A stretch of 51,776 bases of DNA from a virus: positions 1 through 51,776 of the IMG/VR virus record IMGVR_UViG_3300009537_000017, one strand, 5' to 3'. Below, one piece after another: positions 1 through 51,776 of the stretch. A model generated the notes under the pieces. That model made no database searches. It was not told the DNA's origin and saw only the letters and a list, made by a program, of their open reading frames with translations. A program made the position numbers and the translations under genes. Positions within the stretch are counted from its first letter, which is position 1. Each line of letters starts with the position of its first letter.

Positions 1-499
1 ATTCAGTGATGAGAGTGCAATTAATCCAGCAGCAACATTATCAGTGGCAAGAAGAGATTTAGCAGGAGTCAATTCCAGCACCAGAGGTTACTTCGGAGGA
101 GGAGATACAGGAACCTATTCCGATGAAATTGACGGTATTCAATTCAGTGATGAGAGTGCAATTAATCCAGCAGCAGCATTAGCTGTAGCAAGGCTGGATT
201 TAGCAGGAGTCAATTCCAGCACCAGAGGTTACTTTGGGGGAGGTTGGACAGGAGCCTATTCCTCTGAAATTGACGGTATTCAATTCAGTGATGAGAGTGC
301 AATCAATCCAGTAGCAACATTATCAGTGGCAAGAAGAGGTTTAGCAGGAGTCAATTCCAGCACCAGAGGTTACTTCGGAGGAGGAGATACAGGAGCCTAT
401 TCCGATGAAATAGATGGTATTCAATTCAGTGATGAGAGTGCAATCAATCCAGTAGCAACATTATCAGTGGCAAGAAGAGGTTTAGCAGGAGTTCAATCA
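1..499 (+). repeat. 141-bp tandem repeats encoding kelch-like units
   Basis: The phrase beginning attcagtgatgagagtg recurs at 1, 142, 283 and 424, an exact 141-bp (47-codon) period with very high identity. A further unit lies at about 51647-51776. The preserved frame shows that unequal exchange would change the repeat number without destroying the fibre. Confidence 0.95.
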
Positions 500-514
500 G
501 GGAGCTTACAATGA
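2..514 (+). CDS. Kelch-repeat tail fibre, C-terminal part (continues from 51417)
   Basis: The frame is open from base 2 and ends at the TGA at 512-514. It encodes three and a half near-identical 47-residue repeats with the core GYFGGG..TG.YS.EIDGIQF and NP.ATLSVARR.LAGV, a kelch/beta-propeller-like pattern common in phage receptor-binding fibres. The same frame begins at 51417 on the right edge, so this is the distal part of one gene cut by the window ends. Repeats differ mainly at the residue after GGG (D or W here, Y at the right end) and in the ATLSVARRD segment. Receptor binding is inferred from the family and its place after the baseplate genes. The true repeat number may be larger if the assembly collapsed identical copies. 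Confidence 0.8.
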   Translation, partial: FSDESAINPAATLSVARRDLAGVNSSTRGYFGGGDTGTYSDEIDGIQFSDESAINPAAALAVARLDLAGVNSSTRGYFGGGWTGAYSSEIDGIQFSDESAINPVATLSVARRGLAGVNSSTRGYFGGGDTGAYSDEIDGIQFSDESAINPVATLSVARRGLAGVQSGSLQ

Positions 515-1143
515 ATCTAATAATAAAAACAGACGAAAATAATTTACAAGCAACAATAGATAATTTTATAAATTTAATAGAAGAAATTCCTTGGGGTAAT
601 TCGGATTGGCAAAATAAACAGGCCATAGTTAATATGGAATTAACCCCAGAGCGGGCATATCGGCACGCAAGTTTGCGTATTATAAATCGCTTACAGGCTC
701 TTAATGAGTCGTATTATTTGATTAAGAAAGATACTATTCAGATTGAAAGATTACAACGCAAAAAAATAAGATTGAATGAACAAACAAGTCGGATAGATAA
801 TTCAGATGCAGATTTGGACATAGAGGAAATAGAGACAGAGATTAATCAGATTTTAAGCCGAAGGACATATCAACAGAAACTCATTAAAGACGCAATAAAA
901 GAAGTAGAAAGCCTGTCTCCGATTATACAAGCTATTGGCAAATTAACACGAGAGCAGTTTGAACTATCCGAGGCAGAACATTTTGAATTGAAATATAAAA
1001 ATCAGATAATGGGCAAGCCAGAAGCCTTACTCGGCTTAGAAGCAATGGGATTAGATATTCAATCTGGAAAATTTTCGCTTGACTTTAAAACATTATATGA
1101 TAAAATTATTAATAATGAATCTGTGAAACAATTAAAAGAATAA
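511..1143 (+). CDS. Hypothetical coiled-coil protein after the tail fibre
   Basis: A 210-residue protein whose ATG overlaps the fibre stop codon (ATGA), so it is translationally coupled. The middle (about residues 65-145) is rich in charged residues and looks helical or coiled-coil; there is no signal peptide or membrane segment. It is the last gene of the rightward late operon and is followed by a strong terminator. A fibre-assembly chaperone or fibre-associated role is inferred only from position; no family was recognised. Confidence 0.75.
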   Translation: MNLIIKTDENNLQATIDNFINLIEEIPWGNSDWQNKQAIVNMELTPERAYRHASLRIINRLQALNESYYLIKKDTIQIERLQRKKIRLNEQTSRIDNSDADLDIEEIETEINQILSRRTYQQKLIKDAIKEVESLSPIIQAIGKLTREQFELSEAEHFELKYKNQIMGKPEALLGLEAMGLDIQSGKFSLDFKTLYDKIINNESVKQLKE

Positions 1144-1180
1144 TCAGTCTCCATCCACACGCCTTTTCTTACTCCTCTCA

Positions 1181-1217
1181 AATCCCCTGTTTAAAAACAA
1201 ACAGGGGATTATTTTTT
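1181..1217 (+). terminator. Rho-independent terminator of the late operon
   Basis: Perfect 12-bp inverted repeat AATCCCCTGTTT (1181-1192) and AAACAGGGGATT (1199-1210) with a 6-nt loop, followed by ATTTTTT. It separates the rightward late genes from the convergent leftward sugar operon that ends at 1217. Confidence 0.9.
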
Positions 1218-3766
1218 CACAAGGATATTTTTTCAAGTAAATTCTTAATATCAATATCGTGCGGATAATTTTTAAGATGTATCTCTGCCGCTTTTTTCGC
1301 TTCTTCTGTTAAATTATTTTCTGAATATAATTTAGCGAGGGCGCCTAAAAAATGGTCAAATTCAGGGGTCTTGAGCATTGCATCACTTATTTGCTCAAAG
1401 CCTTTTTTTGCGCTGCCCGCTAAAATTAATACCTGTCCATATTCAAACTGATAGCGTGCATTGTCAGGAAAATCATTAATGAGCTTTTCATAAATAATGA
1501 TTGATTCGTTATATTTTTCTAAATGAAGCATTGTAGAGGCAAGACCCCATCGGGCATCTTCTTTTTCAGGCATTAACTCAATGGCTTTATTTAATATTTC
1601 TAAAGCCTTTTCCATATTTTTATTCTGTCCGTATTTACGGCTCTCTGCTAACAAATCTGAATATCGAGGCAATAAATTTCGGCGAGTGTTTATTTCTTCT
1701 TGTTGTAATTTCTTTGCGGCTTCAATTTTTGATTCTCTGATTGCTATTGCTTTATTTATTATTTCCTGATTTCCTAATCTCCGAGCTTCCAATAAGGGTT
1801 TTGCGAAATTGCCGATTGATAAATAATAATCAGCATCGGATAAATCAGGCGGAGTGGTTTCACCTGTGGGTTCAAGATTGATTTTACCTTCCGAATAATC
1901 TATAAAAGTCTTTTCGGTTTCTTTATAAGTTTTGATTAATTCTTTTGCGGCATCTCTTGCAGCCTTTAAAATTATTTCGTTTCTATCAATACGGATAAGA
2001 AGTTTATCTCTACTTGCTAAAACCTTCGCTTCCTCAGCTTCTATATTAAGATGTCTTGATTGTATCTTGCGGCTTGCCCAAAGAATCGCTAACTCTACTG
2101 TGGGCAATTTCTTGGCGAGCTCATGCGCGGCTACTGAATGAACTGCATTTTGATTTAAAAGTTTCTTTAATTTGCCTTTGCTTTTAGTATTTCGCATTTT
2201 AATATCTGTAACAAGTCCTTTTTCTGCATTATCAATAATAGATTCTAAATTTTTAATATCTGATTGCAGTAATGGCAGAGTCTCTTTAATCCTTTTATCA
2301 GCATCAGGATGCAGAGTCAATAAAGGAGTTAAGACGGATTTATCAATAGATTCTTTACAATATTTTTTTATAGCATCTTGTAAAAACAGTCTCTTTGTAC
2401 CTTCTAAATGACATCCGCCTTCTGTGCAATTAATAACCTCGCCGCCGAATTGACTTATAAGTTTTTCCATGGCGGTTATGAAAGTAAGCAAACCTGTGTT
2501 TGTTACTACGTTGTTACCCCACCAGCCGGGGACATATTGAGCAGAACCCATGCCTATATCATCCCTATTATGTAATGTCTTGCTACGGGGATCATCTACT
2601 TTCCATTTAATGAGACCATCTATAATTTCAACTTTGCCGCCGCTATCCGCCTGTGAAAAATGAGATGCTTTATCTGGATATGCTAAGTCCTGTCCAATAA
2701 ACATAATTGGATTACATCCTAATACCGCTGCAAGGCCAAAGGCCATGTGAGCTACACTTCCTCCTTGTGCAAGCTCTCCCATATCCTTTAATACTTTTTG
2801 AGCTGTATTTTCAAATTTAGGTGATATACCTGCGGATATAAATTTGTGTCCCTTATATGCTTTTAATAAATCTGCGTAAGTTTTATTAATTGTTACAAGC
2901 GGTACTGTCTCATCACAAATACCTGCAAAGTGCGTGAAATTAACTTCTCCAAAGTCTACTGTGCAAATAAAATCAGGCCGTATGTCATAAGCAAGCAATG
3001 GTCTTAATGCCTGTCCTACAGCTATTATAATAATCTTATCCTGTATATCTTTTAAAATATGAATATTACGTTCCAGTGAAGGGCCAGTCGATACACAAAT
3101 TGCAGGTTTACCTTTATACAAACCTTCTAACTCAACTACTCCTCTATATCTAATAACATACGGTAGGGTAGCAATATCATTATCTGCTATTTTAGCGCCT
3201 GCAGATGTAACTGTTCCGATATTGCATTGAATTTGATTTAATACCTCTAACGTATAATCAGCCAATTTCCAATACTCAGAGCGAGTACGAGTAAGCAATT
3301 CGATAAATATAGCCCAGTCCTCTACTACTTTAGCCGCTTCTAAATGTGATAATACCATATCTATATCGCCCTTTGAAGGCGCAAATAATAATGCTCTTGA
3401 TTTAATATGCCCTGAAAAGTCATATCTATCAAAAGCAATACGATATATCTGGCCTATAGGCTCAATAACTACTACATGATGTCCCTCTTCTATTTGTGAT
3501 AAGATTTTATTTAAAGCATGGCCTATTCCCATACCAATCAATACCGTTACATTCTCTTTATTCCATTTCAATGTATCAAACTCTTTTAAACCTTGTAAAG
3601 GGTCTTCTGGCGGATACATCGGCAAAAAGACCGTGCCTGACGAGGCATGTAACTGGTTATCTCCTTCCCTGCGGAGCCACTCGTTATCAGGCTGAGCGTT
3701 AATCCAGGTAACAAGTTCTGGATATAGTTCATTTAATACTATCATGTTTTTTTCTAAATTAGACAT
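1217..3766 (-). CDS. Maf/DUF115-type glycosyltransferase with C-terminal TPR repeats
   Basis: About 849 residues. Roughly residues 215-470 carry the DUF115/MptE-like core of motility accessory factors: a GKPAICVSTGPSLERNI-like nucleotide-sugar loop, then PDFICTVDFGE and GGSVAHMAFGLAA. Maf proteins transfer pseudaminic or legionaminic acid to flagellin Ser/Thr. A long helical linker follows, and the last 150 residues look like tetratricopeptide repeats (ALEILNKAIELMP; YEKLINDFPDNA). ATG 3766 is chosen because GGAAAGGAA sits just upstream; a TTG at 3772 is the alternative. It is the last gene of the leftward operon that supplies the sugar, so protein glycosylation is a well-supported inference, while the acceptor (host flagellin or a phage protein) is unknown. 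Confidence 0.8.
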   Translation of the reverse strand: MSNLEKNMIVLNELYPELVTWINAQPDNEWLRREGDNQLHASSGTVFLPMYPPEDPLQGLKEFDTLKWNKENVTVLIGMGIGHALNKILSQIEEGHHVVVIEPIGQIYRIAFDRYDFSGHIKSRALLFAPSKGDIDMVLSHLEAAKVVEDWAIFIELLTRTRSEYWKLADYTLEVLNQIQCNIGTVTSAGAKIADNDIATLPYVIRYRGVVELEGLYKGKPAICVSTGPSLERNIHILKDIQDKIIIIAVGQALRPLLAYDIRPDFICTVDFGEVNFTHFAGICDETVPLVTINKTYADLLKAYKGHKFISAGISPKFENTAQKVLKDMGELAQGGSVAHMAFGLAAVLGCNPIMFIGQDLAYPDKASHFSQADSGGKVEIIDGLIKWKVDDPRSKTLHNRDDIGMGSAQYVPGWWGNNVVTNTGLLTFITAMEKLISQFGGEVINCTEGGCHLEGTKRLFLQDAIKKYCKESIDKSVLTPLLTLHPDADKRIKETLPLLQSDIKNLESIIDNAEKGLVTDIKMRNTKSKGKLKKLLNQNAVHSVAAHELAKKLPTVELAILWASRKIQSRHLNIEAEEAKVLASRDKLLIRIDRNEIILKAARDAAKELIKTYKETEKTFIDYSEGKINLEPTGETTPPDLSDADYYLSIGNFAKPLLEARRLGNQEIINKAIAIRESKIEAAKKLQQEEINTRRNLLPRYSDLLAESRKYGQNKNMEKALEILNKAIELMPEKEDARWGLASTMLHLEKYNESIIIYEKLINDFPDNARYQFEYGQVLILAGSAKKGFEQISDAMLKTPEFDHFLGALAKLYSENNLTEEAKKAAEIHLKNYPHDIDIKNLLEKISL

Positions 3767-4307
3767 TATCAATTCCTTTCCATTCTTTTTCTAAAATTCC
3801 ATAAGCGCATACATCAATATATTCTCCATTTAAGAACATCCCCTCTCTAAAAATACCTTCCTGAATCATGCCGAGCTTTTCGCATGTCTTTCGCATTGGG
3901 GTATTGCTTGCTGCTGTGCCTGTCCATATCCGATTTAAACCTATCTTCTTAAATCCATGTTCTAACACCCAAGCACAAACTTGGGAACCGACTCCTTTAC
4001 TTCTCGCTTCTGCTTCTCCTATCACAATAGCCAGCTCAGCGCTGCGATTATGTAAATTGATTGATTGTAAGGAAATATTTCCAATATGCGTTCCATCATT
4101 TAAACATATAGCCCATACAATTTTATCGGTAGAGCCTTTTTCTATTGTAGAAATAAAATCTTCCATTTGACCTTTTGTGTATGGAAATAATCCCCAACTA
4201 TTATAACGAGTAGTTACTGGGTCATTAAACCAGCTTCTATATTTTTCTGTTAAATGTTTATTTCGCTCAAATGGAATAATCCTTATTAAATTATTTTTAT
4301 ATATCAT
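3759..4307 (-). CDS. GNAT N-acetyltransferase (PseH-like role)
   Basis: A 182-residue RimJ/RimL-type GNAT protein. The acetyl-CoA loop is visible as GEAEARSKGVGSQVCAWVLEHGF, followed by N.IWTGTAASNTPMRKTCEKLGM and EGIFREGMF, typical of sugar N-acetyltransferases. In a nonulosonic acid pathway this step acetylates the 4-amino sugar made by the aminotransferase. ATG overlaps the preceding stop (ATGA) and the 3' end overlaps the Maf gene, showing tight coupling. The exact substrate is inferred from neighbours. Confidence 0.75.
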   Translation of the reverse strand: MIYKNNLIRIIPFERNKHLTEKYRSWFNDPVTTRYNSWGLFPYTKGQMEDFISTIEKGSTDKIVWAICLNDGTHIGNISLQSINLHNRSAELAIVIGEAEARSKGVGSQVCAWVLEHGFKKIGLNRIWTGTAASNTPMRKTCEKLGMIQEGIFREGMFLNGEYIDVCAYGILEKEWKGIDNV

Positions 4308-5284
4308 ATCTTATCCTCCAACATTTCTAATAATTCCTTTCGGGTTAAAAACCCCTGTGGATTGTTATTGGATTCTAAATTCCCTTTACCTGCATAAAAT
4401 TTCAAATATCCGATTTTAGGAATATGATATATCTGGTAATATTTTTTATTAATCAGATAGGCAAATTCATTCTCATTATATAATATCTCATGCAGTTTCT
4501 CTCCGGATGCAAGCCCCACGATCTTAATATTATTTGTTTTGGCTCCCATTGCTAAAGCCATTTCAAAGATGTTAATTGATTTCATAAGCGGAATAAAAAT
4601 TTCACCGCCTTGCATATCTGAAATGCGATTCAAAAGAAACCGAGCAACAGCAGGCAAAGTTATAAAAAATCTTGTGGCATCAGGATGCGCTATTGTTATA
4701 GGTTTTCCCTGTTTAATTTGCTCTTGAAAAACATGAACAACACTGCCTCTGCTTGCTAATACATTTCCATATCTACAACAAGATATTTTTGTTTTATGAC
4801 CGCCTGTATAAACATTTCCATGAATGAATAATTTTTCTGCTGCCATTTTTGTTGCGCCATAAAGATTAATCGGAAAAACCGCCTTGTCTGTGCTGATATT
4901 CATTACTCTTTCTACTTTACAATCTATAGCGATATTTAATACGTTTCTTGCACCGTCTATATTTGTCATAATCGCTTCTATTGGATTATCTTCGCAGGCG
5001 GTAACTTGTTTTAACGCCGCTGTATGAATTACTATATCAACATTTTGCATAGCTCTATGTAAGCGGACAATGTCCCTTATATCTCCGATAAGATATGCAA
5101 TCGGAGCATCAGGAAAAAGATTATTAATTGTTTGCCTCATTTGCCATTGCTTTAATTCATCACGGCTATAAATACGAATACCTTTCGGTTTATATTCCTT
5201 TAAAAGTAACTTTGTTAGCATTTGACCGAGACTACCTGTGCCACCTGTAATCAGAATTTCTTTATCTTTGATATAATTTTTCAA
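4304..5284 (-). CDS. UDP-GlcNAc 4,6-dehydratase, PseB/FlaA1-like
   Basis: A 326-residue extended SDR enzyme. The Rossmann motif GGTGSLG is at residues 13-19, followed by IYSRDELKQWQMR, a hallmark of PseB-type dehydratases. Catalytic segments STDKAVFPINLYGATK are present. PseB converts UDP-GlcNAc to the 4-keto-6-deoxy sugar, the first step of pseudaminic acid synthesis. The length matches the family and all key residues seen are intact. It could instead be a CapD/LegB-type dehydratase for a related sugar. Confidence 0.85.
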   Translation of the reverse strand: MKNYIKDKEILITGGTGSLGQMLTKLLLKEYKPKGIRIYSRDELKQWQMRQTINNLFPDAPIAYLIGDIRDIVRLHRAMQNVDIVIHTAALKQVTACEDNPIEAIMTNIDGARNVLNIAIDCKVERVMNISTDKAVFPINLYGATKMAAEKLFIHGNVYTGGHKTKISCCRYGNVLASRGSVVHVFQEQIKQGKPITIAHPDATRFFITLPAVARFLLNRISDMQGGEIFIPLMKSINIFEMALAMGAKTNNIKIVGLASGEKLHEILYNENEFAYLINKKYYQIYHIPKIGYLKFYAGKGNLESNNNPQGFLTRKELLEMLEDKI

Positions 5285-5298
5285 TTAGAAATTCCTTA

Positions 5299-5655
5299 TT
5301 ATATTAATTTTTTTCTTAAACTTTTTAAAAAATTCAATTCTTCTATGGCTAATTTTAAACAAATTTTACAATTCTTCCTTCTATAATAATTAGATGAAAA
5401 TTTATCAGTATGAGAATTTTCTTGATGTCTTATCCATTTCTTATATGGGGATTTTCTACATCCGTCATGCCCTGTTGCTCTCATTACAATACATTCTTCA
5501 TCAAAATAATGACACCTAAAATATAATTTACATAGTGGACAATTAGCAGAAGCCTTATCTATAAATTTACAACTTTTAACAATTTTTTCCCATTTTTTTA
5601 TACTATCTTCAAGAGCCTTCTCAATTACTTTTTTTGGCAATTTATAATTTTTCAA
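5299..5655 (-). CDS. Small Cys-rich putative zinc-binding protein
   Basis: 118 residues, TTG start overlapping the stop of the synthase gene. Visible pattern: CPLCKLYFRC, then C.V.RATGHDGCRKSPYKKW and a late CKIC pair, suggesting a zinc-stabilised fold; the TG..GC..(T/S)PY..W pattern recurs in small phage and plasmid proteins. No enzymatic motif is seen. It sits inside the sugar operon but does not belong to any known step of the pathway. Confidence 0.65.
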   Translation of the reverse strand: MKNYKLPKKVIEKALEDSIKKWEKIVKSCKFIDKASANCPLCKLYFRCHYFDEECIVMRATGHDGCRKSPYKKWIRHQENSHTDKFSSNYYRRKNCKICLKLAIEELNFLKSLRKKLI

Positions 5656-6539
5656 TCTGTTATGTCCTCCAAAAATTCTTTTTGACTCAACTCTTTTCTA
5701 AATTCTTTTAACGGCCTCATACCATCTTCGGGATCGCTTCGCCATTTATATATATCAGAATAAAATTTTTCTTGAATTGGTTTATTAAGCGCTAATTCCA
5801 TTATTCTCACAGTTTCAATTACAGATTGAATCTGTAAAGGCTTCCAGCAATGGCCATATTTATATTCAAGCCCCTGCCCATCTTCAAGGTCAAGATGAAA
5901 TTCAATGCAATCTACGCCGCAACCCACCGCTGCATATATAACGCCGGGCTGAACTGTGTGATCAGACCAGCCGAAATTAAAACCATTATAATTGAAAAAA
6001 TCTTTCAAAAGATTAAAAGACGTTCCCATTTGACATCCCATAATCTTTGCAGGATATTCTGATATGCAATGATAAATGATTAAATAATTTGGGTTTATAA
6101 TCTGTCTTGTTAATTCTCTGATTGATATTAATTCTTCTTCATTAATCCAATTCCCTAAAGCAATTCCTAATGGTTTTCCTGTTGTGGCGCAAGCCTTAAT
6201 TAAAGCATGATTTAGAATTTCATAAGATCCTATTTTAAATTGGTTGACATAGGGCTTTAATATTTCCACTGCCTCCAGATTAAATGGCGTGCAATGAAAT
6301 TCAATATTATGGGCATGGCATATTGCAAATATCTTTGGAATAAATTTAATCGGCAATTCCTGTGTCTGAGCCTCTTTTATTTTTTCAGGAAATTCAGGGG
6401 CATAGAGCTTATCACCCTTAAAAAGCTGAAACTTAACTGCATGGCAGCCTATTTTTTTAGCCGTTATGATTAATTTTTCAATACGGTTTATATCCTGATT
6501 ATGATTACTGCCAATATCGCAAATGAATTTAATAGGCAT
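5652..6539 (-). CDS. Nonulosonic acid synthase, NeuB/PseI-like
   Basis: 295 residues. The NeuB-type TIM barrel is recognised from FICDIGSNHNQDINR at the N-terminus, HAVKFQLFKGDKLYAPE, EFHCTPFNLEAVE, and GWSDHTVQPG...AVGCGVDCIEFHLDL. The family condenses phosphoenolpyruvate with a six-carbon amino sugar to give a nine-carbon acid. It is shorter than bacterial NeuB/PseI (about 340-350 residues) because the C-terminal antifreeze-like SAF domain, which normally helps cap the active site of the dimer, is absent. That makes activity less certain, although barrel-only homologues exist. Confidence 0.85.
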   Translation of the reverse strand: MPIKFICDIGSNHNQDINRIEKLIITAKKIGCHAVKFQLFKGDKLYAPEFPEKIKEAQTQELPIKFIPKIFAICHAHNIEFHCTPFNLEAVEILKPYVNQFKIGSYEILNHALIKACATTGKPLGIALGNWINEEELISIRELTRQIINPNYLIIYHCISEYPAKIMGCQMGTSFNLLKDFFNYNGFNFGWSDHTVQPGVIYAAVGCGVDCIEFHLDLEDGQGLEYKYGHCWKPLQIQSVIETVRIMELALNKPIQEKFYSDIYKWRSDPEDGMRPLKEFRKELSQKEFLEDITD

Positions 6540-6540
6540 A

Positions 6541-6870
6541 CTAATCCTTTCTTATTTTAAATGCTTGACTAACCGGTTGATTCAAATGATTTTTAATTCG
6601 TTGTATTAATTTTATTTTGGATTTTTGTTTTTTAATAATCTTTTTTGGATAAGGCTGCGGCCCGTTAGCTATCTTAGTGAACCATTCTTGTTCATACATT
6701 CTTTTATCTTGTCTTGTTGGAAACCATTTTCCATATTTTTCTATATTCGCTGGAAAATATTTGCCATGTCTTTTTTTGTTTATTTTCCACATTTCAATTT
6801 GCTGTAAAGCTATGCGGATTGAACATGGAATCCATAAAAGCATAAGCAAAAGAATTATTATTTCTAACAT
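6541..6870 (-). CDS. Small membrane-anchored basic protein
   Basis: 109 residues. An N-terminal hydrophobic helix (about residues 2-22, rich in I, L and M) is followed by a strongly basic region with aromatic residues (KYFPANIEKYGKWFPTR) and a lysine-rich tail. It overlaps the end of the aminotransferase gene by a few bases and so belongs to the operon. No family was recognised; a membrane-anchoring or scaffolding role for the sugar enzymes is possible but unproven. Confidence 0.6.
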   Translation of the reverse strand: MLEIIILLLMLLWIPCSIRIALQQIEMWKINKKRHGKYFPANIEKYGKWFPTRQDKRMYEQEWFTKIANGPQPYPKKIIKKQKSKIKLIQRIKNHLNQPVSQAFKIRKD

Positions 6871-8129
6871 ATTAAATCCTCCCTATTTTCATGGACTTTT
6901 CCAAAGGCATTAATAATATCATCTAAATCCTGTTTTACTGCCATAGGGCCAAAAAACCTATGTAATACTATTAACTCATCTTTCCATTGCCTTGTGCATT
7001 CTGGCGTTTCATTTAGAGACATATCAAATAATGGCATTGATTGAATAGGCTGAATATAACCGCACCCAATCGGCACACCTTCTGATTCTCTATCTATTAC
7101 AGGCTGCAATTCTGCCTTAACTGCTTGAATGAATTTATTTCTATGAAGACTATCAATCATTTTATATTTCAAAGGCAGAACATAAAAGGTATGAGTGCAT
7201 CCTTCCCTTATTTTTGGCATTTCAAGACAAGGGATGTTTTGTAATTTGTATAATAAATAATCTACATTATAAAATCTTTGCTCTAAAAGCTCATCCATCT
7301 TTCTTAATTGCACCCTCATAATGGCGGCGGATATTTCAGTCATGCGAAGATTGAAGCCAAATAGTTTCGTGAATTTCTGCATGAATAAATCATTCTGTGC
7401 CCCATGCATTACAGCCTCTGCATGATTCATAATTAATCTGCATTTCATGGCAAGTTCATCATCATTTGTTACTATCATTCCTCCTTCGCCGCATGTTAGA
7501 TGCTTGCCAAGATTAAAAGAATATACGCCTATATCGCCGAGTGTGCCTGCATATTTTCCATTCAATTTAGAACCGAGAGCCTGCGCCGCATCTTCAATAA
7601 CGTATATGCCCTTCTCCTCAGCAATTGGATTAATACCTTCCGCATCATAAGGCTGGCCGAAAAGTGAAACTGGAATAATAGCAGAGAATTTTTGAAATGT
7701 TTGCCCGATAATTCTTTGAATCTCCTTAGCATCAAGACAATAATAATCTCTTTCAATATCACAAAATCTAACACCAGAGCCCCATCCAAGCGGGGCAGTT
7801 GCAGAGCAAGTCATTGAGAAAGGCGTTACAATCGCATCCCCTTTATCGCGCCCCATCTCTACGGCTCCGCAAGCAATGAATAATCCACTTGTTGCGCTAT
7901 TGCAGGCTATAGCATGTTTGATTTGAAATTTCTCCGCCCATTCACTTTCTAACGCTATAACTTCTTTGCCGCCCCAAAAACTTTTACCCCATGAACCTTG
8001 ATAGCCTGTTAATATTCCTGAATTTAAAACATGCAAAGCCGCTGCTTTTTCATCATTGCCAATTGTATTTTGCGCTGGAAATAATTTAGACCGTATAGGG
8101 GTTCCTCCAAATAAAGCTAATTTTCCCAT
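6864..8129 (-). CDS. DegT/DnrJ/EryC1-family sugar aminotransferase (PseC-like)
   Basis: 421 residues. The PLP-dependent fold is seen in AIACNSATSGLFIACGAVE, the phosphate-binding VIEDAAQALGSK and the Schiff-base lysine in YSFNLGKHLTCGEGGMIV. This class aminates keto-sugars made by SDR dehydratases, so it can act directly on the product of the PseB-like enzyme encoded downstream. A GAGGGAGGAACAG Shine-Dalgarno region precedes ATG 8129. DegT proteins vary in regiospecificity, so PseC versus LegC cannot be decided from sequence reading. Confidence 0.85.
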   Translation of the reverse strand: MGKLALFGGTPIRSKLFPAQNTIGNDEKAAALHVLNSGILTGYQGSWGKSFWGGKEVIALESEWAEKFQIKHAIACNSATSGLFIACGAVEMGRDKGDAIVTPFSMTCSATAPLGWGSGVRFCDIERDYYCLDAKEIQRIIGQTFQKFSAIIPVSLFGQPYDAEGINPIAEEKGIYVIEDAAQALGSKLNGKYAGTLGDIGVYSFNLGKHLTCGEGGMIVTNDDELAMKCRLIMNHAEAVMHGAQNDLFMQKFTKLFGFNLRMTEISAAIMRVQLRKMDELLEQRFYNVDYLLYKLQNIPCLEMPKIREGCTHTFYVLPLKYKMIDSLHRNKFIQAVKAELQPVIDRESEGVPIGCGYIQPIQSMPLFDMSLNETPECTRQWKDELIVLHRFFGPMAVKQDLDDIINAFGKVHENREDLIC

Positions 8130-8349
8130 TACTGTTCCTCCCTCAAATTTAAACTTAAGTGCCTTCTGATTAGTATTATGCAGATGAAATATGCCTTTTC
8201 TATGATATATTCGGCTGAAACCAAAACTCCCTATTTCAGGGAATATACAATTTCCGAACGGCGACCAACACCAAAATATAAAAGGCTTGGGCTTGTTAAT
8301 AGATTTATAAAAATAATTAATTGCTTCTTCTGCATTCCGACCCTTAAAT
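8130..8349 (-). pseudogene. Intergenic remnant with a duplicated cytidylyltransferase fragment
   Basis: This 220-bp gap breaks an otherwise overlapping operon. On the minus strand, a start-less frame entering from the oxidoreductase gene encodes about 45 residues (including PKPLYFGVGRRSEIVYSLK) before a stop, and the same frame then reads GVLVSAEYII. The last stretch comes from a 31-bp block at 8202-8232 identical to 9369-9399, where it encodes GVLVSAEYIM of the intact cytidylyltransferase. It looks like debris of a lost or rearranged gene. No complete gene is seen, and a promoter for the aminotransferase could also lie here. Confidence 0.45.
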
Positions 8350-9312
8350 TTATATCCTATCCAAAATTTTATGAACTTTTAAGGCATCTTCTACTGTGCA
8401 TTTTAAATTTGCTTTTCCATTTAAAAAATCCACTGCATTTTGAACCATATTTAATAATGCCATATTGAGGCCGCTTGGAATAAATATTTTGCTGCGGATG
8501 AGTGATTGATATTGTCCATAAGTCTTCTCAGTTTCCGGCGTGGAAATATGAATATGCTGACCCCATTTTGTGAATGAGATTATCCCTTTTTCAGTTACAA
8601 ATTCAATTTCAAAAAGGCCATAGCTGCGGCTATCAACAGCAACCATATCAGTAAGATAGCATTTTTCATATTGCAATTCTAAATGATAAGAAGGATCATC
8701 AGGCGAATAATCAGAGATTTCTCCTGCCCTTTCTCCCGTCATATATTCGCCTAAAACCCAGTTAAAAATATCTATTGCATGGCAGCCATCTCTTTTAAGT
8801 CCTCTGCCATACAGACACCGAACATGATATATTTCACCATATTCGCCATCTCTAATTTTATTTAAAATATCGCCGCCGATTAAATCAAATCTGCGGGTAT
8901 AATTCACTAATATCGGAATATCAGCTTGTTTGTAAAGTTCTGCAATTATCAATGCCTCTTTTAAATTATTACAAAAAGGCTTCTCCGCTATAACTAATTT
9001 GGGATTGAGGGATATAATTTCTTTTAAAATTTCTGCATGATTTTCCGTTGGCACGCATACGGAAATAATATCAGTTTCTAAGTCATAATTGAGATTATCA
9101 TAAGCAGGGCAATTCCATTTCTTGCCTGCCTGTTCAGCTTTTTCACAATCAATATCCACTACGCCGATTAAATTTATATCAGGATTTTCATAATAAGCGT
9201 GGGCATGGGTTAATATCGTGTCTGAATCATCAGGCGAATCATATTGCTCATCTTTCAACGCACCGATTGAACCGCAACCAATTATTAATGCTTTATAATT
9301 TTGGAATTGCAT
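8350..9312 (-). CDS. Gfo/Idh/MocA-family oxidoreductase
   Basis: 320 residues. The N-terminal Rossmann domain has LIIGCGSIG and GVVDIDCEKAEQAG, then SVCVPTENHAEIL and the family signature AEKPFCNNLKEA, where the lysine is catalytic. The C-terminal part fits the GFO/IDH substrate domain (GRGLKRDGCHAIDIFNWVLG). It probably oxidises or reduces a sugar in the same pathway, and such genes are common beside NeuB and SpsF homologues, but its step is not defined. It overlaps the cytidylyltransferase stop by 20 bp. Confidence 0.8.
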   Translation of the reverse strand: MQFQNYKALIIGCGSIGALKDEQYDSPDDSDTILTHAHAYYENPDINLIGVVDIDCEKAEQAGKKWNCPAYDNLNYDLETDIISVCVPTENHAEILKEIISLNPKLVIAEKPFCNNLKEALIIAELYKQADIPILVNYTRRFDLIGGDILNKIRDGEYGEIYHVRCLYGRGLKRDGCHAIDIFNWVLGEYMTGERAGEISDYSPDDPSYHLELQYEKCYLTDMVAVDSRSYGLFEIEFVTEKGIISFTKWGQHIHISTPETEKTYGQYQSLIRSKIFIPSGLNMALLNMVQNAVDFLNGKANLKCTVEDALKVHKILDRI

Positions 9313-10057
9313 TTCTAATCACCTCCTTATTGATTTCCAAAAGCTCTATATTTTGATGCAGATATTCCATGATATATTCGGCTGAAACCAAAACTCCCTC
9401 ATTGCCGAATTTATTTTTCATGGCTTCAAAAATCTTAGAAAGCAATAAATAATCCTGTGGAGTGTCTAAGGTTAAGCCCCAATCAGGATGAGTATTATCA
9501 ATAGAAGGCTTACAGGCATCTATTAACTTGAATGCCTCCGTTCTCATGGCTATATTCCAGCCAACATGCTCACGAATGGGAATGAAGTATTTATTAAGTT
9601 TTTTTAAAGCATTTATTGTATAAACTTGCACATCAAATCCATCTGGCCAGCGGCGGATTAATACATTAGATGCATAGTCATAATCTTTAAGAGCATCTAT
9701 GAGTATATCAATATGGAAAGGGTCAACAAGCGGACAATCTGCGGTTATCTCAACTATTATATCTGCTTCACAAAATTCAGCGCACTCTAAGATTCTACTA
9801 AAGACATCATTCTCACTGCCTCTAAAAACTAATATGTTTTGGTCTTGACAATATTCTACAAGATAATCATCTTGCGGTTCTTCAGAAGTGGCGACAACTA
9901 TCATATTAACAAGCCTTGATTGTTTTATCCGTTCGTGAATAATTTTAATAACTGGCATCCCTGCAAGCGGAAGCATTACCTTGCCGGGCAGTCTGGTGCT
10001 TCCCATGCGGGCTTGAATGATTGCAACAATATTTTTATTTTTCTGATTTAACTGCAT
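9293..10057 (-). CDS. NeuA/PseF/SpsF-like cytidylyltransferase
   Basis: About 254 residues from ATG 10057; an upstream ATG at 10096 would add 13 unrelated residues and lacks a better ribosome site. The nucleotidyltransferase motif IIQARMGSTRLPGKVMLPL is at the N-terminus, then VVATSEEPQDD, RGSENDVFSR and EITADCPLVDP, the SpsF/NeuA signature set. The family activates nonulosonic acids as CMP-sugars, the donor used by Maf-type transferases. It overlaps the short upstream gene, consistent with one leftward transcript. Confidence 0.85.
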   Translation of the reverse strand: MQLNQKNKNIVAIIQARMGSTRLPGKVMLPLAGMPVIKIIHERIKQSRLVNMIVVATSEEPQDDYLVEYCQDQNILVFRGSENDVFSRILECAEFCEADIIVEITADCPLVDPFHIDILIDALKDYDYASNVLIRRWPDGFDVQVYTINALKKLNKYFIPIREHVGWNIAMRTEAFKLIDACKPSIDNTHPDWGLTLDTPQDYLLLSKIFEAMKNKFGNEGVLVSAEYIMEYLHQNIELLEINKEVIRNAIPKL

Positions 10058-10229
10058 TAACAAGTTCGCTCGTAAGCTCTGAAATATTTTTATCATTAAT
10101 AATAATTTTCTGCATTACACTTGCAGACTTCGCTGGCGCATAGCGGAAGGCAAGCTGGAGAATCTCCATCCAGAGTTTATTGTTTTTTTCTCTTATTTTA
10201 GAAATTCGAGAAATTATTTTATTGTTCAT
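10035..10229 (-). CDS. Small hypothetical protein downstream of the regulator
   Basis: 64 residues, basic N-terminal half (RISKIREKNNKLWMEILQLAF) and a C-terminal helix ending ISELTSELVNAVKSEK. Its ATG overlaps the stop of the HTH regulator gene, so the two are co-translated, and its 3' end overlaps the cytidylyltransferase start. No domain was recognised. Position makes a partner of the regulator plausible. Confidence 0.6.
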   Translation of the reverse strand: MNNKIISRISKIREKNNKLWMEILQLAFRYAPAKSASVMQKIIINDKNISELTSELVNAVKSEK

Positions 10230-10444
10230 TTTTTTTGAAAAAGATTATTGATTTCTTCGATGCTTGAATTTTCTATTGTAGAAATAAAATTTTTTATAAA
10301 GGGTTTTAACTTCTCCCTTATCTTTCTTTTTGAATTGAGAAGATAGTGAGCATAGCTTTCTGATACTCCCAGCGCTGCGCCTATCTCCCGATATTTTAAT
10401 CGCTTATTTTTTTTGATTTGCATTAATTCTTGTTGCAAGCTCAT
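10226..10444 (-). CDS. Small HTH (Cro/CI-like) transcription regulator
   Basis: 72 residues from ATG 10444. A helix-turn-helix is visible in KYREIGAALGVSESYAHYLLNSKRKI, a typical XRE-type recognition pair. The longer frame from 10459 begins inside the -10 element of its own promoter, so the start at 10444 is preferred. That ATG lies at or within a base or two of the predicted transcription start, implying a leaderless mRNA as for lambda cI from PRM. It heads the leftward operon and faces the early rightward promoter, the position of a phage repressor, but it is too small to contain a CI-type oligomerisation domain. Confidence 0.75.
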   Translation of the reverse strand: MSLQQELMQIKKNKRLKYREIGAALGVSESYAHYLLNSKRKIREKLKPFIKNFISTIENSSIEEINNLFQKK

Positions 10445-10449
10445 ACTTA

Positions 10450-10478
10450 TGTATACCAATTTTTATTTGTGATGTCAA
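10450..10478 (-). promoter_or_regulatory. Leftward promoter of the regulator/sugar operon
   Basis: Reading the minus strand: -35 TTGACA (10478-10473), 17-nt spacer, -10 TATACA (10455-10450), close to the sigma70 consensus. The expected start point is about 10443, essentially at the ATG of the regulator. No other clear promoter was found between this site and the end of the sugar operon. Confidence 0.8.
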
Positions 10479-10494
10479 TTTATTTCTGAAAAAA

Positions 10495-10590
10495 AATAAA
10501 GTTTTTTTAACAAAAAGGGGGCTAAAAGCTAAAAACCTTTATAAAATAAAGGCTTATAAATGGAAAAATAATGAAATAAAGTTAAAAAAA
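10495..10590. promoter_or_regulatory. Candidate operator region between divergent promoters
   Basis: A very AT-rich spacer. It holds a perfect 7-bp palindrome CCTTTAT-AAA-ATAAAGG at 10536-10552, and AATAAAGTT motifs near 10495 and 10575, followed by T- and A-runs respectively. A tandem GCTAAAA sits just before the palindrome. These are plausible regulator-binding sites; none is proven. Confidence 0.45.
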
Positions 10591-10593
10591 AAC

Positions 10594-10622
10594 TTGACAA
10601 GTATAAAAAGAAATGATATACT
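10594..10622 (+). promoter_or_regulatory. Rightward early promoter
   Basis: TTGACA (10594-10599), 17-nt spacer, TATACT (10617-10622). It precedes the first rightward gene at 10684, whose ATG has an AGGAGGGAAGG ribosome site. This is one of the strongest promoter matches in the window and the likely counterpart of a lambda-like PR. Confidence 0.85.
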
Positions 10623-10683
10623 CTTATCAAGATGAGGGATTGAGCAGTTAATACTAACCAAATATAAACGAGGAGGGAAGGAA

Positions 10684-11379
10684 ATGGAAACAAAAAAAAT
10701 TACAGTAAAAGTAAAAGAAGACGAATATGAGAGTCTCGGTAATTGGGCTGGCCCAAGGGAACTATTTCCTGTAATATCTGTGGATCAAGAATCAGCAGAG
10801 GTGGAAATAACATATTTCTCAATTGCAAATTCAAAAAGAGGGCAGTGGGGACAGACACATGAATGCAGTGAAACCATTAGTGAAGATGGGCAAGTGCTTA
10901 AGATTACAGGCATGACAGGCCTGCGCAATGACAGAAGAAGAACAGGAGGCAGGCAGAAATTCTGCTTTTTTGTTTTCCGGGGCGACAGCGGACATCTATA
11001 CACACATAGAGCAACGGCGTCAAAAGGCTGGCTGGAATGCCCGCCCGAAAAACTTTTGAAGAAGCTGAGAAAGCTCGGCATAGGAGCGGATAAGGGAGTG
11101 ATTCAGCAGGGGGATTTTCTCCTGAAGCCCGCGAACGGGAATGCCTATCCCGATTCGGAATTTGCGCATGAAAGCATGGGCGCAGGACATCATAACTTTG
11201 CCGCTCCAGTTTTATATGCAGATGGCACAAAAGGAAGACAGTATAAGATTATAGAGCCGATATTGCTGAAGCACACAGCGGTGGATAATATACAGCATCC
11301 AGATGTTATTGTGCCTATAGGTATATATATAGTAGGGACGACTTCAGAGGGATTGAGGCATTCCAATAAAAGGGATTGA
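10684..11379 (+). CDS. Hypothetical early protein, first gene after the early promoter
   Basis: 231 soluble residues with no signal peptide. The N-terminal 110 residues look beta-rich; the middle has a short helical patch (PEKLLKKLRKLGIGADKG) followed by VIQQGDFLLKP. The C-terminal portion has QHPDVIVPIGIYIVGTT and a conserved-looking SLRHSNKRD-like end. A Shine-Dalgarno AGGAGGGAAGG is present. I could not assign a family. As the first gene expressed from the early promoter it is a candidate host-takeover or anti-defence protein, which is inference only. Confidence 0.75.
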   Translation: METKKITVKVKEDEYESLGNWAGPRELFPVISVDQESAEVEITYFSIANSKRGQWGQTHECSETISEDGQVLKITGMTGLRNDRRRTGGRQKFCFFVFRGDSGHLYTHRATASKGWLECPPEKLLKKLRKLGIGADKGVIQQGDFLLKPANGNAYPDSEFAHESMGAGHHNFAAPVLYADGTKGRQYKIIEPILLKHTAVDNIQHPDVIVPIGIYIVGTTSEGLRHSNKRD

Positions 11380-11406
11380 ACTATTAACCTTAGCGGAGAT
11401 AATTAA

Positions 11407-11619
11407 ATGAAAATAAACAAAACAATCAGAAATTACTTTTCCGCTCTCGGCAAAAAAGGCGGGAAGAAATCCCGTCGTATCCTTACGCCTGAACAGGCAA
11501 GGGCGATGGTTAAGGCGAGAGAAGAGAAGCGCAAAAAAAAAGAATTTAAAGAATTTATGGAAAAGCCTATAAAGAAACTTGCAAAGCATTTATTGAAAAT
11601 AAAACTTGACAATCTCTAA
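11407..11619 (+). CDS. Small lysine-rich basic protein
   Basis: 70 residues, about one third Lys or Arg (SALGKKGGKKSRRILTPEQ and a long REEKRKKKEFKEF helix). It begins after the short gap following the first early gene and is preceded by GGAGATAATTAA. Likely nucleic-acid binding because of its charge, but no fold or family was recognised. Confidence 0.6.
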   Translation: MKINKTIRNYFSALGKKGGKKSRRILTPEQARAMVKAREEKRKKKEFKEFMEKPIKKLAKHLLKIKLDNL

Positions 11620-11634
11620 AGGTTATGGTAGCCT
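11606..11634 (+). promoter_or_regulatory. Possible promoter for a structured leader or small RNA
   Basis: TTGACA (11606-11611) overlaps the end of the preceding gene; 17 nt later stands TAGCCT (11629-11634), a weak -10. The -35 is perfect, the -10 poor. A transcript from about 11641 would begin just before a 12-bp long-range stem. Confidence 0.4.
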
Positions 11635-11640
11635 TATTTC

Positions 11641-11787
11641 CATGAAATGGGGATATAGACAACAAACTCTTTTAAAAATTAAATTCATCTTGCTCAGGGG
11701 GCAGTCTGTATCCCCAAAATACACTCCTTCGCACCCTGCAAGACATAAAAAGGCCGTTTATCTTATGAGGATAGCGGCCTTTTTCAT
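11641..11787 (+). ncRNA. Candidate structured small RNA or attenuated leader
   Basis: GGGGATATAGAC (11649-11660) can pair with GTCTGTATCCCC (11704-11715) over 12 bp with one G-U, enclosing a 43-nt loop. A separate terminator hairpin with a T-run follows at 11747-11784. The gap holds no credible gene (only a TTG-started shadow frame). A possible promoter lies immediately upstream. No known RNA family was recognised. Confidence 0.45.
11747..11787 (+). terminator. Rho-independent terminator
   Basis: AAAAAGGCCG (11747-11756) pairs with CGGCCTTTTT (11775-11784) across an 18-nt loop and ends in a T-run. It lies between the first early genes and the next cluster, so later genes need read-through, antitermination or another promoter. 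Confidence 0.85.
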
Positions 11788-11815
11788 GTAATTAACTTTT
11801 TAATAGGAGGCCAAT

Positions 11816-12085
11816 ATGAAACTTGAAAAAGAAAAAGAATTGGCAATATCTGCAGCATTCCTAATTCAGAAATGGAAAACCGAGCCTAAAGAATTGCGGC
11901 GAGATGTAATTTCTGAGCTGATAGGAAAGATTATTTTAACCGCTGCAGATGGGAATATGCTTTTATTTCTGAACCGCCTATCTGCAGAAGTCTTGCTTGA
12001 GTGTAGGAAGGAGCAGCAGCTCAGCGAGGCGGAGCAGCGCATCGTGGCTGACCAGTGCAGCGAGGAGGAGACCGTTGGACACTAA
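11816..12085 (+). CDS. Small hypothetical early protein
   Basis: 89 mostly helical, acidic residues with an AGGAGGCC ribosome site. The C-terminal third is Glu/Gln/Ser-rich and coded by GC-richer DNA than the rest. No motif was recognised. It overlaps the next gene by 11 bp. Confidence 0.6.
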   Translation: MKLEKEKELAISAAFLIQKWKTEPKELRRDVISELIGKIILTAADGNMLLFLNRLSAEVLLECRKEQQLSEAEQRIVADQCSEEETVGH

Positions 12086-12257
12086 CAATTACACTTATGG
12101 TGCTGACCGGTATTTTTTGCAAGCATATAGCAAGGCATACCGTAAGGCATTATTTGCACTTGCCAAACAAGGAGACAAATCTGCAAAGCAGGAGCTAAGG
12201 GAGAAATTTCATGTTACGGCCCTCATGGACGATCAAGGAAAGGTGGTGGAACTATGA
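12075..12257 (+). CDS. Small hypothetical protein, TTG start
   Basis: 60 residues. The open frame extends to 11997, but that upstream part is an arginine/serine-rich shadow of the preceding gene; TTG 12075 has GAGGAG just upstream and gives a more natural protein (DTNNYTYGADRYFLQAYSKA). No known domain. Confidence 0.55.
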   Translation: MDTNNYTYGADRYFLQAYSKAYRKALFALAKQGDKSAKQELREKFHVTALMDDQGKVVEL

Positions 12258-12352
12258 TAAAAGTATGTAGATGGTGCGGACTCAGGTTTATCGCAACAGA
12301 TAAAGATGCGGAATATTGCGATGATTGCGCAATCTTAAAAAAGGAGGACTAA
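12254..12352 (+). CDS. 32-residue zinc-ribbon-like microprotein
   Basis: ATG overlaps the previous stop (ATGA). The sequence has CRWC near the N-terminus and CDDC near the C-terminus, spaced as in a small treble-clef or ribbon knuckle. Too short for family assignment, but the four cysteines and tight coupling argue that it is real. Confidence 0.55.
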   Translation: MIKVCRWCGLRFIATDKDAEYCDDCAILKKED

Positions 12353-12355
12353 GCT

Positions 12356-12490
12356 ATGTGGTATTGGATAGTAGGCATAGTGTTAGGTTTACTCTGTGTA
12401 GCAGCATATCTTTTTATTTACTCGGCATCAAAATTAAACGACGACATGGAAGATGACGACGAGATACTAAAAAGGCAGGGGATAAGATGA
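12356..12490 (+). CDS. 44-residue single-pass membrane protein
   Basis: N-terminal transmembrane helix (residues 2-23, WYWIVGIVLGLLCVAAYLF) followed by a short acidic tail (DDMEDDDE). AAGGAGGAC precedes the ATG. No family recognised; small membrane proteins are common in phage early regions. Confidence 0.5.
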   Translation: MWYWIVGIVLGLLCVAAYLFIYSASKLNDDMEDDDEILKRQGIR

Positions 12491-12605
12491 GTTTATCACG
12501 GAGGTGAGCGGTGCGAGATAAAACTGATAAAGTATGAAGGAGACTTCCATTAAAACAAGGATTGAAACTTGAGGAAAGTAAGTATAGGAGATAAGGAGGG
12601 TTGAG

Positions 12606-12749
12606 ATGATTTGCCCAAAATGCTATCAAGAGAATGACGATAACTGGCCTCTTGAAATTAATAGTAAGGTTGTTTGGGGCGGATGTCAACTATGTTGGGA
12701 AGTGCTTAGTAGTAATGAATGGTGGGAGAAGGTAACTAAGGAGGTCTGA
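12606..12749 (+). CDS. 47-residue zinc-ribbon-like protein
   Basis: Contains CPKC near the N-terminus and CQLC in the middle, with tryptophans around them. AGGAGGGTTGAG precedes ATG 12606. It follows 115 bp (12491-12605) in which only very short frames are visible. Confidence 0.55.
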   Translation: MICPKCYQENDDNWPLEINSKVVWGGCQLCWEVLSSNEWWEKVTKEV

Positions 12750-12750
12750 A

Positions 12751-13179
12751 ATGAAAAACCTTGAAGTAACTTTTAAGTTCATTCTTATGCTGCTCATACT
12801 TGTCATTGGCCTACAAATTGGGATTTGGCACGGTCGAAACCTTGAGCGAAAAGAAAACATCAAAGAGATAAATCTCTATCTTCAATCAGAGATAGACGCA
12901 CTAAGACACGAATTAAACAAGCGTGAGAAAGCCCTTGAGGTGATAGGCTGTGAAAGCAATGGCCGCCATATAGGCGTATGGGGAGATAACGGAAAGAGTC
13001 TTGGCTGGCTACAATGGCAGTATAAATCCTTCAGGCATATTGTTAATGAAATGGGTAAGCCTGAGTTAAGATGGACTGATAGAGACCATCAACTTGAGGC
13101 ATTCTTATATGCTATAGATAACGGCTATGAGCACTGGTGGACTTGCTTTAGTAATAAATTAATATGGCAGGAGGTGTGA
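12751..13179 (+). CDS. Membrane-anchored lysozyme/transglycosylase-like protein
   Basis: 142 residues. Residues 7-27 form a hydrophobic anchor, 30-65 a charged coiled-coil stalk. The C-terminal domain has GCESNGRHIGVWGDNGKSLG followed by WLQWQ and a C near the end, resembling the Glu-Ser and G.SlGl.Q signature of soluble lytic transglycosylases, with the Glu of ESNG as candidate acid. The domain would face the periplasm. Its early-region location, away from the lysis genes, is unusual. A catalytically inactive relative cannot be excluded. Confidence 0.6.
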   Translation: MKNLEVTFKFILMLLILVIGLQIGIWHGRNLERKENIKEINLYLQSEIDALRHELNKREKALEVIGCESNGRHIGVWGDNGKSLGWLQWQYKSFRHIVNEMGKPELRWTDRDHQLEAFLYAIDNGYEHWWTCFSNKLIWQEV

Positions 13180-13180
13180 G

Positions 13181-13642
13181 GTGGACTTACAAAGGCTTAT
13201 AGATAATGCGGTAAAAGCTGAAAGGGCTAAGAGGTTAGCAGAATCTGACCAACTTACGCTTGGAGAAATAATTCTTAAACTTGAGCATATTATTGAGAAA
13301 AAAGAGGCTATGATTGAAAAGTATGAGAATGAACCAACGGTTGTTTTTGATTTTGAGTATCTGTATCCAAACAGCATTAATAGTTGGCGAGGCAGTTATG
13401 CTGAACTTGCTTTAGGTTTCGAATCTGAAAAGTCTGAACCAATGACTATAACCAATTTCCTGAACATGCTGAGAAGCACTGTTGGAAAAACATTTACTGG
13501 TTACAAGGGCGGTGAATTTGTAATGAACAAGCATACCCCTGTTTGGGTTGCCAACTATGGTAATTCGGGAAACACGGCTGTAATTGAGGTTGTAGATGGA
13601 GAGTATAAGGTAATCTTGATGACAGGGTATCGCAATTATTAG
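13181..13642 (+). CDS. Conserved-looking phage protein of unknown function
   Basis: 153 residues from a GTG preceded by GGAGGTGTGAG. N-terminal helix (LQRLIDNAVKAERAKRLAES), then a compact domain with SWRGSYAELAL, VGKTFTGYKGGEF and VWVANYGNSGNTAV. This motif set is familiar from uncharacterised phage proteins. No catalytic residues were identified. Confidence 0.65.
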   Translation: MDLQRLIDNAVKAERAKRLAESDQLTLGEIILKLEHIIEKKEAMIEKYENEPTVVFDFEYLYPNSINSWRGSYAELALGFESEKSEPMTITNFLNMLRSTVGKTFTGYKGGEFVMNKHTPVWVANYGNSGNTAVIEVVDGEYKVILMTGYRNY

Positions 13643-13667
13643 CATTATAGAAGATTGAGGGGTTGGA

Positions 13668-13973
13668 ATGAGAAAAAAAACTTGGCGTGAACCAAAAAAA
13701 CTAACGCCTGAGACACTAATTAAACGTGATGTCAGGCGATACCTTGCTATTAGAGGTCATTTTACTTTCCCTATCTTACAGGGCTTAGGCGCTCATAGGG
13801 GTATAGCGGACATCATTGCCTGTAAGAATGGCAAAACTATTTTTCTGGAAGTTAAAACTCCGAGAGGCAAGCAAAGTCCGGATCAGCAGGAATTTCAACG
13901 GCAGATAGAATCAGTGGGCGGTGTTTATATAATAGTGCGTAGCCTTGATGATTTGATACAGGCGGGGATATGA
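13668..13973 (+). CDS. VRR-NUC domain nuclease
   Basis: 101 residues. The PD-(D/E)XK core is visible: GAHRGIADIIACKNGKTIFLEVKTPRGKQSPDQQEFQ, with D in GIAD and E-V-K as the metal-binding pair. The family acts on branched or structured DNA (Holliday-junction-type resolvases). It sits before the recombination module and may resolve replication or packaging intermediates. Length is normal for stand-alone phage VRR-NUC proteins. Confidence 0.8.
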   Translation: MRKKTWREPKKLTPETLIKRDVRRYLAIRGHFTFPILQGLGAHRGIADIIACKNGKTIFLEVKTPRGKQSPDQQEFQRQIESVGGVYIIVRSLDDLIQAGI

Positions 13974-14004
13974 CAACTCCCATCAAATTATGAATGAGAA
14001 AGGT

Positions 14005-14070
14005 TTATAACGTTGGAATTAACCTGATTAAAACAGGACGTTTTAATTCAGGTTGAATGATTTGTTATAA
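14005..14070 (+). other. Integron attC-like site 1
   Basis: TTATAAC (14005-14011) pairs with GTTATAA (14064-14070); 9-nt spacers on both sides; inner arm AACCTGATTAAAAC (14021-14034) pairs with GTTTTAATTCAGGTT (14040-14054) leaving one extrahelical T; 5-nt loop. This reproduces the R-spacer-L layout of attC. The R boxes are not fully canonical, so support rests on fold and context. TATAAT at 14066-14071 could also act as a -10 element for the next gene. Confidence 0.55.
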
Positions 14071-14752
14071 TTTGCGCCATACTAACGTGAGACGATAAAT
14101 GAGCAGAGAATACGAAATAATTTATGCTGATCCGCCCTGGAGATATGAAAAACAATTGAGATGGGAATCAAAAAAAATATTTGGATTAGAAGAAAAATAT
14201 TACCAAACAATGGATATAGAAGAAATTAAAAATATGAAAGTTCCTGGGGCAAGGGATAGTTGGTTAATCTTGTGGACCACAGTTCCTAAATTGCAAGAAG
14301 GGTTAGACGTTTTGAAAGCATGGGGATATGAATATAGAACGTCTGCAATTTGGGACAAGGGAAACGGTTTAGGCTTTTTCTTTAGAATTTACCATGAAAT
14401 AATATTGATAGGGAAGAAGGGAAATCCAAAGAACCCCTTGTATTCGGAAAAATCTATTTTTGAAGAACGCAGGACAAAACATTCAAAAAAACCCCAAAAG
14501 GTTTACAGATGGATAGAAAAAGCATTCCCAGGAATGAGTAAATTAGAATTATTTGCGAGACCTGATTTGCCTTTATTCCCAAAACGTGACAACTGGCATA
14601 CTTGGGGTAATGAATTACAAAATGATGTTGAATTAAGCGAATAGGAAGTGAGCGCATGATAAAAACGACTAAATTAGATGTGCCAATAAACCAAAGTCTT
14701 TGGGCGCAAATTATAACGTGGACGTAAGCCGCTTGTCGGCTTGACGGACTGG
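14065..14752 (+). mobile_element. Putative integron gene cassette carrying an MT-A70 methyltransferase
   Basis: The 5' end (from 14065, after G14064) reads TTATAATTTGCGCC. The R'' side of the 3' site reads GGCGCAAATTATAAC (14703-14717). Including G14064, the two are exact 15-bp reverse complements, as expected if a circularised cassette rebuilds a fully paired attC. The 688-bp unit holds a single rightward gene, the standard cassette form. Confidence 0.6.
14099..14644 (+). CDS. MT-A70 family adenine methyltransferase
   Basis: 181 residues. The catalytic DPPW is at residues 10-13 (YADPPWRYE), with LILWTTVPKLQEGLDVLKAWGY and the C-terminal KLELFARPDLP..NWHTWGNE, the SAM-pocket signature of MT-A70 DNA N6-adenine methylases. 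Probably protects phage DNA from restriction. It is cargo of the first putative cassette and shares no operon overlap with its neighbours. Confidence 0.85.
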   Translation: MSREYEIIYADPPWRYEKQLRWESKKIFGLEEKYYQTMDIEEIKNMKVPGARDSWLILWTTVPKLQEGLDVLKAWGYEYRTSAIWDKGNGLGFFFRIYHEIILIGKKGNPKNPLYSEKSIFEERRTKHSKKPQKVYRWIEKAFPGMSKLELFARPDLPLFPKRDNWHTWGNELQNDVELSE

Positions 14753-14758
14753 TTGAAA
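14711..14758 (+). other. Integron attC-like site 2
   Basis: AAC (14715-14717) and GTT (14752-14754) bracket symmetrical 5-nt spacers (GTGGA and GACTG). The stem CGT-AAGCCG (14723-14731) pairs with CGGCTT-g-ACG (14737-14746), with one extrahelical G43 after six pairs, then three more pairs. The same 3 bp / extrahelical G / 6 bp layout recurs in site 3. The hairpin could alternatively be a TnpB-element left end. Confidence 0.55.
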
Positions 14759-16063
14759 CCCGTCTTAAAGATTTCTCTTGCTTTCTGTAACTCGACTATG
14801 GTAAGGTAGGTGTATGAATGTTAGAGGGTATGAATACAGGATTTATCCGAACCAGAAGCAGGCAGGGCAACTTGAACAGATGCTCGGCAATGCCAGGTGG
14901 GTTTATAACTGGGCACTTGCAAGGCGCATTGAGGCATACCAGAAGGACAAGAAAACCATGTCTGCTTTTACGCTGATGACCGAGCTGACACAGTTGAAGA
15001 AAAAGCCGGAGTATGAATGGCTGAATCTTTCTGTTGCTCAGAGCCTTCAACAGTCCATCGTGAACATGGAAAAAGCCTTTACCCGTTTCTTCCGGGAAAA
15101 ACACGGATTTCCTAAATTCAAGCGTAAGCATGACAAGCGGCATACTGTCGGATTCCCTCAGAACACAAAGATTAAGTTTGATGAAAACAGGGTCTTTGTT
15201 CAGAAGCTCGGATGGATACAAACACGGATAAGCCGGACATTCGAGGGAATTATAAAGACGGCTGTAATCAAGAAGACGGCAACGGGCAAGTTCTTTGTAA
15301 GTATTGCCGTTGAGACGGAAGACAAGAAGCAGAAACAAAAGGTGATCCGTAAGGCTACAGCAGTCGGAATTGACACAGGAATAAAAACCTTTGCAGTTCT
15401 TTCAGACGGAACGGAGATAGAGAACCCGAAGCATTTGAAGCAGGCACTCGGAAGGTTGAAGGCATTGCAGCGCCGGGCAAGCCGGAAGGTGAAGGGGAGC
15501 GCAAACAGACGCAAGGCAGTTCTTCAGCTTGCACGGCAGCATGAACACGTAGCGAACCAAAGAAAGGACTTCTTACATAAGACGACAACCTCGATAGTCA
15601 AGAGGTTTGATACCGTTGTGTGTGAAGACCTGAATATCAAGGGCATGGTAAAGAACCATTGCCTTGCTCAGAGCATTTCTGATTTAGGACTTGGAGACTT
15701 TTACCGTATGCTCCAGTACAAACTTGCAGACAGTGGCAAGAACTATCTGGAGATAGGCCGTTTTGAGCCTTCAAGCCGTATGTGTACCTGTGGCAAGGTT
15801 AATGCCCGCTTGACGCTCTCTGACCGTGTGTGGACGTGTGAGACGTGCGGGACTGTTCATCAGAGAGACCACCTTGCAGCACAGAATATCTTGAACTTCG
15901 GATTACAGAAACAGAATATAATCAAAGCCACCGGGGGAACCTCGGGAAGAGCGGCCAGAGGTGTCGTGTAGTAATGCGAACCGATGAAGGTCGAACCATG
16001 TCTTTTGTGGAGTTCAACGATGGAAATCACGGGCCGGCGTAGCCGGTCCCGTGGATTGAGTTG
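14753..16063 (+). mobile_element. Putative integron gene cassette carrying tnpB
   Basis: Bounded by the G^TT positions of attC-like sites 2 and 3. The cassette start TTGAA (with the preceding G) is complementary to TTCAAC (16013-16018), the R'' box of its own 3' site, so a circle would rebuild a paired R stem. GC content rises sharply here relative to the phage backbone. An ordinary IS605-type decayed insertion is the alternative; no TnpA transposase is present. Confidence 0.55.
14814..15971 (+). CDS. tnpB: TnpB-like RNA-guided nuclease (IS200/IS605 OrfB)
   Basis: 385 residues, close to the usual length. N-terminal YEYRIYPNQKQAGQLEQMLGNARWVYNWAL is the helix-turn-helix signature. RuvC residues are present: D in GIDTGIKTFAVLSDG, E in VVCEDLNIKGM and D in QRDHLAAQNIL. 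The zinc-finger region has MCTCGK and CETCG; the first knuckle is CxC instead of the usual CxxC. No tnpA accompanies it. TnpB proteins cut DNA guided by an RNA from the element's right end, normally overlapping the 3' end of the gene. Here the right flank is an attC-like site, suggesting a cassette-borne TnpB. Confidence 0.9.
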   Translation: MNVRGYEYRIYPNQKQAGQLEQMLGNARWVYNWALARRIEAYQKDKKTMSAFTLMTELTQLKKKPEYEWLNLSVAQSLQQSIVNMEKAFTRFFREKHGFPKFKRKHDKRHTVGFPQNTKIKFDENRVFVQKLGWIQTRISRTFEGIIKTAVIKKTATGKFFVSIAVETEDKKQKQKVIRKATAVGIDTGIKTFAVLSDGTEIENPKHLKQALGRLKALQRRASRKVKGSANRRKAVLQLARQHEHVANQRKDFLHKTTTSIVKRFDTVVCEDLNIKGMVKNHCLAQSISDLGLGDFYRMLQYKLADSGKNYLEIGRFEPSSRMCTCGKVNARLTLSDRVWTCETCGTVHQRDHLAAQNILNFGLQKQNIIKATGGTSGRAARGVV

Positions 16064-16069
16064 TTAGGT
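16012..16069 (+). other. Integron attC site 3 (canonical R boxes)
   Basis: GTTCAAC (16012-16018) matches RYYYAAC and GTTAGGT (16063-16069) matches GTTRRRY. Between them AAT-CACGGG-CCGGC (16025-16038) pairs with GCCGG-t-CCCGTG-g-ATT (16042-16057), leaving an extrahelical T47 and G54 and a 3-nt loop. Length 58 bp is in the attC range. Orientation matches the rightward genes. There is no T-run, so a terminator is unlikely. Confidence 0.7.
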
Positions 16070-16085
16070 TTCATTGGGAGAATGC

Positions 16086-16652
16086 ATGAGAGACCCGGAA
16101 AGAGTTGCTAAGGATTGTCTAGAATATTCTCGTCGTTCTTTGAAGGAATTTCCGCCCGTATTAGACGTTTGCTGTGGCAGTCGTATGTTCTGGTTCGACA
16201 AGCAAGATGAGCGGGCCCTGTTTGTGGACAAGCGCCGCGAGACTTGGCCGATTGACATAGACACGCCTGGCACCAAAGGCAGAAGTCCGATTGTGGTTGA
16301 CCCGGATGAAATCGCGGACTTCACGGCCCTCCCTTACCCGGACGAAGTTTTTGCGCTTGTGGTGTTTGACCCTCCGCACATTGAGCGGACGGAAGCCAAA
16401 GGGTTGTTGACGCGGAAATACGGGCACCTAACCGGGGATTGGCGCGAAGAATTGCGGCAGGGGTTTGCAGAGTGTTTCCGCGTTCTCAAGCCACACGGGA
16501 CGCTGATTTTTAAGTGGGCAGAGTCAGACCATCCGGTTTCGGAGGTTTTGAAACTCACGCCGGAGAAGCCGCTTTTCGGGCATAAGTCAGGGAAGAAAAG
16601 CGCAACACACTGGATAGCGTTTATGAAACCTGAGGAATATATAACGATATGA
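16086..16652 (+). CDS. SAM-dependent methyltransferase, GC-rich
   Basis: 188 residues from ATG 16086 (GGGAG upstream; a TTG at 16074 is the alternative). Motif I-like VLDVCCGSRMFWF, then LVVFDPPHIERT (DPPH, reminiscent of the DPPY/DPPW catalytic loop) and CFRVLKPHGTLIFKW. Likely methylates nucleic acid. Its GC content is clearly above that of the phage backbone genes, and it begins 17 nt after a canonical attC box, so it may be a third cassette whose own attC has been lost. Its stop overlaps the next gene's ATG. Confidence 0.75.
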   Translation: MRDPERVAKDCLEYSRRSLKEFPPVLDVCCGSRMFWFDKQDERALFVDKRRETWPIDIDTPGTKGRSPIVVDPDEIADFTALPYPDEVFALVVFDPPHIERTEAKGLLTRKYGHLTGDWREELRQGFAECFRVLKPHGTLIFKWAESDHPVSEVLKLTPEKPLFGHKSGKKSATHWIAFMKPEEYITI

Positions 16653-16927
16653 CCCCTATCCAGTCCATACGCAAATTTTGTATAAATTGTCAAGGCGGCA
16701 ACCAAAAAGCCCCTGCGCTTTGCACAAATCCCGATTGTGTCTTATTTGCCTACAGGGAGGGCAAGAACCCTGCCCGGAAGGGTATAGGCGGGGGTAAGGG
16801 GAGAAAACAGCTTGGCGGAAGGATTATAGGCACTCAAGTGGCACAAATCATCAAAATAAAAGAGGGTAAGAGACAGGAAATACTGGTAACAGGGAATAAG
16901 AGGGTGATAATAGAGGATATTGAATAA
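16649..16927 (+). CDS. Small cysteine-containing phage protein
   Basis: 92 residues. N-terminal IRKFCINCQGGNQKAPALCTNPDCVLF has four cysteines arranged as a zinc knuckle, then a basic glycine-rich stretch (GKNPARKGIGGGKGRKQ). Coupled to the preceding methyltransferase by ATGA overlap. Similar short zinc proteins occur in phage replication regions; the function is not known. Confidence 0.6.
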   Translation: MTPIQSIRKFCINCQGGNQKAPALCTNPDCVLFAYREGKNPARKGIGGGKGRKQLGGRIIGTQVAQIIKIKEGKRQEILVTGNKRVIIEDIE

Positions 16928-16943
16928 AAAAAGGAGGAGTGAG

Positions 16944-17363
16944 ATGGAGAAAAAAGAATTATCATTATCATTTGTTTGGGGAATAAGATTAAAGCTCTGG
17001 GCGGAAGGTGATAAGCTCAAGGCGGAAGGTGATAAGCTCAAGGCGGAAGGTGATAAGCTCAAGGCGGAAGGTGATAAGCTCAAGGCGGAAGGTGATAAGC
17101 TCTGGGCGGAAGGTGATAAGCTCTATGCGGAAGGTGATAAGCTCTATGCGGAAGGTGGTAAGCTCTATGCGGAAGGTGATAAGCTCTGGGCGGAAGGTGA
17201 TAAGCTCTGGGCGGAAGGTGGTAAGCTCTATGCGGAAGGTGATAAGCTCTGGGCGGAAGGCATTCTTGAAGTATATGGCAACATTTCTTTGGAATGGCAA
17301 TTTAGGGAAGACAAAAACAATTATGCGTGTATTTTAGAAACTGGCGAAATCTTTGAACCATAA
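16944..17363 (+). CDS. AEGDKL heptad-repeat protein
   Basis: 139 residues from ATG 16944 (GGAGGAG upstream; the frame opens at TTG 16920). A short N-terminus is followed by about 12 heptads AEGDKLx, where x is K in the first four and W or Y later, then a 35-residue tail with WQFREDKNNYACILETGEI. The 7-residue period suggests a coiled coil or helical rod. The function is unknown; it lies just upstream of the Bet recombinase. Confidence 0.65.
   Translation: MEKKELSLSFVWGIRLKLWAEGDKLKAEGDKLKAEGDKLKAEGDKLKAEGDKLWAEGDKLYAEGDKLYAEGGKLYAEGDKLWAEGDKLWAEGGKLYAEGDKLWAEGILEVYGNISLEWQFREDKNNYACILETGEIFEP
17001..17260 (+). repeat. 21-bp minisatellite, 12.4 copies
   Basis: Units of gcggaaggtgataagctcaag vary mainly at the last codon (aag, tgg, tat) and at gat/ggt. 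The frame is kept, so copy number can change without frameshift. The order of variants (K, then W/Y blocks) suggests segmental duplication. Confidence 0.95.
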
Positions 17364-17381
17364 ACCAAAAGGAGGAGTAAA

Positions 17382-18185
17382 ATGGAGAAAACAGAATTGA
17401 TTAGGTATCAAACATTAACAGGTCAGGATGTAGAATTATCGCCTGCCATTGTCAGAAAGTATCTGGTAAGTGGCAGCGGGGAAGTAACTGAGCAAGAGGT
17501 GATGATGTTTTTGGCTTTGTGCAAATACCAAAACCTCAATCCATTTTTAAGGGAGGCATATCTAATTAAGTATGGGACTGAAAAAGCTACAATGGTTGTT
17601 GGCAAAGAAACTTTTTTAAAAAGAGCGGTAAAAAATCCAAAATATAAGGGACATGAGACAGGTATTAATGAAGATGGACAAATCGCATGGGCTAAAATAT
17701 ATGTAGACAGTTATCAAGTGCCCATAACCTGTGAAGTTGATTTTGCCGAATATGTTGGCAGGAAAAAAGATGGGACAATTAATAGGATGTGGCAAGAAAA
17801 AGGCCGCACGATGTTAAAGAAGGTCGCCCTAGTGCAGGCATTGCGGGAAGCTTTCCCTGAAGATTTTGGCGGAATGTATTCGCCTGAAGAAATTAATCAT
17901 ATTCAGCAAGACCTTCCCGATACGCCGATTAAAATGCCTGCTGATAATATTAAGCCTCCGCAATCCATATCAGCTGCAGCAGAGCCACAGGCGGAGACTA
18001 AAATCCTTTTCTCCATATCCGATGCACAGCGTAAGAGGTTTTATGCCATAGCCAAAAAAGGCGGGGCAAGTGATGAAGCAGTCAAGGACTGGCTATACAG
18101 AGAATTTGGCTTTGAGCATAGTAAAGACATCACAAGAGATTGTTACGAGGATATATGCGCAAGGGCTGCAGAGGAGTTAAAGTGA
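17382..18185 (+). CDS. bet: Phage recombination protein Bet (RecT-like annealase)
   Basis: 267 residues. The family core is evident: EQEVMMFLALCKYQNLNPFLREAYLIKYG, MVVGKETFLKRAVKNPKYKGHETGI, and RTMLKKVALVQALREAFPEDFGGMY. Single-strand annealing proteins of this family pair with a 5'-3' exonuclease, here the next gene. The C-terminal 60 residues form a separate helical segment. GGAGGAG precedes the start. Confidence 0.9.
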   Translation: MEKTELIRYQTLTGQDVELSPAIVRKYLVSGSGEVTEQEVMMFLALCKYQNLNPFLREAYLIKYGTEKATMVVGKETFLKRAVKNPKYKGHETGINEDGQIAWAKIYVDSYQVPITCEVDFAEYVGRKKDGTINRMWQEKGRTMLKKVALVQALREAFPEDFGGMYSPEEINHIQQDLPDTPIKMPADNIKPPQSISAAAEPQAETKILFSISDAQRKRFYAIAKKGGASDEAVKDWLYREFGFEHSKDITRDCYEDICARAAEELK

Positions 18186-18186
18186 T

Positions 18187-18822
18187 ATGCCAAAGTTTGA
18201 ATTTAGAGAATCAGATCACGTTTATTTGTGCGATGGCGTTCAAATTCCAAGTGTTACATCTGTTTTGCCATATAATTTTTTTGGCAATGACACGGAATAT
18301 ATCCGGGACAGAGGCTCTTTAATCCATAAGATGGTTTATCTTTACAATATGAAAAATCTTGATGAGGAAAGCCTTGACCCTGTGCTTGCGCCATATTTTG
18401 AGGGTTACAAGAAGTTTATATCAGAGAATGGCCAGCCAAAAGGATTGTGGGATATAAAAAGCGGCTCTCCTCAGCCAGCAGAGGAGCTGCAGCTAACAGG
18501 TTATGCCCTGCTTATCCGGGAGGGCATAACCAATAACTGCAAAAAAGCCGAATGGACATTTGAAGAACCATTATATCATCCCTTATATCGCTTCGCAGGC
18601 ACGCCCGATATTGTGAATGTCCAGTATTCAGGCATTGAAAGGGATGTCATAATGCCCTTCTCAATGCACTGCCTATATCTTGATAATGCTGGCGGATACA
18701 AATTATCAAAGGATTATTCAAAGGATTACAGGAAAAACAGGGAGATATTTTTATCATTTCTAACCTGCCATAAATGGCTTACTGAAAGGAGATTAAAAAA
18801 TGGAAAAAACATTAGAACTTGA
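18187..18822 (+). CDS. PD-(D/E)XK-like phage exonuclease with rearranged motif order
   Basis: 211 residues, adjacent to Bet and so the likely exonuclease partner. N-terminal VYLCDGVQIPSVTSVL and RGSLIHKMV (RecB-type motif I His) look normal. Then motif III-like GLWDIKSG with QLTGYALL comes before motif II-like EEPLYHPLYRFAGTPDIV; in familiar homologues GTPD precedes DIK(T/S)G and Q..xY. The C-terminus (GGYKLSKDYSKDYRKN..FLSFL) resembles homologues. So two blocks of about 30 residues seem swapped in frame. Either a real permutation or an assembly artefact. Confidence 0.7.
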   Translation: MPKFEFRESDHVYLCDGVQIPSVTSVLPYNFFGNDTEYIRDRGSLIHKMVYLYNMKNLDEESLDPVLAPYFEGYKKFISENGQPKGLWDIKSGSPQPAEELQLTGYALLIREGITNNCKKAEWTFEEPLYHPLYRFAGTPDIVNVQYSGIERDVIMPFSMHCLYLDNAGGYKLSKDYSKDYRKNREIFLSFLTCHKWLTERRLKNGKNIRT

Positions 18823-19456
18823 AGCACAGATAAAACAGAACATAGCGTCGTTAAGTGAATCAGCTATGATGCTAAAGGTGGTAGATGTTGATACTTATGC
18901 ACAGGCGGGAGAATTATTAACTGCACTTAAATCAAAGGAAAAATATATAAAAGGTTTATTTGAAGACCCTAAATCAAAAGCTCATGCTGCGTGGAAAGGT
19001 ATCTGTGCATGGGAGAATGAGGAGCTTAACAAACTTAAACCGATCTCACAGCATCTTAACAAACAGATGACAGATTGGTATGTAGTAGAGGAAAGGAAGC
19101 GCAAAGCAGAAGAAGACCGGCTCAGGCAGGAAGCCATAAAGCGGGAGGAAGAAGAAAGACTGGCCGCCGCTATTGAGCTTGAGAAGGAAGGCTATAAAGA
19201 GGAGGCAAAAGTGGTTATTTCTGAACCTGTTTATGTGCCTCCGCCGATTATTGAAAAGACGCAGCCGAAGGTAGCAGGCTTAGGAATCAGGACCAATTGG
19301 ACATGGAAAGTTATAGACGAAAAACTTATCCCACGTGAATATCTCAAGATAGATGATGTTACAATTAATGGCATTGTCAGGGTAAAGAAAGGCAACACAA
19401 AGATACCGGGGATAGCAGTTTTTGAAGAAAAGAGCATGGGAGGGGTAAGGAAATAA
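18800..19456 (+). CDS. Recombination-module coiled-coil protein
   Basis: 218 residues. A long charged helix (VVEERKRKAEEDRLRQEAIKREEEERL) separates an N-terminal helical domain from a C-terminal domain with TNWTWKVIDEKLIPREYLKIDD and IPGIAVFEE. This architecture is common beside phage RecT/Bet genes. The biochemical role is not established. It overlaps the exonuclease gene by 23 bp. Confidence 0.7.
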   Translation: MEKTLELEAQIKQNIASLSESAMMLKVVDVDTYAQAGELLTALKSKEKYIKGLFEDPKSKAHAAWKGICAWENEELNKLKPISQHLNKQMTDWYVVEERKRKAEEDRLRQEAIKREEEERLAAAIELEKEGYKEEAKVVISEPVYVPPPIIEKTQPKVAGLGIRTNWTWKVIDEKLIPREYLKIDDVTINGIVRVKKGNTKIPGIAVFEEKSMGGVRK

Positions 19457-19647
19457 TGGTACAATTTATGGCTACTCTTAAAACAAGCGGTAAGTGCATT
19501 AAGATTGATGACGAGCTTGAGGCAGAAATCACATTAACCGTGCCGCGTTCTGAAATTTCAGAATTGATTAAAATGGCGATGTTTGCAGGCAAGCGCTTTA
19601 AAGTTGTTATCATGGAGGTTAAGGAAGATGAAAAAATTCATACTTGA
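19456..19647 (+). CDS. Small hypothetical protein
   Basis: 63 residues; ATG overlaps the previous stop (TAATG), and an internal ATG at 19468 is an alternative. Beta-strand-rich start (MATLKTSGKCIKIDDELEAEITLTV) and a single short helix. No family recognised. Confidence 0.55.
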   Translation: MVQFMATLKTSGKCIKIDDELEAEITLTVPRSEISELIKMAMFAGKRFKVVIMEVKEDEKIHT

Positions 19648-19894
19648 TTTGAGAAAGGCAGATTTACCTGAGAGGTATCTAAAATGCCCGAAGCAGATTT
19701 ACATAGAACCGGGGAAGCACGGTAAAGATTTTGATGTTATCATGGACCGGTTATTGGATGAAGAAAAAAGGGTAATCTGTGAGGCATCGAGGGGTGGCGA
19801 TCTGGCAATAATTAACGAGCTTCCGCCGGGATTTGACGTTGCTGACCTGCCGATTGGGGCGGCTATCGAGGTGGTGGCGGGAATTTGGAGATGA
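19628..19894 (+). CDS. Small hypothetical protein
   Basis: 88 residues from ATG 19628, preceded by GGAGGTTAAGG; the frame opens earlier but that part is a shadow of the preceding gene. Contains IYIEPGKHGKDFDVIMDRLL and INELPPGFDVADLPIGAA. No recognised domain. Confidence 0.55.
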   Translation: MKKFILDLRKADLPERYLKCPKQIYIEPGKHGKDFDVIMDRLLDEEKRVICEASRGGDLAIINELPPGFDVADLPIGAAIEVVAGIWR

Positions 19895-19920
19895 AGGAGA
19901 GGGAAGGGAATAAATAATCT

Positions 19921-21003
19921 ATGCAGATATTTCATCAATCAGTATTTGATAAATGGCAAATAGAAGATAACAGCATACAATGTATACTGACTTCGCCGCC
20001 TTACTATTCCTTAAGAAAATATGATATTCCCGATGTGATTATTGGCGGGGATAAGGATTGTGGGCATGAATGGGGAAATGAGATTAAATTGAATAATAGA
20101 CATAAGGCAGGTGAAACAAATCCCGGCAAAGAAGCATGGCTTAAAGATTCGGGCGCTATTGCACAAACAGCGGGACAATTCTGCCTCCACTGCAACGCAT
20201 GGCAAGGGCAATATGGTTTAGAGCCAACCTATAAACTTTACCTTGAACATACCATGTTATGGCTCAAAGAGGCATGGCGGGCGCTAAGGGATGACGGAAT
20301 ATTATTTATAAATATAGCGGACAGTTATGGTGGTGGTAGTGGCAGCTACTATCCACATAAAAATGAAGTTAGGGCAAGTAAAAACTATTTAAAAACTCAT
20401 AGTCAAGGAAAGCCTAAATCTAAGCTCTTAATCCCTGAACGCCTAATGGTTATGATGGCAGATGAAGGCTGGATAATACGGAATCATATTGTTTGGTTTA
20501 AACCGAACGCCATGCCAGAAAGCGCAACTGATAGATTTTCCAAAAAATGGGAGACTATTATCTTTGCTGTGAAAAGCCCTAAGTATTATTTTGATTTAGA
20601 TGGGGTAAAAGAAGCATATCAACAAACCACTATAGAGCGTGCTGGTAGAGGCTTTGAAAGCGATAACAAAGTCTATAATGAAAACTATAATAGTGAAAAA
20701 CATATTAACTATGCAAAAAAAGTTTTATCAGGAGAATTAAGAGGCAAGAACCCCGGCGATGTCTTCCAGATTCCCACACAGCCTTCACCTGAAAAGCACT
20801 ACGCAATGTGGCCGGAGGCATTATGTAAGCGATTAATCCTATGCTCAACAAAGGCAGGGGACGCTGTGCTGGACCCATTTGCAGGAAGCGGCACAACACT
20901 AAGGGTTGCAGATGAGCTTAATAGGAAGGCTTATGGCATTGATTTGGGTTATAGTGATATACAGCAAAGAAGGTTAACAGAAATCCAGAAGGTGTTAATC
21001 TAA
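19921..21003 (+). CDS. DNA methyltransferase (N4-cytosine/N6-adenine class)
   Basis: 360 residues. Catalytic TSPPYYSLRKYD is at about residue 21 and the SAM-binding DPFAGSGTTLRVADELNRKAYGIDL is at the C-terminus, the order of beta-class amino methyltransferases. SPPY is typical of m4C enzymes. A Cys-containing insert (GHEWGNE..FCLHCNAW) lies between. Stand-alone, with no restriction partner seen, so a protective role is likely. Confidence 0.85.
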   Translation: MQIFHQSVFDKWQIEDNSIQCILTSPPYYSLRKYDIPDVIIGGDKDCGHEWGNEIKLNNRHKAGETNPGKEAWLKDSGAIAQTAGQFCLHCNAWQGQYGLEPTYKLYLEHTMLWLKEAWRALRDDGILFINIADSYGGGSGSYYPHKNEVRASKNYLKTHSQGKPKSKLLIPERLMVMMADEGWIIRNHIVWFKPNAMPESATDRFSKKWETIIFAVKSPKYYFDLDGVKEAYQQTTIERAGRGFESDNKVYNENYNSEKHINYAKKVLSGELRGKNPGDVFQIPTQPSPEKHYAMWPEALCKRLILCSTKAGDAVLDPFAGSGTTLRVADELNRKAYGIDLGYSDIQQRRLTEIQKVLI

Positions 21004-21236
21004 TGCAGTCCAAAAAACACAGCTTACTTGAAAGTATAACAAATGTATCCGTGGGCTACGGCGTGGCTGTTATGAGCCAGATTATAATATTCCCTATCTT
21101 TGATATTCATACAAGCCTATCAAGTAACTTACAAATAGGGCTGTGGTTTACAGGGGTATCCATAGTAAGGAGCTATGCGCTTAGAAGGTGGTTTACGAGG
21201 AGGACGGAAGGAGAGGCAAAAAGACTTGACAATTAA
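21003..21236 (+). CDS. Small membrane protein, DUF7220-like
   Basis: 77 residues, two hydrophobic segments (VGYGVAVMSQIIIFPIFDI; IGLWFTGVSIVRSYALRR) and a basic C-terminus. SLLESITNVSVGYGVAV and RSYALRRWF are familiar from a conserved phage membrane family. The function is unknown. Coupled to the methyltransferase by TAATG overlap. Confidence 0.65.
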   Translation: MQSKKHSLLESITNVSVGYGVAVMSQIIIFPIFDIHTSLSSNLQIGLWFTGVSIVRSYALRRWFTRRTEGEAKRLDN

Positions 21237-21253
21237 AAATAATATGCTAAAAT
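21226..21253 (+). promoter_or_regulatory. Promoter before the replication initiator gene
   Basis: TTGACA (21226-21231), 16-nt spacer, TAAAAT (21248-21253), overlapping the end of the membrane-protein gene. The predicted start near 21260 explains choosing ATG 21280 rather than the earlier in-frame ATGs for the next gene. Confidence 0.7.
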
Positions 21254-21279
21254 CAGTGGAAGGAATAGGGGGCTTATCT

Positions 21280-22194
21280 ATGATTCATGACCATAGAGAC
21301 AGCCTTACTCCAGTCGGGTTGCCCTCTACACTTCCTTTTCAGGCTGGAGAATATGAGAGACTGGAGGAATATTTGGATTCTGATAATTTCACATCTGGCT
21401 TTATTTTTTTAAGCCGCTCACTTTTAAAATCTAAAGAATTTCAAAAACCAAACTATCTTAAAGTCTGGCTTTGGTGTCTGCTGAAAGCCTGCCATACTAC
21501 CCAACATATATCCATAGCTACAGGAAAAGGAAAAACTGTTGTTACTTTACAGCGAGGTCAATTTATTTTTGGCAGGAATTCCGCAAGTAGAGAATTGGGA
21601 CTTTTTTCGTCTTCTGTGAGAAATATCTTGGAGCAATTTCAAAAGTGGCAAAATCTGGACATCCAAAAGGACAGCCATTATTCCATTATAACTATTCGTA
21701 ATTATGAAGATTATCAGAATTCTGATAATTATAAAGGACAGGTAAAAGGACAGGCAAAGGACAGGCAAAGGACAGGCAAAGGACAGGCAAAGGACACATA
21801 CAATAATGTAAATAATGATAATAATAAAAAGAAGAAGAGAGAAGAAGGCAAAACAGCTTCTAAAAAACCTATCTTATCTGATGAAGAATGGCTCGAAAGT
21901 TTGAAAGCGAATAAAGCCTATGAAGGATTAGATATTGAGAAGGTGCATGGTAAATTATTGGCGTGGTGTGAGCTTAAAGGCAAAAAACCTACGAGGGCGC
22001 GGTTGCTAAACTGGCTGAACCGTGAGGAAAGACCCATGACAGGTAAAGTCTTAAAATCTAAAACTCCAATTAATATTGCACTTGATGCGATTAATCGTGA
22101 AAGGGAAAAAGAAAATGCAAACACAAAAAAAGGATGTGATGGAGCTATTGACATATCTCCAATCGTCGTATCCGCTGCAAAAGGCTTGGACTGA
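21280..22194 (+). CDS. Replication initiator / replisome-organiser-like protein
   Basis: 304 residues from ATG 21280. N-terminal winged-helix-like DNA-binding region (FIFLSRSLLKSKEFQKPNYLKVWLWCLLKAC ... LQRGQFIFGRNSASRELGL, SSSVRNILEQFQKW), as in phage O/DnaD-like initiators. A low-complexity linker (GQAKDRQRTGKGQAKD) is encoded by iteron repeats. The C-terminus has a helical segment (WCELKGKKPTRARLLNWLNRE). Next to a loader-like gene, matching the O-P arrangement of lambdoid phages. Confidence 0.75.
   Translation: MIHDHRDSLTPVGLPSTLPFQAGEYERLEEYLDSDNFTSGFIFLSRSLLKSKEFQKPNYLKVWLWCLLKACHTTQHISIATGKGKTVVTLQRGQFIFGRNSASRELGLFSSSVRNILEQFQKWQNLDIQKDSHYSIITIRNYEDYQNSDNYKGQVKGQAKDRQRTGKGQAKDTYNNVNNDNNKKKKREEGKTASKKPILSDEEWLESLKANKAYEGLDIEKVHGKLLAWCELKGKKPTRARLLNWLNREERPMTGKVLKSKTPINIALDAINREREKENANTKKGCDGAIDISPIVVSAAKGLD
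21736..21840 (+). other. Putative replication origin: 11-bp iterons plus AT-rich DNA
   Basis: GGACAGG recurs at 21736, 21748, 21759, 21770 and 21781, with a partial copy at 21792; the unit is GGACAGGCAAA at a strict 11-bp period after the first. The period is not a multiple of three, so DNA rather than protein appears to be selected. A stretch of almost pure A/T with GATAATAATAAAAAG follows. Iterons inside an initiator gene mirror lambda ori within O. Confidence 0.7.
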
Positions 22195-22606
22195 TGACAC
22201 AAATTTTAAAATGACTGTAAATACTTGGTTTCATAATTTGCGGGCATTTCCAATTGGAATTTTAAAGCAGGCGGCAGATAAATATATTCATCTCGGTAAA
22301 TCATTTTTTCCGACATTGCCTGAAATTTTAAATCTCGCCGATGATGTTTGGCGACAGCAGATAGAATCACAGCGGGCAGAAAATACACAGGCTGAGCGAG
22401 AAGCCACTAAATTATTATTTCACAAACCACTTAATGGCTTTGTAGACGATTATGTGAAAAAATCCGTTGCGCTCATTCGCAAGGCTTGCAATGGCGAGAT
22501 TAAATTTATGAGCGCTGAGTGGAAGTCTGAATTTGAAGCTATTTATGGTAAAAATTACAGTCCTGAAAGGGTAATCGGAGGATATTATGGAAGAACTTGT
22601 GATTGA
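22115..22606 (+). CDS. Helicase-loader-like replication protein
   Basis: 163 residues from ATG 22115 (ATG 22139 with AAAGGA upstream is also possible). Features: VMELLTYLQSSYPLQKAWTDD, WFHNLRAFPIGILKQAADKYI and FPTLPEILNLADDVWR, the small helical N-domain seen in lambda P-like or DnaI-type loaders and other phage replication proteins. No ATPase motif. It overlaps the initiator in another frame, supporting an O/P-like pair. Confidence 0.6.
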   Translation: MQTQKKDVMELLTYLQSSYPLQKAWTDDTNFKMTVNTWFHNLRAFPIGILKQAADKYIHLGKSFFPTLPEILNLADDVWRQQIESQRAENTQAEREATKLLFHKPLNGFVDDYVKKSVALIRKACNGEIKFMSAEWKSEFEAIYGKNYSPERVIGGYYGRTCD

Positions 22607-23930
22607 AAACGTGAAGGAAATTTTAATAAAATGTAAGGGCAATCATTATTTACCCTATTCAAAACTCAAGACCTTTCAGGGTAATCTAAAAGAAATGTCA
22701 AAGGAGTCTGCTGAAAAGTTAAGGCAGAGCATAATAAAACACGGCTGGATAGCGCCAATTTTTATTTGGAATAAGAATTACATACTTGATGGCCACGGCA
22801 GGTTGTTGGTCTTAGAGAAACTTTTACAGGAAGGCTACAAAATTAAAGACCTGCCTATTGTAGACATAAACGCAAAGACAAAAAAAGAAGCTGCGGAGAT
22901 ACTACTTGCTATTAATTCTAAATATCAGATTATTACTGATGATGGCCTTTATGAATTTATGAATGAGATGGATTTAAAGTTTGAGGACTTAAAGGATTTT
23001 GAATTACCTGATATAGACATGGAGAAATTTGGAGCGGGATATTTTGGAAAAGAAGGCTTGACGGATGATGATGCCGTGCCTGATGCGCCTGAAAAGGCAC
23101 AAACGAAAATAGGAGATATTTATATTCTCGGAGGTAGGCATCGGGTTATGTGCGGCGATAGCACAAAGAAAGAAGATATAGAGAAATTAATGGATGGCAA
23201 GAAGGCAGATATGGTTTTTACTGATCCGCCGTATGCCGTTAATTATGGAGCAGACCAAGAGACACTCAATAAGCAATCTGGCAATAAGTTTAGACTTATT
23301 GCCAGACCTATTATTGGTGATAATTTAACAACACAAAAATGTGCGGAGCGAATATGGAAACCGACATTTAATAATTTATATCAATTTGCAAAAGATGATT
23401 GTTCTTTTTATATGACAATGTGTCAAGGCGGCGACCAAATGATGATGATGATGATGATGATGATGAACGTTTCTTGGCAAATAAAACATGAATTAATTTG
23501 GGTTAAAAATTCACCAGTTTTTTCAATGGGTAGATTAGATTATGATTGTCAACATGAGCCCATTTTATTTGGTTGGAAGAAAAAACATAATTGGTATGGA
23601 AAAGGACAATTTTTAAAAAGCATTTGGGAAATTCCTAAACCTCATAAATCCGATTTACATCCAACCATGAAACCAATAGCCTTAATAGTTAACGCCCTAC
23701 AAAATTCTACGCGCCAAAATGAAATATGTCTTGATTCCTTCCTCGGCTCCGGCTCCACCCTCATAGCCTGCGAAAAGATTAATCGCATCTGTTACGGCAT
23801 GGAATTGGACACGCATTACTGCGATGTTATAGTGCAGCGATGGGTTGATTATACAGGCAAGAATGAGATTATAAAAAATAGAAAGGCAGTTAAATGGAGC
23901 TCAAGCCTGAAATCTTTAAAAAAATATTAA
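22587..23930 (+). CDS. ParB-like domain fused to a DNA methylase
   Basis: 447 residues. Residues about 20-110 form a ParB/sulfiredoxin-like domain (YSKLKTFQGN, SIIKHGWIAPIFIWNKNYILDGHGRL). After a linker, TKIGDIYILGGRHRVMCGDSTK leads to the N4/N6 methylase with catalytic FTDPPYAVNYG and SAM motif LDSFLGSGSTLIACE near the C-terminus. This fusion is common in phages and prophages. It probably modifies phage DNA. A run of nine methionines lies within the methylase domain. Confidence 0.9.
   Translation: MEELVIENVKEILIKCKGNHYLPYSKLKTFQGNLKEMSKESAEKLRQSIIKHGWIAPIFIWNKNYILDGHGRLLVLEKLLQEGYKIKDLPIVDINAKTKKEAAEILLAINSKYQIITDDGLYEFMNEMDLKFEDLKDFELPDIDMEKFGAGYFGKEGLTDDDAVPDAPEKAQTKIGDIYILGGRHRVMCGDSTKKEDIEKLMDGKKADMVFTDPPYAVNYGADQETLNKQSGNKFRLIARPIIGDNLTTQKCAERIWKPTFNNLYQFAKDDCSFYMTMCQGGDQMMMMMMMMMNVSWQIKHELIWVKNSPVFSMGRLDYDCQHEPILFGWKKKHNWYGKGQFLKSIWEIPKPHKSDLHPTMKPIALIVNALQNSTRQNEICLDSFLGSGSTLIACEKINRICYGMELDTHYCDVIVQRWVDYTGKNEIIKNRKAVKWSSSLKSLKKY
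23439..23465 (+). repeat. (ATG)9 trinucleotide repeat inside the methylase gene
   Basis: Nine consecutive ATG codons give DQ-M9-NVSW. Changes by slippage would stay in frame. The surrounding residues (FYMTMCQGGDQ and VSWQIKHELIWVK) look like a normal methylase segment interrupted by the run. Confidence 0.95.
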
Positions 23931-23972
23931 GGCTCTCAGATATTATCCCTGCATTAAAAAGGAGAATGGAAT

Positions 23973-24707
23973 ATGGCAATAATTTATGAACCAAAGGGCA
24001 AGGCCCGTGAGTATTGCGAACTGGCTATTAATCTTTACAGAGGTTGCGAACATGGCTGCAGTTATTGCTATGCTCCAAACATATTATATTTATCAAGAGA
24101 TAATTTCAAAAATGCGAGTATAAGACAGGGAATATTAAAGCAAATAGAAAAAGAGGCGCCTGCCTATGCCAATTCAGGCAAGGAAGTCCAACTCTGCTTT
24201 ACCTGCGATCCTTATCATCAATTAGATGCTCAGGCAAGATTGACAAGGGATACAATAAACATATTGCACAATAATAATATCACAGTAAGGATATTAACAA
24301 AGGGCGGCAAGAGAAGTGAAAGGGACTTTGATTTATTATCTGCAAACAAAGGATTGAGTTGGTATGGCGCAACCTTGACATTTACAGAAGACAAGGATTC
24401 ACTCTTATATGAGCCAATGGCAGCATTGCCTATAGAGAGATTTGAATCCCTCAAAAAAGCACATCAGCTTGGTATTAAGACATGGGCAAGCCTTGAACCA
24501 GTCATCATCCCCGAACAAACTCTGCAAATAATAGAACATACTCATAAATACATTGATGTATTTAAGGTTGGCAAATGGAATCATTCAAAAGACGCAGCTA
24601 AAATAGATTGGCAAAAGTTTACAAACGAAGCTGTGGAAATATTGAAAAGATACAATAAACAATATTATATCAAGCAGGATTTGCAGAAATTTCTCCTTGA
24701 CATTTAA
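23973..24707 (+). CDS. Radical SAM protein (SPL/Rv2578c-like)
   Basis: 244 residues. The 4Fe-4S motif CEHGCSYCYAP is at about residues 24-34 (CxxxCxxC), preceded by LYRGCEHG; later TWASLEPVI is typical of the spore photoproduct lyase-like branch. The substrate is unknown; phage copies could act on DNA or tRNA, but there is no evidence here. Last gene of the early-middle block; the late promoter overlaps its 3' end. Confidence 0.8.
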   Translation: MAIIYEPKGKAREYCELAINLYRGCEHGCSYCYAPNILYLSRDNFKNASIRQGILKQIEKEAPAYANSGKEVQLCFTCDPYHQLDAQARLTRDTINILHNNNITVRILTKGGKRSERDFDLLSANKGLSWYGATLTFTEDKDSLLYEPMAALPIERFESLKKAHQLGIKTWASLEPVIIPEQTLQIIEHTHKYIDVFKVGKWNHSKDAAKIDWQKFTNEAVEILKRYNKQYYIKQDLQKFLLDI

Positions 24708-24724
24708 AATATATTTGATATATT
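24697..24724 (+). promoter_or_regulatory. Likely late promoter
   Basis: TTGACA (24697-24702), 16-nt spacer, TATATT (24719-24724), overlapping the end of the radical SAM gene. The predicted transcript starts near 24731 and meets a terminator within 30-70 nt, before terminase. Confidence 0.75.
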
Positions 24725-24757
24725 AAATTAAAATGCTTAAAACCCAAATATGGGGAT

Positions 24758-24798
24758 AAAAGCGAATGAGGCATTATAATGCTTGATTCGCTTTTTTT
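24758..24798 (+). terminator. Promoter-proximal terminator (tR'-like)
   Basis: AAAAGCGAAT (24758-24767) pairs with ATTCGCTTTT (24786-24795); an inner GCATTATAATGC can extend the hairpin; a T-run follows. It sits between the late promoter and the small terminase gene, so late expression would need read-through or antitermination. Confidence 0.85.
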
Positions 24799-24818
24799 AT
24801 TTCACAAAGAGGCCTCAC

Positions 24819-25418
24819 ATGGAAGAAATAAAAAATAAATTAAAAAAGAAAGTAGGCCGCCCCATGCTTCATTTCTATAAACCCGAATACGCCGAAATAG
24901 CAGAACATCTTTGCCGCATGTTTAGAGCAACTAACGAACAGCTTGCTGAATATTTTAAAGTCCCACTTTCTACTACTCTTAAAAAATGGATTTCCCAAGA
25001 ACAGGAGTTTTCGGCTTATATTAAAAAAGGCAGAGACGATTATGATGCCCGTGTAATAGAAAAAAGCCTTAGACTCCGTGCAGAGGGCTATGAATACGAA
25101 GAAAAAACACGCAAACAAGTAAAATTGAAATCAGGGGAAGTAACAGAAGAAGTAAGTGTAACAAAGAAGCGTATGGCGCCAGATACTACAGCCTGCATTT
25201 TCTGGCTCGTCAATAGACAGCCTGAGAGGTGGAAACATCTCAGTAGAACAATTATACAAGGCGATGTAAAAAATCCTATAACTCATGTTCATTCAGCTAA
25301 TAAAGTGGAGGATTTCAATATTGTTGCAGACCCAAAAAGAGCATCAGAAGTCAAAAAAATCCTCCAAGAAGCAGGAGCCTTTGACGCTATCAAGACTGAT
25401 GATGCCACGACTCACTAA
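24819..25418 (+). CDS. terS: Terminase small subunit
   Basis: 199 residues from ATG 24819; the frame opens at 24783 but those codons overlap the terminator. N-terminal HTH region (RATNEQLAEYFKVPLSTTLKKWI) and the family core KSLRLRAEGYEYEEKTRKQV ... MAPDTTACIFWLVNRQPERWKH. Binds the packaging site and recruits the large subunit, whose gene overlaps its 3' end. Confidence 0.85.
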   Translation: MEEIKNKLKKKVGRPMLHFYKPEYAEIAEHLCRMFRATNEQLAEYFKVPLSTTLKKWISQEQEFSAYIKKGRDDYDARVIEKSLRLRAEGYEYEEKTRKQVKLKSGEVTEEVSVTKKRMAPDTTACIFWLVNRQPERWKHLSRTIIQGDVKNPITHVHSANKVEDFNIVADPKRASEVKKILQEAGAFDAIKTDDATTH

Positions 25419-26784
25419 ATATATTCCTCATATTCCCACACCCAAGCAGCAGGCATTTCTTTGGCTGCAATGCAGAGATGCCCTTTATGGCGGGGCAGCA
25501 GGGGGCGGTAAGAGCGATTCGCTTCTAATGGCTGCCCTACAATATGTAGACATTCCCGGCTATAATGCTATACTTATCAGAGATACAAATTCAAATATGA
25601 TAAAGCCAGAGGGACTGCTTGATAGGACACATGAATGGCTTAGCAATACAGATGCGAAATGGAATGGAGATGCGAAACAATATATATTTCCATCAGGCGC
25701 AACACTTGGCTTTGGTTACATGGACGGCCCAAGAGACCATTTCAATTATCAGGGACCTGCATATCAATATATTGGGATTGATGAAGTAGTCGGCATTAGA
25801 GAACATCAGGCACAATATCTCTTTTCAAGATTAAGAAAACTATCCCCACAGGGCTATATTGAATTGCTAAAGGTCTTATTTCCTAAAATCACAGAAGAAA
25901 CCATACAATTTTATCTTAGTCAATATAATGCAATACCTCTCCGTCGCAGATGTGGCAGTAATCCGCCACATAGGGACCAGATTAAAAAAGGCGCGTGGGT
26001 AAAAAACCGATTTATAGACCCAAAGACTAAAGCTCCAGATGTAGTATTTATTCCTGCCAAATTAACAGAGAATCCTTTTTTGAATATTGAAGATTATAAA
26101 AAATCTATGATAGAGCTTGATCCTATCACACGCAAACAATTGGAAGACGGCGACTGGGATGTATGCGCCAAAGGCAACATGATTGACCGCTCTAAATTTA
26201 TTATTATTCCGCAGCCTCCACAAAACCCTGTTAAGGTTGTCCGATTTTGGGATATGGCCGCAACGGCAGTATCAGATAGCAATAAAGACCCTGACTGGAC
26301 TGTAGGAATTAAAATGAGCCGCACCATTACAGGATACATTACAGTAGAAAACATGGTTAGGTTCCGCCGCAATCCGGGGGATACAGAGGCAACAATTATA
26401 AATACTGCTAAAGCTGATGGTAAATCAACCTCAATCCGCATGGAACAAGAAGGCGGCAGCTCAGGCAAAACAGTTATAGATTATTATATGCGTAAGATAT
26501 TTGCAGGCTGGGATTTCAAGGGCAAGCCTGCACAGCAAAATAAATTACAGCGATTCACTCCTTTTGCAAATCAGGTTGATGCAGGAAATATTTATGTCGT
26601 AGCAGGTCAATGGAATCAGGATTTCTTTGATGAAATGGAATTATTCCCCGACGGCGAACATGATGATATTGAGGATGCGACAAGCGGCGCCTATGAAGAA
26701 ATTGCTCTTGGCGTATATCCGAGAGTGCGTGAGATTTACGAAAGTGATTTTGAGCGGCAGGTAGAAGAAAATACATTGAGGTGA
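25402..26784 (+). CDS. terL: Terminase large subunit
   Basis: About 460 residues from ATG 25402 (the frame extends to 25285, but that part overlaps the small subunit gene). Walker A GGAAGGGKSDS and Walker B YIGIDEV mark the packaging ATPase; VRFWDMAATAVSD starts the RNaseH-like nuclease, and GEHDDIEDATSGAYE holds C-terminal acidic residues. Typical length. Confidence 0.92.
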   Translation: MPRLTKYIPHIPTPKQQAFLWLQCRDALYGGAAGGGKSDSLLMAALQYVDIPGYNAILIRDTNSNMIKPEGLLDRTHEWLSNTDAKWNGDAKQYIFPSGATLGFGYMDGPRDHFNYQGPAYQYIGIDEVVGIREHQAQYLFSRLRKLSPQGYIELLKVLFPKITEETIQFYLSQYNAIPLRRRCGSNPPHRDQIKKGAWVKNRFIDPKTKAPDVVFIPAKLTENPFLNIEDYKKSMIELDPITRKQLEDGDWDVCAKGNMIDRSKFIIIPQPPQNPVKVVRFWDMAATAVSDSNKDPDWTVGIKMSRTITGYITVENMVRFRRNPGDTEATIINTAKADGKSTSIRMEQEGGSSGKTVIDYYMRKIFAGWDFKGKPAQQNKLQRFTPFANQVDAGNIYVVAGQWNQDFFDEMELFPDGEHDDIEDATSGAYEEIALGVYPRVREIYESDFERQVEENTLR

Positions 26785-26787
26785 TTT

Positions 26788-27036
26788 GTGGACTGGTTTC
26801 ATAATTGGTTTCATGGGTTATTAGGCAATATACCGTTTTTCCTGATGATAGACGGCAAGCCGAGAGTAAACACAACGAGAATTATAGAGGCGATTGTGAT
26901 AGCTGCCATCGTCGGGGCTATTGCAAGCTACACTACCCTTAATGTGATTAGTTGGAGGCTTGATATGCTTGAGAGGAAGGTGGACAAGATATATCAGGAT
27001 ATTTATAAACCCTTTATGGGAGACAAAGCTCATTGA
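26788..27036 (+). CDS. Small membrane protein, holin-like candidate
   Basis: 82 residues, GTG start. One or two hydrophobic helices (about 27-52: RIIEAIVIAAIVGAIASYTTLNVI) followed by a coiled-coil tail (WRLDMLERKVDKIYQDIYK). First gene after terminase in a run of small membrane and lysis proteins. Holin is inferred from context. Confidence 0.55.
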   Translation: MDWFHNWFHGLLGNIPFFLMIDGKPRVNTTRIIEAIVIAAIVGAIASYTTLNVISWRLDMLERKVDKIYQDIYKPFMGDKAH

Positions 27037-27326
27037 AAGCACTTCTCATAATCATAGCATTTGCCCTGATGATAGCCTTTCCGTTTGTGGTATTAGCGGA
27101 GTTTGCACCGCCAAAGGTTGTTGCGGAGGTTGCTGTTCCAAAGGCTATTGTAGAGACCGCTGTTTGGGATAAGCTCTATGACCATGAGAAAAAGAGACTG
27201 ATTGAGCTTTTGGCTAATGGCGTAAGAAGAATAGATAATTGTTACGGCATAAGATACGACACAGAGGATTCAGGATATTCAGTGAGGATTTATTTGAAGT
27301 GCGACACAATTAAAAAGGAAGCGTGA
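27033..27326 (+). CDS. Small exported protein
   Basis: 97 residues, TTG start overlapping the previous stop. A clear signal peptide (MKALLIIIAFALMIAFPFVVLA) is followed by a mature domain with two cysteines (NCYGIRY; KCDTI). No family recognised; a periplasmic role in the lysis block is likely. Confidence 0.6.
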   Translation: MKALLIIIAFALMIAFPFVVLAEFAPPKVVAEVAVPKAIVETAVWDKLYDHEKKRLIELLANGVRRIDNCYGIRYDTEDSGYSVRIYLKCDTIKKEA

Positions 27327-27457
27327 TGAAAAGATTAGAGAATGAGTCTTTTGAAGATTATCAGAAAAGGCGGAAAGAGGAAAATAGGCGGCTTAAACAG
27401 TATCTAAGGGGTTGGATTTTTCAGAATAACGGGACTTATGTGAAAAAGGAGGCATAA
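27326..27457 (+). CDS. 43-residue basic protein
   Basis: Coupled ATG overlapping the previous stop. Highly charged helix (YQKRRKEENRRLKQYLRG). Not recognised; supported by coupling and a ribosome site (AAAAAGGAAGCG). Confidence 0.45.
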   Translation: MKRLENESFEDYQKRRKEENRRLKQYLRGWIFQNNGTYVKKEA

Positions 27458-27458
27458 C

Positions 27459-27611
27459 ATGGTAGCTTTTATTGCAACAAACACGATTTGGCTTTTGGTA
27501 ACAATAGGGGCGTTTATCTTGGGTGTGTATACATCTAATCTCGTCAAAGAGGCGTTGAGCACCTTAAAGTCTTTGATTAGAAAGTTGATAGGCTCAGGAG
27601 GGGCGATGTGA
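27459..27611 (+). CDS. 50-residue single-pass membrane protein (holin-like)
   Basis: Hydrophobic segment WLLVTIGAFILGVYTS followed by a basic helix (LKSLIRKLIGSGG). AAGGAGGC precedes the ATG and the stop overlaps the endolysin start. Size and place suggest a holin or accessory membrane protein. Confidence 0.5.
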   Translation: MVAFIATNTIWLLVTIGAFILGVYTSNLVKEALSTLKSLIRKLIGSGGAM

Positions 27612-28027
27612 ATTTAAGCGCTAACTTCACATTAAAGGAACTGACTGTAACTGATACAGGTTTATCTAACGAACCGAATCAGTATCAGATGGAGAAGCTG
27701 TTTTATCTCTGTCAATTTATCTTGCAGCCCATTAGAGATTATGCAGGGACGATATTAGTTACAAGCGGATTCAGGAGCAAGGAAGTAAACGGGGCGGTAG
27801 GGGGTAGTGTTACAAGTCAACATCCTGCTGGTGAGGCCGCTGACACTGTGCCACAAAGATATGATATTGATAAGCTCTTTAATTGGATTATCTCTCATAT
27901 TATATTCGGCCAATGTATCAGGGAATCTAAAAACGGCAAGGATTGGATACATATAAGTCTGCCGAGATTGAATAAAGAGAATCAACAGGCATTGATTTAT
28001 GAGAATGGGGTTTATAGAAAAGCATGA
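27608..28027 (+). CDS. Peptidase M15 endolysin (D-Ala-D-Ala carboxypeptidase type)
   Basis: 139 residues, GTG start. N-terminal NFTLKELTVTDTGLSNEP is typical of Peptidase_M15_3; LVTSGFRSKEVNGAVGG, SQHPAGEAAD (first zinc His and Asp) and DWIHISLP (second His) give the metallopeptidase site. Cleaves peptidoglycan cross-bridges at lysis. Cytoplasmic, so it would need a holin to reach the wall. Confidence 0.88.
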   Translation: MNLSANFTLKELTVTDTGLSNEPNQYQMEKLFYLCQFILQPIRDYAGTILVTSGFRSKEVNGAVGGSVTSQHPAGEAADTVPQRYDIDKLFNWIISHIIFGQCIRESKNGKDWIHISLPRLNKENQQALIYENGVYRKA

Positions 28028-28058
28028 CTTTTCTGTATACCTGTAAATAGGGGGAGCT

Positions 28059-28256
28059 ATGAAATTATCAGACTTAGTATCCGAGCAATCAGGGAAGCTA
28101 TCAAGCAGCAGGGTTTTGATTTTTGTGATAATTGCTTTCTACTTGGTATTTGCAGGTTATGTTGTATACACAAAGCAGACATTGCCTGACATACCATTTA
28201 ATCTTGCAGGCATGGTAAGCATATTATATGGCGCTAATAAGCTGGGCGGGCGATGA
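28059..28256 (+). CDS. Small membrane protein (holin-like)
   Basis: 65 residues with a hydrophobic helix (VLIFVIIAFYLVFAGYVVY) and a second weaker segment (FNLAGMVSILYGANKLGGR). This pattern is common in phage proteins next to endolysins. Its stop overlaps the next gene's ATG. Confidence 0.6.
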   Translation: MKLSDLVSEQSGKLSSSRVLIFVIIAFYLVFAGYVVYTKQTLPDIPFNLAGMVSILYGANKLGGR

Positions 28257-28813
28257 AACTAAGAGACTACATATTCTATGCCTTTGTGATTGTCTGCTTA
28301 ATAGCAGGCTTCTCAGGGGCATATAATTGGTATAATCCAAATGAAGTTATCGTTGAAAAATGGAGAGATGCAAAAGCTCCTAAAGTTATCACGAAAATTA
28401 AGAGAGTGGAAGTCGTTGTTGAAAAGGTCGTCGTCATTGAGAAAAAATCAGCAGAAAAAGAAATAGATTTACCTGATGAGGTTATGGCCGATGAGAAAAA
28501 ACAGATACTTGCAGTTGCAGAGATTCCGCCTTATGAGGGCAAAACTACTGCAATCGCTATATTGGATACGGGGACTAAAGAGACTAAGATTAATATAAGG
28601 CATGAGAGACTTCCCTTGATCGGCTTTGAGAGCATTAAGGAGCTGTGGCTAAAAGCAGGCTATGGAATTGATACTAAAGGGATTGGCTATAACATAGAGG
28701 TAGGCGGTGAGTGGAAGGTAGTGAGGATAGGCAAGATTCACTTAGGGTTATTCGGACAGGCAGATATGAGGCAGAATGTATTTGCAGGTGTGAAGGTTAG
28801 TTATAGGTGGTGA
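28253..28813 (+). CDS. Membrane-anchored periplasmic protein, spanin-like candidate
   Basis: 186 residues. N-terminal anchor (YIFYAFVIVCLIAGFSGAYNWY), a Val/Lys/Glu stalk (RVEVVVEKVVVIEKKSAEKE), then a beta-rich domain (GYGIDTKGIGYNIEVGGEWKV ... QNVFAGVKVSYRW). The ending in alternating strands resembles outer-membrane-like or phage accessory domains. An i-spanin role is possible but not shown. Confidence 0.55.
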   Translation: MKLRDYIFYAFVIVCLIAGFSGAYNWYNPNEVIVEKWRDAKAPKVITKIKRVEVVVEKVVVIEKKSAEKEIDLPDEVMADEKKQILAVAEIPPYEGKTTAIAILDTGTKETKINIRHERLPLIGFESIKELWLKAGYGIDTKGIGYNIEVGGEWKVVRIGKIHLGLFGQADMRQNVFAGVKVSYRW

Positions 28814-28817
28814 ACTA

Positions 28818-28940
28818 ATGGGCGGAAGCAAAAAGGGAAGACAGCAATCACATAATAAGTCTACAGGCAAGTATGTTAAGCAGAGGACAAGGACTGCTGA
28901 GAATAAGGCACGCAGAAAGGCTAAGTTGGAGAAGAAATGA
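28818..28940 (+). CDS. 40-residue very basic protein
   Basis: Lys/Arg content about 40% (GGSKKGRQQSH, RKAKLEKK). Preceded by TAGGTGGTG and coupled to the next gene by ATGA. No family; nucleic-acid binding is plausible from charge. Confidence 0.45.
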   Translation: MGGSKKGRQQSHNKSTGKYVKQRTRTAENKARRKAKLEKK

Positions 28941-29080
28941 TTTGGATTTGGCCTATACAACCAGAGCGGATAACAGAACATTTAAATTCAGAAACAGGAT
29001 GTTCGGAGTGTCCATTTACCATCACTTATTATTTTGACCCAAAATTTGGGAGATATTATGAATCAAAGGTTCTGCCCTAA
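28937..29080 (+). CDS. 47-residue small protein with a CxxC pair
   Basis: MIWIWPIQPERITEH start, then GCSECPFTITYYFD and KFGRYYESKVLP. Coupled by ATGA. Function unknown. Confidence 0.45.
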   Translation: MIWIWPIQPERITEHLNSETGCSECPFTITYYFDPKFGRYYESKVLP

Positions 29081-29666
29081 ATGCGGTAAGCCTAAACAAT
29101 ATACAGGTAAAGGGAAGCACTTGGTGAAGTGCTGTGATTGTGAGGGAAAGTTAATTACCAGTGATATTCAAAAGGAGGGCAGTGAAATGAAGAAATGGTT
29201 TTTAGGATTTGCTTTATTGTTTTTGATAGGATGTTCAGGAGATATTGTTCTGCCAGATAGAGATATGCCTGACATCTATGTTAGAGGTGGTGATGTAACA
29301 TCAGAAATTATATCAGCAGACAATACTATTATAACAGTGCAGGGGTTAAATGTTACAAGTATAAAGTATGAAATTTTAAGTAATGTTGGCGGTGCAGGGA
29401 CTATAGGTATAGGTATAACAACCTATGGCGGAGATTGCTCAATTGTTACTCCTGTTTTAACCGTGAATATTTCAGCATTAACAGATACTCCTGCTCCGAT
29501 TGATGCTCCTGAATTGGTAACATTGCAGAATAGTTACTATGCAGTAGGACAGCACAGGATATGTCTTTTTTATACACAGGCAGATATTAATGACCGTATA
29601 AATTTCACGCTGAACTTTTTAGTAACCATATCAGATTCTTATGACTTTAGGTTTAGTGGTATGTAA
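29058..29666 (+). CDS. Zinc-ribbon plus lipoprotein in one frame (internal start at 29187)
   Basis: From ATG 29058 (GGGAG upstream) the first 43 residues hold CPKC ... CCDC, a zinc ribbon. With no stop between, ATG 29187 follows GGAGGGCAGTGAA and starts a lipoprotein: MKKWFLGFALLFLIGC with lipobox LIGC, then a beta-rich domain to 29666. Most likely two products are made by internal initiation; a single fusion would bury the signal peptide. The lipoprotein may act in lysis or superinfection exclusion. Confidence 0.6.
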   Translation: MNQRFCPKCGKPKQYTGKGKHLVKCCDCEGKLITSDIQKEGSEMKKWFLGFALLFLIGCSGDIVLPDRDMPDIYVRGGDVTSEIISADNTIITVQGLNVTSIKYEILSNVGGAGTIGIGITTYGGDCSIVTPVLTVNISALTDTPAPIDAPELVTLQNSYYAVGQHRICLFYTQADINDRINFTLNFLVTISDSYDFRFSGM

Positions 29667-29918
29667 ATGAAAATAAACTGTCTGACTTGTATAAAGGAAG
29701 CACCAGAGGATGAGTATCATACTTATTGCAGACATCCGAAGGTGGATAAGCAGATAAGACACAGGTTTACACAGCATAGTTGCCCTGTGCATGAATTTAA
29801 AAATGAATGTGTTGATTTGAAAAACCATGAGTGCGTGAAATATTCTCCGAGCTTTATGAGGAGACATTTGGTTGATCCTCATAAGATATGTGGAATATGT
29901 CAGGAATGGAATAAATGA
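29667..29918 (+). CDS. Cys/His-rich small protein
   Basis: 83 residues with nine cysteines and eight histidines (CLTCIKEAPEDEYHTYCRHP; CGICQEWNK). Metal binding is likely. No family recognised. Confidence 0.5.
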   Translation: MKINCLTCIKEAPEDEYHTYCRHPKVDKQIRHRFTQHSCPVHEFKNECVDLKNHECVKYSPSFMRRHLVDPHKICGICQEWNK

Positions 29919-30028
29919 AATACTTAATAGCACCTGTTTGGATAGTATTTATAGTGATAGAGTGGTTACTGGTTAATCTGACTAACTTTGTGGCAGGGAT
30001 TGAAAGATATTTACATAAGAGGCTTTGA
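29915..30028 (+). CDS. 37-residue membrane protein
   Basis: Hydrophobic helix APVWIVFIVIEWLLVNLTNF with a short basic end. Coupled to the preceding gene by ATGA. Confidence 0.45.
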   Translation: MKYLIAPVWIVFIVIEWLLVNLTNFVAGIERYLHKRL

Positions 30029-30067
30029 CTAATCAGCCCTTTGCTGGAGAGGTAAACGCAAACACAG

Positions 30068-30104
30068 AGCCAGCCTTGTCAAACATCGGGGGCTGAGGCT
30101 GGCT
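30068..30104 (+). promoter_or_regulatory. Hairpin in the gap before the next structural genes
   Basis: AGCCAGCCT (30068-30076) pairs with AGGCTGGCT (30096-30104). Only three T follow, so a terminator is doubtful; a leader structure or processing site is possible. The 30029-30121 gap holds no gene. Confidence 0.45.
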
Positions 30105-30121
30105 TTGAAAAAGGAGAGGAT

Positions 30122-30523
30122 ATGGCAACATTTGAACAGATACAGTTAATTTTCGATGTAGTGCGTAACATTGAAGGTTTGCGGAGAGATGCGAGGGATA
30201 ATGCTCAGGGATATAAAAATGCTGTTACATCAGGAAAGGCTATATCTGAGATTATTGCAATTATGAACGAAGATGCCAATGAGTACCTTAGGCGGTTGCA
30301 GTGGTTAAGGACTGTAGTGGATACTCCAGCTAAAAGGACTAAATTATTAGCAGGGCTTGCTGTTTTTGGGGTTACGGAGGCAGAGGCAATAGCATTATAT
30401 CAGGAGCTGAAAGCCTCAGCAGATGCAACGATAGCAGCAACACTAACAACAGCGCAGGATATTAACAACAGAGCTGATGCAATATTAACATCGGAAGTAT
30501 TGGCACACGATACTTTATGGTAA
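30122..30523 (+). CDS. Hypothetical helical protein before the repeat fibre
   Basis: 133 mainly helical residues (FEQIQLIFDVVRNIEGLRRDARD; EANEYLRRLQWLRTVV; EAEAIALYQELKAS). A ribosome site GGAGAGG precedes it. No family; association with the next structural protein is inferred from adjacency. Confidence 0.6.
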   Translation: MATFEQIQLIFDVVRNIEGLRRDARDNAQGYKNAVTSGKAISEIIAIMNEDANEYLRRLQWLRTVVDTPAKRTKLLAGLAVFGVTEAEAIALYQELKASADATIAATLTTAQDINNRADAILTSEVLAHDTLW

Positions 30524-30529
30524 ATTATT

Positions 30530-32035
30530 ATGGCTTGGGATAAGGGATTTAATTTTAGAGAGACATCAGGGTATGTAACAGACGGGACAAACGAGACTTA
30601 TGTTCTTGGCGATACATATCCAACAACAAGGAATGGATGCACTTTTGGTTGGAGTTCTGCACCAGATTTGGTAAGAGATAGAAATAGCGGGCTTGACAGA
30701 AGGCTGGCAGGGCAAAACCAGAAAGCGAATAACAGCAGCCCGATTAATTTCAGGGTTGATTTGCCTGCTACTGGTGATTATACGATTGACCTTGCTTTAG
30801 GGCAGCCGACATTTGGCTGCGAGATTGCAGAAGAGACGAGAGATGATTCTACTTTATTACATACTTACGATAATAACACAATCGGGACTTCTCAATGGAT
30901 AGATGCAACTGATGTGGTAAGAACATCTGCGACAGATTGGGTTAGCAATCATACAACGGAACAGAAGACTTTTGCTACTACTATTTTTAGATTATATATG
31001 GGCGTTTTAACTTATACATACTCATCTGTTGTTGCACATATTTTTTTAAGTCAGGTAGGCGGCGGGGGTGGATTAATTAAGTTAATTGCAGAAACCTTGC
31101 AAATACCTGATTCAAATTATAAAACCATGACACTTAGAAGATATAAAGCCGAAACTGAAAGTATTGTAGATGGAAATCTTCGTATAGTTACTTTAAGACG
31201 TATAGTATCCGAGATGATACAGATTGTAGATAGCTCTTTGCGTAGTTTTAGTTTAAGACGCTATAGTTCCGAGACTCTGCAAATACTTGATTCGTTATTT
31301 AAAAAATTATCCTTGAATAGGATGGTTTCAGAAACCTTGCAGATTACAGAATCTGTTTTAAATTATATACAAAAGTTATTAACAAAGATTGCTAATGAAA
31401 CATTGCAAATATCTGAGGCAGTTTTAAGGATACTGCTTATTAGAAAATTTATTTCAGAAACTTTACAGATAGCTGAATTAATCCAGCGTAATATATCTAT
31501 CAGAAAAGGTATATCTGAGATTCAGCAAATAACCGACTCAATATCGAAAGCTGTTTTATTTAGAAGGATGGTCTCTGAGACAATACAAATAAGCGACCAA
31601 GTTATAAGAAGCGTTTTAGGCGCGATGATTAGAATAGCTTCAGAAACTTTGCAAATAACAGAAGGTATTTTAAGACAGATTTCTTTTCGTAGAGTTATCA
31701 ATGAGACTGAAACCATACTTGAAGGAATAGGCAGGCAAATTTATTTTCGTAAAGTTATATCAGAGATAGAGCGTGTGAGTGATAGTATTATTAATAACAA
31801 ATTCTTTACTAAGATTATAAATGAAGCAGTTAATATCACGGAACAGATAAGGAGCTGGCTCGGGGTTTTAGGAGCAGGGCTAATTAAAATGGTTGATGAA
31901 ACTATTCGCATTATAGATATTGGCGCTATCTTTAAGACCATATATCAAAGAGGCAAACAAGTAATAGTTTTTACAGTAGATAATGTTAAGAGGATATTTA
32001 CAGTAGATAATGTTAAGAGGATATTCTATGGCTAA
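30530..32035 (+). CDS. Repeat-rich structural (fibre-like) protein
   Basis: 501 residues. The N-terminal 170 residues look like a compact beta domain. From about 185 a repeat of roughly 20-26 residues recurs about a dozen times with the consensus SETLQI.DS..R..SLRR, alternating helices or strands in a regular rod. The end is a duplicated FTVDNVKRI. Likely a virion fibre or decoration protein; the exact position is unknown. It is placed before the head genes rather than with the tail. Confidence 0.65.
   Translation: MAWDKGFNFRETSGYVTDGTNETYVLGDTYPTTRNGCTFGWSSAPDLVRDRNSGLDRRLAGQNQKANNSSPINFRVDLPATGDYTIDLALGQPTFGCEIAEETRDDSTLLHTYDNNTIGTSQWIDATDVVRTSATDWVSNHTTEQKTFATTIFRLYMGVLTYTYSSVVAHIFLSQVGGGGGLIKLIAETLQIPDSNYKTMTLRRYKAETESIVDGNLRIVTLRRIVSEMIQIVDSSLRSFSLRRYSSETLQILDSLFKKLSLNRMVSETLQITESVLNYIQKLLTKIANETLQISEAVLRILLIRKFISETLQIAELIQRNISIRKGISEIQQITDSISKAVLFRRMVSETIQISDQVIRSVLGAMIRIASETLQITEGILRQISFRRVINETETILEGIGRQIYFRKVISEIERVSDSIINNKFFTKIINEAVNITEQIRSWLGVLGAGLIKMVDETIRIIDIGAIFKTIYQRGKQVIVFTVDNVKRIFTVDNVKRIFYG
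31970..32023 (+). repeat. 27-bp perfect tandem duplication
   Basis: tttacagtagataatgttaa plus gaggata is present twice head to tail at 31970-31996 and 31997-32023, encoding a doubled FTVDNVKRI at the C-terminus of the repeat protein. Recent slippage is likely. Confidence 0.95.
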
Positions 32036-32159
32036 AGAGACGATTAAGTCAAACGAAAAAATAATAGGGGTATTAATTAAAGCAAATGGTAGAAAGAAAG
32101 TTATCAAGGGCAATACTTATTACAAAACAATTAATTTTCTAAGGAGGGTATTTAAATGA
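32028..32159 (+). CDS. 43-residue basic protein
   Basis: ATG lies inside the end of the preceding gene; the stop overlaps the next ATG. Lys-rich (KANGRKKVIKGNTYYKT). No family recognised. Confidence 0.45.
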   Translation: MAKETIKSNEKIIGVLIKANGRKKVIKGNTYYKTINFLRRVFK

Positions 32160-32686
32160 GGATATTGGATATTGATTCAGATTTTCAGTTTTTCAAAGAG
32201 AACAGTAAAATAGGGAACTGTCTTGCAGTGCTTATTAACGAAAAGACAGGCAAGAAGAATTATATCTGGGGCAGTAATATTGTTACATTGACCGGTAATC
32301 GCTGGTATGCAACAAGAGCGGCAAATGAAGCATCTAATTTTCAAGTAATAGCATTGAGACTCGGAATTAACAGCACAGCAGTTTCCAATACCGATTCAGA
32401 TGTTGGAACATCATTTACAAGTTGCGGATTATCAATAGACACTGGCTATCCTATGACAAGTGATGCAGATACAGATAATACTGGTAGAGGCAGCACAGTT
32501 AATACATGGCGGATAACTTATGCAACAACAGATGTAAGTCAGGTAGGTATTATAGAGCTTGTGCTTGCTGATAGTAAAACCGCTCCGACAAATATTTTAA
32601 ATAGAGCCAAGTTTGCAGCAGCCTTTGATAAAACAGCAGCAGATACTTTAAAGGTCTTTGTAAATCATACACTAACAGGCGTGTGA
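32156..32686 (+). CDS. Hypothetical structural protein
   Basis: 176 beta-rich residues with many Ser/Thr/Asn (WYATRAANEASNFQVIALRLG; NTWRITYATTDVSQVGIIELVLAD). AAGGAGGG precedes the start. The composition resembles virion decoration or fibre-associated proteins; no family was recognised. Confidence 0.6.
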   Translation: MRILDIDSDFQFFKENSKIGNCLAVLINEKTGKKNYIWGSNIVTLTGNRWYATRAANEASNFQVIALRLGINSTAVSNTDSDVGTSFTSCGLSIDTGYPMTSDADTDNTGRGSTVNTWRITYATTDVSQVGIIELVLADSKTAPTNILNRAKFAAAFDKTAADTLKVFVNHTLTGV

Positions 32687-32718
32687 GATTTTATACTTGC
32701 TTTTAATAGAGAGGCAAT

Positions 32719-33054
32719 ATGATTGAAGTATTTTATATAGGGCAAGATGATAGATTGCCATACTATAGAGTGCAGATACGGGATAATAACGGCCCCTATT
32801 CTTTGAGCGAAGTTCTATCAGCAGAATTTTATTTAAAGAATGTTAGCACAAATTCTGTAATTATTAGCGCAGCAGCAATGAATATTGTTGATATTTTAAA
32901 CGGCGTCGTGGAATATCACTGGGCGGTAGCAGATACGGCAGTTATTGCGGAATATGCGGCAAGAGTATTGCTCAAAACGGCATCAGGTGAATATTCATTC
33001 CCGCGAAACGGAATTGCAAAAATTGTTGTAGAGGAAAAATACTCTGATGATTAG
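32719..33054 (+). CDS. Ig-like small structural protein
   Basis: 111 residues, beta-rich. LPYYRVQIRDNNGPYSLSEVLSAEFYLKN and VVEYHWAVADTAVIAEYAARV resemble the BppU/Ig-like N-domain found in phage baseplate and decoration proteins. Directly before portal. Confidence 0.55.
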   Translation: MIEVFYIGQDDRLPYYRVQIRDNNGPYSLSEVLSAEFYLKNVSTNSVIISAAAMNIVDILNGVVEYHWAVADTAVIAEYAARVLLKTASGEYSFPRNGIAKIVVEEKYSDD

Positions 33055-33059
33055 GAGCG

Positions 33060-34433
33060 ATGTTGAATATATTATCTAAGATTGCAAACGGATTTAAAAA
33101 TTTAACAACAAAATGGAGCAGGACAACCAGCGTTATATTGCCCGGAGGTTCCGGCGCCATTTGGAAGCCAAGAGATTATGATACCTTTGCGCAAGAAGCA
33201 TATTTAACAAATGTAATTTCTTTCCGATGCATTGATGAAATTGCAAAAGCAGTTGAATCGGTAAATTGGTATTTAGAGAGATTTAAAAAAGATGGTTCCA
33301 CAGAGGAAGTTACAGATCATCCGATTTTAGAAATTATGTATAAACCGAATCCTGAATATTCATGGGGCGAATTAATATATAGCCATATTGCTTTTGGAAT
33401 TATTGCCGGTAATGCTTACATGGAGGCAATCGCTCCAGAATCAGGGCCGAATAAGGGTATAGCTAAAGAATTATGGTCAATAAGACCGGATAGAATGTCA
33501 ATATTGGTAAATCCTTTAACTGGCCTGCGTACTGGTTATGAATATCAGGGACCAAGCGGTAGAAATGTTAAATGGCAAATAGACCCAATAACAAATAAAA
33601 GCCCGATTTGGCACATGAAAATGTTTCATCCTTTAAATGATTTTTATGGAGCGAGTGTAATAGAGCCTGCGGCGAGGGAAATTGACACATCAAATGAAGC
33701 TATGGAATGGAATAAAAATCTTCTACAAAATGCAGGCAGACCGGGCATGATATTCACTTTTAAAAACACCCTTGGAGATACTGAGTATAACCGTTTAGAA
33801 AAGAAAATGCGGGAGAAATATAGCGGCCCAAGAAATGTCGCCAAGAATATGATTTTAGAAGGTGATGCAACAGTTACTCCTTATGGTTTTACGCCCGCTG
33901 AAATGGATTTTATAGAAGGCAATAGAGAACTTGCAAGGCGAATTTGTTTAGGTTTCGGAGTGCCGCCAATGTTGTTAGGCATCCCAGGCGACAATACATA
34001 TTCAAATTATCAGGAAGCAAGATTGGCTTTTTGGGAAAATACAATATTTTTTTATATGAAGAGATTTGCTAATGGTTTTTCGCATTGGCAATTTCAATCA
34101 TCAGAAAGAATAATGCTTAAACCTGATTATGACAGCATTCATGCTTTAGAATCAAGAAGAAAAGAACAATTTGAAAAGGCGGAGGGAAGCGATTTTCTTA
34201 CAATTAATGAAAAACGAGCCATGACAGGATATGAGAAATATCAGAATGTTCTTGAGGGGTCTGATGGAAACGATCCCGCTGATACTATATATCAGAACGC
34301 CTCTATGATGCCATTGACAAACGAAATGCCCGACTTAACGGAGCTATATGGAAATGAGGAAGATATTATTGACGCTGAAAATGAAGAAGAAGAAAATAAC
34401 CCTAAAAAGAAACCCAAAAAGGATAAGGCATGA
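33060..34433 (+). CDS. Portal protein, HK97 family
   Basis: 457 residues. SFRCIDEIAKAVESVNWYLERF, GNAYMEAIAPESGPNKGIAKELWSIRPDRM, HMKMFHPLNDFYGASVIEPAARE and LCLGFGVPPMLLGIPGDNTYSNYQEARLAFW-like segments are the family signature. The acidic and basic tail is normal. Forms the dodecameric DNA gate; overlaps the next gene. Confidence 0.92.
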   Translation: MLNILSKIANGFKNLTTKWSRTTSVILPGGSGAIWKPRDYDTFAQEAYLTNVISFRCIDEIAKAVESVNWYLERFKKDGSTEEVTDHPILEIMYKPNPEYSWGELIYSHIAFGIIAGNAYMEAIAPESGPNKGIAKELWSIRPDRMSILVNPLTGLRTGYEYQGPSGRNVKWQIDPITNKSPIWHMKMFHPLNDFYGASVIEPAAREIDTSNEAMEWNKNLLQNAGRPGMIFTFKNTLGDTEYNRLEKKMREKYSGPRNVAKNMILEGDATVTPYGFTPAEMDFIEGNRELARRICLGFGVPPMLLGIPGDNTYSNYQEARLAFWENTIFFYMKRFANGFSHWQFQSSERIMLKPDYDSIHALESRRKEQFEKAEGSDFLTINEKRAMTGYEKYQNVLEGSDGNDPADTIYQNASMMPLTNEMPDLTELYGNEEDIIDAENEEEENNPKKKPKKDKA

Positions 34434-35224
34434 TATTTAATATTTCAGAAAATGCCGCAGGCAAAATGCAGATGATAATTATAAGAAAACAATATATGAT
34501 TGAAAGGTCTTTTAGAAAGAAAATAAGGGATATTTTAAATGAACAATATAAAATCCTTGCAAATCATGCAAGAAGTGATATATTGAATGTAGAAACAACT
34601 ATTGATTCCATGCGAGGCTATATGCTTAAAGCCATTTCACAGCAATATACCAAAATCGGCGCAGTCTTTTTTCCATGGATTCAAAGAGAATTTTTGCAGC
34701 AAAATAAAAAAAATATTGAAGCTCCTGAATATAAAGGCATGGCAGAGGAGTTTTGGAGAGCATTTCATATCTGGACATTAAATCTTGCAACTAAAAAGGT
34801 TAATGATATAAATAAAACTACAAAAAAATTAATTAGGAAAGTTATACAAGATACAGCAAATGAAGGTGGTTCTTATGATGTAATCGCTGAGAATATAATA
34901 AAGCAGGCAAGGGGAATCAATAAAAGTAGAGCTATGCGTATTGCAAGAACAGAGGTTCATGCCGCATCAGTGCAGGCTATAGATGAATCAGTGAAATCAA
35001 CGAGAGTTAAATTTGATAAAATCTGGACGGCAAAAATTGATGAACGAACAAGGATTGACCATAAAAAAGTTAATGGTCAACGGAGGGCTCAAACGGATTA
35101 TTTTGATGTGGGCGGTGAAAAACTTATGATGCCCGGAGACCCAAAGGGTAGCGCAGGCAATATTGTTAACTGTAGATGCGTAGCCAGATATGTAAATAAA
35201 GAATTGCAAAGGTATTTTATATGA
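34430..35224 (+). CDS. MuF-like minor head protein
   Basis: 264 residues. The C-terminal SPP1 gp7/MuF domain is clear: RIARTEVHAASVQAIDES, KIWTAKIDERTRIDHKKVNGQ and GNIVNCRCVARY. It joins portal during head assembly and may be ejected. N-terminal half helical. Confidence 0.88.
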   Translation: MIFNISENAAGKMQMIIIRKQYMIERSFRKKIRDILNEQYKILANHARSDILNVETTIDSMRGYMLKAISQQYTKIGAVFFPWIQREFLQQNKKNIEAPEYKGMAEEFWRAFHIWTLNLATKKVNDINKTTKKLIRKVIQDTANEGGSYDVIAENIIKQARGINKSRAMRIARTEVHAASVQAIDESVKSTRVKFDKIWTAKIDERTRIDHKKVNGQRRAQTDYFDVGGEKLMMPGDPKGSAGNIVNCRCVARYVNKELQRYFI

Positions 35225-35319
35225 ACGAAGTTGATAAGAAAATAATAATTGATGCTTTAAAATTATTAGAGGGATTGAAAAAGAAATTACATGAGATATT
35301 AAAAACAGAAATAAAGTAA
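35221..35319 (+). CDS. 32-residue hypothetical helical protein
   Basis: ATGA-coupled to the MuF-like gene; helical MNEVDKKIIIDALKLLEGLK. Too short for family assignment. A terminator follows. Confidence 0.4.
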   Translation: MNEVDKKIIIDALKLLEGLKKKLHEILKTEIK

Positions 35320-35346
35320 TTGTCTACCCCTTAAAATAGTAAGGGC

Positions 35347-35383
35347 AAAGGCCATTTTATCTTAAAGATAGAATGGCTTTTTT
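35347..35383 (+). terminator. Intra-operon rho-independent terminator
   Basis: AAAGGCCATTTTATCT (35347-35362) pairs with AGATAGAATGGCTTT (35366-35380), with one G-U, and is followed by a T-run. Located between the portal/MuF genes and the protease, it may tune the portal-to-capsid ratio. Confidence 0.8.
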
Positions 35384-35397
35384 ATTTTGGAGGTCTT

Positions 35398-36114
35398 ATG
35401 GCGATAAAAATAGATGAAACGCTTGATTTTGCAATTGAAATTAAAAAAGATGATATAACAGCAGAAGGAATGTTTAAAGGTTATGCATCAACCTTTAACG
35501 GCCCGCCTGATAGTGTGGGTGATATTGTCGCTCCGGGAGCATTTAGAAAAACTGTAAAAAATCAAGGCAGGAATGGCACAGGCATTGCGTTATTATGGTC
35601 GCATGATTCAAGGTATCCTATCGGAGCATGGTCGCTAATTAAAGAAGATGAAAAAGGATTATATGTAGAAGGCTTAATAGAGCCTTCATCTTCCCCCGGC
35701 GGCATACCAGTTTTAAAAGTTATGAGGCTTGGCGGAATTAAAGGAATGTCTATCGGATTTAATACAGTAAATTATGAAATAGATGATAAAAAGAAAATCA
35801 GGACATTAAAAGAAGTAGATTTATGGGAAATTTCACTTTGCACTTTCCCAGCTAATACCCGCGCATCGGTTACAAGCGTTAAAGATATTCTTGCAGCAAA
35901 GACGGAGCGGGAACTTGAAAACGCCCTGCGGGAAGCAGGTCTATCAAGAGAAGCATCAAAATATATTATTGCATTGACAAGACAAGGTTTGCGGGATGCA
36001 AACAAATCTGAAAGCAATAATAGAGGTATGAACACAATACTAACAGAGCTGCGAAGGATTAATACGGAACTCTCTATTGGAGAGATTCAAAATGCAATTA
36101 GGATGAATTTTTAA
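35398..36114 (+). CDS. Prohead protease, HK97 family
   Basis: 238 residues. GYASTFNGPPDSVGDIVAPGAF, ALLWSHD (catalytic His) and IKGMSIGF (catalytic Ser) are the U35/S78 family signatures. Processes the scaffold (delta) part of the capsid protein encoded next. Confidence 0.92.
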   Translation: MAIKIDETLDFAIEIKKDDITAEGMFKGYASTFNGPPDSVGDIVAPGAFRKTVKNQGRNGTGIALLWSHDSRYPIGAWSLIKEDEKGLYVEGLIEPSSSPGGIPVLKVMRLGGIKGMSIGFNTVNYEIDDKKKIRTLKEVDLWEISLCTFPANTRASVTSVKDILAAKTERELENALREAGLSREASKYIIALTRQGLRDANKSESNNRGMNTILTELRRINTELSIGEIQNAIRMNF

Positions 36115-36131
36115 ACAAGGAGGCAATTAGA

Positions 36132-37580
36132 ATGAATAAAACAGGTAAAATAAATATTTCTTATGGAAAGCCGATTATAGAAACAAAAGAAGAAGGCGAA
36201 ACTTCTTTTCAGACAAAAGAACCCGAAGTTCATGCCGAAGTCTTGAAAGAAATAAAAAGACTCGGCGAGAATACAAAAGCACAGATTACAGAAATGCAAA
36301 GCAATTATAAAAAGCTCAAAGATGCCGTAGATACAGGCTCTCAGGATGTAGTCAAAAAAGCTGAAATATCCAAGTTGACTGAGGATATTGTAACAAGGCA
36401 GGAGAATCTTGAAAAAACTCAAACAGAGCGCATGGATAATATAGAATTGCTTGCAAAAAGAATGGCAACCTCCGGTGGATTTGACGGCGGCGCTGAATCA
36501 AAATTATTTCAAGAGGCAAAACAATTCCGCATACATCAATTAATATCCAGTAAAAAGCTGCCAAAAACAGGCATTAATGATTCAGATGTTAACATTGCGG
36601 AATATAAAGAATATCAAAAGGCATTTAATCTTTATCTCAGGATAGATGAAAAAACAATTCCTGTTTATGCGCCTGAATCGTATAAATATCTTACGGTAGG
36701 CAGCGATCCTGATGGCGGCATACTTGTAACGCCTGCAATGAGCAATAGAATCGTAGAGCGTATTTGGGAAATTGACCCTATTAGACAGCTTGCATCAGTA
36801 GAGGCAATTGGCACAGATGCATTGGAAATGTTGGAGGACCTTGGACAATTTAGCGTTGATTGGGAAGGTGAAACAGTTGCAACAAGTGTTAAAGCAACAT
36901 CGCAATGGAGTAAAAAAAGGATTCCTGTGCATATTCAGAGCGCAAGACCATTTGCAACACAATCTCAAATTGATGATGCCTCAATAAATATAGAGGACTG
37001 GATTGCAAAAAAAGTCTCTGACAAATTCGGCAGATCAGAGGCGGCTGCTTTTGTGAGCGGCAATGGAGTTAATAAGCCAAGGGGCTTTTTGACTTATGCT
37101 GATTATTCAGGCACAAAAGGAGATGGCGGGGTTAATCTCGGACAGATTGAACAGAGAGTATCAGGCGCCGCAGCAGCAATAACGACTGATGCTTTAATTA
37201 CATTAAAATATTCTCTGGTTGAAGATTTGCTCGCCAGAGGCACTTGGCTTGCTAATAGGCTTACAGTTGCAGAAATAATGAAATTAAAAGACGGCGATGG
37301 TCAATATATCTGGAGACCGGGATTAACAGAAGGTCAGCCATCAACCCTTTTAGGATTGCCATTTAGAATGTCAACTTCTATGCCGACAATAGCGGCAGGC
37401 GCATTAGCATTGGCTCTTGCTGACTGGAGAGAGGCATATCAGATTGTTGATAGGCAGGGAATTACTATACAGAGGGATCCATATACACAAAAGCCTTTCG
37501 TGGAATTTTACACGAGGCGTAGGGTCGGTGGCGATATAGTGAATTTTCAGGCAATAAAGCTATTAGTTATAAGTGCATAA
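36132..37580 (+). CDS. Major capsid protein, HK97 fold
   Basis: 482 residues. Residues 1-115 are a charged coiled coil (KLTEDIVTRQENLEKTQTER), the delta/scaffold domain removed by the protease. The remainder has WEGETVATSVKATSQWSKKRIPVHIQSA, AAAFVSGNGVNKPRGFLTY and the C-terminal GDIVNFQAIKLLV typical of HK97-type capsids. GGAGGCAATTAG ribosome site. Confidence 0.92.
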   Translation: MNKTGKINISYGKPIIETKEEGETSFQTKEPEVHAEVLKEIKRLGENTKAQITEMQSNYKKLKDAVDTGSQDVVKKAEISKLTEDIVTRQENLEKTQTERMDNIELLAKRMATSGGFDGGAESKLFQEAKQFRIHQLISSKKLPKTGINDSDVNIAEYKEYQKAFNLYLRIDEKTIPVYAPESYKYLTVGSDPDGGILVTPAMSNRIVERIWEIDPIRQLASVEAIGTDALEMLEDLGQFSVDWEGETVATSVKATSQWSKKRIPVHIQSARPFATQSQIDDASINIEDWIAKKVSDKFGRSEAAAFVSGNGVNKPRGFLTYADYSGTKGDGGVNLGQIEQRVSGAAAAITTDALITLKYSLVEDLLARGTWLANRLTVAEIMKLKDGDGQYIWRPGLTEGQPSTLLGLPFRMSTSMPTIAAGALALALADWREAYQIVDRQGITIQRDPYTQKPFVEFYTRRRVGGDIVNFQAIKLLVISA

Positions 37581-37604
37581 TTTAAAATAAAGGAGGATTT
37601 ACAA

Positions 37605-38096
37605 ATGAATATAAGAGAAACTTTCAGTTATTTTAGCCATTTGCCTGCTTGCAATGGAGCGGCAAATGGATTGCTCGCAGCCTCTAACACAGGCGCAGAC
37701 ATTAATAGGCAGGGATACGATAGTCTGACATTCCATATCAATATTAGAGCGATGTCAACAGCAGTAGTTCCCGCAACATCATATTGGTATGTGCGTATGC
37801 AGCATACAGATGCCTCGGCTCTTGGGCTTGGGCCTTCTGATTATGCAGATTGCGCCAGCATAGATGCTATCAGAATAAATTCATTGGCTATGACAAGCGG
37901 TATATTTATTATAAACGCAAGCACAATGAGTGGGACTGTCGTGCCTCTCGGTTATAGAGGCAACAAGCAATATGTCAGGGTTTTGATTTCAACAACAGGC
38001 GCAATGGCTGCAGCTACATCAGGTGTTATACATATAACAGCATTGCTCGGACATGCAGAAAATTGGCCGGTTCAAACACCGAATCTTGATGCTTAA
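37605..38096 (+). CDS. Putative capsid decoration protein
   Basis: 163 residues, beta-rich, hydrophobic and small residues dominate (YDSLTFHINIRAMSTAVVPATSY; YRGNKQYVRVLISTTGAMA). Position immediately after the capsid gene with a strong AGGAGG site and a terminator after it suggests a high-copy head protein. No family seen. Confidence 0.6.
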   Translation: MNIRETFSYFSHLPACNGAANGLLAASNTGADINRQGYDSLTFHINIRAMSTAVVPATSYWYVRMQHTDASALGLGPSDYADCASIDAIRINSLAMTSGIFIINASTMSGTVVPLGYRGNKQYVRVLISTTGAMAAATSGVIHITALLGHAENWPVQTPNLDA

Positions 38097-38124
38097 TTTG
38101 CATTAAGGTATTATAAACTCAAAT

Positions 38125-38154
38125 GGGGCGGTGAGTTATTCCGCCCCGCTTTTT
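38125..38154 (+). terminator. Rho-independent terminator after capsid genes
   Basis: GGGGCGG (38125-38131) and CCGCCCC (38141-38147) with a 9-nt loop, followed by GCTTTTT. A typical stop or attenuator placed after the highly expressed capsid genes. Confidence 0.88.
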
Positions 38155-38167
38155 AAAGGAGATTACA

Positions 38168-38689
38168 ATGGGATTATTTGATAAATTTCAAGCTTTGGTT
38201 GGTAGAGATCAAGGCGCAAGCAGATTATTTGTAAGGATTGGAGGCTTTTTCAATGTGGGCGATGAAGCTACCGCTGATGGGACAGATATAACAGGATTAC
38301 AATTAAAAAATATGCTATTAGGCCAATTGACACGGACTACTTATGCAATAGCCAGCGCTACTTTAGCGGTTAGCGTTATGACTCCTAAATACGGACTATT
38401 TTTATTTAGCGCAGCAGCAGGCGTAAGCACATGTTCAATAAAATTGCCGTCAGCAGAACCGGGCGCAGTATTGCAATTAAATTTAGGCGCCATACAATCA
38501 GATTTTCAGATTCTTGCGGGTAATAGTCCATCAATCGCGGGTATTAGGGGTTCAGACTTATCAAGGATAAATATTGTCAATGGGTCTGTGAACTCCGCTT
38601 ACTTGGAATTAGGATGCTATACGCAGGGTGAATGGCAGGTTGTAAGAACGTCAAATAGAACAGGAGTTATAGAAAGACCATCGTCTTAA
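38168..38689 (+). CDS. Hypothetical head-region protein
   Basis: 173 residues. The central beta-rich part (YGLFLFSAAAGVSTCSIKLPSAEPGAVLQLNLG) resembles small beta-barrel decoration folds. No family recognised. AAGGAGATT precedes the start. Confidence 0.55.
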   Translation: MGLFDKFQALVGRDQGASRLFVRIGGFFNVGDEATADGTDITGLQLKNMLLGQLTRTTYAIASATLAVSVMTPKYGLFLFSAAAGVSTCSIKLPSAEPGAVLQLNLGAIQSDFQILAGNSPSIAGIRGSDLSRINIVNGSVNSAYLELGCYTQGEWQVVRTSNRTGVIERPSS

Positions 38690-38712
38690 TTCTTAATAAG
38701 GAGGCAATAAAT

Positions 38713-38964
38713 ATGAAAATTGAAATGCTAAGGTCAGCGCCGGGCTCAGCGGATGGAATCCGCCATATATTTTATGAAAAGGGCAAACAATATAACATGC
38801 AAACAGAGAGGGAAATAGCCCTTGCGAAAACTTTTATTAAATTAGGATATGCCTCTATTGAGGGCAAGATGTTATCGCCTGAGTATGAAAATAAAGCAGT
38901 TGTAAAGGAAACCTTGATAACTGAAACTAAGGCAAAGCGTGGAAGGCCGAGAAAGGTTGCTTAA
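38713..38964 (+). CDS. Small head protein with AT-hook-like tail
   Basis: 83 residues. N-terminal MKIEMLRSAPGSADGIRHIFYEKGKQY matches small phage head proteins found before the connector. The C-terminus KRGRPRKVA is an AT-hook core (RGRP), suggesting contact with packaged DNA. Confidence 0.55.
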   Translation: MKIEMLRSAPGSADGIRHIFYEKGKQYNMQTEREIALAKTFIKLGYASIEGKMLSPEYENKAVVKETLITETKAKRGRPRKVA

Positions 38965-39662
38965 TGCGGGAAAATTTCCAATATCCAGACCCTAATTTTA
39001 ATGATAGATTGATTAATCCACAGCCATTAAAATGGGATTATACTTTTAAAGTCAAGACTCCTGCATCTGCCGCTCCTGTTACGCTTGAAGAGGTAAAATT
39101 ATTTGGGCGACTTGATAATATTGATGAGGATTCACTCATTGAAATGTTTATTAAAGGGGCAACACAGGCGGCAGAGGAGTATATGGGTAGGGCAATAATG
39201 CAGCAGACCATTGTTATGAAGATGGATTTTTTTCCCGGCAGTATTGCCCTTGTCCCCACTTATCTTGCATCATCAGCAATGCCTGTGCCTCTTGCAAGGC
39301 CGCCTCTGGTTAATATTACAGAGGTAAGAACATTATATGAGGATGATTCAACAGTTCAGACTTGGCCATTAACAGATTACTATTGGCATACTGGAGATGA
39401 TGCTAAATTTATGATACGAAAAGGCAGCACGCCTCCAATTAATATTGAAAGATATAGAGGCGGTTTTGAAATAGAATATGTTGCAGGCTACGGAAATATA
39501 GGCGATTCAGTTGAAACACAAAGACAGGCAGTACCAATGGCAATTAAGCTCGGCATTATGTTGTGGGCGAATGTAATGTTTTCACAAAGGACAGGCATTA
39601 CAACAGAACCTCCGCCAGATGTGAAAATAGCTTTTGACCCTTATAAAATTATAAGAATATGA
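38964..39662 (+). CDS. Head-tail connector (gp6-like)
   Basis: 232 residues. PVTLEEVKLFGRLDNIDEDSLIEMFIKGATQAAEEYMGRAIMQQT is the gp6-like connector core. TAATG coupling to the previous gene. It should form the ring below portal. Confidence 0.85.
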   Translation: MRENFQYPDPNFNDRLINPQPLKWDYTFKVKTPASAAPVTLEEVKLFGRLDNIDEDSLIEMFIKGATQAAEEYMGRAIMQQTIVMKMDFFPGSIALVPTYLASSAMPVPLARPPLVNITEVRTLYEDDSTVQTWPLTDYYWHTGDDAKFMIRKGSTPPINIERYRGGFEIEYVAGYGNIGDSVETQRQAVPMAIKLGIMLWANVMFSQRTGITTEPPPDVKIAFDPYKIIRI

Positions 39663-40069
39663 CATGGCTCTCTGCAAAACTTAATAAGCGTATACAAATT
39701 ATGAAACAAGAACAAGAGGCAAGTTCAACTGGTGGATTTAAGCAAACATATAATGCTCTTGGAATTGTTTGGGCTGGAATAGAGCCTATATCGGTATCAG
39801 CGGCGGCTTATATAAGAAATGTGCAAATAGAAGATGCGCCGACTCATAAGTTTACAGTACGACGTAATGTTGCAGGGAATATTGATATATACGGAGAGGG
39901 GATTATTAGGGCTGATTATTATGTTTTTTTATTAAAAACGAATATTCCAACTACTGGCAGATTATTTAAAATTTTAACTGCCATGAATGTTAATGAAGAT
40001 GATGAACAGATTCAATTTTTAGCAAAAGAAATGGGTATGCTTGATACCTTGACAGGAGTTATTAAGTAA
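39659..40069 (+). CDS. Head-tail adaptor (head closure)
   Basis: 136 residues. LNKRIQIMKQEQEASSTGGFKQTYNALGIVWAGIEPIS is the head-tail joining family signature, followed by HKFTVRRN and RLFKILTAMNVNEDDEQIQFLAKE. ATGA coupled. Confidence 0.82.
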   Translation: MTWLSAKLNKRIQIMKQEQEASSTGGFKQTYNALGIVWAGIEPISVSAAAYIRNVQIEDAPTHKFTVRRNVAGNIDIYGEGIIRADYYVFLLKTNIPTTGRLFKILTAMNVNEDDEQIQFLAKEMGMLDTLTGVIK

Positions 40070-40070
40070 A

Positions 40071-40568
40071 ATGGCGGATATATCTCCAATACATGCAGAG
40101 CTTAAAGATTATATGGGTAGGACGATTACTTTCAAAGAAGTCGGCCAGAAATTAGAAAAATTAAGCTCTAAATCTAAAAGGCGCATGATGGACTTGCTTG
40201 TTGTCTCAGCCGCTAACATCCGCAATGATATGATTAGTGGAATGGAAACTACTCCACAAACAGGCAATTCTTATTTCAGAAGAAAGCAAGGAAAGAAGAA
40301 AATATTTCATATTGCATCATCACCGGGAAATTTTCCCGCAGTAGATTCAGGGGATTTGGTTAGGTCTATTATTATGGATGCAAGATTTTATGAGGTTGAA
40401 GTCGGCAGTATTATTACTTATCCTGCATATCCTAAATTTTTAGAAAAAGGGACAGCTCGCATGAAAGCAAGGCCTTGGGTTAAACCAGTTTATGATAATC
40501 AAAAACCTAAGATTGAAAAAGCGGTTAATAGATTAATGGATGAGATTTTAGCGGAGATACAGATTTGA
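40071..40568 (+). CDS. HK97 gp10-like / virion morphogenesis protein
   Basis: 165 residues. N-terminal helical part, then FHIASSPGNFPAVDSGDLVRSI and YPKFLEKGTARMKARPWVKPV, the signature of tail-completion gp10-like proteins. Confidence 0.78.
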   Translation: MADISPIHAELKDYMGRTITFKEVGQKLEKLSSKSKRRMMDLLVVSAANIRNDMISGMETTPQTGNSYFRRKQGKKKIFHIASSPGNFPAVDSGDLVRSIIMDARFYEVEVGSIITYPAYPKFLEKGTARMKARPWVKPVYDNQKPKIEKAVNRLMDEILAEIQI

Positions 40569-41227
40569 AACTCGGCGAGATAGCGTTAAAAATCAGAGCG
40601 GCAAATACAAGATTCGGCAATAAGGTTGCAGGAGCTGTGGAATTTGCCGCTGTGCAGGAATATACAGTTAAGGAAGATACCGCGTTTGTGATACCTCTTG
40701 CAGAATCAGATCAAGGCGATAATAGATATGATACATCAATTAATCAAAGAGTGAGTGAAAGATTTGGCATTGTATGCGCCATTAAAAATGATGCGAGTGT
40801 GATAGAAAAACTTGGCCTTGCCGCTTATGATTTATTGCATGATACAAGAGCTCAATTATTTATAGCTCTACTTGGCTGGGTGCCGACTTGGTCAGATGTG
40901 CCGATATATTATAAAGGCGGCAGATTACTTGATATAAGACCCGATTATTTGTGGTATCAATTTGAATTTCAAAGCGAAATGTATATAACAAGCGACATGG
41001 GAATTGACAGTACGCTTACATTTACGGATGATTTCTTAAAAATATATACAGAATGGCTTACTGGTGATACAGAAAAAGCAATATTGCCAATGACGGGCCC
41101 GCCGCCGCAATTGCCGCAGAACTTAGTAACACCGAATATTGAAGATATAATTAATTTTGAATATCCATTTGGCAGTGGTTTTGGCAAAGGATATGATACT
41201 TTAGAAACAGAGGCCGAAGATAAATAG
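40565..41227 (+). CDS. Tail terminator/completion-like protein
   Basis: 220 residues, coupled by ATGA. VPIYYKGGRLLDIRPDYLWYQFEFQSEMY and RFGIVCAIKND suggest the gp37-like/tail-terminator group before the sheath in Mu-like phages. The C-terminus is acidic and proline-rich. The family assignment is tentative. Confidence 0.6.
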   Translation: MKLGEIALKIRAANTRFGNKVAGAVEFAAVQEYTVKEDTAFVIPLAESDQGDNRYDTSINQRVSERFGIVCAIKNDASVIEKLGLAAYDLLHDTRAQLFIALLGWVPTWSDVPIYYKGGRLLDIRPDYLWYQFEFQSEMYITSDMGIDSTLTFTDDFLKIYTEWLTGDTEKAILPMTGPPPQLPQNLVTPNIEDIINFEYPFGSGFGKGYDTLETEAEDK

Positions 41228-41236
41228 GAGGTTAAT

Positions 41237-41473
41237 ATGACAAAAGTTTTTATCAAACCGATTGAAGGAGCATTAGTTAGGCATCCAATAACTATGACTC
41301 CGCTATCAAAGGATGGAATTGAAATAGACTTAGACAGCACAGATGGAACATATTGGCGCAGGCGTATTGCAGATTGTTCTGTAATAGTTTACAGCTTAAA
41401 CCCTGTAAAGATTCAAGAAAAAGAAGAAATTATAAAAGAAGAAATAAAATTTAAAGGAGGTAAAAGAGCATGA
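41237..41473 (+). CDS. DUF2635-like protein (Mu gp38 position)
   Basis: 78 residues. KVFIKPIEGALVRHPITMTPLSKDGIEID and YWRRRIADCSV match the short DUF2635 proteins that always precede Mu-type sheath genes. Function unknown. Overlaps the sheath start. Confidence 0.82.
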   Translation: MTKVFIKPIEGALVRHPITMTPLSKDGIEIDLDSTDGTYWRRRIADCSVIVYSLNPVKIQEKEEIIKEEIKFKGGKRA

Positions 41474-42951
41474 TAACTTTTAATAACATTCCCACAACTT
41501 TAAGAACGCCCGGAGTATATACTGAAATCAGCAATGCAAGGGCGCTCAAGGGTTTATTGCAGAACCCTCATAAAGTGCTTATTATCGGGCAAAAAGAAGC
41601 AGCAGGCTCTGCATCAACTCTTGCATTAAAATTAATTACAGATGATAATGCCGCTGCGGGATTTTTTGGCGCAGGCACAATACTTGATAGAATGTGCAGA
41701 AAATTCAAGTTAAACAATCCTAATACTGAAACATGGGCGATTGCATTATCAGAAAATGCAGCAGGGGTAAAGGCATCAGGCGTGTTAAGTTTTGCAGGTT
41801 CTGCAACGGCAAATGGCACAATATATTTGCTTATAGGCGGCGTGCAAGTTCAAACGCCAATCACAAGCGGATGGTCTGCCACTGATATTTGCAGCGCGGT
41901 TAAATCGGATATAAATGCAAATACAAATCTTTGTATGACAGCATCTTTTACAGCAACACAGTCCAGAATGTTTCTCTTAGCAAAAGGCAGTGGCGAGGTC
42001 GGTAATTATTTTGATGTCCGCTTAAATTATTATGATGGGCAGATATTGCCGACAGGCGTAACTTATGTTTTATCGGCTCTTGGCAATGGAGCTAATAATC
42101 CTACAATGGCAGACGTATGGGCAGTAATAGACGGGGTGCAGTATAATCATATTATACACCCTTATATTGATGCAGCTAATTTGACAGCAATAGAGAATGA
42201 GTTGACAACACGATTCGGGCCGATGGTTGATATGCAGGGTTTTGATTATACTGCAACAAGAGGCGCTTATGCAAGTTGTGCAGCTCTTGGGCTTACAAGA
42301 AATAGCCCGCATCAGACAATTATTGGAGCTTATGATTCCCCCTCAAATCCAGAGGAGTGGGCGGCAGCTTGGGGTGCACAGTGCGCTTTTAATCTTAACA
42401 ATGATCCCGCAAGACCTGTTCACATGCTTACGCTGAAAGGCATTTTACCCCCAACACAGGCAAGCGGAAATAGATTTACACAAACAGAGCGAAATCAATT
42501 GCTTTACGACGGTATTGCAACATGGATTGTAGATTCAAACGGCAATATAATGATTGAGCGAAGCATAACTACTTATAGAACAAACTCTCTTGGATTAGCT
42601 GATTCTTCTTATCTTGATATAGAGACCATGTTTACTCTCATGGAGATTCGCTATCAATATAAAGCAAGAATGGCAACAAGATTTATTGTGCCTCGCTTTA
42701 AATTAGCTGATGATAATAATCCAATACCCGCAGGCGCGGCAGTAGCAACACCGAGCATTGTAAAGCAGGAAGCAATCGCATTATTCACTTTACTTAGAGA
42801 TAATGGTTTGATTGAAAATCTTGACGAGTTTATTGAAAATATAGTAGTAGAAAGAGATACAACGGATGTTAATAGAATTAATATCCTTCTGCCGCCAGAT
42901 TTAATTAATCAATTTAGAATATTGGCGGGACAGATACAGTTTATTTTATAA
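41470..42951 (+). CDS. Tail sheath protein (Mu gpL-like)
   Basis: 493 residues. RTPGVYTEISNARA at the N-terminus, LLYDGIATWIVDSNGNIMIERSITTYRTN, LGLADSSYLDIETMFTLMEIRYQYKARM and FKLADD are typical of Mu-type sheaths. Shows that the tail is contractile. Confidence 0.93.
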   Translation: MITFNNIPTTLRTPGVYTEISNARALKGLLQNPHKVLIIGQKEAAGSASTLALKLITDDNAAAGFFGAGTILDRMCRKFKLNNPNTETWAIALSENAAGVKASGVLSFAGSATANGTIYLLIGGVQVQTPITSGWSATDICSAVKSDINANTNLCMTASFTATQSRMFLLAKGSGEVGNYFDVRLNYYDGQILPTGVTYVLSALGNGANNPTMADVWAVIDGVQYNHIIHPYIDAANLTAIENELTTRFGPMVDMQGFDYTATRGAYASCAALGLTRNSPHQTIIGAYDSPSNPEEWAAAWGAQCAFNLNNDPARPVHMLTLKGILPPTQASGNRFTQTERNQLLYDGIATWIVDSNGNIMIERSITTYRTNSLGLADSSYLDIETMFTLMEIRYQYKARMATRFIVPRFKLADDNNPIPAGAAVATPSIVKQEAIALFTLLRDNGLIENLDEFIENIVVERDTTDVNRINILLPPDLINQFRILAGQIQFIL

Positions 42952-42970
42952 TTGAAAGGAGGTTAAATAC

Positions 42971-43366
42971 ATGGCTAAAATTACAGGCAGAATTGAAGTT
43001 ATAGTTAATGGCAAAATTCTTTTGAATAAAGCAGGGGCTGTAGCTTCTGGAATTGGCGTATCTGGTAGACCACCGATTAAGAGAGAGCCGGTAATCGGCG
43101 ATACCGGTTATCATGGCGACAAGGAAACAATAGTGCCGGCAAAAGTAGCGGTATCAGTATCAGACAGAGATGATATTAAATTAAGCGATTTTGCCGCTAT
43201 ACAGGGCAATGGGACAATTATATTTAGAGCCGCTGGCGGCGGTAAAATATATGTCATGCACAGTGCAACCTGCGCTGGCGATATAAGCGTAACAGGCGGC
43301 GAAGGAGAAACTAAACTTGAATTTTACGGCCCATATTGGATTGAATCGGCAACAACTTTAATTTAA
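42971..43366 (+). CDS. Tail tube protein (Mu gpM-like)
   Basis: 131 residues. ITGRIEVIVNGKILLNKAGAVASGIG and GEGETKLEFYGPYWIES are typical of Mu-like tubes. Strong GGAGG site fits a high-copy protein. Confidence 0.88.
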   Translation: MAKITGRIEVIVNGKILLNKAGAVASGIGVSGRPPIKREPVIGDTGYHGDKETIVPAKVAVSVSDRDDIKLSDFAAIQGNGTIIFRAAGGGKIYVMHSATCAGDISVTGGEGETKLEFYGPYWIESATTLI

Positions 43367-43378
43367 CAGGAGAGATAA

Positions 43379-43717
43379 ATGGATACCGAAATAATTAATT
43401 TAGAATATCCAATTGAAATCAAATCTTCAAATGGCGGAGTTATTACGGCAACATCTATAACTTTACGCCGCATGAAGGCAAAGGATTTAAAGCATGTCAA
43501 GCCTGATACTGCCAGTGATCCGTATTCAACTATACCATTAATAGCCGCTCTTGCAGATATTCCGATTGAATCAGCAGATGAAATTGATATGATAGACCTC
43601 AAAAAAATACAAGAAAAGTTATCAATTTTCTTGGAAGGATTCCAGGGGAGTGGGAGCAAATCGTCTGGGGAATCGCAAGCGTCTATCATTTCCCCCCCAG
43701 CGATATCTGGGATATGA
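43379..43717 (+). CDS. Tail assembly chaperone (Mu gp41-like)
   Basis: 112 residues. ITATSITLRRMKAKDLK and TIPLIAALADIPIESADEIDMIDLKKIQEKLSIFLEG resemble gp41-type chaperones. Its 3' part overlaps the -1 frame of the next entry, as in chaperone pairs produced by ribosomal frameshifting. Confidence 0.82.
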   Translation: MDTEIINLEYPIEIKSSNGGVITATSITLRRMKAKDLKHVKPDTASDPYSTIPLIAALADIPIESADEIDMIDLKKIQEKLSIFLEGFQGSGSKSSGESQASIISPPAISGI

Positions 43718-43791
43718 CGATTGATGAATTGCTTTTTTGGAATCAAGGAACGCACTGGTTGGCTAAGGCAATGAAAGAGGACAACGAATAA
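43588..43791 (+). CDS. -1 frame chaperone extension (Mu gp42/GpE-like)
   Basis: Open in the -1 frame from 43588 to TAA 43789-43791, with no good start of its own. The segment YHFPPSDIWDMTIDELLFWNQG is the GpE-type motif. Candidate slip sites in the overlap are A7 at 43601-43607 and GGGG at 43645-43648, the latter allowing glycyl-tRNA re-pairing. The product would be gp41-gp42 fused, binding the tape measure. Confidence 0.75.
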   Translation, partial: YDRPQKNTRKVINFLGRIPGEWEQIVWGIASVYHFPPSDIWDMTIDELLFWNQGTHWLAKAMKEDNE

Positions 43792-43828
43792 CATTTATTA
43801 ATTCATTTTCAGGCGAGCAAGTTAGAAT

Positions 43829-45457
43829 ATGGCCGAGCAATTTAGTTTAAGTATAATTTTAAAATTATTTGACCAAATCACTGGCCCGCTGGCAAAGGTC
43901 GGCTCCGCCTTTGATGAAATGAATAGAAAATATAATGAGACCGGTAAGGGTATGAGAGATATGGGCAGAAAACTTACTTATGGTGTTACTCTACCCATAA
44001 TTGGCATAGGCACGGCAGGGGTATTAGCTGCACGCAATTTTGAAAATGCCTTCCTTGATATGAAATCAACTATTGATGCCCCTATTAAAACTATCACTGC
44101 ATTAAAAAAAGAACTTATTGATATGTCAGTGGCGACAGGTCATTCGGCGGAAGGATTAATGGCAATGGCTTCAATGGGAGCTAAATTCAGGCTGCCCATA
44201 ACTGAATTAAAAGGATTTGCAAAATTAGGCATGAATCTAAAACAGGCCCTTAAAATTGAAGATGAAGATTTAAGGACATTCAAGCAAACAGCGGATATTT
44301 TGCAAATCAGTTATAAAGATTGGGAAAGATTCGGCTCTATGATTAACGAAGTTGGAGATAAATCAAATACAACGAATAAACAATTATTAGAGACTATAAG
44401 ACAAATATCTGGAACAGGTAGAGAAGCAGGAATGACAACATCTCAGATTGTCGCTCTTGCCGCTTCTATTAATGAGGCTGGCGTAGAAGGCGGGGCGGCA
44501 ATACAAAAACTTGTTTCTGATTTAAAAGATGCGGCGGATTGGGGCAGAGGCTCTAAAGGAGAAATATTCGCCGCCATATCTATGGGCGCCACTGGCAAAG
44601 AAAAAGAATTTGCGCATATAGTAAAAACAGATATGCCGAAAGCGATGGCTCTCCTTGCAGAGGGAATGAAGAAATTAGGTAAAGATGGATATGATGTAAA
44701 AACTACATTTGAACAGCTTGGTTTTGGCGGCGGTAGAATGGCATCAACTTTTAAAACTATTTCTCTGGCATTAGGAAATGTTTCAGAAATGACAAAATTA
44801 GGCAATAAAGCATGGCATGAAAATACATCTATTATGGCAAGCGTAAATGATTATTTAAATTCTTTGGATGGCAGATTTAGCATATTTTATAATAATATTA
44901 AAAGAGCAGCCGCTACAATAGGCGATATTTTGAAACCTGCAATAATTTTAATTTTAGATGTTTTAAATCCATTATTGGAAGCATTTATTGAACTGCCTAA
45001 ATGGATGCAAATTATTATAATTGCAATTGGGGGTTTTGCAGCAGTTATCGGCCCAGCTTTGATTACAATTGGTCTTATGTCTGCTGGATTAGCATCGCTA
45101 AAGATTGCGGCAATCGCAGCAACCCCGGCTCTTGCAACATTAAGCGCAGCTCTTTGGCCGATATTAGTGGCGGCGGCAGCAGCAACAGGAGTCTTTGCTA
45201 CAGGGCAAGCATTATTTGGTAAAGAAGGCGCTTTATGGGGCGGTAGTGGTAGAAATATAATAAGTGATTTTTTTGGAATTACAGGAGACAAGCCTAATGT
45301 TTCTGCAATCGCTAATGGTGGAAATAAAACGAGCCATGAAGTTACTATCAAACTTGATAAGGATTTAAAGGTCGGAGACGTAAATAAAAAGCAGGGCGAT
45401 GCATCATTAAATATTAATTCAGCAGGATATATGGGGAATTTTGGCCTTGCATATTAA
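43829..45457 (+). CDS. Tail tape measure protein
   Basis: 542 residues. N-terminal helical region; the TMP core LKKELIDMSVATGHSAEGLMAMASMGAKF, ISGTGREAGMTTSQIVALAAS and EAGVEGGAAIQKLVSDL; then strong membrane-like segments (PKWMQIIIIAIGGFAAVIGPALITIGLMSAG) near residues 390-460. Its length sets tail length; short here, implying a short tail. Confidence 0.9.
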   Translation: MAEQFSLSIILKLFDQITGPLAKVGSAFDEMNRKYNETGKGMRDMGRKLTYGVTLPIIGIGTAGVLAARNFENAFLDMKSTIDAPIKTITALKKELIDMSVATGHSAEGLMAMASMGAKFRLPITELKGFAKLGMNLKQALKIEDEDLRTFKQTADILQISYKDWERFGSMINEVGDKSNTTNKQLLETIRQISGTGREAGMTTSQIVALAASINEAGVEGGAAIQKLVSDLKDAADWGRGSKGEIFAAISMGATGKEKEFAHIVKTDMPKAMALLAEGMKKLGKDGYDVKTTFEQLGFGGGRMASTFKTISLALGNVSEMTKLGNKAWHENTSIMASVNDYLNSLDGRFSIFYNNIKRAAATIGDILKPAIILILDVLNPLLEAFIELPKWMQIIIIAIGGFAAVIGPALITIGLMSAGLASLKIAAIAATPALATLSAALWPILVAAAAATGVFATGQALFGKEGALWGGSGRNIISDFFGITGDKPNVSAIANGGNKTSHEVTIKLDKDLKVGDVNKKQGDASLNINSAGYMGNFGLAY

Positions 45458-45463
45458 GGAATT

Positions 45464-46726
45464 ATGACAAAAATCAAATGGAATAACTGGCGTGATAATC
45501 TAAAAGATGCTTCTTTTAGGGGAGTCCCTTTTAAAATTATATCTTCAAGTGTTGAGGCAGGCCGCCGTAATATATTGCATCAATATCCATTTAGCGAGGA
45601 GCCATACCTTGAAGATATGGGAAGAGAAGCTGGCATATATCATATCAATGCCTATATTGTCCAAAATTCAGAAAATAATTTTGATTATTTTGCTGAAAGA
45701 GATAACTTAAAAGCAGCTCTTGATGAAGTAGGTTCTGGCGATTTAGTGCATCCATTTTATGGTAATTTAACAGTCGGCGTTTCGGGCAAATATAAAATTG
45801 ACGAGTCTTTTACAGACGGCGGCATAGCCCGCTTTACTATCGCCTTTGTTGAGGCTGGACAACCAAAACAGGCAGAAGGCTCTATTGCTCTCGCTGATAA
45901 TGCGGATACCAATTGCAATACTACTTTAGATACCATTCAATCGGTTTTTGCAGCAATCCATGATGTTTTAGGATATGCCTTTTTAGCGCAAGAAGCAATG
46001 AATACTATTTCTGAATCTATATCCAATGTATATCAATCCCTGATAACAGTTCAATCAACTATTCTATCAACTGTTTCACAGGCATTTGCAACAATAGATT
46101 TAGTTAGCAGCACGATTGATAATATAATTACTTTTCCAAATCAATTAGCGGATTCATTGCGAACAATATTTGATGTATATGAAGATTTAATTCCCGATAT
46201 GCCTCGTTATAATACATCCCTTATAACCGCAGCTTTATCACTTACAAATTATGGAGATGATTTTCCCGATATATCATTAACTATTCCCGAAAGACAGCAG
46301 CAGCTTGATAACCAAAATGCAATGATAGATATGGTTAGATGCTCAGGCTTAACTCAGGCAGTTAGGGCGGCTATTCATGCAGATTACAGAAGCTATGAAG
46401 ATGCAATGACTATGTTGAATACATTATTAGCGGCATTTGATTCAGTGCTTAATTATATTGGGGCAAATTCCAAAAACGATGAATTATTTAGTTTGATAAA
46501 CGGACTTAAACCAGTAATGATTAAAGCCATGTTGGAAAAAGGGGCTAACCTTCCGATAATGCGAAATATAGAAATAACTCCTGATGCACAGCCTGCATTA
46601 GTTTTGGCTTATAATATCTATGATGATAATGATAGAGAACAAGAAATTATAGATAGAAATTATATCGCAATGCTGCATCCGGGATTCCCGAAAGGCGGAG
46701 AAATTATAAAGGTGCTTAGTGAATAA
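45464..46726 (+). CDS. DNA circularisation protein (Mu gpN-like)
   Basis: 420 residues. WRDNLKDASFRGVPFKIISSSVEAGRRNILHQYPFSEEPYLEDMGREA is the family's N-terminal signature (phage hub/circularisation family). The rest is helical. Precedes gpP as in Mu. Confidence 0.88.
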   Translation: MTKIKWNNWRDNLKDASFRGVPFKIISSSVEAGRRNILHQYPFSEEPYLEDMGREAGIYHINAYIVQNSENNFDYFAERDNLKAALDEVGSGDLVHPFYGNLTVGVSGKYKIDESFTDGGIARFTIAFVEAGQPKQAEGSIALADNADTNCNTTLDTIQSVFAAIHDVLGYAFLAQEAMNTISESISNVYQSLITVQSTILSTVSQAFATIDLVSSTIDNIITFPNQLADSLRTIFDVYEDLIPDMPRYNTSLITAALSLTNYGDDFPDISLTIPERQQQLDNQNAMIDMVRCSGLTQAVRAAIHADYRSYEDAMTMLNTLLAAFDSVLNYIGANSKNDELFSLINGLKPVMIKAMLEKGANLPIMRNIEITPDAQPALVLAYNIYDDNDREQEIIDRNYIAMLHPGFPKGGEIIKVLSE

Positions 46727-47828
46727 AGACACTATATCATTGGTTGTAAACGGTCTTGCTTATGATGAGGATTGGGATAATATCAGGGTAACGAGATCGC
46801 TTGATATGTTATGTGCCTCTTTTGAATTTACAACAACGCAAGAACAGCCATACGAAATGACAGATTGGCCGATTAAATTGGGTAACGAATGCTCGGTATA
46901 TATTGGAGAAACTCTTGCAGTAACAGGATATATTGAGGACATTAATATATCTTACGATAGAAATAGTCATACAGTGCAAGTGGCTGGTAGAGATAAAACA
47001 GCAGATTTAGTTGATTGCGGAAGAGGGAAAAAACCTTATTCAGTTAAGGGTATAACCATTGCAAATACGATTAAAAAACTTTTAGAGCCTCATGGTATAG
47101 AACTTATAATTGATAGCTCAGCGGCAAAAGCGGCAAATAGAGCGCCGCGAGAATTCACCACATTTGACATGGGCGATTCTTTGGCGGTAATGATTTTGAA
47201 ATTAGTAAAAAGAGAAGGTATATTTCCGATTGCGACTCCTGAAGGGGCATTAATGCTAACGGCAACAGGCACAAAAAGAGCAAGCGATTCAATACAAACA
47301 GGAATTAATGTTTTAAGCGGCGGATTGAAGCAGTCAAATAAAGAAGTTTACAGCGTATATCTCACAAAGGGAATCAGCAGGGGAGCGGATAATTTAATAG
47401 TAGATAATTTTACTTATGATTCTATTTTTGAAGATAAATCAAAATTAGTGCCTCGTTATAGACCTTTTACGAATATAGAATTTGGAGGGGATGTAGGCAC
47501 AGGCAAAAGCAGGGCGGAATGGGAAGCAAAATATAGGGCGGCTAATTCAAGGTTATATGGATATACTGTCCAAGGGTGGGTTCAAAAAAATGGCGATATA
47601 TGGGAACCGAATACGATTGTTAAATTGCAGGATGATGTTTTTGACATAGACGCTGAAATGTTAATTAACGCCTGTGAATATCAACAGACAAGTAAAGGGA
47701 CAATAACAAGTTTACAGTTATGTAACCCGGAGAAATATAAAATCAAGGCGGAAATAGATAAAATTAGGGCTATGAGCGACCCTAAATCAACATGGAAGAT
47801 ATATTATGAAGAAATCAAGAATGATTGA
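46719..47828 (+). CDS. Baseplate hub protein (Mu gpP/gp44-like)
   Basis: 369 residues, GTG start overlapping the previous gene. ISLVVNGLAYDEDWDNIRVTRSLDMLCASFEF and VTGYIEDINISYDRNSHTVQVAGRDKTADLVDCG are characteristic. Hub trimer expected. Confidence 0.9.
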   Translation: MNKDTISLVVNGLAYDEDWDNIRVTRSLDMLCASFEFTTTQEQPYEMTDWPIKLGNECSVYIGETLAVTGYIEDINISYDRNSHTVQVAGRDKTADLVDCGRGKKPYSVKGITIANTIKKLLEPHGIELIIDSSAAKAANRAPREFTTFDMGDSLAVMILKLVKREGIFPIATPEGALMLTATGTKRASDSIQTGINVLSGGLKQSNKEVYSVYLTKGISRGADNLIVDNFTYDSIFEDKSKLVPRYRPFTNIEFGGDVGTGKSRAEWEAKYRAANSRLYGYTVQGWVQKNGDIWEPNTIVKLQDDVFDIDAEMLINACEYQQTSKGTITSLQLCNPEKYKIKAEIDKIRAMSDPKSTWKIYYEEIKND

Positions 47829-47839
47829 TTTTAAGAAAC

Positions 47840-47865
47840 ATTATGCCTACTTGAGTGGGCATAAT
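47840..47865 (+). promoter_or_regulatory. Hairpin between hub and spike genes
   Basis: ATTATGCC (47840-47847) pairs with GGCATAAT (47858-47865). Only ATAAACATTT follows, so it is a weak terminator or an mRNA-stability structure. Confidence 0.5.
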
Positions 47866-47885
47866 AAACATTTAAAGGGTAATCT

Positions 47886-48506
47886 ATGATAACCTTAGAT
47901 GATTTAGATAGATTTTTAAGGCCATTGAAGTTCCGGTTGTATAGAATTGTTGGCAGAGCATTATTAACTGCAATAGGCAATTCTACAAAAACACAAACTG
48001 TGCAGATTAAAATGTTTGGCGATGCCGTATATGAAGATATTGAGCGTTTTCAGGAATATGGTCTTGAAACATATCCTGATGCCTCAGATAAAAATTGCGA
48101 GGTTGCATTGCTTGATTTAGGCGGGCTTAATCTTGCGATTTGCGTGCATAATAGAGAAGAACGGCCAAAGGATTTAACAACAGGAGAGGTTTGTTTATAC
48201 TCTAAATTTGCCCAGAGAATTAAATTAAAAGCAGATGGTTCAATAGAAATTACAACGGATAATAAACCGATAGATATAACAGGAGCAGATATAACAGTAA
48301 CAGGTAATAATATAACTGTAAAAGGCTCTACAGTAAATTTAAAGGATTCAGGTGGCAATGCAGTAATGCTTGATACGATAATCACTAAATTTAATACACA
48401 TGTTCATGGAGGAGTGCAAGGCGGCGGAAGTTCGACAACTACGCCGTCAACAAGTTTTGTAGCTGGAACGGATTCAGCGGCAAATGTAAAAGCAAAGACA
48501 GGATAA
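47886..48506 (+). CDS. Baseplate spike protein (Mu gp45/gpV-like)
   Basis: 206 residues. N-terminal OB-like domain (VQIKMFGDAVYEDIERFQEYGLETYPD), a beta-helical repeat region (IDITGADITVTGNNITVKGSTVN), and FNTHVHGG near the C-terminus, an HxH motif used for iron binding at the spike tip. Confidence 0.9.
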   Translation: MITLDDLDRFLRPLKFRLYRIVGRALLTAIGNSTKTQTVQIKMFGDAVYEDIERFQEYGLETYPDASDKNCEVALLDLGGLNLAICVHNREERPKDLTTGEVCLYSKFAQRIKLKADGSIEITTDNKPIDITGADITVTGNNITVKGSTVNLKDSGGNAVMLDTIITKFNTHVHGGVQGGGSSTTTPSTSFVAGTDSAANVKAKTG

Positions 48507-48508
48507 TT

Positions 48509-48997
48509 ATGCCAAAAGACGCAGTTTTAACATGGGATATTAATAGTCAAATTTGTAGATTAGCTTTTATAGATAATGATATAAAAGCAGATAATTCCCT
48601 TTTAACCTCCGTTATGGTATCATTATTTACAGATGCCCAAGCATCAAACGAAGATATTCTACCAGATTCAAAAAGCACGGATCGTAGGGGCTGGTGGGGT
48701 GATGAATTAAATTCAGATTTGCCGACTGATAAAATCGGCTCAAAGCTCTGGTTATTAGAGCGGTCAAAAGGCACAGAGGATATTGTAATAAAGGCAAAAT
48801 TATATATTCAAGAAGCCTTGAAATGGATGATTACAGAAGGTATTGCAGATAGCATACAAATTGAAGTGGAGATGCAGAGGACAAGAGAAGCAGGGACAAT
48901 TATATTAGCATTTCAGGTAAAAATATTAAAGCCTGATGGGGTTACAGATACATTCAGATTTAATAAAGAATGGGAGGATACTGCTAATGGCATTTAA
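48509..48997 (+). CDS. Baseplate wedge-initiator-like protein (Mu gp46-like)
   Basis: 162 residues. RRGWWGDELNSDLPTDKIGSKLWLLERSKGTEDIVIKAKLYIQEALKWM is the gp46 family signature. Its end overlaps the next gene. Confidence 0.88.
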   Translation: MPKDAVLTWDINSQICRLAFIDNDIKADNSLLTSVMVSLFTDAQASNEDILPDSKSTDRRGWWGDELNSDLPTDKIGSKLWLLERSKGTEDIVIKAKLYIQEALKWMITEGIADSIQIEVEMQRTREAGTIILAFQVKILKPDGVTDTFRFNKEWEDTANGI

Positions 48998-50093
48998 TAG
49001 GCCGACATTGCAGGAGCTTGCAGATAGAATATCAAATGACTTTGTAGCGAAAATTACAGGAGCGTCTACTTTGGCAATGCGCTCAGTATTAAAAACAATG
49101 GCTATTGTATACGCAGGCGCGGTGCATTTATTGTATGGTTACCTTGATAACATGACTAAACAATTATTCGCTGCAACAGCTACAGCGGATATAGATGGCG
49201 GTAAGCTTGACACAATAGGCTCTGAATATGGCATCATAAGAAATGCCGCAACAAAAGCCGTCGGCATTATTACCTGCACAGGCACACCAGCAACACTTAT
49301 CCCAGAAGGCAGCGTGCTTGCATCAACAGCAGGCATACAATATGTTACAGATGCAGATGCTACAATCGGCGGCGGTGGTTCTATTACAGTAGCAATTACA
49401 GCAGAAACAGCAGGAGAAGATGGAAATGATGACCCCAGTATAGTTTTAACTTTCACATCTCCGATTGCAGGGGTCAATTCTACAGCAACGGTGGACTCTG
49501 ATGGATTATACAATGGCGCAGATGAGGAAACAGACGATGCGTATAGGCAAAGAATATTATCAAGAAAACAATTGCCGCCACATGGAGGCAATGCTAATGA
49601 TTTAGAGCAGTGGACTTTAGAAGTAGATGGAGTAACAAGGGCATGGGTTTACCCGCAATATAACGGCCCCGGCACAGTAGCTGTTTATTTTGTTAGAGAT
49701 GACCAGTCGCCGATAACACCGACAGCAGGACAGATTGCAGATGTATTGGCGTATTTAACATCTCATACGGATTCGCTTGGACAAATAGCAGGCGTGCCTG
49801 TTACAATGTTACCCGGATTATTTGTAGCAGCGCCTGTTTTAACCCCGCTTAATTTTACGATTAAGTTGTATCCAAACACATCTGATGTTCAAACAGCGGT
49901 ACAGGCACAGCTTGTAGATTTAATTTATAGAGAAGCATATCCGGGACAGATATTATACTTATCACGGATTCAAGAGGCAATCAGTGCAGCAATAGGAGAG
50001 GAAAGAAGCGCAATTGTAACCCCTGCGGCTGATGTAACATTAGCATATAATGAGGTCGGGCAATTAGGAACCATTACTTGGCAGAATTACTAA
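48987..50093 (+). CDS. Baseplate J-like wedge protein (Mu gp47-like)
   Basis: 368 residues from ATG 48987; upstream codons of the open frame (from 48936) overlap gp46 and lack homology features. FNRPTLQELADRISNDFVAKI, TKQLFAATATADIDGGKLDTIGSEYGIIRNAATKA, then DEETDDAYRQRILSRKQLPPHGGNANDLEQWTLEV are typical. Confidence 0.9.
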   Translation: MAFNRPTLQELADRISNDFVAKITGASTLAMRSVLKTMAIVYAGAVHLLYGYLDNMTKQLFAATATADIDGGKLDTIGSEYGIIRNAATKAVGIITCTGTPATLIPEGSVLASTAGIQYVTDADATIGGGGSITVAITAETAGEDGNDDPSIVLTFTSPIAGVNSTATVDSDGLYNGADEETDDAYRQRILSRKQLPPHGGNANDLEQWTLEVDGVTRAWVYPQYNGPGTVAVYFVRDDQSPITPTAGQIADVLAYLTSHTDSLGQIAGVPVTMLPGLFVAAPVLTPLNFTIKLYPNTSDVQTAVQAQLVDLIYREAYPGQILYLSRIQEAISAAIGEERSAIVTPAADVTLAYNEVGQLGTITWQNY

Positions 50094-50099
50094 ACTATT

Positions 50100-50819
50100 A
50101 TGGCGAGAGATTTTAATTCATATTTAAGAATGCTTTTATCATTACTGCCTAAGGGCAAGGCTTGGCAAGATGATGGCGTAATGAAAGAAATATTAACAGG
50201 CGAGGCAGTAGAATTTGCAAGGGTTGATTCCAGAGTTGATGATTTATTGGTTGAAAGGGATACAAGGACAACCAGCGAATTAATATTAGAGCATGAAGAG
50301 GACTTTGGTCTACCAGATGATTGTTTAGAAATAGCAACTTTAACAATGGCTGAAAGGAGAGCGCAGCTCAATACGAAATTAAGGGCTTTAGGTTCGTTAC
50401 ATAAGCAATATTATATTAATTTAGGAGCTACGCTTGGGTATACAATTACTATAGATGAATTTACACCAGCATGGTGCGGGCTTGCGGTAGCGGGCGATCC
50501 CTGTGGCGATCAAGATAATCTATTTTATTGGCTGGTAAATGTGCATTATGATTTTATTAATCCATTTATAGATTACCCTGATTTGGAATGTTTATGTAAT
50601 AGGCTTCGGCCAGCCCATACAATTGCGTTATTTAGAATTTATGGCCCCGAATACGATAATGCTTTTAGTAACGCCTTTAACGCTATGCCGATTGCAGATT
50701 TAAGCATAGGCGCATTTGATAAAGGATTTGATAGAGCTTTTGATAAGTTTTATGGCGGCGCGTTTGAAAGAGAATCATTCAATAACGAATTTGATACTAT
50801 TTTTGGAAATGGAAATTAA
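50100..50819 (+). CDS. Baseplate protein (Mu gp48/DUF2313-like)
   Basis: 239 residues. LRMLLSLLPKGKAWQDDG, LEHEEDFGLPDDCLE and MAERRAQLNTKLRALGSLHKQYYINLGATLGYTITIDEF match the family. The C-terminus has an unusual F/D/N-rich repetitive tail (DNAFSNAFNAMPI; IGAFDKGFDRAFDKF). Confidence 0.88.
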   Translation: MARDFNSYLRMLLSLLPKGKAWQDDGVMKEILTGEAVEFARVDSRVDDLLVERDTRTTSELILEHEEDFGLPDDCLEIATLTMAERRAQLNTKLRALGSLHKQYYINLGATLGYTITIDEFTPAWCGLAVAGDPCGDQDNLFYWLVNVHYDFINPFIDYPDLECLCNRLRPAHTIALFRIYGPEYDNAFSNAFNAMPIADLSIGAFDKGFDRAFDKFYGGAFERESFNNEFDTIFGNGN

Positions 50820-50840
50820 AATTAAAGGAGGGTATTAATC

Positions 50841-51413
50841 ATGGCAGATACACAAAGAACACGGGCAGCAATCTTGGCATTGCTTGCAGACAATGTAACA
50901 GGTAATATTAGCGCACAGGACTTAAGAGATTTTGTAGTAACAGTAATGGAAGCGGATTTTGTCAACCCAGGTGATTTTTGGGCACAGCCTAAACCAGCGT
51001 TTATAACAAATGACAAAACAATTAGAGGCTGGATTGATTACAGCCAGATTATTTTAAGCGATATTAGTTTTGGCAGAATCGCTTATTTAGGCGCAAGTGG
51101 ATGGGCTCCTGCTTCATTACTTACAAGCGGACAGAACCAGATTTTAGGTGTTGCAGGCAATAGCTATACAGCGGGCGAATCACAGGCACAAATGTTAAGA
51201 AAAGGATTAATATATGATTCTGGTTTATCAGCCAGATTTAGTGGCCAGATTGGAAAGTTTGTATATTTACAGAGCGGTTCGGCTTATGGAAGTATCAGTG
51301 TACAATTACAGACAAGCGTTAAGGTTGTAGGATATGTTGAGCTAAGCGCAATCGGAGACGCAACATCAGGTAAGTGGAGGTTTGACCCAGAGTGGTCGGT
51401 GAAAGGAGTCTAA
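50841..51413 (+). CDS. Tail-fibre-associated structural protein
   Basis: 190 residues, AAAGGAGGG site. N-terminal helical RTRAAILALLADNVTGNISAQDLRDFVVTVME, then a beta domain (FGRIAYLGASGWAPASLLTSGQNQILGVAG; GQIGKFVYLQSGSAYG). Located between the last baseplate gene and the fibre, so a fibre adaptor or decoration subunit is likely. Confidence 0.65.
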   Translation: MADTQRTRAAILALLADNVTGNISAQDLRDFVVTVMEADFVNPGDFWAQPKPAFITNDKTIRGWIDYSQIILSDISFGRIAYLGASGWAPASLLTSGQNQILGVAGNSYTAGESQAQMLRKGLIYDSGLSARFSGQIGKFVYLQSGSAYGSISVQLQTSVKVVGYVELSAIGDATSGKWRFDPEWSVKGV

Positions 51414-51416
51414 TAT

Positions 51417-51776
51417 ATGGATAGGATAACAGGGCAGAATTATATTATAGTAGATGGTAAGAGGCAATTTACAAACGGCCCGCCAGCTACTACTATTCCA
51501 GCCGATTTCCTTAATGCGGTGCAAGAGGAGATTATGACAGTTATAGCAGCGGCAGGTATCACTCCGAATGGTTCTGTATATACCCAGTTGCTTGATGCTA
51601 TAAACTATTTAATTACTTTACAGGTCGGCGGCGGGAAAGGTTACTTCGGAGGAGGATATACAGGAACCTATTCCAGTGAAATTGACGGTATTCAATTCAG
51701 TGATGAGAGTGCAATTAATCCAGCAGCAACATTATCAGTGGCAAGAAGAGATTTAGCAGGAGTCAATTCCAGCACC
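51417..51776 (+). CDS. Kelch-repeat tail fibre, N-terminal part (continues at base 2)
   Basis: Open to the right edge. The first 75 residues resemble Mu-like fibre N-termini (ITGQNYIIVDGKRQFTNGPP, IPADFLNAVQEEIMTVIAAAG, QLLDAINYLI). From residue 78 the kelch-like repeat starts (GYFGGGYTGTYSSEIDGIQF). The frame is the same as that at base 2, so both parts form one gene if the ends join. Confidence 0.8.
   Translation, partial: MDRITGQNYIIVDGKRQFTNGPPATTIPADFLNAVQEEIMTVIAAAGITPNGSVYTQLLDAINYLITLQVGGGKGYFGGGYTGTYSSEIDGIQFSDESAINPAATLSVARRDLAGVNSST
51695..51776 (+). repeat. 82-bp terminal overlap with bases 1-82
   Basis: The last 82 bases equal the first 82 exactly. Because they lie wholly inside the 141-bp fibre repeat, the identity supports circularity but cannot prove it. 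If real, the unique length is 51,694 bp or longer. Confidence 0.9.

What the first reader, a model, noticed from the sequence alone, without database searches (positions are those of the whole stretch)
14005..16069. Integron-type gene cassettes inside a phage genome
Three attC-like folds bound two single-gene units in the same orientation as the genes. Site 3 has canonical RYYYAAC and GTTRRRY boxes; sites 2 and 3 share the same stem layout (3 bp, extrahelical G, 6 bp). Most telling, the start of the methyltransferase unit (14064-14078) is an exact 15-bp reverse complement of the R'' flank of its own 3' site (14703-14717), and the tnpB unit start (GTTGAA, 14752-14757) is complementary to TTCAAC (16013-16018). 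This is what circular, excisable cassettes require. No integron integrase is in the window, so it would be an attC cluster relying on a host integrase.
Basis: partly seen in the sequence, partly recalled or inferred. Interest (0 to 1): 0.92.

Follow-up and report, generated by a model that had tools for sequence, protein, structure and literature searches.

The report
Integron gene cassettes in a phage

Summary
A covariance model built from 32 attC sites beside intI genes hits the window at exactly the three named places (E 1.9e-4, 3.5e-4, 0.01; next best 1.8). The scores are in the range of published phage attC, most of which recombined with IntI1 when tested. The 15-bp inverted match is real, and such complementary ends are typical of true cassettes. 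No tyrosine recombinase is in the window, so this is a CALIN (attC cluster lacking an integrase).

Correction: all three sites lie on the minus strand, because the extrahelical base that sets attC polarity is on the wrong arm for plus-strand genes. The cassettes are therefore about 14011-14716 (MT-A70 methyltransferase) and 14717-16017 (tnpB), each with its attC upstream of its gene. The phrog_954 methyltransferase at 16086-16652 is probably a third, decayed cassette. A related phage lacks the insert at this locus and carries its own antisense array elsewhere. The tnpB core ends exactly at 16018 in unrelated contexts, so it also looks like an IS200/IS605-type element whose right end doubles as an integron R box.

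Phage CALINs with methyltransferases are known (Qi et al. 2023). What looks new is the antisense polarity (7 of 9 phage arrays examined) and tnpB as cargo.

The parts
14005..14070 (-). attC site 1; minus-strand polarity; R' core GTTATAA with predicted crossover next to 14011; own attC of the MT-A70 cassette
   Evidence: covariance model 26.1 bits, E 3.5e-4, minus; scanner rank 2 in window; DNA fold z -5.5
14711..14758 (-). attC site 2; predicted crossover next to 14717; own attC of the tnpB cassette
   Evidence: covariance model 20.2 bits, E 0.01, minus; scanner rank 3
16012..16069 (-). attC site 3; R'' ACCTAAC, R' GTTGAAC (contributed by the right end of the tnpB element); predicted crossover next to 16018
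   Evidence: covariance model 27.2 bits, E 1.9e-4, minus; scanner rank 1, 14/14 R-box letters
14064..14078 (.). left arm of the 15-bp inverted repeat (R'' side of the MT-A70 cassette)
   Evidence: complementary run of 15
14703..14717 (.). right arm of the 15-bp inverted repeat (R' side of the MT-A70 cassette)
14011..14716 (-). predicted excisable MT-A70 cassette in the antisense model (ends are inferred)
   Evidence: position of G^TT in the minus-strand R' boxes
14099..14644 (+). MT-A70 family adenine DNA methyltransferase gene
   Evidence: PF05063 E 9e-21; phrog_359 E 8e-44
14717..16017 (-). predicted excisable tnpB cassette in the antisense model (ends are inferred)
   Evidence: position of G^TT in the minus-strand R' boxes; 6-bp complementary ends
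14814..15971 (+). tnpB (IS200/IS605-type RNA-guided nuclease family)
   Evidence: PF01385, PF12323 and PF07282 all over cut-off
14763..16018 (+). tnpB element core: DNA homology to tnpB copies in other contexts stops exactly at 16018 (GTTCAAC), the IS-type right end; the omega-RNA scaffold's 3' end is inferred to lie here
16018..16631 (-). probable third, decayed cassette (phrog_954 methyltransferase); right R box reads CCTGAG where MW202573 has CCTAAC
   Evidence: 9-bp complement AGGTTTCAT/ATGAAACCT; cassette ends of relatives at the same codons
16086..16652 (+). phrog_954 DNA methyltransferase gene
   Evidence: E 9e-66
13668..13973 (+). phage gene left of the insert (phrog_93 endonuclease / Holliday-junction resolvase type)
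   Evidence: L057 homologue is directly followed by the right-flank gene
16649..16927 (+). phage gene right of the insert
   Evidence: 62% identical to the L057 gene that directly follows the left-flank gene
13970..13993 (+). apparent relic of the start of the right-flank gene left of the insert (ATGACAACTCCCATCAAATTATGA)
   Evidence: by eye, against L057 ...AAAACACCCATAAAATC

Best explanation
This is a small integron cassette array without an integrase (CALIN) inserted in a tailed-phage genome between an endonuclease gene and the next phage gene. It holds an MT-A70 methyltransferase cassette, a tnpB cassette and, probably, a decayed phrog_954 methyltransferase cassette. The attC sites have reverse polarity relative to the genes: an integron integrase from a host or co-resident element would recombine the + strand folded as the attC hairpin, cutting at the G^TT next to 14011, 14717 and 16018. 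The cassettes sit in the orientation in which their antisense genes follow phage transcription. The methyltransferases most likely modify phage DNA against host restriction. Shown: the sites, their polarity, the complementary ends, the absence of an integrase in the window, the absence of the insert in a relative, and recurrence of such cassettes in other phages. Inferred: present recombination activity, the entry route (IntI-mediated or recombination with a host array), and anti-restriction function. The tnpB unit probably began as an IS200/IS605-like element next to an attC R'' box; its right end GTTCAAC reads GTTGAAC on the other strand and so supplies a consensus R' box.
For: Covariance model R1 (32 attC from intI-adjacent arrays) finds exactly three sites, all minus. 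Controls: the same model finds attC in TJE1 (21.8 and 20.7 bits), P12002L (14.9) and PH101 (25.1, 20.6, 20.6); 5 of 6 attC tested from these three phages recombined with attI1 (PMC9892861). Cassette ends complementary over 15 bp (MT-A70) and 6 bp (tnpB), against a non-consecutive control mean of 4.5. No Phage_integrase domain. L057, a related phage, lacks the insert but has its own three-attC antisense array with cassette ends complementary over 8 and 13 bp. phrog_954 has complementary ends of at least 9 bp at 12 of 82 loci against 3 of 410 random spans. The phrog_954 cassettes of L057 and MW202573 share the upstream hairpin (2/300 shuffles as good) but not the downstream one (286/300), as antisense cassettes predict. 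Extrahelical bases set attC polarity (PMC2727003).
Against: No circular-junction reads, no activity test, no exact empty site of the same phage strain (L057 is only about 60-77% identical at the protein level). Site 2 alone is marginal (E 0.01) and its unconstrained DNA fold does not pair the R boxes. The tnpB units of the window and L003 are about 88% identical in the core but have unrelated attC hairpins, which a cassette inherited as one unit would not show. The third cassette rests on a 9-bp match that chance alone could give in about 3% of searches of this size (my estimate).
Confidence: 0.85

Rival explanations
1. One reading: the same cassettes with attC in the same direction as the genes, so that each unit owns the attC downstream of its gene and closes at 14065-14752 and 14753-16063.
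For: R boxes are symmetric and read well in either direction; complementary ends fit both readings.
Against: All model hits are on the minus strand. The extrahelical base is on the 3' arm in 3/3 sites against 5' in 36/38 intI-linked sites. In the L057/MW202573 pair the upstream hairpin travels with the gene.
Confidence: 0.06
2. The tnpB unit is not a captured cassette but an IS200/IS605-type insertion beside the R'' box of an attC (TTGAA as target), which then happens to look like a cassette.
For: The right end is exactly 16018 in copies at four different sites. The right-end layout, hairpin then GTTCA(A)C, is seen by eye in distant tnpB relatives. TTGA(A/G) precedes the left end in the window, L003, L004 and L005. 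The window and L003 attC hairpins beside tnpB are unrelated.
Against: In L003 and L005 the two ends are complementary over 9 and 10 bp and change together (GAGTTCAAC/GTTGAACTC, GCGTTCAAC/GTTGAACGC), which a cassette needs and this IS family, to my knowledge, lacks. In the window, attC site 3 uses the element's end as its R' box, so a later integrase step is likely. The two routes can both be true.
Confidence: 0.5
3. The array is an inert relic: a piece of a host CALIN picked up by ordinary recombination and no longer recombined by any integrase.
For: No integrase in the window. The third cassette's outer R box is decayed. The right-flank gene's start seems duplicated on the left.
Against: The three attC score as well as attC of phages in which most tested sites were active. 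Complementary ends are intact in the MT-A70 unit. Arrays at different loci in related phages suggest repeated acquisition.
Confidence: 0.35
4. The hairpins are transcription terminators or chance palindromes, not attC.
For: Short GC-rich hairpins between genes are common in phages; the site 2 score is marginal.
Against: None is followed by a T run. The R boxes, spacers and extrahelical base all fit. The three best hits of 51.8 kb lie within 2.1 kb.
Confidence: 0.03

Closest known systems
CALINs in phage genomes (Qi et al. 2023, PMC9892861: TJE1, P12002L, PH101, MW202573)
   Same: attC clusters without integrase in phages, DNA methyltransferases as cargo. L057's methyltransferase is 84% identical to that of MW202573, which that paper lists.
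   Different: The window adds tnpB as cargo. The antisense polarity, which my model also finds in P12002L, PH101 and MW202573, is not described in the parts of the paper read here.
Sedentary chromosomal and mobile integrons
   Same: attC architecture: R and L boxes, spacer, extrahelical base; complementary cassette ends
   Different: No intI, no attI found; genes antisense to attC. In the 21 bacterial units measured, 19 have the longer ORF in sense and the other two hold no ORF above 50 codons.
IS200/IS605-type TnpB elements
   Same: TnpB domains; right end in GTTCAAC after a hairpin, seen in several contexts
   Different: No tnpA beside it; the left side is an attC rather than a conserved left-end hairpin; the right end doubles as an R box
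IS200/IS605 element beside a CALIN (ISHahl1 in H. halochloris, PMC7923331)
   Same: IS200/IS605 family element next to attC sites
   Different: There a tnpA+tnpB IS lies downstream of the last attC of a bacterial CALIN; here tnpB alone lies between two attC in a phage

Membership tests
CALIN (cluster of attC sites lacking an integrase) | at least two attC sites close together | tested here: met
   three covariance-model hits within 2.1 kb
CALIN (cluster of attC sites lacking an integrase) | no integron integrase nearby | tested here: met
   no Phage_integrase domain anywhere in the window; the contig may be incomplete
Integron gene cassette | R' and R'' ends of one unit complementary, so a circle restores attC | tested here: met
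   15 bp and 6 bp runs; controls mean 4.5; the tnpB value alone would not be decisive
Integron gene cassette | gene in the same direction as attC | tested here: not met
   all sites minus, genes plus; usual in integrons but not needed for recombination
Integron gene cassette | recombination by IntI at G^TT | not testable with these tools
   needs an attC x attI assay; other phage sites were active in PMC9892861
Integron gene cassette | cassette-precise presence and absence between genomes | tested here: inconclusive
   L057 lacks the insert, but only gene order can be compared; the methyltransferase of L057 and MW202573 is shared with little beyond the cassette
IS200/IS605 TnpB element | TnpB with RuvC and zinc domains | tested here: met
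   Pfam PF01385, PF12323, PF07282
IS200/IS605 TnpB element | conserved right end in different contexts | tested here: met
   identity stops at 16018 in four flanking contexts
IS200/IS605 TnpB element | mobility by TnpA at a fixed target motif | tested here: inconclusive
   TTGA(A/G) at the left in four copies read by eye; no empty site found

The most novel reading that the evidence does not exclude
Phages hold a pool of reverse-polarity integron cassettes: DNA-modification genes antisense to attC, whose reading frames can run across the attC, so they would not be read from an integron's Pc promoter but fit phage transcription. TnpB elements join this pool because their right end doubles as an R box, so integrase-driven shuffling would also change the TnpB guide to the neighbouring attC.
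Probability: 0.2. Interest if true: 0.8.

Novelty: new variant of a known kind. Interest (0 to 1): 0.5.

Why it matters
Integron cassettes in phages are a recently recognised route for moving genes between bacteria. If most phage arrays carry genes antisense to attC, as in 7 of the 9 examined here, then phage cassettes are organised differently from bacterial ones and may form a pool of anti-restriction methyltransferases kept for phage use. The tnpB unit, whose end serves both an IS-type element and an integron site, would link two mobile systems that both act on single-stranded hairpins.

Tried and rejected
Rfam at gathering thresholds found nothing, so I built an attC model from intI-linked arrays. 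The first idea, that tnpB is simply an attC-targeting IS and the array otherwise canonical, was revised when L003 and L005 showed complementary, co-varying ends. A search for an empty site of the L003 insertion found only deletion derivatives. Genome contigs gave no tnpB relative above 48%, so a host could not be named. The model finds the L003 attC weakly (13.7 bits, E 0.19) and does not find L005's, so those two rest on reading by eye and on the complementary ends. The window tnpB guide (GATGGAAATCACGGGCCGGC, if the right end is 16018) has no second match in the DNA held. No better match for the third cassette's outer boundary than the decayed ATGAAACCTGAG was found. The terminator explanation was rejected for lack of T runs.

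Full report
What is there. The window is a 51.8-kb virus record of a contractile-tailed phage: terminase, tail sheath and baseplate J. Between a small endonuclease gene (13668-13973) and the gene at 16649-16927 lie three hairpins, an MT-A70 methyltransferase, tnpB, and a phrog_954 methyltransferase. Nothing in the window matches the phage-integrase family.

Are the hairpins attC? I wrote a scanner for R boxes plus an L stem with one extrahelical base. Its three best hits in the whole window are 16012-16069, 14005-14070 and 14711-14758. Single scores are not decisive against shuffles (best shuffle 36; sites 39, 33, 31), but all three lie within 2.1 kb. I then took intI-linked arrays from gammaproteobacterial genomes, extracted 32 attC and built a covariance model. 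With filters off it gives the same three sites at E 1.9e-4, 3.5e-4 and 0.01 and nothing else below 1.8. As controls it finds attC in TJE1, P12002L and PH101 at 21.8/20.7, 14.9 and 25.1/20.6/20.6 bits; five of six attC tested from these phages recombined with attI1 (PMC9892861). One bias to note: the model set was limited to sites with the extrahelical base on the 5' arm, but before that filter 36 of 38 sites in array orientation already had it there.

Polarity. All three hits are on the minus strand while the genes are on plus. In the window the extrahelical base is in the 3' arm on plus in all three sites. Bouvier et al. showed that these bases decide the strand and that inverting them moves the crossover to the other R box (PMC2727003). 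So the genes are antisense to attC, and the cassette ends are next to 14011, 14717 and 16018. In bacterial arrays measured the same way, 19 of 21 units have the longer ORF in sense. Among phage arrays, antisense: window, L057, L063, L070, MW202573, P12002L, PH101; sense: TJE1, L058. Fisher p is 2e-4 by array, but several phage arrays were found through one methyltransferase family and are not independent.

Cassette ends. The MT-A70 unit has 15 complementary bases at its ends and the tnpB unit 6; consecutive bacterial attC give up to 12, non-consecutive pairs a mean of 4.5 and at most 8.

Relatives. L057 (RecT 77% identical) has the endonuclease gene directly followed by the 16649 homologue, so the whole insert is absent there. 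It carries its own three attC elsewhere, downstream of recT, with a phrog_954 methyltransferase and a 71-aa ORF as antisense cassettes. The same methyltransferase (84% identical protein) is in MW202573, a phage listed by Qi et al.. The DNA match between L057 and MW202573 is little more than the cassette; the upstream hairpin is shared and the downstream one is not, which is what antisense cassettes predict. Over 82 phrog_954 loci, 12 have complementary ends of 9 bp or more against 3 of 410 random spans. In the window the gene's right end reads ATGAAACCTGAG where MW202573 has ATGAAACCTAAC, and site 3's flank is complementary to the first nine bases: probably a third cassette that has lost its outer R box.

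tnpB. DNA identity with tnpB copies in L003, L004 and L011 stops exactly at 16018, GTTCAAC, before unrelated flanks. Distant relatives end in a hairpin followed by GTTCAC (by eye), so 16018 looks like an IS200/IS605-type right end. Yet the left side is an attC-like hairpin in the window, L003 and L005, and in L003 and L005 both ends are complementary over 9-10 bp and change together. The hairpins beside tnpB in the window and L003 are unrelated, so tnpB was not inherited with one attC. The best reconciliation is insertion next to an R'' box followed by life as a cassette, because the right end supplies GTTGAAC as an R' box. This is inference.

What it does. The two methyltransferases fit protection of phage DNA from host restriction, as Qi et al. 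proposed for phage cassettes. Recombination would need an integrase from the host. Neither was tested.

Novelty. Phage CALINs with methyltransferases are known. The predominance of antisense polarity and tnpB as cargo were not found in the papers held; subscription papers and supplements could not be searched.

Noticed in passing
L232, L234, L235, L236: Four phage contigs carry only the last 101-133 bp of the tnpB element (94-98% identical to the window) with no tnpB in the DNA held, a promoter-like TTGACA stretch before it and, after GTTCAAC and a guide-like ATTGTTTCATTGAGAACTATC, a terminator-like hairpin with a T run: a possible stand-alone omega RNA gene.
   Followed up: partly
L057:7032-7580, L063:5377-5994, L225 about 2680-3186: The phrog_954 methyltransferase reading frame seems to run across the cassette boundary: its start, and in L063 its end, lie inside neighbouring attC sequence, so the protein ends depend on the neighbours.
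   Followed up: partly
window 1217-10096 minus: A block of sugar genes (NeuB, DegT aminotransferase, cytidylyltransferase, polysaccharide epimerase, GNAT, MptE-like) resembling nonulosonic-acid or flagellin glycosylation genes in a phage contig.
   Followed up: no
window 16920-17363: ORF made of a tandem KLxAEGD repeat that stays open in several frames on both strands.
   Followed up: no
window 22587-23930 and 19921-21003: Further DNA methyltransferase genes: N6_N4_Mtase with a ParB-like N-terminus at 22587, and a DNA-methylase-like ORF at 19921 judged by eye only.
   Followed up: no
L070:3811-10013: Contig with five antisense attC, genes for methyltransferases and a Mom-like modification protein, and a tyrosine-type integrase right beside the array.
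   Followed up: partly
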